Source: Amycolatopsis bullii
Lineage (GTDB): Bacteria > Actinomycetota > Actinomycetes > Mycobacteriales > Pseudonocardiaceae
Length of the DNA stretch: 64,000 nucleotides
Direction: 5' to 3'
Assembly: GCF_014654205.1 (NCBI RefSeq)
Contig: NZ_BNAW01000019.1
Span: 62,001-126,000, forward strand
The position numbers and the translations under genes are program-made. A model generated the notes under the pieces. It was not told the DNA's origin and did no database searches. It was given only the letters and a program-made list of their open reading frames with translations. Below are positions 1 through 64,000 of this stretch, in pieces. Position 1 is the first letter of the stretch, and each line of letters opens with the position of its first letter.

Positions 1-1
1 C

Positions 2-754
2 CTGCGGCCGGTGCGGCTGCTGCCGGGGACGACGTCCGTGCTGGCCGGGCGGAAGGCCGAGGAGCTGGAGCTGGTCATCGTCCGGGAGAACTCCGAAGGG
101 GAGTATTCGGCGATCGGCGGGCGGCACAACGCCGGCCGGCCCGACGAATTCGTGCTGCAGGAGTCGGTTTTCACGCGGGTCGGCGTCACGCGGATCATCC
201 GGTACGCGTTCGAACTGGCCCGGACGCGGTCTTCCCGCGTCTGCTCGGCGACGAAGTCCAACGGGCTGATCCACTCGATGCCGTTCTGGGACGAGATCTT
301 CGCCGAGGTGGCGGCGGAGTTCCCGGATGTCCGCAGTGAACAGATGCACGTGGACGCGCTGGCCGCGCGGATGGTGCAGGCGCCGGACCGGCTCGACATC
401 GTGGTGGCGTCGAACCTCTTCGGCGACATCCTGAGCGATCTCGCGGCCGCGATCACCGGCGGGCTCGGGATGGCGCCGTCCGGCAACATCAACCCATCGG
501 GTGAATTCCCGTCGATGTTCGAGGCGGTCCACGGGAGCGCACCGGACATCGCGGGGCAGGGCATCGCCAACCCCGTGGCGCAGATCCTGGCGGCGGCGAT
601 GCTGGTCGAACACCTGGGCGAAACCGTTGCCGCACAAGCGATCCGCGCCGCGGTGGACCGGGTGCTCGACGAGGGCCGCGTGCGCACGCCGGACCTCGGC
701 GGCACGGATACCACAGAACGGCTCGGCACGGCGGTGGCCGAAGCGCTGGGCTGA
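2..754 (+). CDS. Tartrate/D-malate dehydrogenase family protein (5' end outside window)
   Basis: This is the C-terminal ~250 residues of an NAD-dependent beta-decarboxylating dehydrogenase of the isocitrate/isopropylmalate/tartrate dehydrogenase superfamily, cytosolic and metal-dependent. The reading frame is open to the window edge and reads LRPVRLLPG before the first internal ATG, which is typical of tartrate/D-malate dehydrogenases, so the real start lies upstream. Visible family landmarks are [12 protein letters not shown], the catalytic-lysine segment SATKSNGL, the metal-binding Asp run [17 protein letters not shown], and the C-terminal [14 protein letters not shown] nucleotide-binding segment. 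D-malate would be a sensible substrate given the maleate isomerase-like genes nearby, but that link is inference. The exact substrate (tartrate, D-malate or 3-isopropylmalate) cannot be decided from the fragment. Confidence 0.85.
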
Positions 755-815
755 GTTTTTGTCGGTGCCCTCCGGCACGGTGGACCACGAGCCCACCGAG
801 GGGGAGGAGACACCG

Positions 816-1280
816 ATGTGCTTCGAGTGCGAGAACCAGGACAGATCCGGTTACCTGGACCGGCTTCGCGACGGCGTGGCCGAGCGGGGCTGGCTGGTGC
901 AGGGAGTCGAGGGAGCGGGGCCGTACCCGCCGTGGGCCTACACGATCGGCCTGAGCGGGTACGGCTTGCCCGAGCTGGTCGTGACGGGCCTGCCGATGCT
1001 CGCGGCCGGAAACCTGTTGAACTCCCTGGCTTCCCGGGTCCGGCACGGCCCGCCCCTCGCGGCGGGCGACCACACCCGGTTGCGCGACGGCCCGCTGCTC
1101 GAGGTCGTCGAGCTCACCGAGCCGTCGGTCCACCTGGTGTTCGCGGTCGCGCTGTACGGGCCGGAAATCCGGGCGCTGCAACTGGTCCACGCGGACACCC
1201 GCGGCCGCTTCCCCTGGTCCCCCGACTACCGCGACGGCCGAGCCGGCCAGCCCGTCCTAGGACCCCGCCATGCCCACTGA
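816..1280 (+). CDS. DUF4262 domain protein
   Basis: A 154-residue soluble protein that I assign to the DUF4262 group from its opening Cys-rich segment (MCFECENQD) and the [20 protein letters not shown] stretch near residues 46-65. No biochemical role is established for this family. The ATG at 816 is chosen because a strong GGGGGAGGAG ribosome site lies 6-15 bases before it. Earlier in-frame starts run into the dehydrogenase gene and lack such a site. The gene ends immediately before a tandem repeat block that separates it from the convergent GntR gene. It could be cotranscribed with the dehydrogenase upstream (61-base gap), but no functional link is visible. Confidence 0.75.
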
Positions 1281-1287
1281 CCCCGCG

Positions 1288-1581
1288 ATGCCCCGCCAGT
1301 CACGCGAGATGCCCGCCCAGTCACGCGAGATGCCCGCCCAGTCACGCGAGATGCCCGCCCAGTCACGCGAGTTCGGGCTCCGATCACGCGAGTTCGGGCT
1401 GCGGTCCGGCGTGTCCTCCGTCGGGGTGCGCGAACCGACCCCCCAGGTACGCAAGTCGACCATCCAGGTACGCGAACCGACCCTCCAGGTACGCAAGTCG
1501 ACCCTCCAGGTACGCAAGTCGACCCTCCAGGTACGCCGACCGACTCGCCGGGTACGCGAGTCGGCCCTCCGGTCACGCGTT
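1288..1581. repeat. Tandem array of 14 imperfect 21-bp units
   Basis: Fourteen consecutive 21-bp units fill the gap between two convergent genes. Units at 1309-1329, 1330-1350 and 1351-1371 are identical. The first half of the array carries a GTCACGCGAG core and the second half (from about 1435) a GGTACGCAAG/GGTACGCGAA core, so two unit subfamilies have amplified side by side. The 21-base period is 7 codons, which keeps frames open on both strands (for example MPAQSRE heptads on +), but these translations resemble no known protein. The last unit reaches the 3' end of the GntR gene. This is otherwise the only content of the 1281-1572 interval. Confidence 0.9.
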
Positions 1582-2292
1582 TCCCGGTACTGGCGGTGCT
1601 TCCCCGTCCTTAAGGCTCGTGCCCGGCGCCAGCCGCTGCACCGCGTCCTCCATGTGGGCCTCGAGCAGCGTCAGCGCCGTCTCCTCGTCGCCGTCGCGCA
1701 GGGCCTGGATGAGCTTCGTGTGCTCCTCCACGCGCTCTTCGACCCGCTGGTACGTGCTCTGCAACGCCGTCAGGCACATCCGCGTCTCGATCAGCAGCGT
1801 CCGGGCCATCCGCACCAGCCGCTTGCTGCCGGAGGCGTTGATGAGGGCCTCGTGGAACTTGAGGTCCGCCGTGGAGAGCGCGGTGGGGTCGTCCTCGCTC
1901 GCCGCGGTCGCCATCTCGGTGACGGTCTGTTCGAGGACGTCCGCGATCCGGTCGCGGTCGCCGCCGCGCAGGGCGCGCAGCATGGCCGCCCGCTCGATCG
2001 CGGATCTGGCCGCGTAGATGTCGTAGACGTCGCCCGGCTCGAGGTCGATCACGAACAGCCCGCGGTGCCTCTCGCTCCGCAGCAGCCCTTCGGACACCAG
2101 GTGCTGCATGGCTTCCCGGAGCGGCCCCCGTGACACCTGGAACCGCGCGGCCAGCTCGGTCTCGCCGAGCTGGGTCCCGGGCGGGAGGGCGCCCGTCATG
2201 ATCGCGTCGCGCAGCTGGCGCGCGATGACGGCGGCCGTCGACTCGCGGCTCACCGGTTCGATCTCGGGCAGCATGCCCGGCGGCAGGGCCAT
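1573..2292 (-). CDS. GntR family regulator, FadR subfamily
   Basis: A 239-residue transcription factor. The N-terminal winged helix-turn-helix spans about residues 15-82 (ARQLRDAIMTGALPPGTQL, then ETELAARFQVSRGPLREAM, a classic GntR recognition helix). It is followed by an all-helical FCD ligand-binding domain with the expected Asp/His metal-site pattern (FHEALINASG, then HTKLIQALRDGD). It is the last gene of a minus-strand unit with two racemase/isomerase-like genes: its ATG lies one base after the stop of the upstream gene, so translation is probably coupled. The ATTGTYGACAAT palindromes at 3063-3074 and 3904-3915 fit the size and symmetry of FadR-type operators, so it probably controls both this operon and the divergent dehydrogenase/amidase genes. 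The ligand is unknown, possibly a dicarboxylate. Confidence 0.9.
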   Translation of the reverse strand: MALPPGMLPEIEPVSRESTAAVIARQLRDAIMTGALPPGTQLGETELAARFQVSRGPLREAMQHLVSEGLLRSERHRGLFVIDLEPGDVYDIYAARSAIERAAMLRALRGGDRDRIADVLEQTVTEMATAASEDDPTALSTADLKFHEALINASGSKRLVRMARTLLIETRMCLTALQSTYQRVEERVEEHTKLIQALRDGDEETALTLLEAHMEDAVQRLAPGTSLKDGEAPPVPGNA

Positions 2293-2293
2293 C

Positions 2294-3040
2294 TCAGGCG
2301 CTCCCGTCCGGCAGGTGCCGGAAGAGCGCGCCGAGCGAGCGGACGAGCCGGTGCTGCCCGGTCAGGCGCAGGCCCTCCCAGACCGTGACCTGGTTGGCGG
2401 TCAGCACGGGCTTGCCGAGCGCGGCCTCCACGGCGTTGATCTCGCCGAGGGTGCGCATGGCGGTGTCCGGCACGAGCACCGCCTGGGCGTCCGGGTGGTC
2501 GTGGCTCACGGCGAGCTCGACGACGGCCTCCGGGCTCATCGCGCCCACCTCGGCGGCCGTGACGATGTCCGCGCTGGCCATCGAGACGACCTCGATGCCG
2601 CCGGCCCGGAGGAAGTCCACGAACAGCCGGGCGATGTCGTCCGGGTAGCTGGCGGCGACGGCGACCCGCTTGACGCCCAGCGCACGCGCGGCGTGCACGA
2701 ACGCGAAGGAGGTGCTGGAGGCCGGGACACCGGCGACGGCGGCGAGGCGGTCGGCCTGGTCGCGGGCGCCCTCCCAGCCGTAGACGAAGCTGCCGCTGGT
2801 GCAGGCCCAGATCACCGCGGCGGGCTCGTGCTTGGCGAGGAGGGCGGCGCCGTCGGCGAGGCGGGCCTCGCTGCCGAGGTCGAGCAGCTCGGCCACCGCG
2901 TGCTTGTCGGTGCCGTAGATGTGCTCGACCGCCAGCCGGATGTCGCCCTCGTCGACGGCCATGCCGCCGAGGAGCTGTTCGGCCAGCGGGTAGTCGTCTT
3001 CGGCCGCGTGGTCGGGGTAGATGAAACCGATGGTGGTCAC
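2294..3040 (-). CDS. Maleate isomerase/Asp-Glu racemase-like protein lacking the second Cys
   Basis: A 248-residue cytosolic protein of the Asp/Glu racemase superfamily, closest in look to maleate isomerases and arylmalonate decarboxylases. The GTG at 3040 is chosen because GGAGG lies 6 bases upstream and the product then begins MTTIGFIYPDH, the usual start of the fold. The N-terminal-lobe catalytic Cys is present (Cys80 in WACTSGSFVYG). The position where family members carry the second catalytic Cys reads VPDTAM, with Asp192 instead. Its paralog upstream (3101-3841) keeps both Cys. Single-Cys chemistry is known for arylmalonate decarboxylases, but there the retained Cys is the C-terminal one, so activity cannot be inferred. 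It may be a divergent isomerase or a non-catalytic partner of the neighbour. Confidence 0.8.
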   Translation of the reverse strand: MTTIGFIYPDHAAEDDYPLAEQLLGGMAVDEGDIRLAVEHIYGTDKHAVAELLDLGSEARLADGAALLAKHEPAAVIWACTSGSFVYGWEGARDQADRLAAVAGVPASSTSFAFVHAARALGVKRVAVAASYPDDIARLFVDFLRAGGIEVVSMASADIVTAAEVGAMSPEAVVELAVSHDHPDAQAVLVPDTAMRTLGEINAVEAALGKPVLTANQVTVWEGLRLTGQHRLVRSLGALFRHLPDGSA

Positions 3041-3062
3041 GGAACCTCCGGAGGGGACGCAA

Positions 3063-3074
3063 ATTGTCGACAAT
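3063..3074. promoter_or_regulatory. Palindromic GntR operator candidate, copy 1
   Basis: A perfect 12-bp inverted repeat, ATTGTCGACAAT, sits 22 bases upstream of the GTG of the 2294-3040 gene, between the two racemase-like genes. The same motif with one central change occurs at 3904-3915. The size and TTGT..ACAA form suit a FadR-type GntR dimer, and the GntR gene is in the same operon. The position suggests an internal promoter or autoregulation. Binding is inferred. Confidence 0.6.
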
Positions 3075-3100
3075 CCTAGAGGGGAGGTCAAGGAAAACCT

Positions 3101-3841
3101 TCACGACACGTCACGGAGCCACCGTCCGGGTCCGACGATGGGCAGGTCCATCCGGCGCAGGCACGCCCACATGGTCAGCTGGTTGGCGGTGAGCACCGGC
3201 TTGCCGAGCGCGGTTTCCAGGGGTTCGATCAGGTCGTAGGTGGGGAGGTTGGTGCAGCTGACGAAGATCGCTTCGGCGTCGCCGTGGTCGGCGGCGAGGA
3301 TGCGCTCGGCGATGGTCCGGTAGCTGACCTTCCAGATGCCGCCGCCCAGGCCGAGGTGGTCGCTGGCGACGGTGGTGACGTCCAGCTCGGCGAGGAAGTC
3401 GTGCAGGGCGCGGGTCAGGTCGGCGTCGTACGGCGTGAGCACCGAGACGCGGTGGAGGTCGAGCTGGTGCAGCACTTCGGCCAGCGCGCCCGAGGTGGTG
3501 ACGGCGTCCGGTGCGCCGGCGTCGCAGATCGCCTTGGTCAGCGAGCGCTCGTAGTCGACGCCGTTGACGAAGCTGCCCGACGTGCAGAGGTAGGCGACGA
3601 CCTCGGGCTCGACGTGCAGCACGTCGCGGGTGGCACTGGCCAGGTGGTGGCTGTCGCTGACCAGGCGGGCCATCTCCATGCTGACCGGCACGGGCTCGTA
3701 CGGCGTGCGGGCGAGGTGGAGGGACACCTCCATCGGCACCCAGCGCCAGAGCTCGCGCTCCAGCGCGAGGTCGAAGGGAGCGATGACGCCGATGCCGCGT
3801 TGCGCCAGCGGGCCGTCGAACGCCAGGAAGTCGAAATCCAA
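3101..3841 (-). CDS. Maleate isomerase/Asp-Glu racemase family protein with both catalytic Cys
   Basis: A 246-residue cytosolic enzyme of the Asp/Glu racemase superfamily, the intact paralog of the gene just downstream. Both expected catalytic cysteines are present, Cys86 in YLCTSGSFVNG and Cys196 in FVSCTNLPTYDL, as in maleate cis-trans isomerases, where one Cys attacks the double bond and the other acts as acid. The TTG at 3841 is used as start because a GGAGG lies 8 bases before it; no ATG is available nearby. It is the first gene of a minus-strand run with the second isomerase-like gene and GntR. With an amidase and a dehydrogenase divergently placed, a maleamate/maleate or similar dicarboxylate route is plausible. 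A racemase or decarboxylase role is not excluded. Confidence 0.85.
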   Translation of the reverse strand: MDFDFLAFDGPLAQRGIGVIAPFDLALERELWRWVPMEVSLHLARTPYEPVPVSMEMARLVSDSHHLASATRDVLHVEPEVVAYLCTSGSFVNGVDYERSLTKAICDAGAPDAVTTSGALAEVLHQLDLHRVSVLTPYDADLTRALHDFLAELDVTTVASDHLGLGGGIWKVSYRTIAERILAADHGDAEAIFVSCTNLPTYDLIEPLETALGKPVLTANQLTMWACLRRMDLPIVGPGRWLRDVS

Positions 3842-3903
3842 GGCTCAGCCTCCGGAATACGTCCGTACTTGACACGTCCGGTGCTCCGGGGGTCGTTCCT
3901 CGG

Positions 3904-3936
3904 ATTGTTGACAATCATACGAGTGACTTTTACCGT
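3904..3936 (+). promoter_or_regulatory. Promoter with embedded GntR operator for the dehydrogenase-amidase operon
   Basis: The palindrome ATTGTTGACAAT (3904-3915) contains a consensus -35 hexamer TTGACA (3908-3913). Seventeen bases later comes TACCGT (3931-3936) as the -10. Transcription would start about 7 bases downstream, at the GTG of the next gene (3943), so the mRNA is probably leaderless; no ribosome site is present. The operator overlapping the -35 implies repression by the GntR protein. The same palindrome lies 62 bases upstream of the divergent racemase gene. Confidence 0.7.
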
Positions 3937-3942
3937 GTCAAC

Positions 3943-4941
3943 GTGATCGCCTCGGAACACCGGGAACTCCCCGTCCTGGCCGTGCTCTGCGGCGAGTCCC
4001 GCCCACCGGACATGCGTGCTGTCGAATCCGGGGCGGTCGTGCGTTACACGGACGCGGCGGGCCTGGCCGAAGCGTTGTCCGGAGCGGACGCCCTCTTCGT
4101 CTACGACTTCCTCTCCACGGCGGTGCCGGGCGCGTGGCACGCGGCCGACCGGCTGCGCTGGCTGCACATCGCCAGCGCGGGGGTCGACCCCGTGCTGTTC
4201 CCCGGGCTGCGCGAGAGCGACGTGGTCCTGACGAACTCGCGCGGCGTCTTCGACGACGCCATCGCGGAGTACGTGCTGGGCGTCGTGCTGGCCTTCGCCA
4301 AGGACTTCGCGCGCTCGCACGACCTGCAGCGCGAAGCCCGGTGGCGGCACCGCGAAACCGAACGGATCGCCGGGCGCGAGGTGCTGGTCGTCGGCACCGG
4401 GCCGATCGGGCGGGCCATCGCGCGGCTGCTGCGCGCGGCCGGGATGCGGGTGAGCGGCGCCGGCCGCCGCGAGCGCATCGGCGACCCGGACTTCGGCGTC
4501 GTGCACGAGTCCGCGCGGCTGACGGAGGTCCTGCCGCACGCCGATTACGTCGTCGCGGTCGCGCCGCTGACCGAGCACACGAAGGGCATGTTCGACGCGC
4601 GCGCGTTCGCCGCGATGAAGCCGTCGGCGCGGTTCGTCAACGTGGGGCGGGGCGAGCTCGTCGTGACGTCGGATCTGGTCGAAGCGCTGACCACGAAGTC
4701 CATCGCCGGCGCCGCGCTCGACGTCTTCGACACCGAGCCGCTGCCGGCCGAACACCCGCTGTGGACCCTGCCGGACGTGCTGATCTCGCCGCACATGTCC
4801 GGGGACTTCGTCGGCTGGCGGAACGCGCTGGTCGAGGTGTTCGCCGAGAACTTCCGCCGCTGGCGCGCCGGGGAGCCGCTGCGCAATGTCGTCGACAAGA
4901 CACTCGGCTACGTGCCGTCGGGGAACCAGGGAGCCGGATGA
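3943..4941 (+). CDS. D-2-hydroxyacid dehydrogenase (NAD-dependent)
   Basis: A 332-residue cytosolic oxidoreductase of the D-isomer-specific 2-hydroxyacid dehydrogenase family, interconverting a 2-oxoacid and a D-2-hydroxyacid with NAD(P). The Rossmann motif is VVGTGPIGRAIARLL at about residues 147-161. The substrate-binding/catalytic Arg is in NVGRGELV, followed by the Glu of DVFDTEPLP and the catalytic His of LISPHMSGD. The GTG at 3943 fits a leaderless transcript from the promoter 7 bases upstream. Its stop overlaps the amidase start by 4 bases (ATGA), so the two are translationally coupled. Divergent transcription from the racemase-like genes, with a shared operator motif, suggests one catabolic regulon. 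The substrate is not predictable from sequence. Confidence 0.88.
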   Translation: MIASEHRELPVLAVLCGESRPPDMRAVESGAVVRYTDAAGLAEALSGADALFVYDFLSTAVPGAWHAADRLRWLHIASAGVDPVLFPGLRESDVVLTNSRGVFDDAIAEYVLGVVLAFAKDFARSHDLQREARWRHRETERIAGREVLVVGTGPIGRAIARLLRAAGMRVSGAGRRERIGDPDFGVVHESARLTEVLPHADYVVAVAPLTEHTKGMFDARAFAAMKPSARFVNVGRGELVVTSDLVEALTTKSIAGAALDVFDTEPLPAEHPLWTLPDVLISPHMSGDFVGWRNALVEVFAENFRRWRAGEPLRNVVDKTLGYVPSGNQGAG

Positions 4942-6314
4942 ACGACAGGATGCTGACCGCCAGCGAGCTCGTCGCCGCCTACGCGACCGGCGAGCTTTCG
5001 CCGGTCGAGGCGACGCAGAACGCGCTGCAGGCCATCGAAGCACGGGACGGCGAGTGCAACGCCTTCTGCCTCGTCGACGCCGACCGCGCGCTGGAGCAGG
5101 CCAAAGCGTCCGAGGTCCGCTGGCGGGACGGCAACCCGATCGGGTGGCTCGACGGCGTGCCGTCCTCGATCAAGGACATGTTCCTCACCCAGGGCTGGCC
5201 GACCGTCCGGGGTTCGAAGAGCATCGACCCGGACCAGCCGTGGGACGTCGACAGCCCGGTCGCCGCGCGGATGCGCGAGGCCGGCCTGGTGCTGCTGGGC
5301 AAGACGACCACGCCCGAGATCGGCTGGAAGGGCGTCACCGACAGCCCGCTGTGCGGCATCACGCGCAACCCGGCCGACCCGGCGAAGACGTCGGGCGGGT
5401 CGAGCGGCGGCAGCGCCGCGGCCGTCGCGGCCGGGATGGGGGAGCTGTCGGTCGGCACGGACGGCGGCGGCTCGGTGCGGATCCCGGCGTCGTTCTGCGG
5501 CATCGTCGGGCTGAAGCCCACCCACGGCCGGATCCCGCTCTACCCCGCGAGCCCCTTCGGGCCGCTCTCGCACGCGGGCCCGATGGCGCGCTCGGTGGAC
5601 GACACCGCGCTGCTGCTGGACGTCCTTTCGCTGCCCGACCACCGAGACCCGGCCGCGCTGGCGCCGCCGGCGGCGTCGTTCCGGGAGGCCGTCCGGCGGG
5701 ACGTGCGCGGGTTGATCGCCGCGTCCTCGCCCACGCTCGGGTACGTCGACGTCGACCCGGAGGTGGCCGCGATCGTCGCGGACGCGGTCCGCGCGCTGGG
5801 GGAGGCCGGCCTGCACGTCGAGGAGACCGATCCCGGGTTCGCCGACCCGAAGCCGGCGTTCGACGTCCTCTGGTCTTCGGGGGCGGCGAAGCTGCTGGAC
5901 TCGTTCCCGCCCGGCTCGGCGGACCGGACCGACCCCGGCCTGCGCCGGGTCTGGGAACTCGGCGCGAAGTGGACGGCGAGCGACTACCTCGACGCGACCG
6001 CCGAGCGCGCCGCGCTGGGCATCCGGATGGGCGAGTTCCACACGCGCTACGACGTGCTGATCACGCCGACCCTCCCGATCGCGGCGTTCGAGGCCGGGCA
6101 CGACGTGCCGCCGGGCAGCGGGCTGAGCGAGTGGCCGGAGTGGACGCCGTTCACCTACCCGTTCAACATGACCCAGCAGCCCGCGATCAGCGTGCCGGCC
6201 GGGCGCACGTCGGCGGGGCTGCCGGTCGGCCTGCAGATCGTCGGGCCGCGGCACTCGGACGATCTCGTGCTGGCGGTGGCGAAGCTGCTCGAGGAAGTGC
6301 GGCCCTGGGCGTGA
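4938..6314 (+). CDS. Amidase, amidase-signature family
   Basis: A 458-residue cytosolic amidohydrolase of the amidase-signature family, which uses a Ser-cisSer-Lys triad. The catalytic Lys is in GVPSSIKDMF, and the Gly/Ser-rich signature KTSGGSSGGSAAAVAAGM supplies the cis-Ser. It is followed by SVGTDGGGSVRIPASFCG, which holds the nucleophilic Ser, and by GLKPTHGRIPL. The length and C-terminal segment (FNMTQQPAISVPAG) are those of free-standing amidases, not GatA. The ATG overlaps the preceding stop. In context it may release ammonia from an amide such as maleamate or a related acid so that the isomerase and dehydrogenase genes can act on the product; this pathway order is inference. Confidence 0.9.
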   Translation: MNDRMLTASELVAAYATGELSPVEATQNALQAIEARDGECNAFCLVDADRALEQAKASEVRWRDGNPIGWLDGVPSSIKDMFLTQGWPTVRGSKSIDPDQPWDVDSPVAARMREAGLVLLGKTTTPEIGWKGVTDSPLCGITRNPADPAKTSGGSSGGSAAAVAAGMGELSVGTDGGGSVRIPASFCGIVGLKPTHGRIPLYPASPFGPLSHAGPMARSVDDTALLLDVLSLPDHRDPAALAPPAASFREAVRRDVRGLIAASSPTLGYVDVDPEVAAIVADAVRALGEAGLHVEETDPGFADPKPAFDVLWSSGAAKLLDSFPPGSADRTDPGLRRVWELGAKWTASDYLDATAERAALGIRMGEFHTRYDVLITPTLPIAAFEAGHDVPPGSGLSEWPEWTPFTYPFNMTQQPAISVPAGRTSAGLPVGLQIVGPRHSDDLVLAVAKLLEEVRPWA

Positions 6315-6372
6315 CCACACTTGAGGGTGAAACCCGGACCGGAGCGGGGAAAGCTGTGCCACTGTCGGCCGG

Positions 6373-6630
6373 GTGAACGCTCAAGGCTGGCGGTACGAAC
6401 GAGCCATCCCGACCGTCGACGTCGCCGGCGAGCCGACGCGGCTGGTGGTCGGCCTGGTCGAGCAGGGCGACCGGCTGGCCGCCGCGTTGCGGGTGGACGA
6501 CGGCAAGGCGGCGCTGGTCCCGCTGGAGACCGGCGGGGAGCTGCTGAAGGCGCTGCGCGAGACGCTGGAGAGCTGGTGGCGTCTCGACGGCCACCGCGAC
6601 CTGACGTCCGGACCCCGCGTGGGCCGGTAG
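6373..6630 (+). CDS. Small hypothetical protein
   Basis: An 85-residue protein of unknown function starting at a GTG. I see no known domain. The sequence (WRYERAIPTVDVAGEPTRLVVGLVEQGDRLAAALRVDDGKAALVPLETGGELLKALRETLESWW) looks like a small beta-rich fold followed by a helix, and it has normal GC-rich wobble positions. It lies 58 bases after the amidase and ends one base before the convergent MFS stop. Coding status rests on codon bias and on the tidy fit between its two neighbours. Confidence 0.55.
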   Translation: MNAQGWRYERAIPTVDVAGEPTRLVVGLVEQGDRLAAALRVDDGKAALVPLETGGELLKALRETLESWWRLDGHRDLTSGPRVGR

Positions 6631-6631
6631 G

Positions 6632-7894
6632 TCAGCCCGGGCCGACCGGCGCCCGGCGGACGAGCCCGCGCACCTGCGAACTGCACAGCACGAGCGCCGT
6701 CGCGGCGACGATCAGGGCCGCGCCGCCCAGCAGCGTCGCCGATCGGCCGGCGTGTTCGGCCAGCGGGCCTGCGCTGATCTGGCCGACCGGCATCGCGATG
6801 AACGAGCCGAGCATGTCGTAGGAGTAGACGCGGGCGAGCTTGTCCGGCGGGATGTTCTCCTGCAGCGACACGTCCCAGGCGACGGCGAACTGCTCGATCG
6901 CGACGCCCGAGAGGAACATCGCGGCCAGCAGCGGAAGCAGATACGGCGTCTGGCCGAGAGCCAGCATCGGCAGCGCGTCGATCATGATCAGCGCGACGCC
7001 GGCGAGCAGCATCCGCCGCGGTTGCCAGTGGGCGGCGAGGATGCCGCCGAGCAGCGACCCGGCGGTCTGCACGGCCAGCGCGAGGCCCCAGCCGGTGCGG
7101 CCGAAGGTGTCGTCGGCGACGAGCGGGCCGACCACCAGCAGCGCGCCGGCGTTCACGGCGTTGACGATCATGAACTGCAGCACCACGAGCCACACCCACG
7201 ACCGGGAACGGAACTCCCGCCACCCTTCGGCGAGCTCGGCCAGCGGACGGCGGCCGGGACCGCGGTCGCCGCGCGGCAGCCGGATCCGCCGGTACGCCAC
7301 CGCGGCCGCGAGGAAGAGCAGGCAGTTCCCGGCGAGCGCCCACCCGGAGCCGGCGAAGGCGACGAGCACGCCGGCCAGCCCGGCCCCGGCGATGCGGCCG
7401 GCGTTGGAGAGCAGCCGGACCAGGGCGTTCGCCGGGGCGAGCAGGTGGGCGGGCACGGTCAACGGCGTGAGCGAGGCGGCCGCGGGCAGCGAAATGGCCG
7501 AGACGGCCCCGTTGACCAGCCCGAGCCCGGCCAGCAGCGGGACGGAGGCGAATCCACAGAGGACACTCGCGGCGATGGCGCCCTGCGTGAGCGCGGCGGC
7601 GGTTTCGGTGCCCTGCAGGATGACCGACCGGGGCAGCCGGTCGGCCAGCATCCCGCCGAAGAGGAGCAGGAGAACGTTGGCGATCGACCGGGCGCCGACG
7701 ACGATCCCGAGATCGACAGCGGACCCGGTGAGGTCGACGACGGCGAAGGCGAGCGCGAAGGGGGCAACGGCATTCCCGAAGTCGGCCAGGCTCCGGCCGG
7801 TGACGAGCGCACGGAACCGGGCTTCCCGCAGCGGGGCGAGCAGTGGAGTGGTCACGACAGCCGCTCCGAGGGCGCGGCGACGCGGGTTGGGCAT
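6632..7894 (-). CDS. MFS transporter, likely drug/metabolite exporter
   Basis: A 420-residue inner-membrane protein with about 12 hydrophobic segments, resembling the MFS_3/enterobactin-exporter-like branch common in actinobacteria. The short basic loop GGMLADRLPRSVIL after the second membrane segment matches the family's GxLaDrxxRR motif. The ATG at 7894 gives an extra basic N-terminus; a GTG at 7855 (product starting MTTPLLAPLREARF) is an equally possible start. It follows the ArsR-type regulator gene by 13 bases in the same direction, so that regulator probably controls it. The substrate is unknown. Confidence 0.88.
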   Translation of the reverse strand: MPNPRRRALGAAVVTTPLLAPLREARFRALVTGRSLADFGNAVAPFALAFAVVDLTGSAVDLGIVVGARSIANVLLLLFGGMLADRLPRSVILQGTETAAALTQGAIAASVLCGFASVPLLAGLGLVNGAVSAISLPAAASLTPLTVPAHLLAPANALVRLLSNAGRIAGAGLAGVLVAFAGSGWALAGNCLLFLAAAVAYRRIRLPRGDRGPGRRPLAELAEGWREFRSRSWVWLVVLQFMIVNAVNAGALLVVGPLVADDTFGRTGWGLALAVQTAGSLLGGILAAHWQPRRMLLAGVALIMIDALPMLALGQTPYLLPLLAAMFLSGVAIEQFAVAWDVSLQENIPPDKLARVYSYDMLGSFIAMPVGQISAGPLAEHAGRSATLLGGAALIVAATALVLCSSQVRGLVRRAPVGPG

Positions 7895-7907
7895 GGGGTG
7901 CGCGCGC

Positions 7908-8432
7908 TCACGAGACCGCGTCCGAATCCGGGCTCTCCAGCTCGAACAGCGCCACGCTCGCGCTGACCCGCACCGTTCCCGGCGTCCTCGGCGGCTGAGC
8001 CGCCGCGTGCAGCTCCTCGCTCAGCGCCGTGGCCTTCTCCAGCAACCGCGCCCACAGCTCCGGGTCCACCCACAGCTCCGCGTCCGTCAACGATGCCCGG
8101 CGGTCCGCCGCCCGCGCGGAAGCTCGTCTCAGCAGTTCGTTCGCGATCGCCTTCGTCAGGAGCTTCTCCTCGCCCGGCGATCGGCTGGTCAGACGCCTCC
8201 CCGAGTCCGGCTGGTGGCGGTAGCGCTTGGCCCGCCCGCCGCGGATGTGGACTTCCTCCGCCACCTCCAGCAGGCCCGCGTCGTGCAGCCTGCGGACGTG
8301 GTAGCTCACGTTCGCCTGCGTCTCGCCGAGCTCGCGGGCCGCCTCCGCCGCGCTCAGCGCTGTGCCCGTCAACAGCGACAGGATGCGCAAGCGGAGCGGG
8401 TGGGCCAGCACCCGGAGGTGGTCGTGGGGCAT
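7908..8432 (-). CDS. ArsR-type winged-helix regulator
   Basis: A 174-residue DNA-binding protein. The N-terminal winged helix (LRVLAHPLRLRILSLL, then SAAEAARELGETQANVSYHVRRLHDAGLL) is typical of ArsR/HTH_20 regulators. The C-terminal half is helical and charged with no Cys-based metal site, so a metal-sensing role is unlikely. It lies in front of the MFS gene in the same orientation. A GACTGT-CAA-ACAGTC palindrome lies 17 bases upstream of its start, which fits autoregulation of an export pair. Confidence 0.85.
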   Translation of the reverse strand: MPHDHLRVLAHPLRLRILSLLTGTALSAAEAARELGETQANVSYHVRRLHDAGLLEVAEEVHIRGGRAKRYRHQPDSGRRLTSRSPGEEKLLTKAIANELLRRASARAADRRASLTDAELWVDPELWARLLEKATALSEELHAAAQPPRTPGTVRVSASVALFELESPDSDAVS

Positions 8433-8448
8433 GGCACCAGTGAACCAC

Positions 8449-8463
8449 GACTGTCAAACAGTC
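8449..8463. promoter_or_regulatory. Palindromic operator candidate before the ArsR-type gene
   Basis: An inverted repeat with perfect 6-bp arms, GACTGT and ACAGTC, separated by CAA. Read on the minus strand it includes a TTGACA hexamer that could serve as a -35, so a bound regulator would block transcription of the regulator/MFS pair. It lies between the pqqB stop and the regulator start. Confidence 0.5.
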
Positions 8464-8472
8464 ATTTGGGGG

Positions 8473-9294
8473 TCAGAGGGTGAACCGAGAGCCGTCCGGT
8501 GGGAGCGTTGCACCCGCGGCCAGGACCGCCGCGTGCTCGGGGGACGCCGGGTCGAGGACCGGGTTCGTGTTGTTGACGTGCGTGAACGCCCACCGCCGCC
8601 CGGCCACCCGGGGCAGGCCGGCCGTGATCGGCAGGTGGCCCATCGCGAGCTGGTCCGGGCCGCCCACCCCGGCCATCTCGTCCGGCGCGTAGAACGTCCC
8701 GTCCAGCAGCACCAGCGAAGCGTCGGCGACGAACTCGTCGAACCCCGCGGGCCAGCTGCGCAGGCACGGCGCGTACACCAGCACGCCACCGGTCGCCGGG
8801 TCCGAGATGCGGTACGCGACCACCCAGGGGCCATCGGAAGCCGAGGCGTACTTCGGCCGCTTGTCGCTCACCGGCAGCACCTCGACCCGCAGGCCCGGAA
8901 GGTCCACAACGGACGACCACGTCCAGCCGCCGTAGCTGTCCACGACAGAAGAAAACGGCGACAACGCGGTCAGCACCGCCGGTGGCGCCCACACCGGCAG
9001 GCCGCCCGACTCGCGCAACATCAGCAGGCCCAGCGTGTGGTCGAGTTCGGCGTCCGTGAGCAGCACCCCGCGCAGCGGGATCTCGCGCGGCCCGGGCCCG
9101 GCCCGCAGCTCCGGCGTCCCGAGGATCTGCGCCCGGATGTCCGGGGAGCAGTTCAGCAGGTACCAGCCGTCGCCCGCGCTGATCGCGGCGCAGTCCTGCG
9201 TGCGCGGCGGCAGCCCCGCTGTGCACAGAACGCACGCACAGTTCCACTGTGGACACCCGCCGCCCGCCGCGGTGCCGAGCAGGATCACCTTCAC
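8473..9294 (-). CDS. pqqB: PqqB, PQQ biosynthesis metallo-beta-lactamase-fold protein
   Basis: A 273-residue protein of the PqqB family, a metallo-beta-lactamase-fold protein of PQQ biosynthesis proposed to act as a hydroxylase on the Glu-Tyr-derived intermediate. It opens MKVILLGTAAGGGCPQWNCACVLC, the diagnostic PqqB start with a Cys-rich zinc-binding segment, and contains LTDAELDHTLGLLMLRES in place of the usual HxHxDH metal motif, as PqqB proteins do, plus FTHVNNTNP near the end. The GTG at 9294 overlaps the pqqE stop by 4 bases (GTGA), which fixes the start. It is the last gene of the pqqA-C-D-E-B operon. Confidence 0.95.
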   Translation of the reverse strand: MKVILLGTAAGGGCPQWNCACVLCTAGLPPRTQDCAAISAGDGWYLLNCSPDIRAQILGTPELRAGPGPREIPLRGVLLTDAELDHTLGLLMLRESGGLPVWAPPAVLTALSPFSSVVDSYGGWTWSSVVDLPGLRVEVLPVSDKRPKYASASDGPWVVAYRISDPATGGVLVYAPCLRSWPAGFDEFVADASLVLLDGTFYAPDEMAGVGGPDQLAMGHLPITAGLPRVAGRRWAFTHVNNTNPVLDPASPEHAAVLAAGATLPPDGSRFTL

Positions 9295-10355
9295 CGGCGC
9301 ATGACCAGGTCGGAGACACCGGGGCGGGACAAGACCAGATCGACCAGCGCGCGCTGCGGCGACCGCGAGCACACCGGGTCGGTGGCCGCGGCGTCGCCGG
9401 TGAGCAGGAACGCCTGGCAGCGGCAGCCGCCGAAGTCGAGCCCGCGGCGGTCGCACGTGCGGCACGGCTCGGCCATCCACTCCTCGCCGCGGTAGGCGTT
9501 GAACGACGGCGACTCGTACCAGATCTCCGACAACGGAGTATCCCGTACCGAGGACAGCGCAAGCGTCGAGATCGCCGACGCCGCCGGGCACGGCAGCACG
9601 GTCCCGTCCGGCGCCACCGTCAGCTGCCGCGCACCCCAGCCGTACATGCACGGCTTCGGGTACGGCTCGTGGTAGTCGGCGACGACGTAGACGATCTCCA
9701 TCGTCCCCCGCAACCGGGAAACCGCCGCGCGGACCACCGGCTCGGCCGCGGCCAGCTGGGCAGCGGTCGGCATCAGCGCGTCCCGGTTGCGCAGCGCCCA
9801 GCCGTAGTACTGCGTGTTCGCCAGTTCCAGCCGGTCCGCGCCCATCCGCTCGGCCAGCTCGATGATCCCGGGCAGCTGGTCGTGGTTCTGCCGGTGCAGC
9901 ACGACGTTCAGCGACAGCGGCAGCCCGGCTTCCTTCACCAGCGCGGCCGCCACCAGCTTGCGGTCGTGCGCCTTGGCCCCGGCCAGCAGGTCGGCTCGCT
10001 CCCGCGTCGCACCCTGCGCCGACAGCTGGACGTGCGCCAGCCCGCGCGAAACGAGGTCGTCGAGCCGCGCGGCCGTCAGGCCGAGTCCCGAGGTGACCAG
10101 GTTGACGTAACAGCCGAGCTCGTGCGCGTGGGAGACCAGCGCGGGCAGGTCCGGCCGGAGCAACGGCTCACCGCCGGACATGTGCACTTGGAGCACACCC
10201 AGTTCCCGCGCCTGGGACAGCACCGACAGCCATTCCTCAGTGGACAGCTCGACGTCCCGGGTGGTCAGTTCGACCGGGTTGGAGCAATAAGGACAGTGCA
10301 GCGGACAGCGGTGGGTCAGCTCGGCCAGCAGGCCCAGCGGCGGGCTCACGTCCAT
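9291..10355 (-). CDS. pqqE: PqqE, radical SAM enzyme of PQQ biosynthesis
   Basis: A 354-residue cytosolic radical SAM enzyme that cross-links Glu and Tyr side chains of the PqqA peptide, the first committed step of PQQ formation. The 4Fe-4S/SAM site is Cys17-x3-Cys21-x2-Cys24 (RCPLHCPYC). SGGEPLLRPDL follows at about residue 60. The C-terminal SPASM part has auxiliary cluster cysteines in PCPAAS, CRTCDRRGLDFGGCRCQAF and PVCSRS. The ATG at 10355 overlaps the end of pqqD by 10 bases. The neighbouring pqqD supplies the peptide chaperone, so the module is complete for peptide modification. Confidence 0.96.
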   Translation of the reverse strand: MDVSPPLGLLAELTHRCPLHCPYCSNPVELTTRDVELSTEEWLSVLSQARELGVLQVHMSGGEPLLRPDLPALVSHAHELGCYVNLVTSGLGLTAARLDDLVSRGLAHVQLSAQGATRERADLLAGAKAHDRKLVAAALVKEAGLPLSLNVVLHRQNHDQLPGIIELAERMGADRLELANTQYYGWALRNRDALMPTAAQLAAAEPVVRAAVSRLRGTMEIVYVVADYHEPYPKPCMYGWGARQLTVAPDGTVLPCPAASAISTLALSSVRDTPLSEIWYESPSFNAYRGEEWMAEPCRTCDRRGLDFGGCRCQAFLLTGDAAATDPVCSRSPQRALVDLVLSRPGVSDLVMRR

Positions 10356-10612
10356 GCGACGACCCGCCGTTCACCCAGCCGGGACAGCACCGCGAGGACG
10401 TCCTGCGCGACGACACCGGTGTAGCGCAGGGAAAGCGCCGTCGTGATCTCGGTGACGGATCGGGCGCCGTCGCACAGTTCGAGCACCGCGGCCGCCGTGG
10501 CGTTCGGGACCAGGACACCCTCGGGGAACAGCAGCACGTGCGTCTCCCGGACGTGGTCGAAGGACAGCCGCACGCCGCGGCGCAACCGGGGAACGGACTC
10601 GGCGGTGATCAC
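10346..10612 (-). CDS. pqqD: PqqD, peptide chaperone (RiPP recognition element)
   Basis: An 88-residue protein that binds the PqqA peptide and presents it to PqqE. It has the RRE architecture: an N-terminal beta sheet (PRLRRGVRLSFDHVRETHVLLFPEGVL) and a C-terminal helix-turn-helix-like region (AAAVLELCDGARSVTEITTALSL). The GTG at 10612 overlaps the pqqC stop by 4 bases and gives the normal PqqD length; longer in-frame extensions run into pqqC. It is a separate gene here, not fused to PqqC as in some bacteria. Confidence 0.94.
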   Translation of the reverse strand: MITAESVPRLRRGVRLSFDHVRETHVLLFPEGVLVPNATAAAVLELCDGARSVTEITTALSLRYTGVVAQDVLAVLSRLGERRVVAWT

Positions 10613-11298
10613 GCGGCCGCCCGTTCGATCGCGTCGAGCATCGACCACAGGACGTCGCACTTGAACGACAGCGCGGCGATCGCGCGGTCCTGCTGTTCGC
10701 GCGTGACGCAGTGGCGGACCACGATGTCGAGCGTGTCCTTGCCTTCGCCGGAAACCTTGTCGATGCGGTTGGTGAAGTAGGCGAGGTCCTCGGGGGAGAT
10801 CCACGCGTAGTGCGCGAGCATGTCCGCGACCCGCTGCTGCATCAGGTGCCCGGCGAACATCTCGGTCAGTCCCGAGGCGACGGCCTCCCACCACGGTTTC
10901 GTCCGGGCGAAAGTCACGTACGCGTCCACGGCGAACCGGACCCCGGGAGCGACGTGCCGCTCATCGAGAACCTCGTCGCGGGACAACCCGACGGCCGTGC
11001 ACAGCCGCAGCCAGCGCTCGATCCCGCCGGTGCCGGCGCTCACGCCGTCGTGGTAGACGATCCGGTCGAGCCACTGCCGGCGGATCTCCGGCAGTGGGCA
11101 GTTGCTGATGATCGCCGCGTCCTTCTGCGGCAGCACGCACTGGTAGTACCAGCGGTTCGCCGCCCAGACCCGCAGCGCGCGCTCGTCGAGCTCGCCCGCG
11201 TGCAGCCGGCGGTGGAACGGGTGCGTTCCCCAGTACCGGCCGGAAAGACCGCGCAGGGCGTCGATGAATGCGCTTTCCGGAAGTGGCTCGACCGGCAT
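10609..11298 (-). CDS. pqqC: PqqC, pyrroloquinoline-quinone synthase
   Basis: A 229-residue cofactorless oxidase that performs the last step of PQQ synthesis, ring closure and eight-electron oxidation of AHQQ. The protein is nearly all helical and shows the family stretches YWGTHPFHRRLHAGEL, WAANRWYYQCVLPQKDAAI, RQWLDRIVYHDG and LPEIRR. The conserved late segment ISPEDLAYFTNRIDKVSGEGKDTLDIV is also present. The start at 11298 lies 3 bases after the pqqA stop, and the end overlaps pqqD, so all pqq genes from pqqA onward should be on one message. Confidence 0.95.
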   Translation of the reverse strand: MPVEPLPESAFIDALRGLSGRYWGTHPFHRRLHAGELDERALRVWAANRWYYQCVLPQKDAAIISNCPLPEIRRQWLDRIVYHDGVSAGTGGIERWLRLCTAVGLSRDEVLDERHVAPGVRFAVDAYVTFARTKPWWEAVASGLTEMFAGHLMQQRVADMLAHYAWISPEDLAYFTNRIDKVSGEGKDTLDIVVRHCVTREQQDRAIAALSFKCDVLWSMLDAIERAAA

Positions 11299-11301
11299 CG
11301 G

Positions 11302-11388
11302 TCAGTCCGCCATGCGGGCCGCGTAGGCGGTGACCTCCATCGGGGTTTCGTACTCGACGAAGTCCGGGGTGGTCCACTCCTCGGTCAT
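11302..11388 (-). CDS. pqqA: PqqA, 28-residue precursor peptide of PQQ
   Basis: A 28-codon gene, short enough to be missed easily, encoding MTEEWTTPDFVEYETPMEVT followed by AYAARMAD. It carries the invariant Glu-x3-Tyr pair (Glu18, Tyr22 in EVTAY) whose side chains are cross-linked by PqqE to form the PQQ skeleton, within a typical PqqA context (W5, TPDFVEYETP). A GAGGAG ribosome site lies 7 bases upstream of the ATG. It heads the operon and is followed 3 bases later by pqqC. A minus-strand -10 TAGGGT (11424-11429) stands before it. Confidence 0.95.
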   Translation of the reverse strand: MTEEWTTPDFVEYETPMEVTAYAARMAD

Positions 11389-11423
11389 GGCCTGCTCCTC
11401 TTCTCCGGGGGCTGATCGTCGCC

Positions 11424-11483
11424 ACCCTAGGAGCGGGAAGAGCCGCCTGACCAGCATTTTCGCCCCGCTTTCGGAAAGTTTCC
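11424..11483 (-). promoter_or_regulatory. Upstream region of the pqq operon: -10 element and small palindrome
   Basis: On the minus strand a TAGGGT hexamer (11429 down to 11424) lies about 36 bases before the pqqA ATG and could be the -10; no clear -35 is visible. Further upstream, GGAAA-G-TTTCC (11473-11483) is an 11-bp perfect inverted repeat and a possible regulator site. Both calls are by eye. Confidence 0.35.
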
Positions 11484-11517
11484 TTCCGATGGGGGAGCAA
11501 ACGTGCCGATGAGCGGG

Positions 11518-12882
11518 CTACCTTACTGCAGCTTCGAGTTCCACCAAGGCTGTGTCGAGGTGTGTCAGGATTCGCTGCAGGTGCGGAACGCTGCGGCGGC
11601 AGCCGGTGATGCCGAAGTCGAGGTGGTCGCCGTTGCTGGTCAGCGTGATGTTCACGGCCTGGCCGTCGAGCAGCACCGAGGCCGGGTAGATGCCGTCGAG
11701 CTGGGCGCCGTTCCAGTACATCTGCTTGCGCGGGCCGGGCACGTTCGAGATCACCAGGTTGAACGGCGGCCGCGTGTTCTTCACGATGCCGGGGATCGGC
11801 GAGATGCCGAGCTGCGCGACGTTCACCGCGGACAGCAGCAGCGTCTGCACCGGCGTCAGCTCCGAGAACAGCCGCTTGCCGTTGCGCATCGACTGGTGGA
11901 TGGTGACGAGCCGCTTGCCCGCGTCCGGCAGGTCGGTGGCCAGGTTGCACAGCAGCGCGCCGATGTTGTTGCCGGCCGCCTCGCCCGGGTCGTTCTGGCG
12001 GCGCAGCGACACCGGCACCATCGCGATGAGCGGCGCGTCCGGCAGGGCGCGCTGTTCGATCAGGTAGTCCCGCAGCGCACCCGAGCACATCGCGAGCACG
12101 ACGTCGTTGCGCGACACCCCGGCCGCGGTGGCCACCTGCCGGACGCGGTCCAGCGGCCACTTCTGCGCCGCGAACCGCCGCGCGCCGCCGATCGGCACGT
12201 TCAGCATCGTCTTCGGCGCCTGCCCCGGCAGGGTCAGGGTGTGTTCACCGAACGCCTCCCGCGCCACCTTCATCGCGGCCGGCGCCAGGCTCGCGAGCTG
12301 GTTGGCGGTCTTGCGCGCGGTCCCGAGCAGCGACCGCGGGCGCTTTTCGCGCTCGCCGCCGGGCTCGCGCCGGGTGCCCCACCACGGCGGGCAGTCCCTG
12401 TCCGCCGGGTCGTCCGAGAGGGTGCCCTGCAGCTGGCGCAACGCCGAAACGCCGTCCATCAGCGCGTGGTGGACCTTGGTGTAGACGGCGAACCGGCCGT
12501 CGTCGAGGCCCTCGATGAGGTGGGTCTCCCAGAGCGGCCGGTGCCGGTCGAGCAGGGTGCTGTGCCAGCGGCCGGTCAGCTCGAGCAGCTCGCGGACGCG
12601 GCCCGGCCGCGGCAGCGCCGAATGCCGGAAGTGGTAGTCGAGTTCGAGGTTGTCGTCGGTCGCCCAGGCCACGTGGCCCATCGTGTTCACCGGCCGGGCC
12701 GGGCGGCGCCGGAACACCGAGCGCATGTTGTCCGATTCGAGGAGGCTGTTCCGGACATCGCGCAGGTACTCGTCGCCCGCGCCCTCGGGTTTCTTGAACA
12801 GCTGGAGACCGCCCACGTGCATCGGATGCTCGCGCGTTTCGACGAGGAGGAACATCGAATCGGTCACGGGCATCATCGCCAT
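11518..12882 (-). CDS. Wax ester synthase/diacylglycerol acyltransferase (WS/DGAT)
   Basis: A 454-residue bifunctional acyltransferase of the bacterial WS/DGAT family, which makes triacylglycerol or wax esters from acyl-CoA at the membrane or lipid-droplet surface. The catalytic HHxxxDG motif is KVHHALMDG, with His138, His139 and Asp143. Other family marks are PMHVGGLQLF near the N-terminus, the PLWETHLIEGL segment, and the C-terminal NLVISNVPGPRKQMYWNGA. The ATG at 12882 has a GAGAGGTGATG stretch upstream. Length is normal for the family. It is divergent from the TPP enzyme operon and stands alone. Confidence 0.93.
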   Translation of the reverse strand: MAMMPVTDSMFLLVETREHPMHVGGLQLFKKPEGAGDEYLRDVRNSLLESDNMRSVFRRRPARPVNTMGHVAWATDDNLELDYHFRHSALPRPGRVRELLELTGRWHSTLLDRHRPLWETHLIEGLDDGRFAVYTKVHHALMDGVSALRQLQGTLSDDPADRDCPPWWGTRREPGGEREKRPRSLLGTARKTANQLASLAPAAMKVAREAFGEHTLTLPGQAPKTMLNVPIGGARRFAAQKWPLDRVRQVATAAGVSRNDVVLAMCSGALRDYLIEQRALPDAPLIAMVPVSLRRQNDPGEAAGNNIGALLCNLATDLPDAGKRLVTIHQSMRNGKRLFSELTPVQTLLLSAVNVAQLGISPIPGIVKNTRPPFNLVISNVPGPRKQMYWNGAQLDGIYPASVLLDGQAVNITLTSNGDHLDFGITGCRRSVPHLQRILTHLDTALVELEAAVR

Positions 12883-13063
12883 GGGACATCACCTCTCGAG
12901 CTCGGCACGCCGACTCTACGCGCTCGGCGGCCGCCGGTGGATCACGTTCTACTCCGCCTCGGATGACCGCCCGCGGCGCAGGGGAAACGTCCGTGCCACC
13001 GATGGCCGAACGCGGGTGATCGGCGGCGGGGCTGGCGTGAGCCAACCCTCGTCGAGGGGCCGA

Positions 13064-13093
13064 TTGCCAGATCGTTGAACGATCTGGCAGTAT
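13064..13093 (+). promoter_or_regulatory. Promoter with 25-bp palindromic operator for the TPP-HyuAB operon
   Basis: A perfect inverted repeat with 12-bp arms (left arm TGCCAGATCGTT, 13065-13076; right arm 13078-13089) surrounds one central base. A plausible -35 TTGCCA (13064-13069) and -10 CAGTAT (13088-13093) are separated by 18 bases, and the palindrome fills the space between them. The start point would be at or next to the GTG at 13101, giving a leaderless message. The GntR protein at the end of the operon (19228-19941) is the most likely ligand-responsive repressor. Confidence 0.6.
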
Positions 13094-13100
13094 CCGCGCC

Positions 13101-14723
13101 GTGGCTGTGAGTGGTGCTCGGGAGCTGGTGGACGCGCTGGAAGCGCTCGGAACGGAGATCGTCTTCGGCCTTCCGGGGGTGCACAACCTGCCACTGTGGG
13201 AAGCGCTCGGTGAAACCCGCATCAAGCTGGTCGGCGTTCGCCACGAACAGACCGCCGGGTACGCCGCCGACGGCTACGCCCGCGCCACCGGCAAGCTCGG
13301 CGTCGCGCTGGTCACCACCGGCCCCGGCGCGGCCAACACCCTCGGCGCGGTCGGCGAAGCCATGGCGTCGGCGGCTCCGGTACTGGTCATCGCGACCGAC
13401 ATCCCGTCGACGCTGCGGCGGCCCGGCGTCGTCCGCGGTGTGCTGCACGAGACGTCCGACCAGCAGGCGATGTTCGCGCCGGTGACCAAGGGCGGCTTCA
13501 CCGTGCGGGCCCCGGACCAGATCGGCACCACCGTCCACCGCGCCGCCCGGCTCGCCCAGCTGCCGCAGAGCGGCCCGGTCTACCTCGGCGTGCCGACCGA
13601 CTACCTGCGCGAACAGGTGCCGCACCGGCGTCCGCCCGCCCCGCACCGCAAGCCCGACGTCGACGTCCCCGACCTCGCGCGGGCCGAGGCGATGCTGTCC
13701 GACGCGGACCAACCGCTGATCTGGGCCGGCGGCGGCGCGCTGCGCTCGGGCGCGGGCGAGGCGATTGGGGCCCTCGCCGAGAAGCTCGCCGCGCCGGTGA
13801 TCACCACGTTCGCCGCCCGCGGGCTGCTGCCGCTCGACCACCCGTGCCTGGCGCCGAACCCGGTGCACACGCCGGAGGTCGGCGAGCTGTGGGACGAAGC
13901 CGACGTCGTGCTGGCCATCGGCACCGACTTCGACGGCCTGATGACGCAGAACTGGCGGATGCCGCAGCCGCCCCGGCTGATCGCGGTCAACGTCGACGCC
14001 GACGACGCCGCGAAGAACTACCGGCCCGACCTCACGCTGGTCGGCGACGCGCGCTCGATCGTCGAGCGGCTGCTGCCGAAGCAGCGGGACGGCCTCGACG
14101 ACGTCACGCTGCGGCTGGCCGGGATCGGCCGGCGCGTGCGCCAGCGGATTCGCGACGAGGAACCGCAGGCCTACGACTTCCTGTCCACTTTGGACGAGGT
14201 GCTGCCGACGGACGCCGTGCTCGTCTCGGACATGTGCGTCGCCGGGTACTGGGTCGGCGGCTTCCACCGGGTGCGGGCGCCGCGCAAGCTCGCCTACCCG
14301 ATGGGCTGGGGCACCCTCGGCTACGGCTTCCCGGCGTCGCTCGGCGCGGCCGCGGCCGGCACCGGGCGGGCCATCTGCATCACCGGCGACGGCGGTTTCC
14401 TCTACGGCTGCGGCGATCTGGCCACACTGGCGCAGGAGCAGCTGCCGGTCACTGTCGTCCTCGTCGACGACGGCGGGTACGGGATGCTGCGCTACGACCA
14501 GGACCGCGAGGGCCTGCCGCACCGCGGGGTCGACTGGGACAGCCCGGACTTCGTCGGCCTGGCCCGGTCGTTCGGGGTGCACGCCGACCGCGTCTCCGGC
14601 TTCGGGCGGGCGTTCCGGCGGCTGCTCGGCGAGTTCGTCGAGTCGGACGAGCCGAACGTGCTGGTCGTCAAGGCCAAGCTCAAGCCGCCGCTGAACACCT
14701 CGCCGCGGTGGTACCGGACATGA
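13101..14723 (+). CDS. Thiamine diphosphate-dependent enzyme, acetolactate synthase-like
   Basis: A 540-residue three-domain ThDP enzyme: PYR domain about 1-170, central domain about 190-320, PP domain about 360-530. The ThDP-activating Glu is Glu49 (RHEQTAGYAADGYAR). The cofactor Mg motif starts GDGGFLYG at about residue 429 and ends DDGGYGML instead of the common NNxxYG. It is shorter than anabolic acetolactate synthases, and no regulatory subunit gene is adjacent, so a catabolic lyase or decarboxylase role is likelier. The GTG start fits the upstream promoter. It is the first gene of a tight operon with hydantoinase A/B-type subunits, an SDR and GntR; its stop overlaps the next start (ATGA). 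The substrate is unknown. Confidence 0.87.
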   Translation: MAVSGARELVDALEALGTEIVFGLPGVHNLPLWEALGETRIKLVGVRHEQTAGYAADGYARATGKLGVALVTTGPGAANTLGAVGEAMASAAPVLVIATDIPSTLRRPGVVRGVLHETSDQQAMFAPVTKGGFTVRAPDQIGTTVHRAARLAQLPQSGPVYLGVPTDYLREQVPHRRPPAPHRKPDVDVPDLARAEAMLSDADQPLIWAGGGALRSGAGEAIGALAEKLAAPVITTFAARGLLPLDHPCLAPNPVHTPEVGELWDEADVVLAIGTDFDGLMTQNWRMPQPPRLIAVNVDADDAAKNYRPDLTLVGDARSIVERLLPKQRDGLDDVTLRLAGIGRRVRQRIRDEEPQAYDFLSTLDEVLPTDAVLVSDMCVAGYWVGGFHRVRAPRKLAYPMGWGTLGYGFPASLGAAAAGTGRAICITGDGGFLYGCGDLATLAQEQLPVTVVLVDDGGYGMLRYDQDREGLPHRGVDWDSPDFVGLARSFGVHADRVSGFGRAFRRLLGEFVESDEPNVLVVKAKLKPPLNTSPRWYRT

Positions 14724-16738
14724 GGGTCGGCGTCGACATCGGCGGCACGTTCACCGACCTCTGCGCGGTGGACGAGACCGGGATCGTCGCCGTCGGCAAG
14801 GTCCTGACCACGCACGACGAGCCGGCCCGGGCGGTCGAGGAGGGCTTGGCGGCCCTGCTCCCGGACCTCTCGGCCGTGGAGCAGGTGGTGCACGGGACGA
14901 CGCTGGTCACGAACGCCCTGATCGAGCGCACGGGCTCGCGGACCGCCCTGCTGGCCACCGCGGGCTTCCGGGACGTCCTGGAGATGCGCCGCGAGCACCG
15001 GTACGAGCTCTACGACCTGCACCTGGAACTGCCCGCGCCGCTCGTGCCGCGGCACCTGCGGTTCGACGTCCCGGAGCGGATCCTCGCCGACGGGTCCGTC
15101 CACACCGGACTGGACGAGTCCGTTGTGGCGCGGCTCGGCCGCGAGCTGGCCGAGAGGGGGATCGAGGCCGTCGCGGTCTGCTTCCTGCACGCGTTCACCA
15201 ACCCCGCGCACGAACGCCGGGCGGGCGAGATCCTCGCCGAGGTCGCACCCGGCCTGCGGGTGGCGCTGTCCTCCGACGTCGTCCCCGAGATCCGCGAGTT
15301 CGAGCGGACGTCGACCACGGTCGCCAACGTCTATGTCCAGCACCTCACCGAGCGCTACCTGCGCGACCTCGAACGGCGGCTGCACCGGCTGGGGATCCGC
15401 CGCGCGCCGCACATCATGCTGTCCAACGGCGGACTGGCCACTGTGGACACCGCGGCCCGGTACCCGATCCGCATCCTGGAGTCCGGCCCGGCCGGTGGCG
15501 CGCTGGCGGCCGCGGAGCTGGGGCCGCCGGACCTGCTGGCCTTCGACATGGGCGGCACGACGGCGAAGCTGTGCCTGATCGCGGGCGGCGCGCCGCTGGT
15601 GACCCACGAGTTCGAAGTGGACCGCAAGTACCGGCTGCGGCCCGGCTCCGGGCTGCCGGTGCGGGTGCCGGTCACCGACATGATCGAAATCGGCGTCGGC
15701 GGCGGCTCGATCGCCCGCATCGACGCGCTGGGGCTGCTGACCGTCGGCCCCGATTCGGCCGGGTCCGAGCCCGGCCCGGTCTGCTACGGTCGCGGCGGCA
15801 CCGAGCCCACGGTCACCGACGCCGACCTCGTGCTCGGCTACCTCGACCCCGGTTACTTCCTGGGCGGCGAGATGCGCCTGGACGCCGAAGCGGCGAGAGC
15901 AGTGCTCCGCGAGAAGATCGCCGATCCGCTCGGGGTGAGTGTCGAAGAGGCCGCCTGGGGCATCCACACGAGCGTCAACGAGGACATGGCCAACGCCGCC
16001 CGCGTGCACGCCGTCGAGCGCGGGCAAGACCCGGCGAAACTGCCGATGTACACCTTCGGCGGGGCGGGTCCGGTGCACGGCGCCGGGGTCGCGCGGGCGC
16101 TCGGGGCGCCGTCGGTCGTCGCGCCGCCCGCCGCCGGGGTGCTGAGCGCGGCCGGGTTCCTCACCGCGCCGCTGGCGTTCGACTTCGTGCGGTCGGCGCG
16201 CGCGGCCGTCCACGGCCTGGCGTGGGCGCAGGTCGACGCGCTGTTCGCCGAGATGGAAGCCGAAGGTGCGGCGCTGCTCGCGAAGTCCGGAGTGGACGAC
16301 GTGACGCACCACCGCGTCGCCGAGATGCGCTATGCCGGGCAGGGCTACGAAATCCGCGTCCCGGTCCACGACGGTCCCTGGCCCGGAACGTTGATCGACG
16401 AGTTCACGCGCACCTACCGCGCGCTCTACCGGCGCACCGGACCCGAGGTCGGTGTCGAGGTGCTGAACTGGCGGGTCGTGTCGAGCGGGCCGAAACCGGC
16501 CGTGGTGCTGCGGCTTCCCGGGCAGCTCACCGGGAACGCGCGCAAGGGCACCCGGCGGGCCTGCTTCCCGTCGACTGGTGGATTTGTCGACACGGCTGTG
16601 TTCGACCGGTACCGGCTCGAACCCGGCGCGCGGGTCGACGGACCGGCCATCGTGGAGGAACGCGAGTCCACTCTGGTCGTCCCGCCCGGCGCGCACTGCG
16701 TCGTCCGGGAGGACGGCGCGCTGGAGGTGACGGTGTGA
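14720..16738 (+). CDS. Hydantoinase/oxoprolinase family subunit A (ATP-binding)
   Basis: A 672-residue protein of the HyuA/5-oxoprolinase/acetone carboxylase beta family. These enzymes use ATP to activate a carbonyl or amide, for either amide hydrolysis or carboxylation. The N-terminal phosphate-binding motif is DIGGTFTDL (residues 6-14). HGTTLVTNALIERTG, the second nucleotide motif LESGPAGG and FDMGGTTAKLCLI follow. The C-terminal part has the family's GGAGPVHGAGVARALG. It overlaps the TPP gene upstream (ATGA) and subunit B downstream (GTGA), so stoichiometric production is likely. Whether it is an N-methylhydantoinase, oxoprolinase or carboxylase cannot be told from sequence alone. Confidence 0.92.
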   Translation: MRVGVDIGGTFTDLCAVDETGIVAVGKVLTTHDEPARAVEEGLAALLPDLSAVEQVVHGTTLVTNALIERTGSRTALLATAGFRDVLEMRREHRYELYDLHLELPAPLVPRHLRFDVPERILADGSVHTGLDESVVARLGRELAERGIEAVAVCFLHAFTNPAHERRAGEILAEVAPGLRVALSSDVVPEIREFERTSTTVANVYVQHLTERYLRDLERRLHRLGIRRAPHIMLSNGGLATVDTAARYPIRILESGPAGGALAAAELGPPDLLAFDMGGTTAKLCLIAGGAPLVTHEFEVDRKYRLRPGSGLPVRVPVTDMIEIGVGGGSIARIDALGLLTVGPDSAGSEPGPVCYGRGGTEPTVTDADLVLGYLDPGYFLGGEMRLDAEAARAVLREKIADPLGVSVEEAAWGIHTSVNEDMANAARVHAVERGQDPAKLPMYTFGGAGPVHGAGVARALGAPSVVAPPAAGVLSAAGFLTAPLAFDFVRSARAAVHGLAWAQVDALFAEMEAEGAALLAKSGVDDVTHHRVAEMRYAGQGYEIRVPVHDGPWPGTLIDEFTRTYRALYRRTGPEVGVEVLNWRVVSSGPKPAVVLRLPGQLTGNARKGTRRACFPSTGGFVDTAVFDRYRLEPGARVDGPAIVEERESTLVVPPGAHCVVREDGALEVTV

Positions 16739-18435
16739 GCGTCGACCCCATCGTCGTCGGGCTGTTCGGCAACCGCCTGCACTCGATCCTCGCCGAACAG
16801 CAGAACGCCCTCGTCAACACGGCCTTCTCCGCGGTCGTGCGCGAGTCGCTCGACCTGGCCTGCGCGGTGTTCGACGCGCGCGGCGAGATGATCGGCCAGT
16901 CCGTCGGCGGCACGCCGGGGCACATCAACGCGATGGCGACCGGCATGCACCACTTCGTCGCCGAACACCCGCCGGAGACCCTCGAACCCGGGGACGTGCT
17001 GCTCACCAACGACCCGTGGCAGACCGCGGGGCAGATCAACGACATCACGGTGGCCACCCCGGTGTTCCTGGACGGCCGGCTGGTCGCCTGGTTCGCGTCC
17101 TGCTGCCACGCCCCGGACATCGGCGGGCGGCTGGTGTCCGCCGAAGCCCACGAGGTCTTCGAGGAAGGCCTGCGCCTGCCGATCCTCAAGTTCCTGCGCG
17201 CGGGCGAGGTCGACGCCGGCCTGGAACGGCTGATCCGGGCGAACGTCCGGACCCCGGAGGAGACCATCGGCGACCTGTACGCGCAGGTCACCGGCAACGA
17301 GGTCGGCGCGGCGAGCCTGCTGCGGCTGCTGGACGAGCTCGGCCTGGACAGCCTCGACGAAGTCGCCGCCGAGATCATGGACCGCTCGGAGCGGGCGCTG
17401 CGCGACGCGCTGCGGGAACTGCCCGACGGCACGTACACCAACGAAGTCGTCACCGACGGCTTCGACGACGAAGAGATCGTCCTGCGGATCACGGCCACTG
17501 TGGACGGTGACGAGATCCACCTCGACTTCGCGGGCTCCTCGCCGCAGAGCCGTCGCGGGATCAACGTGGTGCTCAACTACACGCGCGCGTATGCGTCGTT
17601 CGCGGTCAAGGCGGCGATCTCGCCGGAGGTGCCGCACAACGCCGGCTCGTTCCGGCCGGTGCACGTCACCGCCCCCGAAGGCTCGGTGCTGAACTGCCTG
17701 CCGCCGGCACCGGTCGCCTCCCGGCACCTGATCGGCCACTTCCTGCCGTCGCTGCTGATCGGCGCGCTGCCCGCCGCGGCGATCGCGCCGGGCGCGGACG
17801 CGCTGTGGATGACCATCTGGCGCGGGCCCGGGTTCATGCTGAACGTCTTCCAGACCGGCGGGATGGGCGCGCGGGCGGACAAGGACGGCCTGTCCACCAC
17901 CGGGTTCCCGAGCGGTTTGCGGTCGACGCCGACCGAGGTGATCGAAACCATGGCGCCGCTGGTCCAGCACACGCGGGAACTGCGCGTGGACTCCGGCGGC
18001 GCGGGCCGGTTCCGCGGCGGACTCGGACAGGTGACCACGATGGGTGCACTCGGCGTGCCGTCCTGGAGCGTCAACGGGAACGTGGACCGGGTCCGCGCCG
18101 CCGCGTCCGGTGTGGACGGCGGACAGCCCGGTGCGCCGGGTCGCTTCGGCCTGCGCGGCGGGGCGGACCTGCCCGCGAAGAGCCGGGTGCCGCTGGCGGC
18201 CGGGTCCGTTGTGGACGTCACGCTGCCCGGCGGCGGGGGGTACGGGCCACCGGCCGGACGACCGGTGGCGGCGGTGCTCGCCGACGTCGTCGAGGGGTAC
18301 GTCTCGGTGGCCGCGGCGCGCGAGGTGTACGGCGTCGAGGTGCGGTACCTCGGGGCTCCGGACGCGCTCGTCCGGCTGCCCGAGGACTACGCGGTGGACG
18401 AAGAGCAGACAGCACGACTGAGAGCGGGGCAGTGA
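16735..18435 (+). CDS. Hydantoinase/oxoprolinase family subunit B
   Basis: A 566-residue partner of the preceding subunit, HyuB type. Diagnostic stretches are DPIVVGLFGNRLHSILAEQQ at the start, the metal-site-like GHINAMATGMHHF and GDVLLTNDPWQ, then FASCCHAPDIGG, and the glycine-rich C-terminal GGAGRFRGGLGQ and LPGGGGYGPP. The start GTG at 16735 overlaps the HyuA stop. In characterised relatives A and B form one heteromeric enzyme. Here they sit between a TPP enzyme and an SDR, an arrangement that does not match the usual hydantoin-utilisation cluster, because no hydantoin racemase, carbamoylase or permease is present. Confidence 0.92.
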   Translation: MSVDPIVVGLFGNRLHSILAEQQNALVNTAFSAVVRESLDLACAVFDARGEMIGQSVGGTPGHINAMATGMHHFVAEHPPETLEPGDVLLTNDPWQTAGQINDITVATPVFLDGRLVAWFASCCHAPDIGGRLVSAEAHEVFEEGLRLPILKFLRAGEVDAGLERLIRANVRTPEETIGDLYAQVTGNEVGAASLLRLLDELGLDSLDEVAAEIMDRSERALRDALRELPDGTYTNEVVTDGFDDEEIVLRITATVDGDEIHLDFAGSSPQSRRGINVVLNYTRAYASFAVKAAISPEVPHNAGSFRPVHVTAPEGSVLNCLPPAPVASRHLIGHFLPSLLIGALPAAAIAPGADALWMTIWRGPGFMLNVFQTGGMGARADKDGLSTTGFPSGLRSTPTEVIETMAPLVQHTRELRVDSGGAGRFRGGLGQVTTMGALGVPSWSVNGNVDRVRAAASGVDGGQPGAPGRFGLRGGADLPAKSRVPLAAGSVVDVTLPGGGGYGPPAGRPVAAVLADVVEGYVSVAAAREVYGVEVRYLGAPDALVRLPEDYAVDEEQTARLRAGQ

Positions 18436-18437
18436 AC

Positions 18438-19223
18438 ATGGGTCGGTTGGCCGGCAAGGTCGCGGTGGTCTTCGGCGGCGCGCGGGGCATCGGCCTCGCC
18501 ACCGTGAAGGAGTTCCTCGCCGAGGGGGCGACGGTCTTCGCGTCCGACATCCGCGAGCCCGCGGAAGCACTCGACGGCTACCGCCATTCCATAGTGGACG
18601 CCACCGACGAGAACGCCGTGGCGGCGTTCGTCGACGGCGTGCTGGCCGAGGCCGGCCGCATCGACGTGCTGTTCAACAACGTCGGCATCCACCTCGGCAA
18701 GTCCCTGGTGGACACCACGCTCGCCGAGTTCGACCACATCTTCGCGCTCAACGTCCGGGCCGCCTTCCTCGGCACCCGCGCCGTGCTGCCGCACATGATC
18801 GCGCAGAAGGCGGGCAGCATCATCACGACGTCGTCGAACGGCGGCGTGATGGGCCGTCCCGGCGACCCGGTGTACAACGCCACCAAGCACGCGCTGGTCG
18901 GGCTGACGAAGTCCATCGCCGTCGCGCACGCGCACCAGGGCATCCGGGCCAACACGGTGAACCCGGGCGCGATCGACACCGACATGCTGCGCAGCACGCT
19001 GAACTCCCCGGAGGAGTTCGAGACCAAGCAGCACCAGCTGGTCGCCAGCACGCCCGCGGCGCGCGTCGGCGAGGCCTGGGAGGTCGCGAAGGCCGTGGTG
19101 TTCCTGGCGAGCGACGAGTCCCGGTTCGTCAACGGCGTCGTGCTGCCGATCGACGGCGCGAAGGCCGCGGGGGCGATGCCGGGGAACCGGTACAGCCTCG
19201 ATTTCGAACTCGGCGTCAGGTAG
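18438..19223 (+). CDS. Short-chain dehydrogenase/reductase
   Basis: A 261-residue cytosolic SDR. The nucleotide motif is GGARGIG (13-19), with Asp37 in the position that usually favours NAD. NNVG is at 80-83, the catalytic Ser at about 132-133, and the Tyr146-x3-Lys150 pair is in VYNATK. The C-terminal cofactor loop is NPGAIDTDM. The ATG at 18438 is preferred because an AGAGCGGGG site stands 8 bases upstream; a GTG 6 bases earlier overlaps the previous stop and is an alternative. As fourth gene of the operon it should oxidise or reduce the substrate or product of the TPP/hydantoinase-type steps. Confidence 0.9.
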   Translation: MGRLAGKVAVVFGGARGIGLATVKEFLAEGATVFASDIREPAEALDGYRHSIVDATDENAVAAFVDGVLAEAGRIDVLFNNVGIHLGKSLVDTTLAEFDHIFALNVRAAFLGTRAVLPHMIAQKAGSIITTSSNGGVMGRPGDPVYNATKHALVGLTKSIAVAHAHQGIRANTVNPGAIDTDMLRSTLNSPEEFETKQHQLVASTPAARVGEAWEVAKAVVFLASDESRFVNGVVLPIDGAKAAGAMPGNRYSLDFELGVR

Positions 19224-19227
19224 TGCC

Positions 19228-19941
19228 GTGACCGTCGATGCCTCGGGACTGGAGAGCGCGCGGCCCCTGCTGGAGCGCAGCGGTACGGCCGAGCGGGTCG
19301 CGGCGATCCTGCGCCAGTACATCACCGACGGCGTCTTCGCCCCCGGTGAACGGCTGTCCGAGCCGGTGATCAGCTCGGCGCTCGGCGTCTCGCGCAACAC
19401 GCTGCGCGAGTCGTTCCAGCTGCTCGCCCACGAGCGGCTGGCCGTGCACGAGCTGAACCGCGGGGTGTTCGTGCGTGAACTGACCACAGAGGACATCGAG
19501 GACCTCTACGTCGTCCGCCGGGCCACCGAATGCGGGGCCCTGCGCCGCGCGGCGGAGTTGTCCGCAGTGGACCTTTCGCAGGTGGAAGCGGCACTGCGCG
19601 ACGGCCGGGTGGCCGCGGCGGCCGAGGACTGGCCGTCGGTCGGCACCGCCAGCATCCACTTCCACCAGGCCCTCGCCGACCTGGCCGGCAGCGAACGCCT
19701 GTCCGCGACGATGCGCCAGGTGCTCGCCGAGACGCGGCTGTTCTTCGTGCTCAACGAGAACACGCGCGAGTTCTACGAGCCGTTCCTCGACTGCCACGAG
19801 CAGATCCTGCGCGACCTGCGCCGCGGGCGGTTCGACGCCGCGGAGGCCGCGCTGGACCGCTACCTGCGTGACGCCGAAGCCCGGCTGCTCGAACTCAGTA
19901 CGCCGGCGGCCGGAAGCGGATCACCGGGAACGCCACGCTGA
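19228..19941 (+). CDS. GntR family regulator, FadR subfamily
   Basis: A 237-residue transcription factor. The winged helix lies at about residues 20-88 (VAAILRQYITDGVFAPGERLS, then SSALGVSRNTLRESFQLLAHERL), followed by a helical FCD domain (IHFHQALADLAGSERL, then FLDCHEQILRDLRRG with metal-binding His positions). The GTG starts 4 bases after the SDR stop, so it is the last gene of the operon. The 25-bp palindrome in the operon promoter is the obvious target. The 3' end overlaps a convergent small gene by 47 bases; the last ~20 residues are low complexity. Confidence 0.88.
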   Translation: MTVDASGLESARPLLERSGTAERVAAILRQYITDGVFAPGERLSEPVISSALGVSRNTLRESFQLLAHERLAVHELNRGVFVRELTTEDIEDLYVVRRATECGALRRAAELSAVDLSQVEAALRDGRVAAAAEDWPSVGTASIHFHQALADLAGSERLSATMRQVLAETRLFFVLNENTREFYEPFLDCHEQILRDLRRGRFDAAEAALDRYLRDAEARLLELSTPAAGSGSPGTPR

Positions 19942-20146
19942 TCGCGTACGGCTTGCGGACCGTGACCGGGTGGTACCGCCCATCGGGGCCGGCCACCCAG
20001 CTGCGCAAGGCGATCGTGCGGACGACGGAACACGTGCCGTAGCCGGCGGTGGCCGGGGCGGCCGTGGCGGCCGGTGCCGAGGTGAGCAGCACGGCGGCCA
20101 CGGCGGCGGCGGTTCGCGCACGTCGGAAGCACACCACCCCACTCAA
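19895..20146 (-). CDS. Small secreted hypothetical protein
   Basis: An 83-residue protein with a clear Sec-type signal peptide: basic FRRAR, hydrophobic TAAAVAAVLLTSAPAATA, and an AxA-type cleavage site near residue 29. The mature part of ~55 residues (GYGTCSVVRTIALRSWVAGPDGRYHPVTVRKPY) has no domain I recognise. The start is a weak TTG; a GTG shortly inside gives the same signal peptide. It overlaps the 3' end of the GntR gene on the other strand, which lowers confidence. Confidence 0.5.
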   Translation of the reverse strand: MSGVVCFRRARTAAAVAAVLLTSAPAATAAPATAGYGTCSVVRTIALRSWVAGPDGRYHPVTVRKPYAISVAFPVIRFRPPAY

Positions 20147-20220
20147 CCCCGGGACAACCGCCGACCGGAAAGGATTCGAGCCGGTTCAAATCCGCCGTCT
20201 CCGCTGCTACCGTCGGTCGG

Positions 20221-21207
20221 GTGTTCAAGCTGCGGGTCGACGCGGAGACGGTGGCCAGGACACGGTTTTCCCCGTCCCTCGCGGCGGAGTCCCTCGCCTG
20301 GCTGAAGCTCGCCGCCGACGCGGGACGGCACCCGGTGTTCGGCGACCCCGGCCCGCTCGCCCGCGGCGCGCTCGCCCACCCCGACGTCGCCCTGCTCCTC
20401 GACCTGCTGCCGCGCCCCGGCGAGGTCTACACGCCGGACCTGCTCACCCCGCAGCCCGGCACGGCCACCCGGCCGCGTGACCTGCTCGACGAGCAGATCG
20501 CGCGGATCGAGGCGACTCCGCAGGACGAGGTCGAGACACAGGTGCTGGCCCACACGCAGGTCCACTGGACCAGACCGCTGCCGGTGACCGCCCGGCGCAG
20601 CGTCGAGTCCGGGTCGATGCCCCGGCGCCTGGCCAACGGCCTCGCCCGGTTCTGGCGGGACGCGCTGGCCGAGGACTGGGCCGGCCTGCAGGCGGTCCTC
20701 GACCGGGACATCACCCACCGCGCGCAGGCGATCGCCCGTCACGGCGTCGGCGGGGTGCTCGGCAGCCTGCATCACACGATCGGCTGGGCCGGCGACGCGA
20801 TCACGGTGGTGAAGCCGTTCGACGGCGAGGCCGACGTCTCCGGCCGGGAGCTGGTCCTCGCGCCGGGGGTGCTCAGCTGGCCGGTCATCAGCATCCAGAT
20901 CGACGTGCCCGGCCAGGTCGTCCTCTGCTACCCCGCGCACGGCGTCGGCACCGGCGCCGGCCACCGGCCGGGCCGGATCGCGCCGGTCGTCGGGGCGGCC
21001 CGGGCGGCGCTGCTGACCGAGCTCGACCTCGCGCGGTCGACCGCGGAGCTCGCCGCCCGGACGGGGTACAGCCCGGGGACCGTGTCGTATCACTTGAGCG
21101 CGTTGCACCGGGCGGGTCTGGTGAGCAAGGTGCGGGATGGGCGGTACGTGCTCTATCGGCGGACCGCCCAGGCCGTCGCCCTCCTCGAAGGAGGCGTCAA
21201 CAGCTGA
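20221..21207 (+). CDS. Winged-helix transcriptional regulator with C-terminal ArsR-like HTH
   Basis: A 328-residue protein. The recognisable part is at the C-terminus (about residues 265-315): ALLTELDLARSTAELAARTGYSPGTVSYHLSALHRAGLVSKVRDGRYVLYRRT, an ArsR-type winged helix with wing. The N-terminal ~240 residues have no known motif and probably bind an effector, an arrangement seen in DUF5937-like actinobacterial regulators. The GTG start has no strong ribosome site. It ends 11 bases inside the convergent glycosidase gene. Its target is unknown. Confidence 0.8.
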   Translation: MFKLRVDAETVARTRFSPSLAAESLAWLKLAADAGRHPVFGDPGPLARGALAHPDVALLLDLLPRPGEVYTPDLLTPQPGTATRPRDLLDEQIARIEATPQDEVETQVLAHTQVHWTRPLPVTARRSVESGSMPRRLANGLARFWRDALAEDWAGLQAVLDRDITHRAQAIARHGVGGVLGSLHHTIGWAGDAITVVKPFDGEADVSGRELVLAPGVLSWPVISIQIDVPGQVVLCYPAHGVGTGAGHRPGRIAPVVGAARAALLTELDLARSTAELAARTGYSPGTVSYHLSALHRAGLVSKVRDGRYVLYRRTAQAVALLEGGVNS

Positions 21208-23116
21208 CGTTCGGGGCGATCCAGTCGGCGTACTCGTCCGCCGACCCGTCGCCGCCGTCGTCGACCGCGATGGCCAGCTGCTGGACCCCGGTGACCGGGA
21301 TGGTCAGCTTCTGCGGCTGCGTGCCGCGCCGGACGATCCCCGTCGCGAACAGCTCCCGGCCGTCGCCCAGCACGCGGAACGCCACCGTCGCCCGCGGGCC
21401 CGATGCGTCGTCGACGCCGTACTGGGTGGTGAACGACTTGCACGCCCCGCCCAGGTACAGGCGGATCACCGACGGCGCGTGCACGCCGATCCCGCTGTTC
21501 GGCTGGTAGCCCACGCCGCCGATGGCCATCGCCCGCCCGTTGGCCACGCTGCCGCGTTCCACCGGGCCGAGGCCGTTCTCCGAGTACAGCCACGGCCGGG
21601 TGCTCAGGTACGTCGTCCCGGTGCCCGGGGCGGTCACCAGCGGTGTCTCGGCGGAGCCCGCCGCGGTGCGCGGGCCGAACTCGCTCGTGTACCCGCCGCT
21701 CGCCCCGACCAGCACCTTCGCCGCCGGGGCCGCCGTCGGCCGCAGCGTGATTTCGCGCGTCACCGTGCTGCCCGGCGAAACCCGGGGGACGTCGACCTGC
21801 GCGGGGCCGTCCAGCGTCCACCCGGACGGCACGGTGATCGTGTAGCGCGCGTCGGTGATCGGGGTGTCGCCGTCGTTGGTCAGCGTCACCGTGCCGGGCA
21901 CCGCCTGGCCGGCCAGGAAGCCCTCCGGCAGCTCCACGCCCAGGGTCACCAGCGGCTCGGCGGGGGCGGGCTGACCGGGCCACACGCGCAGGAACGTCCC
22001 GGAATTCGCGCCCGCGGACGTGCGGAGCGTGCCGGTGCTGGTCAGCTCGGCGCCGGTCCACAGGTCGCGGACCCGGTAGACCGGCGCCGCCGCGACCCCG
22101 GATTCCGCGAGGTCGACCGCGATCGTCCGGGCGGTCCAGCCGCGGTTCAGCAGGAGCACGGCGACCGAGCCGTCGGACATCGGCTTCGCCCAGATCTCGG
22201 CGTCGCCGAGGTCGCGGATCTTGCGGCCGGGCGTCCCGGACCAGTCCTGGTCGACCGCGATCACGTCCCGGTTGCCGAGCGTGTCCAGGGGGAACGCTTC
22301 GTTCGGCATGAGCGGCGCGTTCATCAGCGCCCACAACGAGAACTGCGCGCGCCGCACCCACGGGTCGAGGATGCTGAAGTTGAGGTAGCCGGGGTCGCTC
22401 CAGCCGCCGGGGCCGGTGTGCCCGGCGAGCGGGATCTGCTGGTCCACGGCCAGCATCGCGGACGGGAAGTTGTCCGGGAGGTCGCTGGTGAGCTGCCACG
22501 TGTGCGCGCCGGCGCCGGGGGCCCACTCCCACTGGCGGTAGTTCGCCGAGAAGGTGTCGATCATGGCGAACAGGATCGGCCGCCCGGTCGCCTTGAGCGC
22601 GTCACCCATCTTCTCGGCGGCCGCCGCGACACCGTTCTCGCCGCCGCACGTGTCGTATTCGAGGTAGTCGACGCCCCAGGCCGCGAACGTCCGCGCGTCC
22701 AGTTCCTCGTGGTCGCGGGAGCCGGGCATCGCGCTGCCGCAGACGAGCGTGCCGGTGCCGCTGTGCAGCCCGAACTTCAGGCCGTTGGCGTGCACGTACG
22801 CGATGAGTCCCGGCAGGTCCGGGTACTTGGCCGGGTCCGGCTGCAGCTTCCCGTCCGCCGCGCGCGTCTTGGCCGCCCAGCACCCCGCGATGTTGACGTA
22901 GGTGTAGCCGGCCTCCTTCAGGCCGCTGGTGACCAGCATGTCGACCGCCGCGCGGACCTTCGTGTCGTCGATCCGCGGGCACTGGTTCCAGCCGCGGGAC
23001 CACGAGATGCCCATGGGTGGCTTCGCGGCGACGACCGGCTCGTCGGCGGCCGCCGGTGCGGCGAGCGCCGTGCCGAAGGTGAGGAGCGCGAGCAGCAGGA
23101 CCCCGAACCGGCGCAT
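21197..23116 (-). CDS. Secreted GH27-type glycoside hydrolase with NPCBM domain, atypical active site
   Basis: A 639-residue exported enzyme. The ATG at 23116 has a GGGAGGG site and gives a signal peptide (MRRFGVLLLALLTFGTALAAPAAA). Residues about 30-410 are a GH27 (alpha-galactosidase) barrel plus beta domain with nucleophile Asp155 in YLEYDTC. A linking Ig-like region (about 420-500, GxVTLTNDGDTPITDARYTI) follows, then a C-terminal NPCBM-type carbohydrate-binding domain (about 505-639). Several galactose-contact residues of classic GH27 enzymes are changed: the IDDCW pair is NIAGCW (A77 G78), KxD before the nucleophile is EYD (Glu153), and GIYAD is GLHSG. It may act on another sugar. No cotranscribed neighbours. 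Confidence 0.88.
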   Translation of the reverse strand: MRRFGVLLLALLTFGTALAAPAAADEPVVAAKPPMGISWSRGWNQCPRIDDTKVRAAVDMLVTSGLKEAGYTYVNIAGCWAAKTRAADGKLQPDPAKYPDLPGLIAYVHANGLKFGLHSGTGTLVCGSAMPGSRDHEELDARTFAAWGVDYLEYDTCGGENGVAAAAEKMGDALKATGRPILFAMIDTFSANYRQWEWAPGAGAHTWQLTSDLPDNFPSAMLAVDQQIPLAGHTGPGGWSDPGYLNFSILDPWVRRAQFSLWALMNAPLMPNEAFPLDTLGNRDVIAVDQDWSGTPGRKIRDLGDAEIWAKPMSDGSVAVLLLNRGWTARTIAVDLAESGVAAAPVYRVRDLWTGAELTSTGTLRTSAGANSGTFLRVWPGQPAPAEPLVTLGVELPEGFLAGQAVPGTVTLTNDGDTPITDARYTITVPSGWTLDGPAQVDVPRVSPGSTVTREITLRPTAAPAAKVLVGASGGYTSEFGPRTAAGSAETPLVTAPGTGTTYLSTRPWLYSENGLGPVERGSVANGRAMAIGGVGYQPNSGIGVHAPSVIRLYLGGACKSFTTQYGVDDASGPRATVAFRVLGDGRELFATGIVRRGTQPQKLTIPVTGVQQLAIAVDDGGDGSADEYADWIAPNVSC

Positions 23117-23289
23117 GGTTCCCTCCCCGGGACCGCGGACAAGATCTCCAGGGTGACGTGGGGGCGAACCGGGCATGAGGGGAGAAATGCCGCCTCCGGG
23201 TGGGTGGCCGGGGCGGGCGCGTGGTGCGTGAATTCCCGAGCCCGGCGGGTAGAAAGGGGGCTGATGCCGAGCCTGACGAGGAGCCGTCG

Positions 23290-24471
23290 ATGCCCCCTGC
23301 TGTCCGCCCGCTGGACGGGATCGAGGTCGTCGACCTCTCCCGCATCCTCGCCGGGCCCTACTGCACCCAATACCTCGGCGAAATGGGCGCGGACGTCGTC
23401 AAGGTCGAGCCGCCGGGCCACGGCGACGACACCCGCGGCTGGGGGCCGCCGTTCGTCGGCGACGAGGCCGTCTACTACCTGGCGGCGAACCGGAACAAGC
23501 GCGGGATCGTGCTCGACCTCAAGAGCGACCGCGGGCGGGAGGCGCTGCGGCGGCTGGTCGCGGACGCCGACGTCCTGGTCGAGAACTTCCGGCCGGGCAC
23601 GCTCGAGAAGTGGGGCATCGGGTACGCCGAGCTGTCCGCGCTGAACCCGCGGCTGATCCACGTGTCGATCACCGGGTTCGGGCAGACCGGGCCGTACCGC
23701 GACCGCGCGGGCTACGACCTGGTGGCGCAGGCCCTCGGCGGCGTCATGTCGCTGACCGGCGAGCCGGACGGCGCGCCGGCGAAGGTCGGGCTGCCGGTGG
23801 CCGACCTGAACGCGGGGACGTGGGCGATCATCGGCGTGCTGATGGCGTTGCAGGCCCGGCACACGACCGGCCGCGGCCAGTACCTCGACGTGTCCCTTCT
23901 GGACAGTCAGCTGGCCTGGCACGTGTACGCGGCGGGCGCGGTGTTCTACGACGCGCCGCGCCCGCGCCGGATGGGCTCGGCGCACCCGAGCATCGTGCCG
24001 TACCAGGGCTACCACGTCGCCGACGGCTGGCTGATCATCGCGGTCGGCAGCGAGAAGCTGTGGCACGCGTTCTGCGGCGTGCTCGGCCTGGACATCGCTG
24101 CCGACCCACGGTTCTCCTCGAACGCTCTTCGCGCCGCCCACCGTGACGAGCTGAACGCGCTGCTGGAGCCGGTGCTCCTGACGCGCCCGGCGGCGGAGTG
24201 GATGAAGGCGTTCGACGCGGCGGGCATCCCGGCGGCCCCGATCAACGAGATCGACGACGTCTACGCGGACCCGTGGGCGGCCGCGCGCGAGCAGGTGGTC
24301 CGGTTGCCGCACCCGACGGTGGGGACGTACGTGGGCACAGGCTTCCCGGTGAAGGCGTCGGACACCCCGGCGCGGCCGACGTCCGCCCCGCCGACCCTGG
24401 GGCAGCACACCGCGGAGGTGCTGGCCGAGCTGGGGTATTCGGCCGAGGAGATCGCGGAGTTCCTGGACTGA
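23290..24471 (+). CDS. CoA transferase family III (CaiB/BaiF)
   Basis: A 393-residue cytosolic formyl-CoA transferase-like enzyme that moves CoA between two carboxylic acids through an aspartyl-CoA anhydride. The start LDGIEVVDLSRILAGPYCTQYLGEMGADVVKVEPP is the family signature. The catalytic Asp lies in GLPVADLNAGTWA. ENFRPGTLEKWGIGY and HVSITGFGQTGPY follow the family order. The ATG at 23290 is picked for the GAGGAG six bases before it. The next gene, an aminotransferase, starts 32 bases downstream, so both may be in one operon. Acid partners are unknown. Confidence 0.92.
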   Translation: MPPAVRPLDGIEVVDLSRILAGPYCTQYLGEMGADVVKVEPPGHGDDTRGWGPPFVGDEAVYYLAANRNKRGIVLDLKSDRGREALRRLVADADVLVENFRPGTLEKWGIGYAELSALNPRLIHVSITGFGQTGPYRDRAGYDLVAQALGGVMSLTGEPDGAPAKVGLPVADLNAGTWAIIGVLMALQARHTTGRGQYLDVSLLDSQLAWHVYAAGAVFYDAPRPRRMGSAHPSIVPYQGYHVADGWLIIAVGSEKLWHAFCGVLGLDIAADPRFSSNALRAAHRDELNALLEPVLLTRPAAEWMKAFDAAGIPAAPINEIDDVYADPWAAAREQVVRLPHPTVGTYVGTGFPVKASDTPARPTSAPPTLGQHTAEVLAELGYSAEEIAEFLD

Positions 24472-24503
24472 TGGTAGGGATGGGACAGGAACAAGGAGGA
24501 CCG

Positions 24504-25772
24504 ATGTCAGCACAGCACGCCCTGTGGCACCCGTTCGCCGACATGGGCGCGGTCGACGGCGACCGGATGGTCATCACCCGCGGTGAGGGGTCGTACGTCT
24601 GGGACGACGCCGGCCGCCGGTACTTCGACGCGACGGCGTCGCTCTGGTACGCGAACTTCGGCCACGGCCGTCCCGAGATCACCGAAGCGGTCTCCCGCCA
24701 GCTGGGGGAGCTGGACTCGTGGAACCTGTTCGGCTACAACGCGAACCGGCCGGCGATCGAGCTGGCGGACCGCGTCGCGGCCCTGGCCCCGGAGCCGGGG
24801 TCGAAGGTGTTCTTCGGCTCGGGCGGCGGCGACGTCATCGACACGGCGGTGAAGCTCGCGCGGGCGTACTTCGCGCAGACGGGCCGGCCGGAGAAGGTCC
24901 ACGTGATCGGCCGGGCGCAGGGCTACCACGGAACGCACGGGTTCGGCACGGCGGTCGGCGGGATCCCGGCGAACGCGGCGGGCGTCGGCCCGCAGCCGCC
25001 TTCGTTTTCCCACGTTGCGTACGACGACGCGGCAGTGCTGGAGGCGGAGATCCAGCGGGTCGGTGCGTCCCGCGTGGCGGCGTTCTTCTGCGAGCCGGTG
25101 ATCGGCGCGGGCGGCGTGCTGCTGCCGCCGGAGGGCTACCTCGAGGAGGTGGCGGCGATCTGCCGCCGTCACGAGGTGCTGTTCGTGGCGGACTGCGTGA
25201 TCGCGGCCTGGGGCAGGCTGGGCACGTGGTTCGGGATCGACCGCTGGCCGGTGCGGCCGGACCTGATCACGACGGCGAAGGGCATCACGGGCGGCACGAT
25301 CCCGCTGGGTGCGCTGGTGGTGGCTCCGCGGGTGGCCGAGCCGTTCTTCACCGGGAAGCCGGGCGCCCCGATCTTCCGCCACGGCCCGACGTACGCGGGT
25401 CATCCGGTGGCGTGCGCGGCGGGGCTGGCGACGTTGGACATCTACGAGCGCGACGGGCTGATCCCGCGCGGTCGCGAGCTGGAGAAGCCGTTGGCGGACG
25501 CGGTGTCCTCGGTCAGCGGACACCCGCTGGTGAAGGAGATCCGCGCGGGCCTGGGCTTCCTGGCGGCGGTGGAGCTGACGGCGGAGGTCGTGGACGCGGA
25601 CCCGGGCGCGCCGGTGAAGCTGCAGCGGGCGTGCCGCGACGAGGGTGTGATCGTGCGGAACCTGGGCCGCGGGGTGGCCGTGTCGCCGCCGCTGGTGGCG
25701 GCGGAACCGGAGCTGGACCTGCTGGCGGCGGCCCTGCCGAAGGCGCTGGACCGCTTGGCGGCGCAGGTGTGA
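24504..25772 (+). CDS. Class III (omega) aminotransferase, PLP-dependent
   Basis: A 422-residue fold-type I aminotransferase. An AAGGAGGA ribosome site just before the ATG at 24504 sets the start. The PLP lysine is Lys259 (TTAKGITGG). The phosphate/ring region reads FGSGGGDVIDTAVKLARAY and the cofactor Asp is Asp230. The next residues read DCVIAAWGRLG where most class III enzymes have DEVITGFGR, so this is a divergent member. HGPTYAGHPVACAAGLATLDIY is also typical. It is placed with the CoA transferase and ends just before a strong terminator. Beta-alanine/GABA- or amine-pyruvate-type substrates are possible, with no way to choose. Confidence 0.9.
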   Translation: MSAQHALWHPFADMGAVDGDRMVITRGEGSYVWDDAGRRYFDATASLWYANFGHGRPEITEAVSRQLGELDSWNLFGYNANRPAIELADRVAALAPEPGSKVFFGSGGGDVIDTAVKLARAYFAQTGRPEKVHVIGRAQGYHGTHGFGTAVGGIPANAAGVGPQPPSFSHVAYDDAAVLEAEIQRVGASRVAAFFCEPVIGAGGVLLPPEGYLEEVAAICRRHEVLFVADCVIAAWGRLGTWFGIDRWPVRPDLITTAKGITGGTIPLGALVVAPRVAEPFFTGKPGAPIFRHGPTYAGHPVACAAGLATLDIYERDGLIPRGRELEKPLADAVSSVSGHPLVKEIRAGLGFLAAVELTAEVVDADPGAPVKLQRACRDEGVIVRNLGRGVAVSPPLVAAEPELDLLAAALPKALDRLAAQV

Positions 25773-25775
25773 GGG

Positions 25776-25816
25776 GAGGGCGCTTTCCTGTCCTCCGACG
25801 GCAGGAAAGCGCCCTC
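25776..25816. terminator. Strong hairpin terminator between convergent genes
   Basis: A perfect 15-bp stem, GAGGGCGCTTTCCTG (25776-25790) paired with 25802-25816, encloses an 11-base loop. It stands 3 bases after the aminotransferase stop and 48 bases before the convergent VOC gene stop, so it can serve both directions. There is no long T-run, as usual in actinobacteria. Confidence 0.85.
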
Positions 25817-25864
25817 ACCAAGCCGGCGGCGCCCCCAGCTCGCCGCCGACCCGGCCCGGGCACC

Positions 25865-26302
25865 TCACGAAATGCAGAACTCGTTGCCTTCCGGGTCGGC
25901 CATGGTCACCCAGCTGTGCGGGCCCTGCCGCCCTCGCCACAGGAACTCCGCGCCGCGCGACTTGAGTTTCTCCAGGGTTGCCTCGACGTTGTCCGCGCCC
26001 ACCCACACATCCAGGTGGACCCGGTTCTTCACCGTCTTGGCCTCCGGTACTTCCTGGAACAGGATCCGCTTCGGCGGCCCCTCCGGTGGCGAGTCCGGGT
26101 GCCGGATCCCCGCTCCCGCTTTCCACACCAGCGAACCCCGGTGGGTCCGGGTCTCCGCCTCCGCCGCGTACCCCTTCGCGATCATCTCGCGGATGAAGTC
26201 CTCGTCCGTCGGTTCCACGGTCCAGCCGAGCGTCTCGGCCCACCAGTCGGCGAGGACGTGCGGGTCGGCCGAATCCACCACTACCTGGAAGTCATGCGCC
26301 AT
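25865..26302 (-). CDS. VOC (glyoxalase/bleomycin resistance) family protein
   Basis: A 145-residue protein made of two babbab VOC repeats. HDFQVVVDSADPHVLADWWAETLGWT opens the first and KNRVHLDVWVGADNVEATLEKLKSRGA the second, ending MADPEGNEFCIS, a standard VOC finish with the metal-ligand Glu. It belongs to the group annotated as glyoxalase-like domain proteins; the substrate is unknown. The ATG lies inside the end of the upstream small gene (22-base overlap), so the two are probably cotranscribed. Confidence 0.85.
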   Translation of the reverse strand: MAHDFQVVVDSADPHVLADWWAETLGWTVEPTDEDFIREMIAKGYAAEAETRTHRGSLVWKAGAGIRHPDSPPEGPPKRILFQEVPEAKTVKNRVHLDVWVGADNVEATLEKLKSRGAEFLWRGRQGPHSWVTMADPEGNEFCIS

Positions 26303-26478
26303 ACCGGCACATTAACCACCGAGTCCGACATTTTCCGGAGCATCGGGTCCTCGGGGACGACCGTGAAGCGCCACTTGTCCACGCCGCCACCCATGATTTC
26401 GGCGTACCGGCGTGCACCGTCGGCGTTGGCGAAGCGCACCTGCTGGCCGTTCGTCAGGTGGGTGATCTTGACCGCCAC
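26281..26478 (-). CDS. Small hypothetical protein
   Basis: A 65-residue protein (AVKITHLTNGQQVRFANADGARRYAEIMGGGVDKWRFTVVPED) that I do not recognise; it resembles a short single-domain beta-alpha-beta unit. The GTG at 26478 is chosen over longer upstream starts because GGGAGG lies five bases before it. The 3' end overlaps the VOC gene by 22 bases, which suggests translational coupling. Confidence 0.65.
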   Translation of the reverse strand: MAVKITHLTNGQQVRFANADGARRYAEIMGGGVDKWRFTVVPEDPMLRKMSDSVVNVPVWRMTSR

Positions 26479-26611
26479 GACTACCTCCCGAGTATGTGGG
26501 CCGGCCCGCGGAGCTTCCCCCTCCGGGACCGGCAGGGCACAGTAGAACACATGTTCGACCGACGGCGCCACTCTCTCCCCCAAGTAGGGGACAATCAATC
26601 AAAACCGCAGG

Positions 26612-27115
26612 TCAGAGCGGTCGGATCATGGCGACACGCGGCCAGGCGTCGAGGCCGCGGGCCGCTTCGGCACGGCGGATCGAGCGCAGGCCGTCGCCGA
26701 TTTCCGCGGCCGGGACGACCCGGAACGCCAGCCGCTCGTAGTACGGCGCGTTCCACGGCACGTTTTCGAACGTCGTCAGCGTCAGCGCCGTCAGCCCGCG
26801 CGCCGCCGCCCACTCCGCGAGCGTCTCGATCAGCGCGCTGCCGATTCCCCGCCGCGCGTGCGGCGGCCGGACCGAGACCTGCTCGATGTGGGCGTGCCCG
26901 TCGACGACCTCCGCGAGCAGGTAGGCCACCGGCCGGTCGGCTGCGTCGACGCTGACCCACGCGCGGCCCGCCGCCTGGAACACCGTCAGCTCCGCCACCG
27001 AACCCGGGTCGTCGTCGGCGATCGCGGCCATGCCGACGTCGCGGAACAGCGCACCCGCCTCGCGCTCGACGTTGATGAGCGCGGGCAGGTCGTCGGGGCG
27101 CGCGAGCCGGATCAC
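26612..27115 (-). CDS. GNAT family N-acetyltransferase
   Basis: A 167-residue acetyl-CoA-dependent transferase. The start is IRLARPDDLPALINVEREAG. The acetyl-CoA pyrophosphate loop is VRPPHARRGIGSALIETLAEWA (Q/RxxGxG/A motif as RRGIGSA), followed by LTLTTFENVPWNAPYYERLAFRVV, the last GNAT strands. The acceptor could be a small molecule or protein. It lies alone between the small VOC pair and the IclR gene, all on the minus strand. Confidence 0.88.
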   Translation of the reverse strand: MIRLARPDDLPALINVEREAGALFRDVGMAAIADDDPGSVAELTVFQAAGRAWVSVDAADRPVAYLLAEVVDGHAHIEQVSVRPPHARRGIGSALIETLAEWAAARGLTALTLTTFENVPWNAPYYERLAFRVVPAAEIGDGLRSIRRAEAARGLDAWPRVAMIRPL

Positions 27116-27146
27116 CCGGGCAGTTCTACGCGCCCGGGCGGAATTC

Positions 27147-27932
27147 TCACAGCGAATAAGACGTGATCGCCCGCTGGATGCGGATCGCGTACTCCTGCAG
27201 CGCGGCGATCGCCGTCTGCCGGGCCTCTTCGGTGATGCGGGCGGCCGGGCCGGCCATGCTCAGCACGGTGGGCCGCCTGCCGATCGTCTGCACCGGCACC
27301 GAACACGCCCAGACGCCCTCGTCGAGCTCGCCGGAGCTGACCGCGTACCGGTTCTCCAGCGCCTGCTTCAGCTCGTCGCGCACCGCCGTCCCGCGCTGCT
27401 CGACGATCGACGCCCACCGCCGGTCGCGTTCGATCTCCGGCAGCAGCGCGAGCAGCATCTTGCCGGACGCGCCGACGCCGAGCGGCAGCGAATGCCCCGG
27501 CTCGAACGTGAACCGCATGGCGCGGTCGCACTCGACGCGGTCCGCGCACACGGCGGCGTCGCCGAACCGCTGGAACAGCATCACCGTCTCGCCGAGCTCC
27601 CGCGCGGCCTCCTCCATCGCGGGCCGCGCCAGCCGAACCATGTCGTTGGCCAGCTGCGCGGCCCGCGCCAGCGGCATCACCTGGCTGGTCAGGTGGTAGT
27701 GCCCGGCCCGGCCCTCCTCGAGCAGCTGCAGCTCCTTGAGGAGGGCCACGTACCGGTAGGTCGTCGCCACCGGGGTCCCGATCGTCGCGGCCAGCTCGGC
27801 GACGCTCGCCTCCCACCGGCGCTCCGAAAAGGCCAGCAGCAGCTGGAGGACCTTGCGGGAACTGCTGGCCCCCGGGGTGCGGCGCGGGGAAGTGGTGGCG
27901 GAACCGTCGACGGTACTGACGGCAGGCGTCAT
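27147..27932 (-). CDS. IclR family transcriptional regulator
   Basis: A 261-residue regulator. The N-terminal winged helix (SSRKVLQLLLAFSERRWEASVAELAATIGTPVATTYRYVALLKELQLLEEG) is at about residues 24-75. The C-terminal IclR effector domain (MVRLARPAMEEAARELGETVMLFQRFGDAAVCADRVE, then GVGASGKMLLALLP) follows. The ATG at 27932 has a GAGAGGG site. Upstream (27933-28054) is an unusually A/T-rich stretch with TCACAC (27970-27975) and GTGTGA (27998-28003) arms that could be a control site. No obvious target operon adjoins. Confidence 0.9.
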   Translation of the reverse strand: MTPAVSTVDGSATTSPRRTPGASSSRKVLQLLLAFSERRWEASVAELAATIGTPVATTYRYVALLKELQLLEEGRAGHYHLTSQVMPLARAAQLANDMVRLARPAMEEAARELGETVMLFQRFGDAAVCADRVECDRAMRFTFEPGHSLPLGVGASGKMLLALLPEIERDRRWASIVEQRGTAVRDELKQALENRYAVSSGELDEGVWACSVPVQTIGRRPTVLSMAGPAARITEEARQTAIAALQEYAIRIQRAITSYSL

Positions 27933-28054
27933 CGTGACCCTCTCGGTGAGACAAAAACTACCTTCGCTATCACACGGGGTGAATAAATTAGCACGTAGTG
28001 TGAAAGGAAGGCCAGCAATGGGCCAGGAAAAGGGCGTTTGCCGTCGCGCCGAGG

Positions 28055-28747
28055 TCACATGGTGAGAAATTCGCCCGGTTTCGTCACCACGGGTGACTCG
28101 ACGTAGAGCCCGCGGTACTCGTCCTGGATCCCCGAGTTGTGCACCTGCAGCGCGAGCGGGCCGACGCGCCCGGCCGTCTTGTCGGCGAACCGCAGCACTT
28201 CCACGCCCTTGCAGGTGATCGTCGTGCTGGTGAGCGGGCAGCACGCCATCCGCGCGACACCCGTGGCGGCGTCGCCGATCAGCTCGCACTGCGCCCACTT
28301 CTTGATGTCGATGGTCGGGTGCGACAGCTGCCGGAACAGTTTCCCGCCCCCGTCGTTGTGCCCCGGCCGGTAGTCCCAGTGTCCCCCGTTCGGCGGCTGG
28401 AACTGGATGGCGCTCAGCGCATCGCGGATCGGGTCGGTGGTGCCCCAGATCAGCACGGTCGGTTTGTGGTTGCCCTTGACCTGCCGGACATTGAATATCC
28501 ACCGAAACGTGCCGACCTGCTGTTTGTTGTAGTACAACCAGCCGCGCGCGGTGCCGTTGCCGTGGACGACCCCGTTTTCCGCCGACCAGAGCCCGGTTTT
28601 CGACGACGTCCACGCGCTCAGGTCGGTGCCGTCGAACATCGAAACCAGATTCGGGTCACCGTAAGGGTTTTCGGCCGCCGCGGCCGGTGCCGGGACCGAG
28701 GCCGCGACGATCCCCGCGGCCAGCACACCGAAGAGTTTCCGAAACAT
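28055..28747 (-). CDS. Secreted DUF1080 (3-keto-disaccharide hydrolase-like) protein
   Basis: A 230-residue exported protein with a Sec signal (FRKLFGVLAAGIVAASVPAPAAAAE). The mature part is a DUF1080/LamG-like jelly-roll: VSMFDGTDLSAWTSS, LWSAENGVVHGNG, RGWLYYNKQQVGTFRWIFNVR, QFQPPNGGHWDYRPG, and the end GPLALQVHNSGIQDEYRGLYVES. Members of this group include 3-keto-glycoside hydrolases and carbohydrate-binding proteins. The start has a GAGAGGACGG site. Four Cys in the mature chain could form disulfides. It stands alone; a role in extracellular sugar breakdown is inferred. Confidence 0.87.
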   Translation of the reverse strand: MFRKLFGVLAAGIVAASVPAPAAAAENPYGDPNLVSMFDGTDLSAWTSSKTGLWSAENGVVHGNGTARGWLYYNKQQVGTFRWIFNVRQVKGNHKPTVLIWGTTDPIRDALSAIQFQPPNGGHWDYRPGHNDGGGKLFRQLSHPTIDIKKWAQCELIGDAATGVARMACCPLTSTTITCKGVEVLRFADKTAGRVGPLALQVHNSGIQDEYRGLYVESPVVTKPGEFLTM

Positions 28748-28823
28748 CTTGCCGTCCTCTCGTCGAACGCGGATCGAGGGTTCGGACGGCGGATTTCACG
28801 TTAGGAGCGGCGCGGGCCGGGCG

Positions 28824-30407
28824 TCAACCACGGTCCCGGTGACCGGTGAGGAACGGCGTGAGCAGGCCGGGCAGCGCCCGGTCGGCGAGCGCCAGCCCGT
28901 CGGCCTCGCCGACGTCGAGCACCTGGTACTTGCCCTTGCCCGCGGCGACCGGCGCGATCAGCGTGACCAGCCCGGCCCGGCGCTGGAAGTACGAGCGCTC
29001 GACGACGATCCCGGTCAGCCCGTCGCAGCGGACCGCTGCCGTGCCGCGGTCCAGCGAGCCCGACCGCGTCACCAGGTACCGGCCGGTGAGCGCGTGCCCG
29101 AGGCCGCGGTAGCGGTCCCAGCCGACCAGGGCCGCGAACGGCACCAGCACCAGCGCGACCTGCCACGGCCAGTCCGGCAGCGCGCCGAGCCGGGCCAGGC
29201 CGTAGAGCGCCGCGGCGAGCAGCAGCACGCCGAGGACGGCCCGGGACAGCCGCCGGTACAGCGCCCGGCGCGGGTGGCGCACCAGCGGGGTCGCGGCCGG
29301 GTCCTCGCCCAGCACCTCGGCGACGACTTCGTGCGCGCGGGCCAGCGGCGCCGGGGGCAGCAACAGGCTGCCGCCCTTGTCCGCGCTCTTGCCTTCCCGC
29401 AGGCCGGCGGCGATGGCGACGCAGCGGGCGCCGCCGGCCAGCCGCAGCGGCAGCGGTTCGCGGATTTCGGCGCCGCGCAGGCGGTCCTCTTCGATCGACA
29501 CCGACCGCGTGGTGACCAGCCCCCGGCGGACGTGCAGGGTGCCGCCGGGTTCGCGGGTGAGCCGGAAGTTCCAGAACGACAGCACGTACCCGCCGATCGA
29601 CAGCAGCGAGACGAGCACCAGCAGCCCGGCCGCGGCGAGCACCAGGCTCAGCCACACGGGAGTGTCGGCGAAGTGCCCGACGACGGCCTGGACCAGCGAG
29701 AACTGGATCGGGTCGAAGTGCAGCTCGTGTGCGAAGTGGTAGACGGTGCCGACGGCCGCACCCACCACCGCCAGCCCCGACAGCGTGAAGGGCGCGTACC
29801 GCAGCCACCGCTTGTCGACCGCGGCGATGAGCTGCTCCGGCGGCGCCGTGGCGGCTACGGCGTCCGGGTCGGAGACGGCCTCGGCCTTGCGGTGCAGCAG
29901 GAGCGTCCGCAGCCGCTGGGCCTCGGCGATGGTGACGGCATCGAGGACGAGCTCGTCCTTGCCCGGCCCCTTCCCGTGCGAGTGCCGTCCGGTGCCGATC
30001 CGCGCGGCGGCCAGCGAGAACAGCCGGTGCTTCGGCTCGGAGGTGACGTCGACCGTGCGGATCCGGTCGCGCGGGACGGCCCGGTGCTTGCGCTGCAGCA
30101 GCCCGGTACGCCACTCGACCTGCGACTCGGTGATCCGGTAGCGCGAAGTCAGCACGTGGGAAACCCCGGTGAACACGGCGATCGCGGTGAACACGAGGCC
30201 GACCCACTGCCACGGTTCGCCGTGGCCGAACAACAGCGCGCCCAGCAGCACCGGCAGCGACTTCACCAGATCGAGCACCGGCCGGATGAGCAGCATGCGC
30301 CGGTCGAGGTGGTGCCACGGCGCCTCCTGCGTGCCCTCGGCGGGTGGGGTGATCGCTTCGGTGCTTTCGGCCGCCTCCGCGGGAAAGAGTGCGTCGCCGG
30401 GGCTCAC
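28824..30407 (-). CDS. Large bacterial PH-domain (bPH2, YdbT-like) membrane protein
   Basis: A 527-residue integral membrane protein with three bPH2 (DUF304) domains separated by pairs of transmembrane segments (about 40-85, 215-275 and 395-435). PH-domain marks are SRYRITESQVEWRTGLLQRKHRAVPRDRIRTVDV, the second VRRGLVTTRSVSIEEDRLRGAEI, and GRYLVTRSGSLDRGTAAVRCDGL. The GTG at 30407 overlaps the stop of the upstream gene (GTGA). The pair corresponds to the YdbS/YdbT organisation of Bacillus, where it affects resistance to an antimicrobial peptide. It is a clear paralog of the protein at 39589-41208. Confidence 0.88.
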   Translation of the reverse strand: MSPGDALFPAEAAESTEAITPPAEGTQEAPWHHLDRRMLLIRPVLDLVKSLPVLLGALLFGHGEPWQWVGLVFTAIAVFTGVSHVLTSRYRITESQVEWRTGLLQRKHRAVPRDRIRTVDVTSEPKHRLFSLAAARIGTGRHSHGKGPGKDELVLDAVTIAEAQRLRTLLLHRKAEAVSDPDAVAATAPPEQLIAAVDKRWLRYAPFTLSGLAVVGAAVGTVYHFAHELHFDPIQFSLVQAVVGHFADTPVWLSLVLAAAGLLVLVSLLSIGGYVLSFWNFRLTREPGGTLHVRRGLVTTRSVSIEEDRLRGAEIREPLPLRLAGGARCVAIAAGLREGKSADKGGSLLLPPAPLARAHEVVAEVLGEDPAATPLVRHPRRALYRRLSRAVLGVLLLAAALYGLARLGALPDWPWQVALVLVPFAALVGWDRYRGLGHALTGRYLVTRSGSLDRGTAAVRCDGLTGIVVERSYFQRRAGLVTLIAPVAAGKGKYQVLDVGEADGLALADRALPGLLTPFLTGHRDRG

Positions 30408-30913
30408 GTGGCGTCCCCGCGCACCGCCTGGGTCGTCTTCGTGAGCTCGTCGGCCAAGGCCAGCGCGCGGTCGTGCGCCAGCCCCGAGATCCGCAGCGGG
30501 CCCGCCGCGGACGCCGTGGTCACGGTGATCTTCGCCAGCCCGAACAGCTGCTCGAAGGGGTCGCGCTCGATGTCGACGGTCTGGATCCGCGAGACCGGCG
30601 CGATCCGCCACTCCTGCTTCAGCCAGCCGGACTGCGTGTAGACGGCCTCGCCGGTGACCTCCCAGCGGTGCACGCGGTAGCGCCACTGGGGCATCACGAG
30701 CAGGTGAAGCGGGCCGAGCACGCAGGAGAGCACCAGCGTCACGGTCAGGAACGACGGCGCGTCGTCGCTGGTCACCACGATGAGGGTCTGGATGCCGAGC
30801 AGGACGATCCAGAGGATCGAGGCGGTGACCGTCCAGTAGCCGATGGCCCGGCGGCTGACCCGGTGCGCCGGCGGCCGCAGCCGGGGCGCCGTGCTCGTGG
30901 TGTGTTCGCTCAC
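30404..30913 (-). CDS. Small bacterial PH-domain (bPH2, YdbS-like) membrane protein
   Basis: A 169-residue membrane protein with two transmembrane helices (about 25-72, TVTASILWIVLLGIQTLIVVT and FLTVTLVLSCVLGPLHLLVM). One C-terminal bPH2 domain follows: WRYRVHRWEVTGEAVYTQSGWLKQEWRIAPVSRIQTVDIERDPFEQLFGLAKITVTTAS. It is the first gene of a two-gene operon with the larger PH protein. The GTG start has no strong ribosome site. Function in envelope stress is inferred from the family only. Confidence 0.87.
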   Translation of the reverse strand: MSEHTTSTAPRLRPPAHRVSRRAIGYWTVTASILWIVLLGIQTLIVVTSDDAPSFLTVTLVLSCVLGPLHLLVMPQWRYRVHRWEVTGEAVYTQSGWLKQEWRIAPVSRIQTVDIERDPFEQLFGLAKITVTTASAAGPLRISGLAHDRALALADELTKTTQAVRGDAT

Positions 30914-31086
30914 CGCTCAAGCGTGCCCGATCGGGGCCTTGCGTGCCCACGACGGTTGTCACGATGGCGATCCGGTCGGGCCTCGATCGCGTGGCGTTAC
31001 GATCGGCGACACCGCCGGAGGAATGGAATCGCTCTCCGGGTGTGTTGTGCTTGACGGATTGGTATAGCGGAGAGCAGGAGGACCCG

Positions 31087-32004
31087 GTGGGACTCGATCC
31101 CGACGACCTGTACGAGGTGGACTCGGACGTCCCCGACCTGACCGGCGCGGTGCTGCTGCACCACTTCGAGGGGTTCATGGACGCCGGCTCGGCGGGCCGT
31201 CTGCTGGCCGAGCACCTGCTGGGCGGCGAGCACCGGGTGATCGCCCGCTTCGACGTCGACCGGCTCATCGACTACCGCTCGCGGCGGCCGACGATGACCT
31301 ACGCGGTCGACCACTGGGAGGACTACGACGCGCCCGAGCTGGTGGTGCACCTGCTGCACGACACCGACGGCACGCCGTTCCTGCTGCTGACCGGCCCGGA
31401 GCCGGACCACGACTGGGAGCGGTTCAGCGCGGCGGTCCGGAACCTGGTCGAGCGCTGGGGCGTCCGGCTGACCGCCGGGTTCCACGGCATCCCGATGGGC
31501 GCGCCGCACACCCGCCCGCTCGGCGTCACCGCGCACGCCACCCGCAAGGACCTGGTCGGCGACAACCAGCCGCTGCCGAACCGGCTGCAGGTGCCGGGCA
31601 GCCTCGCCGCGCTGCTGGAGTACCGGCTCGGCGAGTGGGGTCACGACGCCATGGGCTTCGCCGCGCACGTGCCGCACTACCTCGCCCAGTCGACGTACCC
31701 GGCGGCCTCGCTGATCGTGCTCGACGCGCTGAGCCGGGCGACCGGGCTGAGCCTGCCCGAGGGCGAGCTGCGGGCGGCCGCGGACCTGGCCGACGCCGAG
31801 ATCAACCGCCAGGTCGCGGAGTCCGACGAGATCGCCGACGTCGTCCGCGCCCTGGAGCGGCAGTACGACACGTTCGTCGAGGCGTCCGACCGCGGCAGCC
31901 TGCTCGCGGAGTCGGTCGAGCACATGCCGACGGCGGAGGAGCTCGGCTCCCAGTTCGAGCGGTTCCTGGCCGAGCAGAACGGTGGCGACGGGACCGAGCG
32001 GTGA
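31087..32004 (+). CDS. PAC2 family protein
   Basis: A 305-residue soluble protein of the PAC2 (proteasome assembly chaperone-like) family, frequent in proteasome-bearing actinobacteria. Family stretches are LTGAVLLHHFEGFMDAGSAGRLLAEHLL, VIARFDVDRLIDYRSRRPTMTY and TGPEPDHDWERFSAAV, with HGIPMGAPHTRPLGVTAHAT in the middle. The C-terminus is helical. The GTG at 31087 follows AGGAGG by 6 bases. A -10-like TATAGC is at 31063-31068. The stop overlaps the next gene's GTG. The molecular role in bacteria is not established. Confidence 0.9.
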   Translation: MGLDPDDLYEVDSDVPDLTGAVLLHHFEGFMDAGSAGRLLAEHLLGGEHRVIARFDVDRLIDYRSRRPTMTYAVDHWEDYDAPELVVHLLHDTDGTPFLLLTGPEPDHDWERFSAAVRNLVERWGVRLTAGFHGIPMGAPHTRPLGVTAHATRKDLVGDNQPLPNRLQVPGSLAALLEYRLGEWGHDAMGFAAHVPHYLAQSTYPAASLIVLDALSRATGLSLPEGELRAAADLADAEINRQVAESDEIADVVRALERQYDTFVEASDRGSLLAESVEHMPTAEELGSQFERFLAEQNGGDGTER

Positions 32005-32735
32005 CGGCCCGCTACGACGAGATCGGCGTCGGCTACGCGCTGGGACGGCGGACCGACCCGCGCTGGCTCGAGCCGGTGGTGTCCGCGCTGGGCTCCGCGG
32101 CTTCGGTGCTGGACGTCGGCTCCGGAACGGGGTCCTACGAGCCGCCCGCGCGGGACGTCGTCGCGGTCGAGCCGTCGGCGGAGATGATCCGGCAGCGGTC
32201 CCCGGAGGCCGCGCCGGTCGTGCGGGCGGTCGCGGAAGCGCTTCCGTTCGCCTCGGGCTCGTTCGACGCCGCGCTGGCGGTGCTGACGGTGCACCACTGG
32301 CCCGACTGGCGCGCCGGGCTCACCGAGCTGCGGCGGGTCGCGTCCCGGCAGGTCGTCCTCGCGTACGACACGGCCCGGCACAACGACTTCTGGTTCGTGC
32401 GGGAGTACGTGCCGGAGGTGGCCGCGCTCGAGGACTCACGTCCTTCGGCGCCGGAGATCGCCGACTTCCTCGGCGCGTCTTCGGTGCGGCCGTTGCCGGT
32501 GCCGTGGGACTTCACGGACGGCGTCTTCCCGGCGTACTGGCGACGGCCGGAGGCCTACCTGGACCCGGCGGTGCGCCGGTCCTGCTCGGCGCTGGCCCAG
32601 ACCGCGCCGGAGGCGGTGTCCCGGGGAATCGACCGGCTGCGGGCGGACCTGGAGTCCGGGCGGTGGCAGCGGGAGCACGCGGAGCTGCTGGAGCTGCCGG
32701 AGTGGGACGCGGGGTTCCGGCTGATCGTGGCCTAG
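32001..32735 (+). CDS. SAM-dependent methyltransferase (class I)
   Basis: A 244-residue cytosolic methyltransferase of the UbiE/Methyltransf_11 type. Motif I is VLDVGSGTGSYEPPA at about residue 36, the acidic loop is VVAVEPSAEMI, and the post-motif region PFASGSFDAALAVLTVHHWPDW is typical. The substrate is unknown. The GTG start overlaps the PAC2 stop by 4 bases, so it is translated from the same message. It ends 3 bases before the convergent MarR gene. Confidence 0.9.
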   Translation: MTARYDEIGVGYALGRRTDPRWLEPVVSALGSAASVLDVGSGTGSYEPPARDVVAVEPSAEMIRQRSPEAAPVVRAVAEALPFASGSFDAALAVLTVHHWPDWRAGLTELRRVASRQVVLAYDTARHNDFWFVREYVPEVAALEDSRPSAPEIADFLGASSVRPLPVPWDFTDGVFPAYWRRPEAYLDPAVRRSCSALAQTAPEAVSRGIDRLRADLESGRWQREHAELLELPEWDAGFRLIVA

Positions 32736-32738
32736 CGC

Positions 32739-33161
32739 TCACCACTCCTCGCGGGCCAGCTTGCCGACGGCTTCGGCGGTCTGCCGGAAGCCGGCCTCGC
32801 CCAGAACCGCGCGCAGCTGCGCGTTGAACTCCTCGATCTCCGGCGCGACGCGGGTCAGTGCTTCCTCGCCCGCCGCCGTCAGCTGCAGGACGACCGCCCG
32901 GTGCTCGCGGGGGTGCGGCTGCTTGGCGACCAGGCGTGCCTCGACGAGCCGGGTGACCATCGCCGTCACCGCGGATTCGCGCTGGCCGAGCCGCGCGGCG
33001 AGGTCCCGCTGGGTCAGGCCGCCTTCGCGCACGGCGAAGAGGGCGCCCAGCTGGGCCGTGGTGATGCCGGCCGCGGCGAGGCAGCGGCGGTCGGCCGCCA
33101 CGCGCAGCCGGTGGGCGGCTTGCTGGAGCAGGAAGAACAGGCGCTGATCGGATTCGGGCAC
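32739..33161 (-). CDS. MarR family regulator
   Basis: A 140-residue dimeric winged-helix repressor: LFFLLQQAAHRLRVAADRRCLAAAGITTAQLGALFAVREGGLTQRDLAARLGQRESAVTAMVTRLVEARLVAKQPHPREHRAVVLQLTAAG, covering the recognition helix and the wing Asp/Arg region (here PREHRA). It is divergent from the thioesterase gene, and a 16-bp palindrome lies between them. It therefore probably represses that gene and itself. Confidence 0.9.
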   Translation of the reverse strand: MPESDQRLFFLLQQAAHRLRVAADRRCLAAAGITTAQLGALFAVREGGLTQRDLAARLGQRESAVTAMVTRLVEARLVAKQPHPREHRAVVLQLTAAGEEALTRVAPEIEEFNAQLRAVLGEAGFRQTAEAVGKLAREEW

Positions 33162-33200
33162 ACCCGATCTTGACAGCCCCGGCCGGACCGCGCCATGCTG

Positions 33201-33216
33201 ACTTCACTAGTGAAGT
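33201..33216. promoter_or_regulatory. MarR operator candidate, perfect 16-bp palindrome
   Basis: ACTTCACTAGTGAAGT is a perfect inverted repeat in the 63-base gap between the divergent MarR and thioesterase genes, 9 bases before the thioesterase ATG. Size and placement fit a MarR dimer site that would block ribosome or polymerase access to the thioesterase gene. Confidence 0.7.
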
Positions 33217-33224
33217 GAGGGGTC

Positions 33225-33632
33225 ATGCTCGATTTCGCAGCAGCGCGCGCCGGTCTGGCGAGCCAGCCGTTCAGCCGGCTCCTCGGCGCCCGGCTGACCG
33301 AGTTCGGCGACGGCGCGGCCACGCTCGAACTGGACATCCGCGAGGAACTCCAGCAGCAGAACGGCTACCTCCACGGCGGCGTGCTCGCCTACGCGGCCGA
33401 CAACGCACTCACCTTCGCGGCGGGAACGGTGCTCGGCCCGGCGCTGCTCACGGCCGGCTTCGCGATCGACTACCTCCGCCCGGCGGTCGGGGTCAGCTTG
33501 CGGGCCCGCGCCGTCGTCGTGCAGGCCGGGCGGTCGCGGGCCACCTGCCGGTGCGATGTGTACACAGTGGACACCGACGGCGAGCCGGTGCTGTGCGCCG
33601 CCGCGCAGGGGAGCGCGCGCTCGAAACCCTAG
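33225..33632 (+). CDS. PaaI-type hotdog-fold thioesterase
   Basis: A 135-residue hotdog-fold acyl-CoA thioesterase of the PaaI/YbgC-like group. The central helix and active-site segment are NGYLHGGVLAYAADNALTFAAGTV (HGGxxxxxxDxA pattern). TAGFAIDYLRPAVGVSLRARAVVVQAGRS follows, the standard core strand set. It probably hydrolyses an acyl- or aryl-CoA thioester in the cytosol and is controlled by the divergent MarR protein. Its TAG stop overlaps the stop of the convergent MCE gene within a CTAG. Confidence 0.9.
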   Translation: MLDFAAARAGLASQPFSRLLGARLTEFGDGAATLELDIREELQQQNGYLHGGVLAYAADNALTFAAGTVLGPALLTAGFAIDYLRPAVGVSLRARAVVVQAGRSRATCRCDVYTVDTDGEPVLCAAAQGSARSKP

Positions 33633-34591
33633 CCGTGGCACCCTTCTTCGTTCAGCGGGCCGAACGACGGCAGGACCAGCCCGCACAGGTAGCCGTCGAC
33701 CCAGCGGCCGCTCCCCGCGATGTTGGTCCCCAGCCGGACGAACGGCGCGAAGCCCCGGATGCCCTCGGCCAGCGCGTCCTGGTTGCGCTGCAGCATCGAC
33801 GTCAGCTGGTCCAGGTCGGCCAGCAGCGGGCCGACGCGTGACTCCGCGATCAGCCCGGATAGCTCCGACGACAACCGCCGGGAGCCGTCGAGCAGGGTGG
33901 TGATCGCCGTCTCGCGGTTGATCACCTCCGCCAGGAGCTCGTTGCCGTCGTCGAGGAGGCGGCGGACGGCCGCGTCGCGGTCGACGAGCGTCTGCGACAC
34001 CACCCGCGTGTTGCCCAGCAGTGACCCGAGCTGCCGGTCCCGGGACGCCAGTGAATCCGACAGCCGCGAGAGCCCGGTCAGCGCCGCGCGGACGCTCTGC
34101 GGCGTGTTCGCCAGTGTCGCCGAAAGTGTGTCGAAGCTCCGGGCCAGCCGGGTGGTGTCGATGCGGTCCACTGTGGACGAGAGGTCGCCGAACGCCGTGA
34201 GGATGTCGTAGGGCACCGTCGTGCGCGACCGCGGAATGGGCGCGCCTGGGTCGAGCGTGGCCTCGCCCTGTGGGTCGAGGGCGAGGTACTTCTGGCCCAG
34301 CACCGTCTTCAGCCGGATCGCCGCGGTCGTCGCGTCGCCCAGCCAGGCTCCCTTCGCCCGGAAGGAAACCAGCACGTGGTCGCCGCGCAGCCGGACGTCC
34401 GACACCCGGCCGACCTCGACGCCGGCGATGCGGACGTCGTTGCCCACCCCCAGCCCGGCCGCTTCGGCGAACTCCGCCGCGTACGTCGTCCCGTCGCCGA
34501 TGACCGGCAGGGAACGGACGTTCAGCGCCGTGACCACACCCAGGGCCAGCACGGCCAGGCCGGCGAGGGCGGTCCTGACCGGGGCTGACAT
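33629..34591 (-). CDS. MCE (MlaD-like) family protein, isolated
   Basis: A ~320-residue membrane-anchored protein with one N-terminal transmembrane helix (VRTALAGLAVLALGVVTALNV). One MCE domain follows (YAAEFAEAAGLGVGNDVRIAGVEVGRVSDVRLRGDHVLVSFR, then TTAAIRLKTVLGQKYLALDPQG). A long helical/coiled C-terminal part with RLSDSLASRDRQLGSLLG- and LADLDQLTSMLQRNQDAL-type heptads completes it. MCE proteins form periplasmic lipid-transport tunnels with YrbE permeases and five sister proteins; here it stands alone behind a flavin monooxygenase gene. The ATG at 34591 is used; a GTG at 34615 would add 8 residues and overlap the previous stop. Neither has a good ribosome site. Confidence 0.85.
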   Translation of the reverse strand: MSAPVRTALAGLAVLALGVVTALNVRSLPVIGDGTTYAAEFAEAAGLGVGNDVRIAGVEVGRVSDVRLRGDHVLVSFRAKGAWLGDATTAAIRLKTVLGQKYLALDPQGEATLDPGAPIPRSRTTVPYDILTAFGDLSSTVDRIDTTRLARSFDTLSATLANTPQSVRAALTGLSRLSDSLASRDRQLGSLLGNTRVVSQTLVDRDAAVRRLLDDGNELLAEVINRETAITTLLDGSRRLSSELSGLIAESRVGPLLADLDQLTSMLQRNQDALAEGIRGFAPFVRLGTNIAGSGRWVDGYLCGLVLPSFGPLNEEGCHG

Positions 34592-34595
34592 GGCG

Positions 34596-35831
34596 TCAAG
34601 AGTGACCCGGCTCACGCCCGGCCGCCAGCCGGATCGCCCGATGAGAGGAATCGAGCTGCGGGTAGGCCCGGTATTCGAGCGCGTTGGCCGCCCGGTCGGT
34701 CATCCAGGTGAAGATGCTGCCGAACAGCCGCGTGCTGAGCATCCGGTAGCCGCGGTTGCGGCTGCGGATCTTCGCGGCCGTGCGCGGCGCGAGGAAGTTG
34801 CCGGAGCCCTTGCCGTTCTTCTGCCCGATCGTGGCCGGCTTCCGCAGCCGCTGCTCGTACTTCGCGAACGCCGTCACGTGGTCGCCGCCGGCCGCCGCGA
34901 GCTCGCCGGCCAGCACCTGGGCGCCCATCATCGCCAGTCCCGTCCCCGAGCCGCCCGGCCCGGCGCACCAGGCGGCGTCGCCGAGCAGCACCACCCGGCC
35001 CGCCGACCAGCGGTCGAGGTGGATCTGGCTGATCGAATCGACGTACAGGTCGTCGGCCGCGGGGAGCGCTTCGAGCAGCTTCGGCGTCTCCCAGCCGGTG
35101 TCGGCGAACAGCTGCGCGAGCAGGGCCGCCTGCTCGCCGGGCGTACGGCGGTGGAACTCGATGCCGTCGGCCGCGAAGACCAGGCCGACGTGCAGCCGGT
35201 CCGGCAGCCGGTGGCTGCCCACCACCAGGCCGCGGCCGGGCTCGTTGTACATGATGCTGGTGTGGTCGAGCCCGAGGTGGTTGGGCGCGGTGAACCCGGC
35301 GATGCCGAAACCGAGGTCGCGCCGGAAGTCCTCCTCCGGCCCGAAGGCGGCGGCCCGGACGCCGGAGTGCACGCCGTCGGCCCCGACGACCAGGTCGAAC
35401 TTCCTCGGCGCGCCGCGGCGGAAGGTGACTTCGACGCCGTCGGCGGTCTCGGTGAGGCTCGTGACGCGGTCGCCGAAGACGTATTCGGTGTGGTCCGCGG
35501 TGTGCCGGTACAGGATCCGCGCGAGGTCGCCGCGCAGGATCTCGACCTCGCCGCTCCAGGCGGCGCCGGGCACGGTCAGTGCCGGACGGCCGTCGGGACC
35601 GAGCACGGTCTGGTCGCCCATCGCCGTCTCGTACCGGCGGATTTCGTCGAGCACGCCCATCGCGGCCAGCAGTTTCACCTGCTCGCCGCGGAAGTCGACG
35701 GCCTGGCCACCGGGCCGCGGGGCCGGTGCGGACTCGACGACGGTCACGCGGTGGCCGGCGCGGTGCAGCCAGTGGGCCGCGGACGGGCCGGCGATGCCGG
35801 CCCCGGAGACGAGCACGGTCTTGGCGGTCAT
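34596..35831 (-). CDS. FAD-dependent aromatic-type monooxygenase
   Basis: A 411-residue flavoprotein monooxygenase of the PHBH/FAD_binding_3 fold. It has the dinucleotide motif VSGAGIAGPSAAHWLHRAGHRVTVVE at the N-terminus, the DG motif LVVGADGVHSGVRAAAFG in the middle, and the second FAD motif VLLGDAAWCAGPGGSGTGLAM. The ATG at 35831 follows an AGAGGAA site. Proteins like this modify aromatic substrates, including tetracycline-type drugs. The gene is divergent from a TetR regulator, the usual arrangement for inducible detoxification, and precedes the MCE gene by a few bases. Confidence 0.9.
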   Translation of the reverse strand: MTAKTVLVSGAGIAGPSAAHWLHRAGHRVTVVESAPAPRPGGQAVDFRGEQVKLLAAMGVLDEIRRYETAMGDQTVLGPDGRPALTVPGAAWSGEVEILRGDLARILYRHTADHTEYVFGDRVTSLTETADGVEVTFRRGAPRKFDLVVGADGVHSGVRAAAFGPEEDFRRDLGFGIAGFTAPNHLGLDHTSIMYNEPGRGLVVGSHRLPDRLHVGLVFAADGIEFHRRTPGEQAALLAQLFADTGWETPKLLEALPAADDLYVDSISQIHLDRWSAGRVVLLGDAAWCAGPGGSGTGLAMMGAQVLAGELAAAGGDHVTAFAKYEQRLRKPATIGQKNGKGSGNFLAPRTAAKIRSRNRGYRMLSTRLFGSIFTWMTDRAANALEYRAYPQLDSSHRAIRLAAGREPGHS

Positions 35832-35880
35832 CGGAGGTTCCTCTCGGGTCGGTGGATGCCGGGACCGAGAGTGCGGGCGG

Positions 35881-35912
35881 CCGCTGACGGTCCGCGCACG
35901 GTCCGCTGACGG
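35881..35912. promoter_or_regulatory. Direct repeat in the TetR/monooxygenase divergent promoter
   Basis: CCGCTGACGG occurs at 35881-35890 and again at 35903-35912. The start-to-start distance of 22 bases is about two helical turns, so two proteins would bind on the same DNA face. It lies in the 114-base gap between the divergent genes and may be the TetR operator. Confidence 0.4.
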
Positions 35913-35945
35913 CTCACCCGGTGGCGCGCGGTTGCAGTCGCTAAC

Positions 35946-36605
35946 ATGGCCCGGGTGGACCGCGCCGCCGAAGGCCGGATCCAGGAGGACGGCGACGGCG
36001 TCGTCGAGGCACGCATCCTGGATGCCGCTGCTCACCTGATCGCCGAAGAGGGCTTCGGCAGGCTGAAGATCGGCGGTGTCTGCGCCCGCTCCGGCTACGC
36101 GCGGTCGGTGATCTTCCAGCACTTCGGCGACAAGGACGGGCTCGGGCGACGGCTCGTCGAGCACGCCGTCGAGGAGTTCACCGAGGTATACAGCGAGGCC
36201 GTCGCGGCCCGGACCGGGGCGGCGACCGCGACCCCGATGGACATGCTGCGCGCGCTGCTGGACATCATCTTCGAGCTGATCCGCACGATGCCGACGCTCA
36301 ACCAGGCGTTCCTGGCCCTGTGGGGCGACGCGGCGGCGGAGTACTCGGCCCTGCGCGGCGCGCTGACCGAAGCCGACCGCCGGTTCCGGTTCGCCATCGC
36401 GCAGACCGTGGCCAGCGGGGTCGCGGACGGGTCGATCTCCGGTGTCCGCGACCCCGATTCGTACGCTTCGGCGCTGCTGGCCCAGCTGCGCGGGATCTCG
36501 ATGCAGGCCCTGATCGACCCCGACGGCGTCGACCTGCGGGGGCTGCGCGCCGAGCTCGAGCGCAGCGTCGACCGGCTGTCCGCGGGGTTCCGCGGCGCGC
36601 TTTAA
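35946..36605 (+). CDS. TetR family transcriptional regulator
   Basis: A 219-residue regulator. The TetR DNA-binding domain lies at about residues 22-66: EARILDAAAHLIAEEGFGRLKIGGVCARSGYARSVIFQHFGDKDGLG. A helical ligand domain follows. The ATG is near AACATGGCC with no strong ribosome site. Divergent from the flavin monooxygenase, it probably represses that gene until a substrate-like inducer binds. Its TAA stop overlaps the stop of the convergent YggT gene. Confidence 0.9.
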   Translation: MARVDRAAEGRIQEDGDGVVEARILDAAAHLIAEEGFGRLKIGGVCARSGYARSVIFQHFGDKDGLGRRLVEHAVEEFTEVYSEAVAARTGAATATPMDMLRALLDIIFELIRTMPTLNQAFLALWGDAAAEYSALRGALTEADRRFRFAIAQTVASGVADGSISGVRDPDSYASALLAQLRGISMQALIDPDGVDLRGLRAELERSVDRLSAGFRGAL

Positions 36606-36877
36606 AGCGCGTACACGATTCCCCGCAGCACGATCACGCCGACGAAGACCAGCGTGAAGGCCAGATCGAGCGAGAGCCCGCCGATCCGCACCGGCCGCAC
36701 GACCCGCCGCACCGGCCCGATCACCGGCTCGGTCGCGGCGTAGGCCAGTCCGCGGGCGCGCCGCGCCCACGGCGGGGTGTTCGCCACCACCGCGACCCAG
36801 TCCAGCACCATCCGCGCGACCAGCACCAGCAGGTACAGGCTCAGCAAGAAGCCGAGCAGTGTTCCCAGCGCACCCAT
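36602..36877 (-). CDS. YggT family membrane protein
   Basis: A 91-residue integral membrane protein with two hydrophobic segments: LGTLLGFLLSLYLLVLVARMVLDWV and LDLAFTLVFVGVIVLRGIVYAL. They flank the conserved family loop ARRARGLAYAATEPVIGPVRRVVRPVRIGGLSLDL. A GGAGGG site stands before the ATG. YggT/CcmB3 proteins are often found in the division cluster next to sepF, but this copy is outside that context. Function is unknown. Confidence 0.88.
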   Translation of the reverse strand: MGALGTLLGFLLSLYLLVLVARMVLDWVAVVANTPPWARRARGLAYAATEPVIGPVRRVVRPVRIGGLSLDLAFTLVFVGVIVLRGIVYAL

Positions 36878-36982
36878 GGTCCCTCCGTTCCTTCACCTGG
36901 AAGAACGCGTGGGCCGCGCCGGGAGTGCCGGGTCTGTCCGGTTCACAGCTTTTCGACAGGATCGGGTGACGCCGGTCACCGT

Positions 36983-37018
36983 GCGTGGTGGGCCGGCGGT
37001 CCGGCCGGCCCACCACGC
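36983..37018 (-). terminator. Terminator of the pectate lyase gene
   Basis: A perfect 15-bp stem (36983-36997 with 37004-37018) and a 6-base loop, starting 8 bases after the pectate lyase stop on the minus strand. It separates that gene from the YggT promoter. Confidence 0.8.
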
Positions 37019-37025
37019 GGCCGGG

Positions 37026-38195
37026 TCAGCCGAAGGTGACCACCAGCCGGCCGTCGGAGGCGAAGGACCACTTCATCGTGCCGGCGTAGGACGAGCACCG
37101 TGACCCGTTCTTGCCGGTCCAGAACTGGTCCGAGCTGTCGACGTTGCCGACCGTCTTGTCGTTCGAGCCGCCACTGGCGAAGCGGCACGAAGTGTCGTTG
37201 CGGAACACCGAAGTGCCGGTGTCGAAGGAGAAGTTGCGTTCGGCGTTGTCGATGCCGACGTTGTCCGAAACGGTCATCGACCCGGGATTGCTGTTGTAGG
37301 TGAACCCGTGGTGACCGTTGCGGTAGGCGATGTCGCGCCGGACGATGTGGTTGACCGCGATCTTGTCGCCGCCGAGCTTGTAGCCGTTGCGGTCGCCGTT
37401 CTTGTTCACCGTGCCGTTGCTGAGGGTGCCGTTGGCGTAGGCGAGGGAGTCCTCGATGGTCACCGGGCCGATCGGGCCGGTGTCGGTCTTGGTGTAGAGG
37501 TCCCAGCCGTCGTCGATGTTGTGGTGGGAGACGTCGTACCGGAAGACGTTGCCGGGGCCCGCGGTGAGCTTCGCGGCGAACCCGTCGGCGTCCTCGCCGT
37601 CGGAGTCGGCGTTGTCGTGCGATTCGGAGCTGACGACGAGGTTGTTCGACGGCCACTGGTCCTTCGGCGTGCTCGAGGCGATCCGGGAGATCTGCAGCCC
37701 GGAATCGCGGTTGAACCGGGTGACGACGCGTTCGATGACGTTGTTGCTCCCGCCGACGAAGATCCCGTTGTCCCCGGCCCGTTCGACGACGATGCCGGCG
37801 ATGCGCCAGTACGAGCCGTTGACGGCGAGACCGCGGTTGGCCGGGTCTTCCTTCATGGCCGAGAAGTTCAGCACCGGCTGCTCGCCGGGGTAGGCGGACA
37901 GCGTCTTGCGCGCGCTGGAGGTGCCGTTGTTGCCCGGCGCGATGGTGACGGTCTGGCTGTAGGAATAGGTGCCGCCCCGGAGCGAGATGGTGCCACCGGA
38001 ATCGATCCGGGTGAGCGCCGCGGGCAGGGTGGTCGGGTCCGCCTGGGTGCCGGCGGCGGAGTCCTTGCCGTTGGGCGCCACGTAGAGGGTGGTGGCCGCG
38101 GCGGCGGCGGACGGCGGGGCCAGCGCGGCGATCGTGACCAGCGCGGCGCTCACAGCAAGCGCTTTCTTGTGGGCAATGCTTCCGTACGAACCCAT
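37026..38195 (-). CDS. Secreted right-handed beta-helix protein, PL9-like pectate lyase
   Basis: A 389-residue exported protein with a signal peptide (AHKKALAVSAALVTIAALAPPSAAAAA, cleavage about residue 33). A DUF1565-like opening (TLYVAPNGKDSAAGTQADPTTLPAALTRIDSGGTISLRGGTY) leads into a parallel beta-helix. The Asp-rich run HDNADSDGEDADGFAAKL followed by YDVSHHNIDDGWDLYTK matches the calcium-binding and catalytic Lys region of polysaccharide lyase family 9. The enzyme would cleave pectin-like polymers outside the cell. The ATG at 38195 has AAGGAGG upstream. The leader contains a CebR/LacI-like box and a hairpin, suggesting sugar control. Confidence 0.87.
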   Translation of the reverse strand: MGSYGSIAHKKALAVSAALVTIAALAPPSAAAAATTLYVAPNGKDSAAGTQADPTTLPAALTRIDSGGTISLRGGTYSYSQTVTIAPGNNGTSSARKTLSAYPGEQPVLNFSAMKEDPANRGLAVNGSYWRIAGIVVERAGDNGIFVGGSNNVIERVVTRFNRDSGLQISRIASSTPKDQWPSNNLVVSSESHDNADSDGEDADGFAAKLTAGPGNVFRYDVSHHNIDDGWDLYTKTDTGPIGPVTIEDSLAYANGTLSNGTVNKNGDRNGYKLGGDKIAVNHIVRRDIAYRNGHHGFTYNSNPGSMTVSDNVGIDNAERNFSFDTGTSVFRNDTSCRFASGGSNDKTVGNVDSSDQFWTGKNGSRCSSYAGTMKWSFASDGRLVVTFG

Positions 38196-38228
38196 TGCAC
38201 GCCTCCTTGCGGGCGGGAAAGTGCCGGA

Positions 38229-38284
38229 CACCGAAGGCCTGAGAGCGCTCCCAGTCGGAGCGGGCCTTCGGTGAGGCGACGGTA
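38229..38284 (-). promoter_or_regulatory. Leader of the pectate lyase gene: CebR-like box, hairpin and -10 candidate
   Basis: TGAGAGCGCTCCCA (38240-38253) differs at one base from the CebR (LacI family) consensus TGGGAGCGCTCCCA known from Streptomyces. It sits inside a larger hairpin whose outer 11-bp stem is 38229-38239/38263-38273 and inner 6-bp stem 38246-38251/38257-38262. On the minus strand TACCGT (38284 down to 38279) could be a -10, which would put the box about 20-30 bases into the transcript, a roadblock position. A second LacI-like site is at 38331-38344. Confidence 0.6.
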
Positions 38285-38330
38285 GCACCGGGTGGCGGCG
38301 GCCCGAGTGGGCCAAGCGGGTCGTCTGTAC

Positions 38331-38344
38331 TGAAAACGCTTTCA
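38331..38344. promoter_or_regulatory. Second LacI-type operator candidate
   Basis: TGAAAACGCTTTCA is a near-perfect 14-bp palindrome with the central CG typical of LacI-family sites, about 136 bases upstream of the pectate lyase start. The rest of the gap up to 38595 shows only a short palindrome, ATCCCT-A-AGGGAT (38436-38448), and no gene. Confidence 0.5.
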
Positions 38345-38595
38345 GAGCGCGCGAGGGCTGGGGGCGCGTGGGGGCCGGGCGCGCTGACGCGACAATACAG
38401 CTGGGGGTCTCCTGTTTTGCCGCGCCAGCGCTGGTATCCCTAAGGGATGGCACAGCGCTCCGAATTCCGGGCCGTACTCCCGTGCTCGGTGCGTCCCGTT
38501 CATTGAAGCCCCGGTACCCGGTCCGTGCCTAGGGGCAACGGTCTCGAACGAGGCCGCCGATGGTTCCGCGTTCTCGCCGTCAATGCGACTTGTGG

Positions 38596-39366
38596 CTATT
38601 TCCCGGTGTTCGAAAGGTGGCGTGCGGTCAGCGCCTGCGTGATCACGTCCAGGACGCGCGGGGCCTGCTCGTCGAGGTAGAAGTGGCCGCCGGGGTAGGT
38701 GTGCAGGGTGAATTCCGCCGTCGTGTGGCCGGCCCACGCCTGGGCCTCCGCCACGGTCGCCTTCCGGTCCGATTCGCCGACCAGCGCGTGGATCGGGCAG
38801 TGCAGCGGGGGACCCGGCTCGTAGCGGTAGGTTTCGGCGGCCCGGTAGTCGCTGCGCAGCGCGGGCAGCGCCGTCGCCAGCAGTTCCTCGTCGTCGAGCA
38901 GGTGCGTGTTCGCGCCGCTGAGCGACTTGATCTCGGCGACGAACTCGCGGTCGCCGAGCAGGTGGTACCGCTCGTCCCGGTGGCAGGACGGCGCCCGGCG
39001 TCCCGAGGCGAACAGGGCCAGCGGGGTGACGCCCGCGCTCTCCAGCCGGAGCGCGACCTCGAACCCCAGCGTCGCGCCCATGCTGTGGCCGAAGATCGCC
39101 AGCGGGGTTCCGGTGTGGGGCCGCAGGGCTTCGGTCACCGCGTCGGCGAGCGCACCGATGCTCGGCACGCCGGGCTCGTGCCTGCGGTCCTGGCGCCCGG
39201 GGTACTGCACGGCGAGCACGCCGACCCGCGGCGCGAGCGCACGGGAAACCGGGAAGAAGTAGCTCGCCGAGCCGCCGGCGTGGGGCAGGCAGACCAGGTT
39301 GACCGGCACGTCGGGGATCGGGTGGTAGCGCCGGATCCACGGCTGCGCCTCCGCGTTGTCCGCCAC
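38596..39366 (-). CDS. Type II (editing) thioesterase
   Basis: A 256-residue alpha/beta-hydrolase of the external thioesterase family that removes aberrant acyl chains from PKS/NRPS carrier proteins. It shows LVCLPHAGGSASYFFPVSRAL, the nucleophile elbow IFGHSMGATLGFEVALRLE, and a C-terminal catalytic His in TYPGGHFYLDEQAP. A GTG at 39375 would add three residues, but its AGGAG site is only one base away. The GTG at 39366 has better spacing. It is the first gene that can be tied to the polyketide cluster and probably serves the PKS at 44967. Confidence 0.9.
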   Translation of the reverse strand: MADNAEAQPWIRRYHPIPDVPVNLVCLPHAGGSASYFFPVSRALAPRVGVLAVQYPGRQDRRHEPGVPSIGALADAVTEALRPHTGTPLAIFGHSMGATLGFEVALRLESAGVTPLALFASGRRAPSCHRDERYHLLGDREFVAEIKSLSGANTHLLDDEELLATALPALRSDYRAAETYRYEPGPPLHCPIHALVGESDRKATVAEAQAWAGHTTAEFTLHTYPGGHFYLDEQAPRVLDVITQALTARHLSNTGK

Positions 39367-39561
39367 GGAAGTCACTCTCCTGCGTTGGGGTACGGGGGAA
39401 TGTCCCGACCTTCCTGCGCGGCCGGGCGCACCGGCAACCCCGGGCCCGGACCGCGGGCGAAAACCCTAGTCTTTTGCGCTCGGCGGGAGATCTGCTCAGC
39501 GGGCGACTCCGGCGCGTGTTCCGGCGGTTACAGCGAGATCGTCCGGTTTGCTATCGTCGTG

Positions 39562-39577
39562 CCCAGTGATCACTGGG
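39562..39577. promoter_or_regulatory. Perfect 16-bp palindrome before the PH/two-component operon
   Basis: CCCAGTGATCACTGGG is a perfect inverted repeat 11 bases upstream of the ATG at 39589. It could bind a dimeric regulator, possibly the response regulator of the same operon, or form a small hairpin in the leader. Confidence 0.5.
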
Positions 39578-39588
39578 GGGTGGGCGGC

Positions 39589-41208
39589 ATGCCGGAAGGG
39601 CAGGGACAAACCGGGACCCGGGCCGGGGAAACCGCGGTGGAGCCGGCCGGAAACTCCGGTCCGGCCGATGCCGGGCCGGGCGACGGCTGGCGGCGGCTGA
39701 ACCTCCGGATGCTCGGCGTGCACCTGAAATGGCTCGTGCCGCCCGCCGCCTCGCTGGGGGCGTACGCGTTGTGGACCGGCGGTGACCTCCAGGTCGCGTC
39801 GCTGTACAAGCTCGCGATGGTCAGCGTCGCCTTCGTCGCGGTCACCGGGTACGAGATGGTCCAGCTGCTCACCACCCGCTTCCGGCTGACCGGCGAGGTG
39901 TTCGAGCTGCGCAAGGGGCTGGTGCTGCGCAGGCACCGGTCGATCCGGCGCGAACGCGTGCGCCGGGTCGACCTGACCGCCGGGCCGGCGCAGCAGCTGT
40001 TCGCGCTCGTCGTCGTGCGCGTCGGTACGGGCAGCGGGTCGCACGGCAAAGACCACGAAGTGAAGCTCTCCGCGCTGGCGAAGCGAGACGCGCTCGCCCT
40101 GCAGGCGGAGCTGCTCGCGGGCGCCGACGCGTCGGCGGAGAACTCCGCGCGCGGCACGGCCGAGGACGGCACGATCGCCGCACTGCGGTGGTCGTGGATC
40201 CGCTACGCGCCGCTCACCATGTGGGGCGGGCTGGCGATCGTCGGGATCGTCGCGCTCGCGACCCGGGTGGCGGACTGGTTCGGCCTGACCCTCGACGGTG
40301 TTTTCGATTGGCTGGCCCGGTTCTTCCGGGAGGCTTCACCCGCGCAGGTGATCCTTTCGTTCGGCGGCGTCTTCGCCGTCCTCAGCGCGCTGAGCAGCCT
40401 GCTGCTGTTCTGCGAGCAGTGGTGGCGCTACCGGTTCGAGGTCGAGGGGCGCTACACCTACCGGGTCCGCCGCGGTCTGGTCACGACCCGCCGGATCGCG
40501 ATCGACCGGCGGCGCATCCGCGGGGTCGAGGTGACGCAACCGTTGCCGCTGCGGCTGTTCGGGGCCGGCCGGGTGGAGGTGATCGCGACCGGCCTCGGCA
40601 GCTCGGACGACGACTACACGGGCATGCAGGTGGTCACCCCGGCCGTGCCGCGCGGGGAAGCCGACCGGATCGCGGGGGCGATCGCCGAACAGTCGCCGTC
40701 GCCGACGGCGACCACGCCGCTGCGTTCGCACCCGCGTGCCGCGCTGCGATGTCGGCTGCTCCGCTCGGTGGCGGCCGCGCTCGTGCCCGCGGTCGCGCTG
40801 GCGGTGCTCGGCTGGACCGTCGCACCCGACGTGCTGCCCGCCGCCGGGATCGTCGCGGTGGCCGGCGTGCTGATCGCGGTGCTGCTCGGCGTCGACGCCT
40901 ACCGGGCCCTCGGCCACGAAGTCTCCGGCGACTACCTGGTCACCCGGTACGGGACGCTGCGGCGGCACACCGTGGCACTGCGCCGGGACGGCGTGATCGG
41001 GTGGCGGATCTCCCGCTCGCCGGGCCAGCGCCTGGCCGGGCTGGTCACCGTCAGCGCCGTGACCGCGGCGGGCAAGGGCGGCGCGTACCACGTGCGTGAC
41101 GTCGGGTTCCCGGACGGCCTGGCGTTCGCCGGCGAGGCCGTCCCCGGGCTGCTGGCGCCCTTTGTGGTCGGTGAGCAGGCCCCCGAACCCGAGCCGGAGG
41201 CCCGATGA
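39589..41208 (+). CDS. Large bacterial PH-domain (bPH2, YdbT-like) membrane protein, paralog
   Basis: A 539-residue integral membrane protein with three bPH2 domains and paired transmembrane segments, built like the protein at 28824-30407. Corresponding stretches are TRFRLTGEVFELRKGLVLRRHRSIRRERVRRVDL, VRRGLVTTRRIAIDRRRIRGVEVTQPLPLRLFG and GDYLVTRYGTLRRHTVALRRDGVIGW, and the C-termini share AGLVT, AAGKG and the PGLLAPF/PGLLTPF ending. Unlike the first copy it has no small YdbS-like partner. Its stop overlaps a sensor kinase start (ATGA), placing it in one operon with a two-component system. It may sense or respond to envelope damage. Confidence 0.87.
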   Translation: MPEGQGQTGTRAGETAVEPAGNSGPADAGPGDGWRRLNLRMLGVHLKWLVPPAASLGAYALWTGGDLQVASLYKLAMVSVAFVAVTGYEMVQLLTTRFRLTGEVFELRKGLVLRRHRSIRRERVRRVDLTAGPAQQLFALVVVRVGTGSGSHGKDHEVKLSALAKRDALALQAELLAGADASAENSARGTAEDGTIAALRWSWIRYAPLTMWGGLAIVGIVALATRVADWFGLTLDGVFDWLARFFREASPAQVILSFGGVFAVLSALSSLLLFCEQWWRYRFEVEGRYTYRVRRGLVTTRRIAIDRRRIRGVEVTQPLPLRLFGAGRVEVIATGLGSSDDDYTGMQVVTPAVPRGEADRIAGAIAEQSPSPTATTPLRSHPRAALRCRLLRSVAAALVPAVALAVLGWTVAPDVLPAAGIVAVAGVLIAVLLGVDAYRALGHEVSGDYLVTRYGTLRRHTVALRRDGVIGWRISRSPGQRLAGLVTVSAVTAAGKGGAYHVRDVGFPDGLAFAGEAVPGLLAPFVVGEQAPEPEPEAR

Positions 41209-42455
41209 GCGCGGACCGGCCCGCCACGCGCGGACCCGAGTACCCGGCGATGCTGCCGGCGACCCTCGAGGCCACCGCCCATCCCGGCGGCGGCCGTGCG
41301 CGCCGCTCGCTGCGCGACTGGCTGACCGACGGCCTGTGCGTGCTGTTCGCCTTCGTGATGGGCGTGGTGTCGCTGTGGGTGCGGGACCCGGACGCGGCCC
41401 CCTCGATCTCGGTGACGCTCAGCCTGACGGTCTCGGCCGCCGCCTGCCTCTCGCTGTGGTTCCGGCGGCGGTGGCCGGTGCAGCTGGCGTTCGTGCTCAT
41501 GGTGCTGTCGGTCTGGTTCCCGCACGCGTCGGGGGCGAGCGCGATCGCGCTGTTCACCGTCGCCGTACACCGCAAGACGGCCACCGTGGTCCCGTTGCTC
41601 GTGCTGGGCGTGCTCTCGCCGCTCGTGCAGTTCCGGATCTACCGCCTGGAGCCGGACACGCCGCTGGTGTACTGGATGGCGGTCGGCATCGCCGCGGCGC
41701 TCAGCGTGCTCGCCGTGGTGTGGGGGATGGGCGTGCGGGCGCGGCGGCAGCTCGTGGTGTCGCTGGCGGAACGGGCCGAGCGGGCCGAGGCCGAGCAGGA
41801 ACTGCGCGTCAGCCAGGGCAGGCTGCGCGAGCGGGAGCGCATCGCCCGGGAGATGCACGACGTGCTGGCGCACCGGCTCTCGCTGCTGAGCATGCACGCG
41901 GGCGCGCTGGAGTTCCGGCCGGACGCCCCGCCGGAGGAGATCAGCCAGGCGGCCGGGGTCATCCGGGCCAGCGCGTACCAGGCGCTGGTCGACCTCCAGG
42001 GCGTCATCCACGTGCTGCGGGAGACGGAACCGGAAGAGGAGGGCCCGCAGCCGACCATGGCCGACGTGCCGTCGCTGGTCGAGGAGGCGCGCGCGGTCGG
42101 CACCGAGATCGAGTTCGACGACGCGATCACCGGCCTCGAGGGCGTTCCGGCGCTGCTGGGCCGGACCACCTACCGGATCGTGCAGGAGGGCCTGACGAAC
42201 GCGCGCAAGCACGCGCCGGAGGCCGTCGTGCACCTGGCGATCCACGGGTCGCCGGAGGACGGGGTGGAGATCTCCATGCGCAACGCGCTGGCCGGGTCCG
42301 GCGCCCGTCCGAAGGGCGCGGCGCCGCTGCCGGGCTCCGGGGTGGGGCTGACCGGGCTGCGCGAACGGACCAGCCTCGCCGGCGGGCGCTTCGAGCACGG
42401 CCGCACCATGGCCGGGGAGTTCCGCATCCGGGCTTGGCTACCCTGGCCGTCATGA
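41205..42455 (+). CDS. NarL-type sensor histidine kinase
   Basis: A 416-residue membrane kinase. Residues about 40-180 form four to six hydrophobic segments with short loops, so the sensor is intramembrane, without a large extracellular domain. A coiled linker (LVVSLAERAERAEAEQELRVSQGRLRERERIA) leads to the HisKA_3 phospho-acceptor His218 (REMHDVLAHRLS). The ATPase domain follows (TYRIVQEGLTNARKHA, then GSGVGLTGLRERTSLAGG). The start overlaps the PH-protein stop and the stop overlaps the response regulator start, so the three act together. The stimulus is unknown. Confidence 0.92.
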   Translation: MSADRPATRGPEYPAMLPATLEATAHPGGGRARRSLRDWLTDGLCVLFAFVMGVVSLWVRDPDAAPSISVTLSLTVSAAACLSLWFRRRWPVQLAFVLMVLSVWFPHASGASAIALFTVAVHRKTATVVPLLVLGVLSPLVQFRIYRLEPDTPLVYWMAVGIAAALSVLAVVWGMGVRARRQLVVSLAERAERAEAEQELRVSQGRLRERERIAREMHDVLAHRLSLLSMHAGALEFRPDAPPEEISQAAGVIRASAYQALVDLQGVIHVLRETEPEEEGPQPTMADVPSLVEEARAVGTEIEFDDAITGLEGVPALLGRTTYRIVQEGLTNARKHAPEAVVHLAIHGSPEDGVEISMRNALAGSGARPKGAAPLPGSGVGLTGLRERTSLAGGRFEHGRTMAGEFRIRAWLPWPS

Positions 42456-43144
42456 GCCAGCCGCAGAGCCCACCGGTCCGGGTGCTGATCGTCGACGACG
42501 ACCCGTTGGTCCGCAGCGGGTTGCGGACGATGCTCGGCGGCGTCGCCGACCTGGAGATCGTCGGCGAGGCCGCCGACGGCGGCGAAGTGCCCACCGCCGT
42601 CGAGAAAACCGCGCCCCACGTGGTCCTGATGGACATCCGCATGCCCGGGACGAACGGTCTCGTCGCCACCGAGCGCCTCCGCAAGGAGGATCCCGGGATC
42701 GAGGTCATCGTGCTGACCACCCTCGACAGCGACGACCACGTGCTGCGCGCGTTGCGGGCGGGGGCCGGCGGCTTCCTGCTCAAGCGCACCCCGCCGGCGG
42801 AGATCGTGGACGCCATCCGGCGGGTCGCGGCCGGCGACCCGATCCTCTCGCCGAGCGTCATCCGGCAGCTCATCAACCACGTCACCGACGACACCGAGTC
42901 GGCGGAATCCGCCCGGCAGCGGGCCGCGGCGACGGCACTGGCCGGACTGTCCCACCGCGAACGGCAGGTCGCGAACGCCATCGGCGAAGGGAAAACCAAC
43001 GCGGAGATCGCCAAGGAGCTCTACATGAGCCTGCCGACGGTGAAGGCGCACGTCACGCGGCTGCTCGGCAAACTCGGGCTGAACAACCGGGTGCAGATCG
43101 CGTTGCTCGCGCACGACGCCGGGCAACACCGACCAAAGTCGTAA
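42452..43144 (+). CDS. NarL/LuxR-type response regulator
   Basis: A 230-residue response regulator. The receiver domain lies at about residues 9-125 with acidic pocket DDD (15-17), phospho-acceptor Asp61 in LMDIRMPG and Lys in FLLKRTPP. The C-terminal LuxR HTH is at about 165-225 (GLSHRERQVANAIGEGKTNAEIAKELYMSLPTVKAHVTRLLGKLGL). It is the partner of the overlapping kinase. Likely targets are its own operon, through the palindrome at 39562-39577, or the adjoining cluster. Confidence 0.94.
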   Translation: MSQPQSPPVRVLIVDDDPLVRSGLRTMLGGVADLEIVGEAADGGEVPTAVEKTAPHVVLMDIRMPGTNGLVATERLRKEDPGIEVIVLTTLDSDDHVLRALRAGAGGFLLKRTPPAEIVDAIRRVAAGDPILSPSVIRQLINHVTDDTESAESARQRAAATALAGLSHRERQVANAIGEGKTNAEIAKELYMSLPTVKAHVTRLLGKLGLNNRVQIALLAHDAGQHRPKS

Positions 43145-43231
43145 CCGGCCCGCGCACCCCTAGACCTTCGGCAGGTGGTGCTAGCCGATCGTGGCCTGTA
43201 CGAGCGGACGTAGCCGATCAAGACTGGGGCC

Positions 43232-43669
43232 ATGACCGAAGGCAACCCGAACAGCCTGCTCGCGAAGGATGAGTACTACGGCGCGACCGCGGCCGACCTG
43301 CAAGCCATGGGCTTGGCGGACAAGGCCAAGGCCGCGATCAACCAGCGTGCGATCTTCCCCCACCGGGGTACGGCGATGCTCTACTCCGACCGGCTCGTCC
43401 TCGGCAGCTGGGACGACAACGGCGACGTCACGCTGTATCCACGCGAGGTCAGTGCGATCACGAACGAGTTCACCGAACTGTACGGCCGGTTCCTCGGCGG
43501 TGGCCTGAAGAAGGCCGGCGCTCCGGTGATCATCCGCCGCACCAGCGGCGAGGAGGCGTACCTGCTGCTCAACCACCGCTGGTTCAGCGAGCGCACCGAC
43601 AACCAGCGGTGGTTCCGGTTGCTGACCGACTGGCTCAGCGCCGCGAACTCGCCCCAAACCGGCCGGTAA
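43232..43669 (+). CDS. Hypothetical protein
   Basis: A 145-residue soluble protein of unknown function. It has no signal peptide or membrane segment. The middle (ATAMLYSDRLVLGSWDDNGDVTLYPREVSAITNEFTELYGRFLGGG) looks like a beta-rich PH-like fold, and the end (EEAYLLLNHRWFSERTDNQRWFRLLTDWLSA) is helical. That resemblance to the PH proteins of the preceding operon is weak and by eye. It starts 87 bases after the response regulator and is followed by a terminator, so it may be the last gene of that unit. Confidence 0.7.
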   Translation: MTEGNPNSLLAKDEYYGATAADLQAMGLADKAKAAINQRAIFPHRGTAMLYSDRLVLGSWDDNGDVTLYPREVSAITNEFTELYGRFLGGGLKKAGAPVIIRRTSGEEAYLLLNHRWFSERTDNQRWFRLLTDWLSAANSPQTGR

Positions 43670-43743
43670 CCGCCAAGGACGTGCCGGGCACCTTCCGCCA
43701 TGCCGCCGGCGGGCCACTTCGCCGGTGGTTGCCCGGCGTGGAA

Positions 43744-43782
43744 CACGAGGAGGGACCGCCGATCCGGTGGTCCCTCCTCGTG
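43744..43782 (+). terminator. Hairpin terminator after the hypothetical gene
   Basis: A perfect 14-bp stem (CACGAGGAGGGACC, 43744-43757, with 43769-43782) and an 11-base loop. It closes the PH/two-component unit. The remaining 43783-44115 has only a TTGACA hexamer at 43862-43867 as a possible promoter element and no convincing gene. Confidence 0.8.
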
Positions 43783-44115
43783 CTGCGCCGCCTCGCCGGT
43801 CGCCCGCCCGTTTCCGGGCGGCCGCGCGGATTCCGATCGTCTAGTCATTCTCGTAGGTCTCTTTGACACGCAGCGCGAAGCCCCGTGAGACTCGGTCGGG
43901 TCACCGATCGAACGATGCGGCCGTGGCGTGGCGCGGGCATCGCGGATGCCGGTCCGGCACGGGCTCGTCGCCGCCGGTCGTGACGCCTGCCGCCGATGTC
44001 GGGACCACGTTGCCGCGAAGCGGTTTCGTGCCGCTTCCGCGAGAACCCGGGTGTCGGCGGAGTCACCCGCCCGCCCCGCCACCGCGTCGGGGCCACCGAC
44101 GAAACGGAATGGCCT

Positions 44116-44901
44116 GTGGAGATCATCGGAGACGGCTTCCTCTCGCGGCACCTCGCCCGCTCGTTCGCCGACCGCCATGCGGACGTCACGGCCATCGCGG
44201 CGGGCGTCACCAAGACCACGTCCGCGACGCTGGCGGACTTCGACCGGGAAGCGGCGCTGGTCTACGACGTCGTGCGCCGCGCACGGCGGGCCGGCCGCAC
44301 GGTCGTGTTCTTTTCCACCGCATCGGACTCGATGTACGGCACGCACGACTGCCCGGGGCTGGTGGAAGGTCCGGTCTACCCGGTTTCCGCCTACGGCAGG
44401 CACAAACTCGGGCTGGAGGAGATCCTCGCCCGGTCCGGCGTGGACTACCTCGCGTTCCGGCTCAGCCACATCGTCGGCGAGGGACAGCGGCCCCACCAGC
44501 TGATCCCGTCGCTCGGGCGGCAGATCCTCGGCGGTTCGGTGACCGTGCACCGCAACGCCCACCGCGACCTGCTCGACGTGGAACACCTGCTGCTGGCGCT
44601 GGACCGGGTGCTCGCGAGCGGCGTCCGGCAAGAGGTGATCAACGTGGCCTCCGGGGTGCTGGAGCCGATCGAGCGGATCGTCGACAGCATCGAGGACCGG
44701 CTCGGCGTGGTGGCGGAACGGACCACTGTGGACGTGCCGGTGGTGAGCATGCCCACGAACACCGACCGGCTGCGCCGGCTGGTCCCGGAGTGGGCCGGGC
44801 TGGGCTTCGGCGAGGACTACCTGCCGCGGCTGCTGGACAAGTACCTCGACGTGCTCTGCGCGCGGGTGGCCGGGCCGGCGCGCACGCCGCAAGCGCTGTA
44901 G
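44116..44901 (+). CDS. NAD-dependent epimerase/dehydratase-type sugar reductase
   Basis: A 261-residue SDR-extended protein. The GTG at 44116 gives MEIIGDGFLSRHLARSFADRH, a short form of the nucleotide motif (GxGFxxRxL) seen in nucleotide-sugar reductases of antibiotic clusters. The catalytic Ser-Thr/Tyr region is FFSTASDSMYG, then VSAYGRHKLGLEE (Y-x3-K). SHIVGEGQRPHQLIPSLG and NVASGVLEPIERIVDSI follow. Upstream in-frame extension to 43996 has poor codon usage and is rejected. It is 65 bases before the PKS and probably acts as the 4-ketoreductase or a similar enzyme for the cluster's deoxysugar. Confidence 0.82.
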   Translation: MEIIGDGFLSRHLARSFADRHADVTAIAAGVTKTTSATLADFDREAALVYDVVRRARRAGRTVVFFSTASDSMYGTHDCPGLVEGPVYPVSAYGRHKLGLEEILARSGVDYLAFRLSHIVGEGQRPHQLIPSLGRQILGGSVTVHRNAHRDLLDVEHLLLALDRVLASGVRQEVINVASGVLEPIERIVDSIEDRLGVVAERTTVDVPVVSMPTNTDRLRRLVPEWAGLGFGEDYLPRLLDKYLDVLCARVAGPARTPQAL

Positions 44902-44966
44902 GAGTTCACTTAGTCCTCGTTCCCGAGGGCCCGGGCGGCCGGTGCGGCTGCCGGATACTCGCCGCC

Positions 44967-47900
44967 ATGGGTACCACCGTGTCTGACGGCTTTCCCGGTG
45001 ACGGCCGGGACGAGGATTTCCTCGCCGTGGTCGGCTTGTCCTGCCGCCTCCCCGGTGCGGACGGCCCCGCGGCGTTCTGGCGGCTGCTCACCGGCGGGGT
45101 CGATGCGGTGGGCACGGTGCCGCCGTGGCGGTGGGGCCCCGATGCGCCGCCGGACGACGTTGCCGGCGCCCCGCTGCGGGCCGGTGGGTTCATCGAGGAC
45201 GCCGACCGGTTCGACGCCGGGTTCTTCGGCATCTCCGCGCGCGAGGCCGTCGCGATGGACCCGCGGCAGCGGCTCACGCTCGAACTGGGCTGGGAAGCGC
45301 TGGAGGACGCGCACATCGTGCCCGCCGCCGTGCGCGGCACCGCCGCGGGCGTGTTCGTCGGTGCCATCGCCGACGACTACGCGGCCGTGACCCGGCAGCA
45401 CGGCCCGGACGCGCTCACCCACCACAGCCTGGCCGGGCTGCACCGCGGGCTGATCGCCAACCGGCTCTCCCACGCGCTCGGCGCGACCGGGCCCAGCTTG
45501 ACCGTCGACACGGCACAGTCGTCGTCGCTGGTGGCGGTGCACCTCGCCGCGGAGAGCCTGCGCCGCGGCGAGTCGGAAGTGGCTCTTGCCGGGGGCGTGC
45601 ACCTGAACCTGACCTGGGAGAGCGCGCTGACGCTCGAACGGTTCGGCGGGCTGTCGCCGGACGGCCGGTGCCACACGTTCGACGCGCGCGCGAACGGTTT
45701 CGTCCGCGGCGAAGGCGGCGGCTTTGTCGTGCTGAAGACGCTGCGCCGGGCGCGCCGGGACGGCGACCGGATCTACTGCGTGCTGCGCGGCAGCGCGATG
45801 AACCACGACGGCGACGACGCGGACCTCGTGGTCCCGAGCGCGGCGGCGCAGGAACGGGTGATCCGGGCCGCCGTCCGCCGCGCGGCCGTCGAACCCGCTG
45901 CCCTGCAGTACGTCGAGCTGCACGGGACCGGCACGCGGACCGGCGACCCGATCGAAGCGGCCGCGCTGGGCGCCGCGCTCGGCGAGCACGGGGACGCCCC
46001 GGTACGGGTCGGTTCGGTGAAGACGAACATCGGGCACCTGGAGGGGGCGGCCGGGATCGCCGGGCTGCTCAAGACCGTGCTGTGCGTGCACCACCGGAAG
46101 CTGGTGCCGAGCCTGCACTTCGAGACGCCCAACCCGGAAATCCCGTGGGACACCGCGAACATCGAGGTGCAGCGCGGTACCGAGCCGTGGCCGCGCGAGC
46201 GGCGCCCGCTCGTCGCCGGCGTCAGTTCGTTCGGCGTCGGCGGGGCGAACTGCCACGTCGTGCTGGCCGAATCCGGCGAGCCGGCCCCCGCCACCGCCAC
46301 CGGGGACGACTCCTCCGCGGTCGTGCCGTGGGTGGTGTCGGGCCGCTCCGCGGCCGCGCTGCGGGAGCAGGCGGCCCGGCTGGGCGAATACGCGGAATCC
46401 ACTGAGGTCAGTGCGGCCGACATCGGCTTCTCGCTCGCGGTCACCCGCTCGGCGTTCGAGCACCGCGCCGCCGTCGTGGGAGCCGGCCGCGCCGAGCTGG
46501 CCGCCGCCGTGCGCGCCGTCGGGCAGGGCGGTGCGGCCGGGATCCGCGGCGTCGCGGACGTGTCGGGCCCGACGGTGTTCGTGTTCCCCGGCCAGGGCGC
46601 GCAGTGGGCCGGGATGGCCGTCGGCCTGCTCGGCTCCGCGCCGGTGTTCGCGGCCCGGATGGCGGAGTGCGCGGACGCGTTCGCCGAGCTCGTCGACTGG
46701 TCGCTGACGGACGCGCTCGCCGATCCCGCGTTGCTGGAGCGGGTCGACGTGGTGCAGCCGGTGTCGTTCGCGGTGATGGTGTCGCTGGCCGCGCTGTGGG
46801 AGTCGTACGGGATCCACCCGGCCGCGGTGGTCGGGCACTCGCAGGGCGAGATCGCCGCGGCCTGCGTGGCGGGCGCGTTGTCGCTGCGGGACGCGGCGAG
46901 GGTCGTGGTGCTGCGCAGCCGGGTGATCCGCGAACAGCTGGCCGGCAGCGGCGGCATGGCTTCGATCGGCCTGTCCGAACGCGAGGTGACGGCGCGGATC
47001 GCCGGGTCGCCGGTCACGGTGGCGGCGGTCAACGGCCCGTCGTCGGTCGTCGTCGCGGGCGAACCGGCGGCGCTGGACGAACTGGTCGCGAGCTTCGAGG
47101 CCGACGGCGTGCGCGCGAAGCGGGTTCCGGTGGACTACGCCTCGCATTCGGTGCACGTGGCGAAGATCGAGGAAAGCCTCACGAGCGAGCTGGGCGCGCT
47201 CGAACCGCGGGTCCCGCGGGTGCCGTGGCTGTCGACGGTGACCGGCGAGTGGATCGAAACGGCCACTGTGGACGCTCGGTACTGGTACACGAACCTGCGG
47301 CAGCCGGTGCGGTTCGAGGCGGCCATCCGCACGCTCGCCGCCGCCGGGCACGCGGCGTTCGTCGAGGTGAGCTCGCACCCGGTGCTGCTGGCGGGCATGC
47401 AGGAGACGCTCGACGACGTCGGCGCGGGCCCGTCGGTGGTCGCCGGCACGCTGCGACGCGACGAGGGCGGTATCGCGCGCTTCCTCACTTCGCTGGCGGA
47501 GCTGCACGTGCGCGGGGTCGAACCCGACTGGGCCGCGGTCTTCTCCGGAAGCGCACCCCGGCGGGTCGACCTGCCGACGTATGCCTTCCAGCGCAAGCGG
47601 TACTGGCCCGGCGACGCCGTCGAGGACGACGTCCCGGTCACGCCGTCGCTCGACCCGCTCGACGTCGTCCGCGCGCACGCCGCCGCGGTGCTGGGACACG
47701 GCGATCCGGACGCGATCGGCCGGACGATGACGTTCAAGGAAGCCGGGTTCGACTCCGTGATGTCGGTGGAGCTGCGCAACCGCCTCAGCGCGGCCACCGG
47801 GCTCGCGCTGCCCGCGGGTCTGCTCTTCGACCGGCCGACGCCGCACGCCGTGGCCGAGCACCTGGCCGAGCGGCTCGCGGGCGAGCCGGCCGGGGCACGC

Positions 47901-50900
47901 GGGGCCGGGAACGGCACGCGGACGAAGCCGGCGCCGGACGAGCCGATCGCCATCGTCGGCATGGCCTGCCGGTTCCCCGGCGACGTGCGCTCGCCCGAGC
48001 AGCTGTGGCGCCTGGTGGCGGACGAGGTGGACGCGATCGGCGCGTTCCCCGAGGACCGCGGCTGGGACCTGCGCACGCTGCGCGCCGCGGACGGCCGCCG
48101 GGGCAGCTCGGCCACCGACCAGGGTGGTTTCCTCTACGACGCGGCCGAGTTCGACGCGGACTTCTTCGGCATCTCGCCGCGCGAGGCCACGGCCATGGAC
48201 CCGCAGCAGCGCCTGCTGCTGGAAACCTCGTGGGAGGCGGTCGAGCGCGCGGGCATCGATCCGTCGGCGCTGCGCGGCAGTGACACCGGGGTGTTCGTCG
48301 GGATCATGTCCCAGGAATACGGCCCGCGGCTGGCCGAAGGCGCCGAGGGGTACGAGGGCCACCTGCTCACCGGCAACACCGCGAGCGTCGCGTCCGGCAG
48401 ACTGGCCTACACCCTCGGGCTGCACGGTCCGGCCCTCACCGTGGACACCGCGTGCTCGTCGTCGCTGGTGGCGCTGCACTCGGCCGTGCGTTCCCTGCGC
48501 GCGGGCGAGTGCGGGCTCGCGCTCGCCGGCGGGGCCACCGTGCTTTCTTCGCCCGGCATCTTCGTCGAGTTCAGCAGGCAGCAGGGCCTGGCGGCGGACG
48601 GCCGGTGCCGGGCCTTCGCCGAAGGCGCCGGCGGCACCGGCTGGGCCGAGGGGGCCGGCGTGCTGCTGCTGGAACGGCTCGCCGACGCGCGGCGGGCCGG
48701 GCACCCGGTGCTCGCCGTCGTGCGGGGCTCCGCGGTCAACTCCGACGGCGCCTCCAACGGGCTCACCGCGCCGAGCGGCCCGGCGCAGCAGAGCGTCATC
48801 CGCGCCGCGCTCGCGGACGCGGGCCTCGAACCCGAGGACGTCGACACCGTGGAGGCACACGGCACCGGGACGACGCTCGGCGACCCGATCGAGGCGGAGG
48901 CCCTCCTGGCCACGTACGGCAGGCACCGGCCCGCCGACCGGCCGCTGTGGCTCGGGTCGCTGAAGTCGAACATCGGGCACGCGCAGGCCGCGGCCGGTGT
49001 CGGCGGCGTGATCAAGATGGTGCAGGCCATGCGCAACGCGACGCTTCCGCGCACCCTGCACGCCGACGAGCCGTCGAGCCGGATCGACTGGAGCGCGGGA
49101 ACGGTCCGGCTGCTCAGCGAAGCGCGCGCGTGGCCGGCCGCCGACCGGCCCCGGCGCGCGGCGGTGTCCTCGTTCGGGATCAGCGGGACCAACGCGCACG
49201 TCGTGCTCGAACACGCCGAGGAGCCGGCCGAGGAGCCGCCTCGGGACACCGGGAGCGAACCGGTGCTGCCGTGGGTCCTTTCCGGACGCGGCGCGGACGC
49301 GCTGCGCGCCCAGGCCGGACGCCTGGTCTCGCGGGTGGCCTCGATGCGCGAGCCGCGGGCGGCCGATCTGGCCCACTCGCTGGCGACCACGCGATTCGCG
49401 GCCGAACACCGGGCCGTCGCGATCGGCGCCGGGTGTGCGGAACCCCTGGCCGCGCTGCGGGAGTTCGCCGAGGGCGTGGTGCCGGCCGGGCTCGTCGAAG
49501 GAACCGCGAACGTGACCGGCCGCACGGTCTTCGTGTTCCCCGGCCAGGGCGCGCAGTGGGCCGGGATGGCGCTCGAACTGCTGGACACCGCTCCGGTCTT
49601 CGCCGCGCGGATGGCCGAATGCGCGGCCGCGCTGAGCGAGTTCACCGACTGGGCGCTGCCCGACGCGCTCCGCGACGAGACGATGCTGGCGCGGGTCGAC
49701 GTCGTCCAGCCGGTCTCGTTCGCGGTGATGGTCTCGCTGGCGGCGCTGTGGCAGGCCACCGGGATCGAGCCGGACGCGGTGGTCGGCCACTCGCAGGGTG
49801 AGATCGCGGCCGCGTGCGTATCGGGAGCGCTGTCGCTGCGTGACGCCGCGGCGGTGGTCGTCCTGCGGAGCAAGGCGATCCACGACGAGCTGGCCGGACA
49901 CGGTGGCATGGTGTCGGTTTCGCTGTCCGCGTCCGACACCGAGCGGCTGATCGAAGTCTGGGCGGGCCGGATCGGCATCGCGGTGTTCAACGGTCCGACG
50001 GCCACGGTCGTGGCCGGGGAGCCCGCCGCGCTGGACGAGCTGCTGGCCCGCTGCGCGGCCGACGGGATCAGGGCCCGCCGGGTTCCGGTGGACTACGCCT
50101 CGCACAGCGGGTACGTCGAAAGTCTCCGGCAGCGGCTGCTCGACGAGCTCGCGTTCATCGAGCCGGTCGCGGCGCGGGTGCCGTTCCTGTCGACGGTGAC
50201 CGGGGAGTGGACGGACACGGCCACGCTGGACGCGGGGTACTGGTACGAAAACCTGCGGCGTCCGGTGCGGTTCGAGGCCGCGACCAAAGCTCTCGCGGCG
50301 CAGGGTTTCCGCGTCTTCGTCGAGAGCAGCCCGCACCCGGTGCTCGGCATGGCGGTGCAGGAGACGGTCGACGAGCTCGGCGCGGGTCCCACGGTCGTCG
50401 TGGGAACGTTGCGGCGCAACGAGGGCGGGCTCCGCCGGTTCTACACGTCGCTGGCCGAGCTGTACGTGCGCGGTGTGACGCCGGACTGGTCCGCGGTGTT
50501 CGGCGGGCACCGGCCGCGCCGGGTGGACCTGCCGACGTACGCGTTCCAGCGCCGGCGTTTCTGGCTTTCGCCGGAGCAGCCTTCGACGGCCGGCGCCGAC
50601 CCGGTGGAGCGGCGGTTCTGGACCGCCGTCGAACGCTCCGACGTCGGGGAGCTGGCGAAGACCCTGGCGGTGGGCGAGGACGAAGTGCGTCCGCTGGTGC
50701 CCGCGCTGTCGGCGTGGCGCAGCCGCCGCAACGCCGAGACCGTCGCCGATGCGCTGCGCTACCGGATCGAATGGGAACCGGTCCGGCCCGGCGGCGCCGG
50801 GCTGTCCGGCGACTGGGTCGTCCTCGCTCCCGCCGAGGGTGCCGACGTGCTCGACGACGTCGTGGCCGCGCTCGAAGCAGGGGGCGCGCGGGCGCCCGTC

Positions 50901-53900
50901 GTGCGCGTGCCGGACACGGCCGACCGCTCGTGGTTCGCGGAATCCCTGTGTGACAGCGCTTCCGCGGCGGGCTTGGTTTCGTTGCTCGCGATGGACGAGC
51001 GGCCGCACGCCCGGTTCGGCGTGCTCACGGCCGGCCTGGCGGCGACGGTGGAGCTGACCGCCGCGTTGCGCGACCTCCCGGCGGCCGGGCCGCTGTGGGT
51101 GCTGACCCGCGCGGCCGTGACCACCGGCCGGAACGACCGGCTCGGCAGCCCGGACCAGGCGGCGGTGTGGGGGTTCGGCCGGACCGCGGCGTTGGAGTTC
51201 CCGCGCCGGTGGGGTGGCCTGCTGGACCTGCCGCCGGTGCTGGACGGCCGGGCCGCGGCCCGGCTGCGCGCCGCGCTGGCCGGCTTCGACGGCGAGGACC
51301 AGCTGGCCCTGCGTTCCTCCGGGTTGTTCGCCCGGCGGCTGGTGCCCGCCCCGGTCGGCGACACCGCGCCGGCCACGCCGTGGCGTCCCGGCGGGACGGT
51401 GCTGGTGACGGGCGGCACGGGCGGGCTCGGCGGGCACCTCGCCCGCTGGTTCGCCGCCGCGGGCGCGGACCACGTCGTGCTCACCGGCCGTCGCGGCCTC
51501 GACACCCCCGGCGCGGCCGAACTGCGCGACGAGCTCACCGCCCAGGGCGCGCGGATCACCATCGCGGCCTGCGACGTGACCGACGCCGGAGCGCTCGAGG
51601 CGTTGCTGGACGGCCTTGCCGCCGACGGCGAACCCGTGCGCACGGTCGTGCATGCCGCGGGAATCGCGCCGCTGACGCCGATCGGCGAGCTCACCGTCGC
51701 CGAGGTCGCCGAAGTCGCCGAAGCCAAGGTCGCGGGCGTGCGGAATCTCGACGCGCTGCTCGGCGACCGCGAGCTCGACACCCTCGTGCTGTTCTCGTCG
51801 ATCTCCGCGACGTGGGGCGTCGGTGAGCACGCCGCGTACGCCGCGGCCAACGCTTTCCTCGACGCGTTCGCCGAGCAGCGCCGTGCCGAAGGCCTGCCGG
51901 TGCTTTCCGTCGCGTGGGGACCGTGGGCGGGCGGCGGCATGATCGCCGAGCACCAGCAGGACGTGCTGCGGCGCCGCGGGGTGCCGGTCCTCGACCCGGA
52001 GCCCGCGCTGGCCGGCCTGCGGCAGGCGCTGGACCGGCGGGACACCGTGGTCGCGATCGCGGAGCTCGACCGCGCGCGGTTCGTGTCGACGTTCGCCTCG
52101 GTGCGCCCGAGCCCGTTGCTGGCCCGGCTGGGCGGTGCGGACGACGAGGCGGCGCAGGCCGAGCCGTCCGGTGCCGAGGAGCCCTCGCTGGTGCGCCGGC
52201 TGGCGCACCTGCGCCCGGAGGAAGCGGAGCGGGTGGTCACCGAGCTGGTGCGGGCCCACACCGCACGGGCACTCGGCCACGACGACCCGTCCGCGTTGGA
52301 ACTCGGCAAGGCGTTCAAGGACCTCGGCTTCGACTCGCTGACGTCGGTCGAGCTGCGCAACCGGCTCGGTGCGGCGACCGGCCTCCCGCTGCCCGCCACG
52401 CTGGTCTTCGACCACCCCACGCCGTCCTCGCTGGCGGACCACCTGCTCGCGCTGGCGCGCGGCGCCGAGCCCGGCGCCGGGCCGCGCGCGGGCACCACGG
52501 CCGCCCCGGTGGCCGGGGACGAGATCGCGATCGTCGCGGCGAGCTGCCGGCTGCCCGGCGGGATCGGCTCGCCCGAACAGCTCTGGGAACTGCTCGCCCG
52601 CGGCGGGGACGTGATGTCCGGCCTGCCCGCCGACCGCGGCTGGAACGCGGGCGTCTACGACCCGGACCCGGACCGGCCCGGCACCAGCTACACCCGGACC
52701 GGCGGGTTCCTGCACGACAGCGGCGACTTCGACGCGGAGTTCTTCGGCATGTCCCCGCGGGAAGCGCTGGCGACCGACCCCCAGCAACGGCTGCTGCTCG
52801 AACTCACCTGGGAGGCCATGGAACGCGCCGGCCTGCCGCCCGAGTCGTTGCGCGGCAGCCGGACCGGCGTCTACGTCGGCGTGACCGACCAGTACTACGG
52901 CGATCCGAACCGGAACGACCCCGAGCGGGACGAGGGCTACCTGGTCACCGGGGACGTGGCGAGCGTCGCCTCGGGCCGGATCGCGTACGTCTTCGGCCTC
53001 GAAGGTCCCGCGGTCACCCTCGACACGGCGTGCTCGTCTTCGCTGGCGGCCCTGCACCTGGCGGCGAACGCGCTGCGCTCCGGCGAATGCTCGCTCGCGG
53101 TCGCGGCCGGCGCGATGGTGATGGCCACCCCGTCGCAGTTCATCGCGTTCAGCAGGCAGCGCGGGCTGGCCGAGGACGGTCACTGCAAGCCGTTCTCCGC
53201 GCGGGCGGACGGGTTCGCCCTCGCCGAGGGGGCGGCCGTCGTGCTGGTGGAGCGGCTGTCCGACGCCCGGCGCCTCGGCCACCCGGTGCTCGCGGTCGTG
53301 CGCGGCTCGGCCATGAACTCCGACGGGGCCAGCAACGGGCTCACCGCGCCGAACGGGCGGGCGCAGGAGCGGGTGATCCGGGACGCGCTGGCCGCGGCCG
53401 GGCTCGAACCGTCCGAAGTGGACGCCGTCGAGGCGCACGGGACCGGCACCACGCTCGGCGACCCGATCGAGGCGAACGCGCTGCTGGCGACCTACGGCGA
53501 GGGGGAGCGGGCCGAGCCACTGTGGCTCGGGTCGGTCAAGGCCAACGTCGGGCACACCCAGACCGTGTCCGGTCTCGTCGGCGTGCTCAAGATGATCGAG
53601 GCGATGCGCCACGGCGTGCTGCCGCGCAGCCCGTACGCCGAGGACCCGACACCGCACGTGGACTGGTCCGGCGGCACGGTCGCGCTGCTCGCCGAGGAAC
53701 GCCCGTGGCCCGAACGCGGACGGGCCCGCCGGTCCGGCGTTTCGGCGTTCGGCATCAGCGGCACCAACGTGCACGTGATCCTCGAGCAGCCGCCCGCCGG
53801 TCCGGAACCGGACGCCGCGCGCGAGGCGGTGCCGGGGACCGTGCCACTGGTGTTGTCGGGCCGCACCGATTCCGCGTTGCGGGCCCAGGCGGCGAGCCTG

Positions 53901-56900
53901 CTGGCCGTTGTCGAGGAAGCTGCGCACCCGCTCGACGACCTCGCGTTCTCCCTCGCCACTTCGCGCTCGGCGTTCGAACACCGTGCCGTGGTGCTGGCCG
54001 AAGACCACGGCTCGGCGGTGCGGGGCCTCGCGGCACTGGCCGGGGGAACGACCGCGCCGGGCGTGTTCACCGGCTTCGCCGCCACCGGACCGGTCGCGTG
54101 GCTGTTCTCCGGGCAGGGCGCGCAGCACGCCGGGATGGGCGAGCGGCTCTACGAGGCCTACGAGGTGTTCGCCGACGCGGTGGACGCGGCCTGCGCGCGG
54201 TTCGACGCCCTGCTCGGCGCGGACGGCGGGTTCGCGGACCGCCCGCTGCGGGAGGTCATGTTCGCCGGCGAGGGGACCGCCGACGCCGCGTTGCTCGACC
54301 ACACCGCGTACACGCAGCCCGCGCTGTTCACGTTCGAGGTCGCGCTGTACCGGCTGCTCGAATCGTGGGGCCTGGCCCCCGGTTTCCTCGTCGGCCACTC
54401 GATCGGCGAACTGGCCGCCGCGCACGTGGCCGGGGTGTTCTCCCTCGACGACGCGTGCACGCTGGTCGCTGCCCGCGGCCGGCTGATGCAGTCGCTGCCC
54501 GAAGGCGGAGCCATGGTGGCGATCGAGGCCGCGGCGGCCGAGGTCGAGCCGCTGCTGCCCGGATCGGTGTCCCTCGCCGCGGTGAACGGGCCGGCCTCGG
54601 TCGTGGTGTCCGGAGACGAGGACGCCGTGACGGCACTGGCCGGCCGGTTCGCCGCCGACGGCAGGCGGACCAAGCGGCTGCGCACGAGCCACGCCTTCCA
54701 CTCGCCGCGCATGGACGCCATGCTGGCGGAGTTCGGCCGGGTGGCCGCGGGGCTCTCCTACGGTGAGCCGCGGCTGCCGGTGGTCTCCACGGTCACCGGC
54801 GAGCTCGCCGACCCGGCGCTGCTGCGCACGCCCGGGTACTGGGTCGGGCAGGTCCGGGCGACGGTCCGGTTCGCCGACGCCGTCGGGCACCTGGCCGGCC
54901 TCGGCGTGACGCGGTTCCTCGAAGTCGGCCCGGCCGGGGTGCTGACCGCGCTCGCCGCCGAGACCGTCGATCGGGAGTCCGCCGTGCTCGTGGCCGCCTC
55001 GCGCGCGGACCGGGACGAGGTGGCCGCGGTGCTCGGCGCGGTGGCCACGCTGCACGTCGCGGGCTCCTCGCCCGACTGGCGGCGCTGGTTCGCCGAGCGT
55101 CCGGTGCACCGGGTTCCGCTGCCGACCTACGCCTTCCAGCGCCGGCGGTACTGGCTGCGGCCCTCTCGCCGCCGCCAGGAGGCGATGGCCGAATCCTGGC
55201 AGTACGGCATCGAGTGGCGGCCCGTCCCCGACGCCGGTTCCGCCGTCCTCGACGGCACCTGGCTGGTCCCGATGCCGTCGGGCGGGAACGCGCTGGCCCA
55301 TCGCCTGCTGGCCGGCCTCCGCGCCGCGGGGGCCGCCGTGGTCCCGCTGCGGGCGGACCAGCTCGGTGAGGTCGCCGCCGTCGTGGCGCAGCAGCGCTTC
55401 GCGGGCGTGCTCTCGTTGCTGGCGCTGGACGGGCGCGACGATCCCCGCTGCGCCCCGCTGAGCCGCGGCCTCGCCGACACGGTGACGTTGCTGGGCGCGC
55501 TCGGCGAGTCCGCGCCGCCGGTGTGGTGCGTGACCGCTTCCGCGGTCGCGACGGCCGAGGGGGAGCCGGTCGGCGACGCCGCGCAGGGTGCGGTCTGGGG
55601 CCTGGGCGCGGTGCTGGGGCTGGAGCGGCCGGGGCAGTGGGGCGGCCTGATCGACGTCCCGTCCGATGTGGACGATGCCGGGATCGGGCGGCTGGTGGCC
55701 GTCCTGGCCGGCGGCCACGGCGAGGACCAGGTCGCCGTCCGCGCGTCGGGGACCAGTGCGCGCCGGCTGGTCCGTGCGCCGCTCGGTCCCGAGACCACGG
55801 GTGGCTGGCGGCCGCGCGGAGCGGTACTGGTCACCGGCGGGCTGGGCGCGTTGGGCGCCCGGGTCGCGCGCTGGCTCGCCGAGGAGGGCGCGGAGCACCT
55901 CGTGCTCGTCAGCCGCCGCGGCGAGGAGGCCCCGGGAGCGGCCGAACTGGCGGCGGAGCTCACCGGGCACGGCGCCGGGGTCACGATCCTCGGCTGCGAC
56001 GTCGGCGATCAGGAGGCGTTCTCGGCGTTGCTGACGTCGCTCCCGGAGCGGTTGCCCGACGGCGTCGGCGTGACCGCGGTCGTGCACACGGCGGGCGTCG
56101 CGCAGGAACCGCGGCCGCTGGAGCAGCTGTCGCTCACCGAGTTCGCCGAGATCGCGCGCGCGAAGCTCGGCGGTGCACGGGTTCTCGACGCGTTCTTCGC
56201 CGACGAGCCGCTGGACGCCTTCGTGCTGTTCTCCTCGGTCTCGGCGGTGTGGGGCAACCACGGTTCCGCCGCGTACGCCGGCGCGAACGGGTTCCTCGAC
56301 GCCCTCGCGCAGCAGCGCCGGGCGCGCGGCCTGGCCGCGACCTCGATCGCCTGGGGTGCCTGGGGCGGTGGCGGCATGGTCGACGGGGAAACCGCGGAAC
56401 TGCACCGGCGCCGCGGGGTTCCGGTGATGGCGCCGGAGACGGCGGTCGGCGTGCTCGGCAGCGCCGTCCGCGGCGACCGCGCGCAGGTGGTCTGCGCCGA
56501 CGTGGACTGGGCCACCTTCGTGCCCGCCTACACGATGGCGCGGCCGCGGCCGCTGCTGAACGAGCTCCCCGAGGCCTCGGCGGCACCCGCGCAACCGGCC
56601 GCCGCCCCGGCGGAAGCGGGCGGCCCGCCCGCGTTCGTGGCGAAACTCCTCGACGCGCTCGCGGAGGACCGGCTGCCCGCCGCGCTCGACCTGGTGCGGA
56701 CCGCGACCGCGCGGGTGCTCGGGCACGACGACATCCGGGCGGCCAAGCCGTTCAAGGAACTCGGCGTCGACTCGCTCACCGGGGTCGAGCTGCGCGACGA
56801 GCTGAGCTCCGCGACCGGGCTGAGCCTGCCCGCGACGATCGTGTTCGACCAGCCGACACCGCGTGCGCTGGCCGAGCACCTCTGCGAGCGCGTGCTCACC

Positions 56901-57113
56901 GAGTACGCGTCGCCGGCTCCGCTGGACGAACAGCTGGAACAGCTGGAGCGGGCGCTGGACCGGACTCCGCCGCCGGAGGAGGTCCGGGCGCGCCTGCGCG
57001 AGCTGGCCCAGCGGTGGGGCGTGGATTCGCGCTCCGGCGTGCCCGCCGATATCGACGGAGCCACCGACGACGAGATCTTCGACCTCATCGAACAGGAATT
57101 GGGGGCCGACTAG
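44967..57113 (+). CDS. Type I modular PKS: KSQ-AT-ACP / KS-AT-KR-ACP / KS-AT-KR-ACP
   Basis: A 4,048-residue polyketide synthase subunit. The loading module is KSQ about 16-431 (Gln184 replaces the active Cys in VDTAQSSS), AT 537-840 (Ser625, YASH 724-727, RVDVVQ: methylmalonyl) and ACP Ser930. Module 1 has KS 990-1412 (Cys1163), AT (Ser1609, YASH 1710-1713: methylmalonyl), KR with Tyr2291 and ACP Ser2457. Module 2 has KS 2515-2938 (Cys2689), AT (Ser3145, HAFH 3242-3245: malonyl), KR with Tyr3770 and ACP Ser3936. Both KRs lack LDD and have the Trp of A-type KRs (ATWG, AVWG); the first also has His146-type histidine, predicting A2. Residues 3985-4048 form a C-terminal docking domain, so the chain passes to another subunit. 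The predicted bound product is 3,5-dihydroxy-4-methylheptanoyl. The ATG follows a GATACT -10 with no ribosome site. Confidence 0.95.
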   Translation: MGTTVSDGFPGDGRDEDFLAVVGLSCRLPGADGPAAFWRLLTGGVDAVGTVPPWRWGPDAPPDDVAGAPLRAGGFIEDADRFDAGFFGISAREAVAMDPRQRLTLELGWEALEDAHIVPAAVRGTAAGVFVGAIADDYAAVTRQHGPDALTHHSLAGLHRGLIANRLSHALGATGPSLTVDTAQSSSLVAVHLAAESLRRGESEVALAGGVHLNLTWESALTLERFGGLSPDGRCHTFDARANGFVRGEGGGFVVLKTLRRARRDGDRIYCVLRGSAMNHDGDDADLVVPSAAAQERVIRAAVRRAAVEPAALQYVELHGTGTRTGDPIEAAALGAALGEHGDAPVRVGSVKTNIGHLEGAAGIAGLLKTVLCVHHRKLVPSLHFETPNPEIPWDTANIEVQRGTEPWPRERRPLVAGVSSFGVGGANCHVVLAESGEPAPATATGDDSSAVVPWVVSGRSAAALREQAARLGEYAESTEVSAADIGFSLAVTRSAFEHRAAVVGAGRAELAAAVRAVGQGGAAGIRGVADVSGPTVFVFPGQGAQWAGMAVGLLGSAPVFAARMAECADAFAELVDWSLTDALADPALLERVDVVQPVSFAVMVSLAALWESYGIHPAAVVGHSQGEIAAACVAGALSLRDAARVVVLRSRVIREQLAGSGGMASIGLSEREVTARIAGSPVTVAAVNGPSSVVVAGEPAALDELVASFEADGVRAKRVPVDYASHSVHVAKIEESLTSELGALEPRVPRVPWLSTVTGEWIETATVDARYWYTNLRQPVRFEAAIRTLAAAGHAAFVEVSSHPVLLAGMQETLDDVGAGPSVVAGTLRRDEGGIARFLTSLAELHVRGVEPDWAAVFSGSAPRRVDLPTYAFQRKRYWPGDAVEDDVPVTPSLDPLDVVRAHAAAVLGHGDPDAIGRTMTFKEAGFDSVMSVELRNRLSAATGLALPAGLLFDRPTPHAVAEHLAERLAGEPAGARGAGNGTRTKPAPDEPIAIVGMACRFPGDVRSPEQLWRLVADEVDAIGAFPEDRGWDLRTLRAADGRRGSSATDQGGFLYDAAEFDADFFGISPREATAMDPQQRLLLETSWEAVERAGIDPSALRGSDTGVFVGIMSQEYGPRLAEGAEGYEGHLLTGNTASVASGRLAYTLGLHGPALTVDTACSSSLVALHSAVRSLRAGECGLALAGGATVLSSPGIFVEFSRQQGLAADGRCRAFAEGAGGTGWAEGAGVLLLERLADARRAGHPVLAVVRGSAVNSDGASNGLTAPSGPAQQSVIRAALADAGLEPEDVDTVEAHGTGTTLGDPIEAEALLATYGRHRPADRPLWLGSLKSNIGHAQAAAGVGGVIKMVQAMRNATLPRTLHADEPSSRIDWSAGTVRLLSEARAWPAADRPRRAAVSSFGISGTNAHVVLEHAEEPAEEPPRDTGSEPVLPWVLSGRGADALRAQAGRLVSRVASMREPRAADLAHSLATTRFAAEHRAVAIGAGCAEPLAALREFAEGVVPAGLVEGTANVTGRTVFVFPGQGAQWAGMALELLDTAPVFAARMAECAAALSEFTDWALPDALRDETMLARVDVVQPVSFAVMVSLAALWQATGIEPDAVVGHSQGEIAAACVSGALSLRDAAAVVVLRSKAIHDELAGHGGMVSVSLSASDTERLIEVWAGRIGIAVFNGPTATVVAGEPAALDELLARCAADGIRARRVPVDYASHSGYVESLRQRLLDELAFIEPVAARVPFLSTVTGEWTDTATLDAGYWYENLRRPVRFEAATKALAAQGFRVFVESSPHPVLGMAVQETVDELGAGPTVVVGTLRRNEGGLRRFYTSLAELYVRGVTPDWSAVFGGHRPRRVDLPTYAFQRRRFWLSPEQPSTAGADPVERRFWTAVERSDVGELAKTLAVGEDEVRPLVPALSAWRSRRNAETVADALRYRIEWEPVRPGGAGLSGDWVVLAPAEGADVLDDVVAALEAGGARAPVVRVPDTADRSWFAESLCDSASAAGLVSLLAMDERPHARFGVLTAGLAATVELTAALRDLPAAGPLWVLTRAAVTTGRNDRLGSPDQAAVWGFGRTAALEFPRRWGGLLDLPPVLDGRAAARLRAALAGFDGEDQLALRSSGLFARRLVPAPVGDTAPATPWRPGGTVLVTGGTGGLGGHLARWFAAAGADHVVLTGRRGLDTPGAAELRDELTAQGARITIAACDVTDAGALEALLDGLAADGEPVRTVVHAAGIAPLTPIGELTVAEVAEVAEAKVAGVRNLDALLGDRELDTLVLFSSISATWGVGEHAAYAAANAFLDAFAEQRRAEGLPVLSVAWGPWAGGGMIAEHQQDVLRRRGVPVLDPEPALAGLRQALDRRDTVVAIAELDRARFVSTFASVRPSPLLARLGGADDEAAQAEPSGAEEPSLVRRLAHLRPEEAERVVTELVRAHTARALGHDDPSALELGKAFKDLGFDSLTSVELRNRLGAATGLPLPATLVFDHPTPSSLADHLLALARGAEPGAGPRAGTTAAPVAGDEIAIVAASCRLPGGIGSPEQLWELLARGGDVMSGLPADRGWNAGVYDPDPDRPGTSYTRTGGFLHDSGDFDAEFFGMSPREALATDPQQRLLLELTWEAMERAGLPPESLRGSRTGVYVGVTDQYYGDPNRNDPERDEGYLVTGDVASVASGRIAYVFGLEGPAVTLDTACSSSLAALHLAANALRSGECSLAVAAGAMVMATPSQFIAFSRQRGLAEDGHCKPFSARADGFALAEGAAVVLVERLSDARRLGHPVLAVVRGSAMNSDGASNGLTAPNGRAQERVIRDALAAAGLEPSEVDAVEAHGTGTTLGDPIEANALLATYGEGERAEPLWLGSVKANVGHTQTVSGLVGVLKMIEAMRHGVLPRSPYAEDPTPHVDWSGGTVALLAEERPWPERGRARRSGVSAFGISGTNVHVILEQPPAGPEPDAAREAVPGTVPLVLSGRTDSALRAQAASLLAVVEEAAHPLDDLAFSLATSRSAFEHRAVVLAEDHGSAVRGLAALAGGTTAPGVFTGFAATGPVAWLFSGQGAQHAGMGERLYEAYEVFADAVDAACARFDALLGADGGFADRPLREVMFAGEGTADAALLDHTAYTQPALFTFEVALYRLLESWGLAPGFLVGHSIGELAAAHVAGVFSLDDACTLVAARGRLMQSLPEGGAMVAIEAAAAEVEPLLPGSVSLAAVNGPASVVVSGDEDAVTALAGRFAADGRRTKRLRTSHAFHSPRMDAMLAEFGRVAAGLSYGEPRLPVVSTVTGELADPALLRTPGYWVGQVRATVRFADAVGHLAGLGVTRFLEVGPAGVLTALAAETVDRESAVLVAASRADRDEVAAVLGAVATLHVAGSSPDWRRWFAERPVHRVPLPTYAFQRRRYWLRPSRRRQEAMAESWQYGIEWRPVPDAGSAVLDGTWLVPMPSGGNALAHRLLAGLRAAGAAVVPLRADQLGEVAAVVAQQRFAGVLSLLALDGRDDPRCAPLSRGLADTVTLLGALGESAPPVWCVTASAVATAEGEPVGDAAQGAVWGLGAVLGLERPGQWGGLIDVPSDVDDAGIGRLVAVLAGGHGEDQVAVRASGTSARRLVRAPLGPETTGGWRPRGAVLVTGGLGALGARVARWLAEEGAEHLVLVSRRGEEAPGAAELAAELTGHGAGVTILGCDVGDQEAFSALLTSLPERLPDGVGVTAVVHTAGVAQEPRPLEQLSLTEFAEIARAKLGGARVLDAFFADEPLDAFVLFSSVSAVWGNHGSAAYAGANGFLDALAQQRRARGLAATSIAWGAWGGGGMVDGETAELHRRRGVPVMAPETAVGVLGSAVRGDRAQVVCADVDWATFVPAYTMARPRPLLNELPEASAAPAQPAAAPAEAGGPPAFVAKLLDALAEDRLPAALDLVRTATARVLGHDDIRAAKPFKELGVDSLTGVELRDELSSATGLSLPATIVFDQPTPRALAEHLCERVLTEYASPAPLDEQLEQLERALDRTPPPEEVRARLRELAQRWGVDSRSGVPADIDGATDDEIFDLIEQELGAD

Positions 57114-57226
57114 GGGAACGGGGTGGCGAAACGCGGATGCGCGGTCGAGTTCCGGGTTCGGGACGGGACCGCGCAATTCGCGCGCGCCATAAAACCCGAA
57201 GCCCGGAAGAATGCGTTACGACATGA

Positions 57227-57262
57227 CTGAGGGCCGCGGACGAAACGTCACGCGGCCCTCAG
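57227..57262 (+). terminator. Terminator after the PKS gene
   Basis: A 12-bp perfect stem (CTGAGGGCCGCG, 57227-57238, with 57251-57262). The 12-base loop can itself form a small GACG/CGTC stem. It lies 114 bases after the PKS stop and 36 bases before the convergent small gene stop, and may work both ways. Confidence 0.75.
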
Positions 57263-57297
57263 GAAAGTTCTGCCGTGGTTAACCCGGGTGTGGGTGT

Positions 57298-57621
57298 TCA
57301 GACCCCTTTCTTTTGCTTGCGCTCGGCGCCGATGATCACCACGATGGCGATGATCAGCAGCAGGCCGCCGATGGCGAAGAGGGTGAACTGGGTGGTCTCC
57401 CCGTCCTTGAACAGCACCTTGGCCTCGAGGAACGCGGCGAGGCCGAGCACCAGCAGCGCGTAGCCGCGGGCGAGGCCCTTGTTCGCGGCCGAGGACTTGC
57501 GCGACTTCTTCGTGACCGAAACCGCGCCGACGGAGCCCGCGAGCGCCCACAGGAAAATCAGGGCCAGCACGATGCCGCCGCCGACTCCCGCAATCAGTTG
57601 CCAACTCTCCAGGTTTGCCAT
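57298..57621 (-). CDS. Small membrane protein of unknown function
   Basis: A 107-residue protein with three hydrophobic segments: WQLIAGVGGGIVLALIFLWALAGSV, RGYALLVLGLAAFLEAKVLF and FTLFAIGGLLLIIAIVVIIGAE. A basic loop (TKKSRKSSAANKG) and a basic C-terminal tail (RKQKKGV) complete it. There is no recognised domain. It faces the PKS and is divergent from the sugar methyltransferase gene. A role in the cluster is not evident. Confidence 0.75.
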   Translation of the reverse strand: MANLESWQLIAGVGGGIVLALIFLWALAGSVGAVSVTKKSRKSSAANKGLARGYALLVLGLAAFLEAKVLFKDGETTQFTLFAIGGLLLIIAIVVIIGAERKQKKGV

Positions 57622-57806
57622 GGAACCTTCCCCGAATTTCCCGACCGGTGTTACCTAGGGAAGTGACAGTACCAGAGTGAGCGCGGGTGTGGTTAATGAG
57701 TCACGGAGATGTTCCTGCGGGCGGAAGAAAGTCGTCTCCATCTTCACTCCGGCACCCCCGCGCCGGCCTCGCCGCCAAGGACACCTAGGGGCATCCTTAG
57801 AAGACG

Positions 57807-57835
57807 TTGAACGCCGGAACAGCGGGCTTTACGTT
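57807..57835 (+). promoter_or_regulatory. Promoter of the sugar C-methyltransferase gene
   Basis: TTGAAC (57807-57812) and TACGTT (57830-57835) with exactly 17 bases between them. The predicted start point, about 7 bases after the -10, is the A of the ATG at 57842. No ribosome site is present, so the message is probably leaderless. Confidence 0.7.
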
Positions 57836-57841
57836 GATGAC

Positions 57842-59059
57842 ATGCCTGAATGTCGTACCTGCGGCGGCGCCCTCACCGAAGTCTACGACTTCGGTCGCCA
57901 GCCTCTGTCTGATGCCTTCCTCGAGCCCGACAAGCTCGAAGGAGAGTTCTTCTACCGGCTCACCGTCGGCATGTGCGGTGCCTGCACGATGGTCCAGCTG
58001 ATGGAGGAAGTCCCCCGGGACAAGATGTTCCACGAGGACTACCCGTATTACTCCTCCGGTTCGGAGGTGATGCGCAAGCACTTCGAGCACACCGCGCGGG
58101 CCTTCCTCGACACCGAACTGACCGGGCCGGACCCGTTCATCGTCGAGATCGGCAGCAACGACGGCGTGATGCTCAAGGCGATCGCCGACGCCGGCGTCAA
58201 GCACCTCGGCGTCGACCCCTCCGGCGCGGTCACCGAACGCGCGCGCAGCAAGGGGATCCGCACGCGCACCGCCTTCTTCGAGGAGTCGGAGGCGCTCGCC
58301 GTCGTCGCGGCCGAGGGCAACGCCGACGTCATCTTCGCGGCGAACACGATCTGCCACATCCCGTACCTCGACTCCATCTTCCGCGGCGTGGCCGCCCTGC
58401 TGAAGCCGAACGGCATCTTCGTTTTCGAGGACCCCTACCTCGGCGACATCGTGGAGCGCGCGTCGTTCGACCAGATCTACGACGAGCACTTCTACCTGTT
58501 CACCGCGCGGGCGGTGCGCAACATGGCGCGCCGGTTCGGCCTGGAGCTCGTCGACGTCGAACACTTCGGCGTGCACGGCGGCGAAGTCCGGTACACGATC
58601 GCCCGGCAGGGCGCCCGCGAGCCGAAGCCCGCCGTCGAGGAGCTGCTGGCCGAGGAGGACGCGCGCGGACTCGCGCAGCTGTCCACCCTCGAAGAGTTCG
58701 GCATGCGCGTCACGGCCATCAAGGACGACCTCGTCACCCTGCTGACCAAGCTGCGCTACGAGGGCAAGCGGGTGGTCGCCTACGGCGCCACCGCCAAGAG
58801 CGCGACCGTGGCGAACCTGTGCGGGCTCGGCCCGGACCTCGTCGAGTTCGTCTGCGACATCACGCCGCAGAAGCAGAACCGGGTCACCCCGGGCAGCCAC
58901 ATCCCGGTCCGCGGCCCGGAGGCCTTCCGCGACCCCTACCCCGACTACGCGCTGCTGTTCGCGTGGAACCACGCCGACGAGATCCTCGCCAAGGAGCAGG
59001 AGTTCCGGCGCAACGGCGGCAAGTGGATCCTCTACGTGCCGGACGTCCACACCGTCTGA
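57842..59059 (+). CDS. NDP-hexose C-methyltransferase (TylCIII/EvaC type)
   Basis: A 405-residue SAM-dependent sugar C-methyltransferase. It has the three-part layout of the TylC3-type family: an N-terminal zinc region (CRTCGG, then GMCGACTM), a middle SAM domain (FIVEIGSNDGVMLKAIADAGVKHLGVDPS at about residue 97), and a C-terminal C-methyltransferase domain (VVAYGATAKSATVANLCGLG, CDITPQKQNRVTPGSHIPV). The conserved DEHFYLFT segment is thought to take part in base catalysis. The enzyme adds a methyl branch, usually at C-3 of a dTDP-4-keto-2,6-dideoxyhexose or C-5 in related sugars. This predicts a branched sugar such as a mycarose-like or 5-methyl-rhamnose-like unit on the polyketide. Confidence 0.93.
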   Translation: MPECRTCGGALTEVYDFGRQPLSDAFLEPDKLEGEFFYRLTVGMCGACTMVQLMEEVPRDKMFHEDYPYYSSGSEVMRKHFEHTARAFLDTELTGPDPFIVEIGSNDGVMLKAIADAGVKHLGVDPSGAVTERARSKGIRTRTAFFEESEALAVVAAEGNADVIFAANTICHIPYLDSIFRGVAALLKPNGIFVFEDPYLGDIVERASFDQIYDEHFYLFTARAVRNMARRFGLELVDVEHFGVHGGEVRYTIARQGAREPKPAVEELLAEEDARGLAQLSTLEEFGMRVTAIKDDLVTLLTKLRYEGKRVVAYGATAKSATVANLCGLGPDLVEFVCDITPQKQNRVTPGSHIPVRGPEAFRDPYPDYALLFAWNHADEILAKEQEFRRNGGKWILYVPDVHTV

Positions 59060-59151
59060 AGCACGGTTCTTCCCCGCTGCGGCGGCCCGGCCCGGGACCA
59101 CCAGGGCCCGGCCGCCGCAAACCCGTCCCCAGCGCGGACCGAACGCGCACG

Positions 59152-59191
59152 CGCCGGTGGGGTGATCGCAGCAGCGATCACCCCACCGGCG
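59152..59191. terminator. Very strong bidirectional terminator
   Basis: A perfect 18-bp stem (left arm CGCCGGTGGGGTGATCGC, 59152-59169; right arm 59174-59191) with a 4-base AGCA loop, followed by TTTCCC on the + strand. It lies between the convergent C-methyltransferase and LLM genes. A weaker GC-rich hairpin sits just upstream (about 59078-59118). Confidence 0.9.
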
Positions 59192-59199
59192 TTTCCCGT

Positions 59200-60078
59200 T
59201 CAGCGGACGGCTTCGATGACCTTGCCGAAGTTCTCCATGGAGTTCTCCATGACGGTGGTGTAGGAGATCCCGTAGCGATCGCGGATCTCGTGCAGCTTCG
59301 CCGCGACGTCCGCGGGCGTGCCCACCAGCACCGTCGGTGCGCCGAGGAGCTCGTCCTCGGGGAGTTCGGGCCCGAACCGCCGGAGCCGCTCGATCGCCGA
59401 GCCGCGGTCGGTGGTCAGCAGGGTCGCCTTGGACAGCAGGTTGAGCTCGACTTCGCCGGCCCGGTCGCCGGCGCACGCGCGCACGTAGGCGACGCGCTCG
59501 TCCATCTGCGCGGCCGTGGCGATGGTCATCCGCCCGTGGGCGGGGTCGAACTTCGCGCCTGTCAGGCCGACCACCTCCGCGTGGCGCGCGGCCAGGCGCA
59601 GCACCCGGTCGCCGTGGCCGGCGAGGAGCAGGGGCGGCCGGGGCCGCTGCACCGTCTTGGGACTGCCGGGATCGTCGAAGGCCCGCTCGATCTCCGTCAC
59701 GGCCGACACGAGCCGGTCGACGCGGGTGCCCGGCGCGCCGAACGGCACGCCGGCGGCGGTGAACTCCCACTCGACGTAGCCGGCGCCGAGACCGATCTCG
59801 AGGCGTCCGTCGGTGAACTGGTCGAGCGTCGCGAGGTCCCTCGCCAGCAGCGTGTGGTTGTGGAAGGCGGCGTTGAGCACGTACGTGCCGACCCGCGGCC
59901 AGGTCGTGTTCTCCGCGGTCAGCACCACCGACGGGAACGGCGAGGTGAGGTTGAGGTGGTCGGGGGCGGCGACGACGTCGTAGCCCAGCTCCTCCGCGCG
60001 GCGGCTCTTCGCGACCCATTCCGCGCGCGAGCAGCCCTCGGAGATCAGGACGACACCGAAGCGGAACGGCCGGGTCAC
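59200..60078 (-). CDS. LLM-class flavin (F420)-dependent oxidoreductase
   Basis: A 292-residue luciferase-like TIM-barrel oxidoreductase. The opening FRFGVVLISEGCSRAEWVAKSRRAEELGYDVVAAPDHL, the central DQFTDGRLEIGLGAGYVEWEFTAAGVPF and RPRPPLLLAGHGDRVLRLAARHAEVVGL are typical of the actinobacterial F420-dependent LLM group. It starts with a GTG that overlaps the permease stop (GTGA). In this operon it is probably a late tailoring or detoxifying reductase/monooxygenase for the polyketide, but F420 versus FMN use is not decidable here. Confidence 0.88.
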   Translation of the reverse strand: MTRPFRFGVVLISEGCSRAEWVAKSRRAEELGYDVVAAPDHLNLTSPFPSVVLTAENTTWPRVGTYVLNAAFHNHTLLARDLATLDQFTDGRLEIGLGAGYVEWEFTAAGVPFGAPGTRVDRLVSAVTEIERAFDDPGSPKTVQRPRPPLLLAGHGDRVLRLAARHAEVVGLTGAKFDPAHGRMTIATAAQMDERVAYVRACAGDRAGEVELNLLSKATLLTTDRGSAIERLRRFGPELPEDELLGAPTVLVGTPADVAAKLHEIRDRYGISYTTVMENSMENFGKVIEAVR

Positions 60079-60929
60079 GCCGCCCGCCGCCGGAAACCAC
60101 GCAGGGCCATGACGATCGCGAGCACGACGCCGGCGATCGAGACGAGCAGGGCCCACAGCGGGCCGCTCTCCAGCGGCAGCCCGAGGGCCAGTGAGCGCGA
60201 GGTGTCGACGGCGAAGGTGAGCGGGTTGACCCGCGCCACCGCGCCCATCCACTCGGTCATGCTGTCGATGGGGACGTAGGCCGACGAGGCGAACATCAGC
60301 GGCAGCATGATGGTCGCCCCGGCGACCTGGGTCAGCTCGGCGTCCCGGATCCAGGTCGCCAGCGCCATGAACACCCAGCTCAGCGACCAGCCGATCAGGA
60401 CGGCCACGAGCCAGCACCCGAGCGTGCCGAGCACGCCCCCGGCCGGCCGGAAGCCGAACACGAGCACCGCGACGACGAGCATCACGCCCAGCTGGACGGC
60501 GTTGCGCACCGCGTCGGCGAGACTGCGGGCGATCACCACCGACGCCGAGGTGATGGGCAGCGACCGGAGCCGGGCCATCACGCCGTTCTTGACCTCCTCG
60601 ACCATGCCCGCGCCGGAGTTCACCGCGGTGGTGAACGCCCCGATGACCACGATCGCCGGCATCAGGAAGTCCAGGTAGCTGATCCCGCCGGTCAGCTGGC
60701 CGGTGCCGGCGACGACCTTCGCGAACACCTGGGTGAACAGGAAGAGGATCACCATCGGCTGCAGCAGGCCGAGCAACGCCGACAGCGGGTGCTGCGCCTG
60801 CTGCCGCAGCAGCCGTCCGGTCAGCAGCGCCACCTGCGTGGGGAAGCCGGCACCGTGCCAGGTGCTGACATCGACTCCCGGCGGCGCGAGTTCGCCGGTC
60901 GTCCGCTGCCCCGTCGTCACCGTCGTCAC
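60075..60929 (-). CDS. ABC-2 type export permease (DrrB-like)
   Basis: A 284-residue inner-membrane permease with six hydrophobic segments: LLGLLQPMVILFLFTQVF, LDFLMPAIVVIGAFTTAV, AVQLGVMLVVAVLVFG, LGCWLVAVLIGWSLSWVFMALA, ATIMLPLMFASSAYV and LLVSIAGVVLAIVMAL. The EVKNGVMARLRSLPITSASVVIAR loop, which contacts the ATPase, is the ABC-2/DrrB signature. It pairs with the ATPase gene 16 bases upstream. The pair probably exports the glycosylated polyketide and so gives self-protection. Confidence 0.92.
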   Translation of the reverse strand: MTTVTTGQRTTGELAPPGVDVSTWHGAGFPTQVALLTGRLLRQQAQHPLSALLGLLQPMVILFLFTQVFAKVVAGTGQLTGGISYLDFLMPAIVVIGAFTTAVNSGAGMVEEVKNGVMARLRSLPITSASVVIARSLADAVRNAVQLGVMLVVAVLVFGFRPAGGVLGTLGCWLVAVLIGWSLSWVFMALATWIRDAELTQVAGATIMLPLMFASSAYVPIDSMTEWMGAVARVNPLTFAVDTSRSLALGLPLESGPLWALLVSIAGVVLAIVMALRGFRRRAA

Positions 60930-60945
60930 GTTCTTGCTCCCGGGA

Positions 60946-61908
60946 TCAGGCCGCGTTCGGCGCGGTGTGGGTGAAGGCCAGGTACACGTCGTCCAGGCGC
61001 GGTTCGACCAGCGCGAGCCGGCGTGGGGTCACGTCCGCGTCGTCGAGCGCCCGCACCACGCGGGCCAGATCGGCCGGGCTTTCCGCGGGCACCGAAAGCT
61101 CGGTCTCGGCGTCCTCGTCGGTGTCGCCGCCGGCGATCTGCGGGGGCAGTCCGACGTCCAGCAGGGCCGTGGTCGCCGCCGGGATGTCCGCCTCCGAGGC
61201 CAGCGTGATCGTCACCGTCCGCGTGCCGACCCTGGCCTTCAGTTCGGCGGGGGTACCGGAGACGACGACTTTCCCCTGTGACAGCAGGGTGATCGAGTCG
61301 GCCAGCTGTTCGGCCTCGTCGAGCAGCTGGGTGGTCAGCAGCACCGTGGTGCCCTCGCGCACGAGGCGCTTGACGAGCTGCCACATCGTGATGCGGGCCG
61401 ACGGGTCGAGCCCGGTCGTCGGTTCGTCGAGGAAGATCAGCTCCGGCCGGCCGACGAGGCTGGCCGCGAGGTCGAGCCGGCGCCGCATGCCGCCCGAGTA
61501 CGTCTTCGCGTACCGCTTCCCGGCTTCGACCAGGCCCATCACCTCGAGCAGTTCGTCGGCCCGCGCCCGCGCGTCCCGCTTCGAGGCGCCGAGCAGGCGG
61601 GCGATGAGCACCAGGTTGTGGAAGCCGGTCAGGTTCTCGTCGACGGAGGCGAACTGGCCGGTCAGGCCGATGCGCCTGCGGACCTGCGCGCCCTCGCGGA
61701 CGATGTCGAAGCCGGCGACGGTAGCCGCGCCGCCGGTCGGCAGCAGGAGCGTGCTCAGCATGTTGACCAGCGTCGTCTTGCCCGCGCCGTTGTGGCCGAG
61801 CAGGCCGCAGACGCTGCCCTTCGGCACGGTCAGGCTCACTTCGTCGAGGGCGTGCACGGTGCCGAAGCTCTTGCTGAGCCTGTCGACCTCGATCGCGAAC
61901 TCGGTCAT
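60946..61908 (-). CDS. ABC transporter ATP-binding protein (DrrA-like)
   Basis: A 320-residue ATPase. Walker A is GHNGAGKTT (38-46), the signature is TYSGGMRRRLDLAASL, Walker B is LIFLDEPTTGLDP and the H-loop region is LLTTQLLDEAEQL. The C-terminal ~90 residues are the DrrA-type accessory domain (DVTPRRLALVEPRLDDVYLAFT). It works with the adjacent DrrB-like permease. It lies 49 bases after the glycosyltransferase gene in the same orientation, so export and glycosylation are probably coregulated. Confidence 0.94.
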   Translation of the reverse strand: MTEFAIEVDRLSKSFGTVHALDEVSLTVPKGSVCGLLGHNGAGKTTLVNMLSTLLLPTGGAATVAGFDIVREGAQVRRRIGLTGQFASVDENLTGFHNLVLIARLLGASKRDARARADELLEVMGLVEAGKRYAKTYSGGMRRRLDLAASLVGRPELIFLDEPTTGLDPSARITMWQLVKRLVREGTTVLLTTQLLDEAEQLADSITLLSQGKVVVSGTPAELKARVGTRTVTITLASEADIPAATTALLDVGLPPQIAGGDTDEDAETELSVPAESPADLARVVRALDDADVTPRRLALVEPRLDDVYLAFTHTAPNAA

Positions 61909-61957
61909 GGGGTCCGGCCTCCTCCCGGGTGCCGCACCCGGTTCTCGTCGTCGTGGG

Positions 61958-63172
61958 TCACGCGGTCGCCCCGGCCAGGCAGCCTTCCAGCACTTCGGCG
62001 GCCTTGCCGGCCCCGCCCGCGTTGCGCAGGTGCGTGCGCATGGCGCGCAGCGCGGCGCGGCACCGATCGTCGACGGCCACGGCGTCGACGGCCTCCACCA
62101 GTTCCTCGGCGTCCAAGGGCCCGGGGACGGTCCGGCCGAGGCCGAGCGCGGCGACCTGGCCCGCGATCACGTGCTGGTCGACCTGCTGCGGCACGCACAC
62201 CATCGGAACGCCGGCGTCGAGCGCCTCCATGACACTGCCCATGCCCGCGTGCGTGACGAAGACGCCGGCGTGCCGGAGGACGGCGGGGTGCGGAACCCAT
62301 TGGCGGGGCTCGACGTTCGCCGGCAGCGGCCCGAGGTCGGCCGGGGCGATCGCGGAGCCGAGCGTCATCACGACGTGCCACCGGGTGCCGGCGAACGCCT
62401 GCGCGCACCGCTTGAAGAACTCGACGCGGCCGGGGCTGTAGGAGGTGCCGAGCGAAACCAGCACCACCGGGCGGCCGTCCGGCGGCGTCCAGCCGCCGGT
62501 GTCCGGCTCGTCCTTCCCGAAGCACGGCCCGACGAACGCGAACCGCGGGTCGAACTCGGCGCCGAAGGGCTGGAACTCCCGCGGCGCGAACACGATGTTG
62601 GGGCCGTGCTCGGCCCCGAAGCCTTCGATGTCGACGTCGCCGAGCCCGAACTTCTCGAGCAGTTCCTGCTGCCGCAGGAAGAACTCGACGAGCGCCGGGT
62701 CGTCCGGCTGCAGGGTGGGCCGGCCCGCCGCGTGCTTGTCCTGCTCCCGGCTCATCGAGAACCGTTCGCTGGAGGCGATCGTCGGCACGGTCTGCACGAC
62801 CGGGCGGTCCCAGGCCTTGGCGAGGATGCGCGCGGTCTCGGACGCCGCGTGGTCGTGCACGAACAGGTCGGGGACGTCGCCGGTGAACCGGTCGAGCGCG
62901 GCCGGCAGCGACGAGAGCGCCTCGGACACGAAGCTGGTCACCATTTCGGTCATCGCGGCCCGGGTCCCGGCGCCGGAAAGCCCCTTCTCCCAGGGGAACG
63001 TGGAGTCGTAGGGCAGGACGGCCGCCCCGGTGGCGGCCACCTGGCCGGCGAACCGGTCCGCGACCGCGTAGGTGACCCGGTGCCCGCGCTCGACCAGTTC
63101 CGCCACGACCGGCAAAGTCGGCGCGATGTGGGCGTACGCCGGGAAGCTGAAGAACGCGATGTGACCGGTCAT
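61958..63172 (-). CDS. Macrolide-type GT1 glycosyltransferase
   Basis: A 404-residue GT-B fold glycosyltransferase of the MGT/OleD family. The N-terminal acceptor domain has MTGHIAFFSFPAYAHIAPTLPVVAELVERGHRVTYA. The C-terminal donor domain has VLVSLGTSYSPGRVEFFKRC and the nucleotide-sugar motif HAGMGSVMEALDAGVPMVCVPQQVDQHVIAGQVAALGLG. The family includes OleD/OleI/Mgt, which inactivate macrolides by glucosylation; biosynthetic transferases that work with a P450-like helper form a neighbouring branch. Here it leads an operon with the ABC exporter and LLM gene, so either self-resistance or product glycosylation fits. Confidence 0.92.
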   Translation of the reverse strand: MTGHIAFFSFPAYAHIAPTLPVVAELVERGHRVTYAVADRFAGQVAATGAAVLPYDSTFPWEKGLSGAGTRAAMTEMVTSFVSEALSSLPAALDRFTGDVPDLFVHDHAASETARILAKAWDRPVVQTVPTIASSERFSMSREQDKHAAGRPTLQPDDPALVEFFLRQQELLEKFGLGDVDIEGFGAEHGPNIVFAPREFQPFGAEFDPRFAFVGPCFGKDEPDTGGWTPPDGRPVVLVSLGTSYSPGRVEFFKRCAQAFAGTRWHVVMTLGSAIAPADLGPLPANVEPRQWVPHPAVLRHAGVFVTHAGMGSVMEALDAGVPMVCVPQQVDQHVIAGQVAALGLGRTVPGPLDAEELVEAVDAVAVDDRCRAALRAMRTHLRNAGGAGKAAEVLEGCLAGATA

Positions 63173-63339
63173 CGGTGGTCGGACCCTCGTTTCGGGAGAA
63201 CGGGCGTGACTGATCGCCTGGACCTGCGATCACCTGCCATGGTCGGGCATGCGCCCCCGCCCGGTGGCCGGCGGCGGGCCAGTCCTAGTCGATTCCCCAT
63301 TGTTCGCCGGCGATGGCCGCCGCGCCCCGGATGCCGACC

Positions 63340-63345
63340 TAGGGT
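63340..63345 (+). promoter_or_regulatory. -10 element of the epimerase gene
   Basis: TAGGGT (63340-63345) lies 8 bases before the GTG at 63354, and no ribosome site is present, so a leaderless message is likely. No consensus -35 was found. The interval 63173-63353 holds the divergent promoters of this gene and the glycosyltransferase operon. Confidence 0.5.
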
Positions 63346-63353
63346 CGGGCGTC

Positions 63354-63947
63354 GTGAAAGCACGCCAGCTGTCCATTTCCGGCGCCGTCGAGTTCACGCC
63401 CGTCGTGTACACCGACGACCGCGGAACGTTCGTGTCGCCGTTCGAGGAGCCGGACTTCAGTGCGGTGACCGGACGGCCCTTCGAGCTGTCGCGGACGATC
63501 CACAGCACTTCCCGGCGCGGTGTCGTGCGCGGGATCCACTTCACCGCGATGCCCCCGGCCGGCTACAAGCACGTGTTCTGCGCGCGCGGCCGCGCCCTCG
63601 ACATCGCGGTCGACCTGCGGGTCGGCTCGCCCACGTTCGGGACGTGGGACGCCGTGGAGCTGGACGGGGAGTCGTTCCGCTCGCTGTACCTCGCGGAGGG
63701 GCTCGGCCACGCGTTCGTCGCGCTGGAAGACGACACCGTGATGTCGTACCTGTGCTCGACGCGGTACGTGCCGAGCGAGGAGCTCTCGATCAGCCCGCTC
63801 GACCCGCGGATCGGGCTGCCCATCCCGGCCGGCACCGAGCCGCTCATGTCCGAACGCGACACGGCCGCGGTGACCCTCGACGAGGCCGCAGCCCGCGGGA
63901 TGCTGCCGGACTACGAGCGGTGCCGCGCGCTGTTTCCGCTGCCCTGA
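63354..63947 (+). CDS. dTDP-4-keto-6-deoxyhexose 3,5-epimerase family (RmlC-like)
   Basis: A 197-residue cupin sugar epimerase. It opens MKARQLSISGAVEFTPVVYTDDRGTFVSPFEEPDF, with the conserved DxRG, then the active-site His in GVVRGIHFTAMPPAGYKHVFCARG and the partner Tyr/Asp region VDLRVGSPTFGTWDAVELDGESFRSLYLAEGLGHAFVALED. Like EvaD/TylK-type cluster enzymes it may epimerise at C-5 or at C-3 and C-5 of a dTDP-4-keto sugar, producing an L-sugar. With the C-methyltransferase it predicts a C-methylated L-deoxysugar. The GTG is chosen to fit the upstream -10 and family length. Confidence 0.9.
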   Translation: MKARQLSISGAVEFTPVVYTDDRGTFVSPFEEPDFSAVTGRPFELSRTIHSTSRRGVVRGIHFTAMPPAGYKHVFCARGRALDIAVDLRVGSPTFGTWDAVELDGESFRSLYLAEGLGHAFVALEDDTVMSYLCSTRYVPSEELSISPLDPRIGLPIPAGTEPLMSERDTAAVTLDEAAARGMLPDYERCRALFPLP

Positions 63948-63988
63948 AAACGTTGACCGCATCGAAGCCGGTGCGACGAGGAGCTCAG

Positions 63989-64000
63989 ATGACCGACGCC
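63989..64000 (+). CDS. Start of a further gene, cut by the window edge
   Basis: An ATG reading MTDA, with a GAGGAG ribosome site 7 bases upstream, 41 bases after the epimerase stop. Too little is visible for identification. It is likely the next sugar or PKS-cluster gene in the same operon. Confidence 0.55.

Follow-up and report, generated by a model that had tools for sequence, protein, structure and literature searches.

The window, the whole 64,000-nucleotide stretch of Amycolatopsis bullii DNA analysed here (from an assembly of 9.38 Mb in 123 contigs), contains five closely spaced genes on the plus strand. The first (13101-14723) encodes a ThDP-dependent enzyme of 540 residues with TPP_enzyme_N/M/C domains. 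It is followed by hyuA (14720-16738), for an ATP-binding subunit of 672 residues (Hydant_A_N/Hydantoinase_A/Hydant_A_C domains and ATP motifs), hyuB (16735-18435), for a metal-site subunit of 566 residues (Hydantoinase_B domain), an SDR gene (18438-19223; 261 residues, adh_short domain) and gntR (19228-19941), for a GntR/FCD regulator of 237 residues with GntR and FCD domains and a recognition helix, GVSRNTLRE, that includes Asn57. The ThDP gene and hyuA overlap by four nucleotides (ATGA), as do hyuA and hyuB (GTGA), whereas gaps of 2 nt and 4 nt separate hyuB from the SDR gene and the SDR gene from gntR. Pfam domains scored above cut-off in all five genes. Positions, overlaps and domains agree with the first-pass annotation, which had described four enzyme genes with 4-base overlaps or minimal spacing plus a dedicated GntR, and which was also right in seeing no racemase, carbamoylase or permease gene in the operon. 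Scanning 12860-20300 for promoters and terminators revealed neither kind of site.

A match to HyuA lies at this locus in 60 of the 80 genomes of the genus (58 full length, 2 broken), and in every one of these 60 it is on the same strand as, and at most 55 nt from, the ThDP match. The five-gene arrangement is therefore not a product of chance. Judged by dN/dS values of 0.04-0.46 against the loci of seven relatives (one of which, L098, has no gntR), all five genes look to be under purifying selection.

Several neighbouring features were read from the sequence. Genes resembling pqqB, pqqE, pqqD and pqqC occupy 8473-11298 on the minus strand; pqq matches occur in the fetched stretch of all 19 gntR-bearing genus loci with long flanks and of one of 20 others (L041), a co-occurrence that may merely follow clades. 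Further upstream, a GntR gene (1573-2292) adjoins two EutA/arylmalonate-decarboxylase-like genes (2294-3841). A similar EutA-like block with an amidase gene precedes a WS/DGAT gene and the ThDP gene in many loci of the family that have no HyuAB, and the two genes at 2294-3841 belong to a block other than the operon. Downstream, opposite-strand open frames of 4416 codons (43863-57113) and 4088 codons (44910-57176) perhaps represent a large modular synthase.

The palindrome and its probable regulator

A 25-bp palindrome at 13065-13089, 11 nt 5' of the ThDP start, reads TGCCAGATCGTT-G-AACGATCTGGCA, with 12-nt arms that are 100% complementary, and no other copy turns up in the genome when up to 3 mismatches are allowed. 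The first-pass annotation had overlooked it. We examined 39 genus loci with long flanks, selected from 79 ThDP loci because they were divergent or lacked HyuA. The core, GATCGTTNAACGATC, stands 12-38 nt 5' of the ThDP gene with 0-1 mismatch in 19 of the 19 loci that have gntR and with at most one mismatch in none of the 20 that lack it; because of shared ancestry these loci are not independent. The gntR-less loci that come closest to an exception, L036 with 2 mismatches and L034 with 3, look like decayed palindromes, and two loci (L098, L099) retain HyuAB and SDR but have neither gntR nor palindrome. Genome-wide, the exact core is found as a single copy in 56 of the 80 genus genomes and is absent from 24 (a backwards control gave none). 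It lies 16-30 nt 5' of the ThDP match in 52 of those 56; the four genomes that carry it elsewhere (G012, G021, G022, G071) do not have HyuA beside ThDP.

The regulator belongs to the FadR/FCD type (GntR helix-turn-helix 50.6 bits, FCD 67.2 bits, both above cut-off), and the core has the form GT-3 nt-AC in all 19 gntR loci, 0-1 mismatch being allowed; this form is the GntR operator consensus given in the extracts consulted of a published analysis (PMC4494728). The same extracts report that Asn at position 39 favours an A/T pair at the bases adjacent to the operator centre (PMC4494728). By our own placement of the helix, this position corresponds to residue 57 of the regulator. All 20 matches with an identity of 62% or higher have Asn at residue 57 (they represent 19 genomes, L026 and L092 being the same), and all 12 matches at 44-62% identity have Ser there (11 records, L060 and L124 being the same). 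The operator changes with it. Loci of other genera carry a sister palindrome, GATCGTCNGACGATC, with 0-1 mismatch and 49-117 nt 5' of HyuA, in 11 of 11 cases with gntR, and do not carry it in L056, which has no gntR, or in L064, where the GntR is only 38% identical. Asn57 is thus paired with TNA in the genus and Ser57 with CNG in other genera, in agreement with the residue/base correlation described in PMC4494728, as far as the extracts go. We think that the Asn or Ser of the recognition helix reads the base pair by which the two palindromes differ, and that the palindrome at 13065-13089 is very probably the operator of this GntR protein. Co-occurrence with gntR and co-variation with the recognition-helix residue both support a single regulon.

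Two separable modules

The two parts of the operon have different distributions. ThDP orthologs occur in 79 of the 80 genus genomes and, at E values of at most 1e-110, in 201 of 390 genomes and 15 of 46 genera of the family. None of 20 ThDP loci fetched from outside the genus (L072-L091) has HyuAB; in 12 of them a GST-like gene and a divergently oriented WS/DGAT gene lie upstream of the ThDP gene. Conversely, 12 HyuA orthologs of other genera (L052-L063; 61-66% identity) have no ThDP gene beside them; a divergent GntR ortholog (46-52%) accompanies 11 of them (not L056), and an MHS-type symporter match lies in the fetched stretch of 11 (not L059). HyuAB and GntR occur without ThDP or an SDR of the operon's subfamily at 11 loci of other genera. 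Outside the genus each is found without the other, so ThDP and HyuAB-GntR represent two modules that came together within it. The ThDP gene is more widely spread, for which reason we take it as the older partner, and it was probably captured by the HyuAB-GntR module rather than the reverse. The comparison of ortholog neighbourhoods proposed in the first-pass annotation thus returned a ThDP-HyuA adjacency kept in 60 of 80 genus genomes and two separable modules elsewhere. Its view that the genes imply a single pathway survives insofar as operator and gntR mark one GntR-controlled unit; that all four enzymes serve one dedicated pathway is borne out only in part, as ThDP and HyuAB-GntR occur separately.

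The association has also been undone. L092 retains ThDP, operator, SDR and GntR around missing HyuAB genes, and L047 contains, at 8763-9410, one open frame that fuses the start of hyuA to pieces of the SDR gene; hyuB is gone, and ThDP, operator and GntR remain around the fused frame. Both loci are clear remnants of HyuAB deletion. The remaining HyuAB-less loci of the genus, where the ThDP gene stands alone (for example L035 and L037) or with the SDR gene (L034, L036), likely reflect HyuAB loss as well. L093 and L094 have lost gntR and have broken HyuAB genes too.

Might the ThDP gene simply be a host gene, caught under the operator of a GntR-HyuAB-SDR pathway in which it has no role? The breadth of its distribution in the family and its recurrent GST-like and WS/DGAT neighbourhood would fit this proposal, and it is kept in 19 of the 20 genus genomes lacking HyuA at the locus, which is why its main role may lie outside the pathway. 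We nevertheless consider a mere bystander unlikely, albeit a reading of some weight, given the adjacency and strand shared with HyuA in all 60 genus genomes that have it there, the position of the operator directly 5' of the ThDP gene, and the appearance of other ThDP genes next to HyuAB. ThDP-like genes are present in seven of 110 loci examined (L060 duplicating the L124 record), and those of three distant loci, from subfamilies other than that of the operon, abut HyuAB directly. Their nearest models, none reaching its cut-off, are acetolactate synthase (L136, L137) and benzoylformate decarboxylase (L161); L136 also has genes read as hydantoin-racemase-, amidohydrolase- and allantoinase-like. 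What stands out here is the direct abutment alone, because the 17 PF02775 matches in this 9.4-Mb genome would lead one to expect, roughly, about three loci with such a gene somewhere in the stretch.

Other neighbours vary between loci. The SDR subfamily recurs near HyuAB in L064 (63% identity) and L119 (44%). A gene for a DAO-family oxidase (best PDB match 1y56_B) lies 5' of the ThDP gene, directly or a few genes off, in 15 of the 19 gntR genus loci and in none of the 20 without gntR. It lies upstream of the palindrome and so probably outside this transcription unit. An ornithine-cyclodeaminase-family gene follows gntR in seven of the 19 loci and follows the ThDP gene in L041, a locus that lacks both HyuAB and GntR.

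HyuAB and its altered residues

Both subunits scored above the gathering thresholds of their families (Hydant_A_N 173.1, Hydantoinase_A 283.5 and Hydantoinase_B 491.2 bits), and in the alignment to CapA the HyuA motifs DIGGTFTD, DMGGT and GSEPGP correspond to DxGGTxTD, DxGGT and GxxPGP. By family models and PDB sequence matches, HyuA and HyuB are closest to the lactamase/hydantoinase branch. The best PDB sequence match for both subunits (400 and 185 bits) is N-methylhydantoinase (7hk5), which differs in being a single chain of 1288 residues with His at the position of Gln100 and Asp at that of Lys283. The caprolactamase models NF050156 and NF050157 gave 524.6 and 210.8 bits, below their cut-offs of 1000. 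CapAB, the caprolactamase of Pseudomonas jessenii (PDB 6yra), nonetheless shares with HyuAB the two-subunit build, the ATP motifs and three of four metal ligands, and the HyuB structure model (pLDDT 84) aligns with CapB over 542 residues (Z 32.8, rmsd 2.8).

The differences from CapAB concern the active sites. The predicted metal tetrad of HyuB is Asp40-Gln100-Asp103-His125 instead of the Asp-His-Asp-His of CapB, and Gln100 (codon 17032-17034) stands, by ungapped sequence alignment, at the place of the essential His99. According to the portions consulted of the CapAB study, CapB H99A is inactive (PMC8453981), and Gln100 could therefore alter or even abolish hydrolysis. In HyuA, Glu254 and Lys283 align with CapA Asn269 and Asp302 in the phosphoryl-acceptor region. 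The samples of both subunits were collected for their similarity to the window; they contain the window's own copy as well as one record present twice. Within them, position 283 of HyuA is Lys in 166 of 172 matches and Asp in 6. The 254/283 pair is Glu/Lys in 162; the others comprise three Gln/Lys, one Gly/Lys and six in which Leu or Met accompanies Asp. The position of HyuB Gln100 is Gln in 45 of 137 matches: all 36 with an identity of 60% or above, 6 of the 10 at 52-60%, none of 10 at 45-52%, 3 of 55 at 38-45% and none of 26 below. A quick HyuB tree of 131 rows gathers the main Gln clade (37 rows) with support 100 and needs four changes of the Gln label, at least two of which are forced by well-supported branches. 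From these counts and this tree, the His-to-Gln change is old and kept, and probably arose more than once. Our literature search, which covered titles and abstract openings, showed no paper on this change or on the gene set among those listed; within that scope it matches the first-pass annotation, which could name no pathway for these genes.

Some HyuAB loci keep other company. L112, L113, L114 and L119 have a gene that we read as M24-peptidase-like 5' of HyuA and an MHS-type symporter 3' of HyuB, and L113, L114 and L119 carry an additional HyuAB pair, of the Asp type. Gln also marks a separate HyuB branch (L192, L199, L200), found alongside genes read as CoA-ligase-, Rieske-oxygenase- and ABC-transporter-like, possibly an N-heterocycle pathway.

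Conceivably, HyuAB is instead a two-subunit ATP-dependent carboxylase, which would carboxylate a ketone made by the SDR and pass the product to the ThDP enzyme. An SDR together with a carboxylase would resemble alcohol-to-ketone routes. Acetophenone carboxylase (PDB 5l9w) is of the same superfamily, and HyuA Lys283 aligns with Lys281 of its Apc-alpha' subunit, where CapA has Asp302 (PMC8453981, in the portions consulted); it is at Apc-alpha' that bicarbonate is proposed to be phosphorylated (PMC5214803, likewise in part). That enzyme has extra subunits, however, and the operon has no gene for a further one; the acetone-carboxylase gamma family PF08882 had no match in the genome, in a search whose controls were equally silent and which therefore speaks for neither side. 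Moreover, HyuA and HyuB score far lower on the acetophenone-carboxylase models (285.3, 178.4 and 94.2 bits against cut-offs of 1500, 1250 and 1500) than on those for caprolactamase. We consequently regard the carboxylase as quite improbable. The first-pass annotation had left the choice among a cyclic amide, a ketone and an aromatic ketone. HyuA reaches 525 bits with the caprolactamase model but 285 and 178 with those for acetophenone carboxylase, all below cut-off, and ketone carboxylation is the weaker chemistry on sequence grounds.

Still less probable, in our estimation, is a 5-oxoprolinase that would recycle pyroglutamate. MHS symporters often carry carboxylates, and the GntR-HyuAB loci of other genera, with their nearby MHS-type symporter in 11 of 12 cases, would suit such a one-step pathway. 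5-Oxoprolinases also fall in the same superfamily, according to the consulted part of PMC8453981. Yet the formation of glutamate needs neither ThDP enzyme nor SDR, and a PxpA (LamB_YcsF) homologue is encoded elsewhere in the genome, so that a dedicated 5-oxoprolinase is probably present; after it was found, we judged 5-oxoproline unlikely as the substrate. ATP-dependent hydrolysis of a cyclic amide, at an altered site, is the most likely activity of HyuAB.

A proposed pathway

What might the ThDP enzyme contribute? Its best NCBIfam model, over nearly the whole length, is that of 5-guanidino-2-oxopentanoate decarboxylase (NF005712), yet its 377.7 bits stay below the cut-off of 500. The best two acetolactate synthase models gave 280.9 and 280.6 bits against cut-offs of 538 and 509, and the others among the matches listed are also below cut-off. 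Most likely, it is a 2-oxo-acid enzyme. A single-sequence structure model (pLDDT 33.5) was set aside. At L087, a ThDP ortholog stands beside genes for a DAO, an aldehyde dehydrogenase (nearest model L-piperidine-6-carboxylate dehydrogenase, 342.8 bits, cut-off 730), CaiB and an acyl-CoA dehydrogenase, along with a gene read as a Leu/Glu-type dehydrogenase (for which NCBIfam gave no match at the limit used); L089 has a similar block without the DAO. Lysine or 2-aminoadipate catabolism, which this block brought to mind, was kept merely as a lead to the ThDP substrate, because an opposite-strand gene read as LysR separates the ThDP gene from the block.

We envision that a GntR-HyuA-HyuB module, perhaps with the SDR, settled 3' of the older ThDP gene in an ancestor of the genus and that its operator landed on the ThDP promoter. 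From this position, GntR would switch ThDP, hyuA, hyuB, SDR and gntR together, itself included. The operon would probably open and break down a small cyclic amide. The SDR would oxidise or reduce a carbonyl or alcohol group on this compound, which is probably carboxylated; HyuA would activate the ring amide with ATP, either directly or via carboxyphosphate, and HyuB would open the ring at a metal site with Gln in place of one His. Ring opening would yield an open-chain compound to be converted into a 2-oxo acid; in most sister species, the upstream gene for the DAO-family oxidase may supply the enzyme for this step. As no close copy of that oxidase was found in the present genome (best match 32%), the 2-oxo-acid step has no assigned enzyme here. 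Finally, the ThDP enzyme would decarboxylate or ligate the 2-oxo acid. As a whole, this account of a capture-made, substrate-induced catabolic operon, with GntR switching and cyclic-amide chemistry, is tentative, and we give it somewhat less than an even chance. A bolder extension would make HyuAB of the Gln and Glu/Lys type a distinct ATP-dependent class that, through its altered acceptor and metal sites, takes an anionic substrate and uses chemistry other than the classical zinc-assisted hydrolysis of lactams; its product would pass to a co-regulated ThDP enzyme of carbon-carbon chemistry, along a route not yet described. This we think clearly unlikely, if less so than the carboxylase.

Pairs of HyuA and HyuB are widespread among bacteria, and the names hydantoinase or 5-oxoprolinase are often given to them with no proof behind them. 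The clade described here can be defined by three residues (Gln100, Glu254 and Lys283), and it comes with a regulator that has one predicted target site and with genomes that form a natural set of presences and absences for each gene, so that the function of a whole HyuAB branch becomes directly testable. Its interest lies in this testability and in the conserved replacement of a catalytic ligand. If Gln100 truly forms part of the metal site and the enzyme is active, ideas on the mechanism of ATP-dependent lactamases would need revision.
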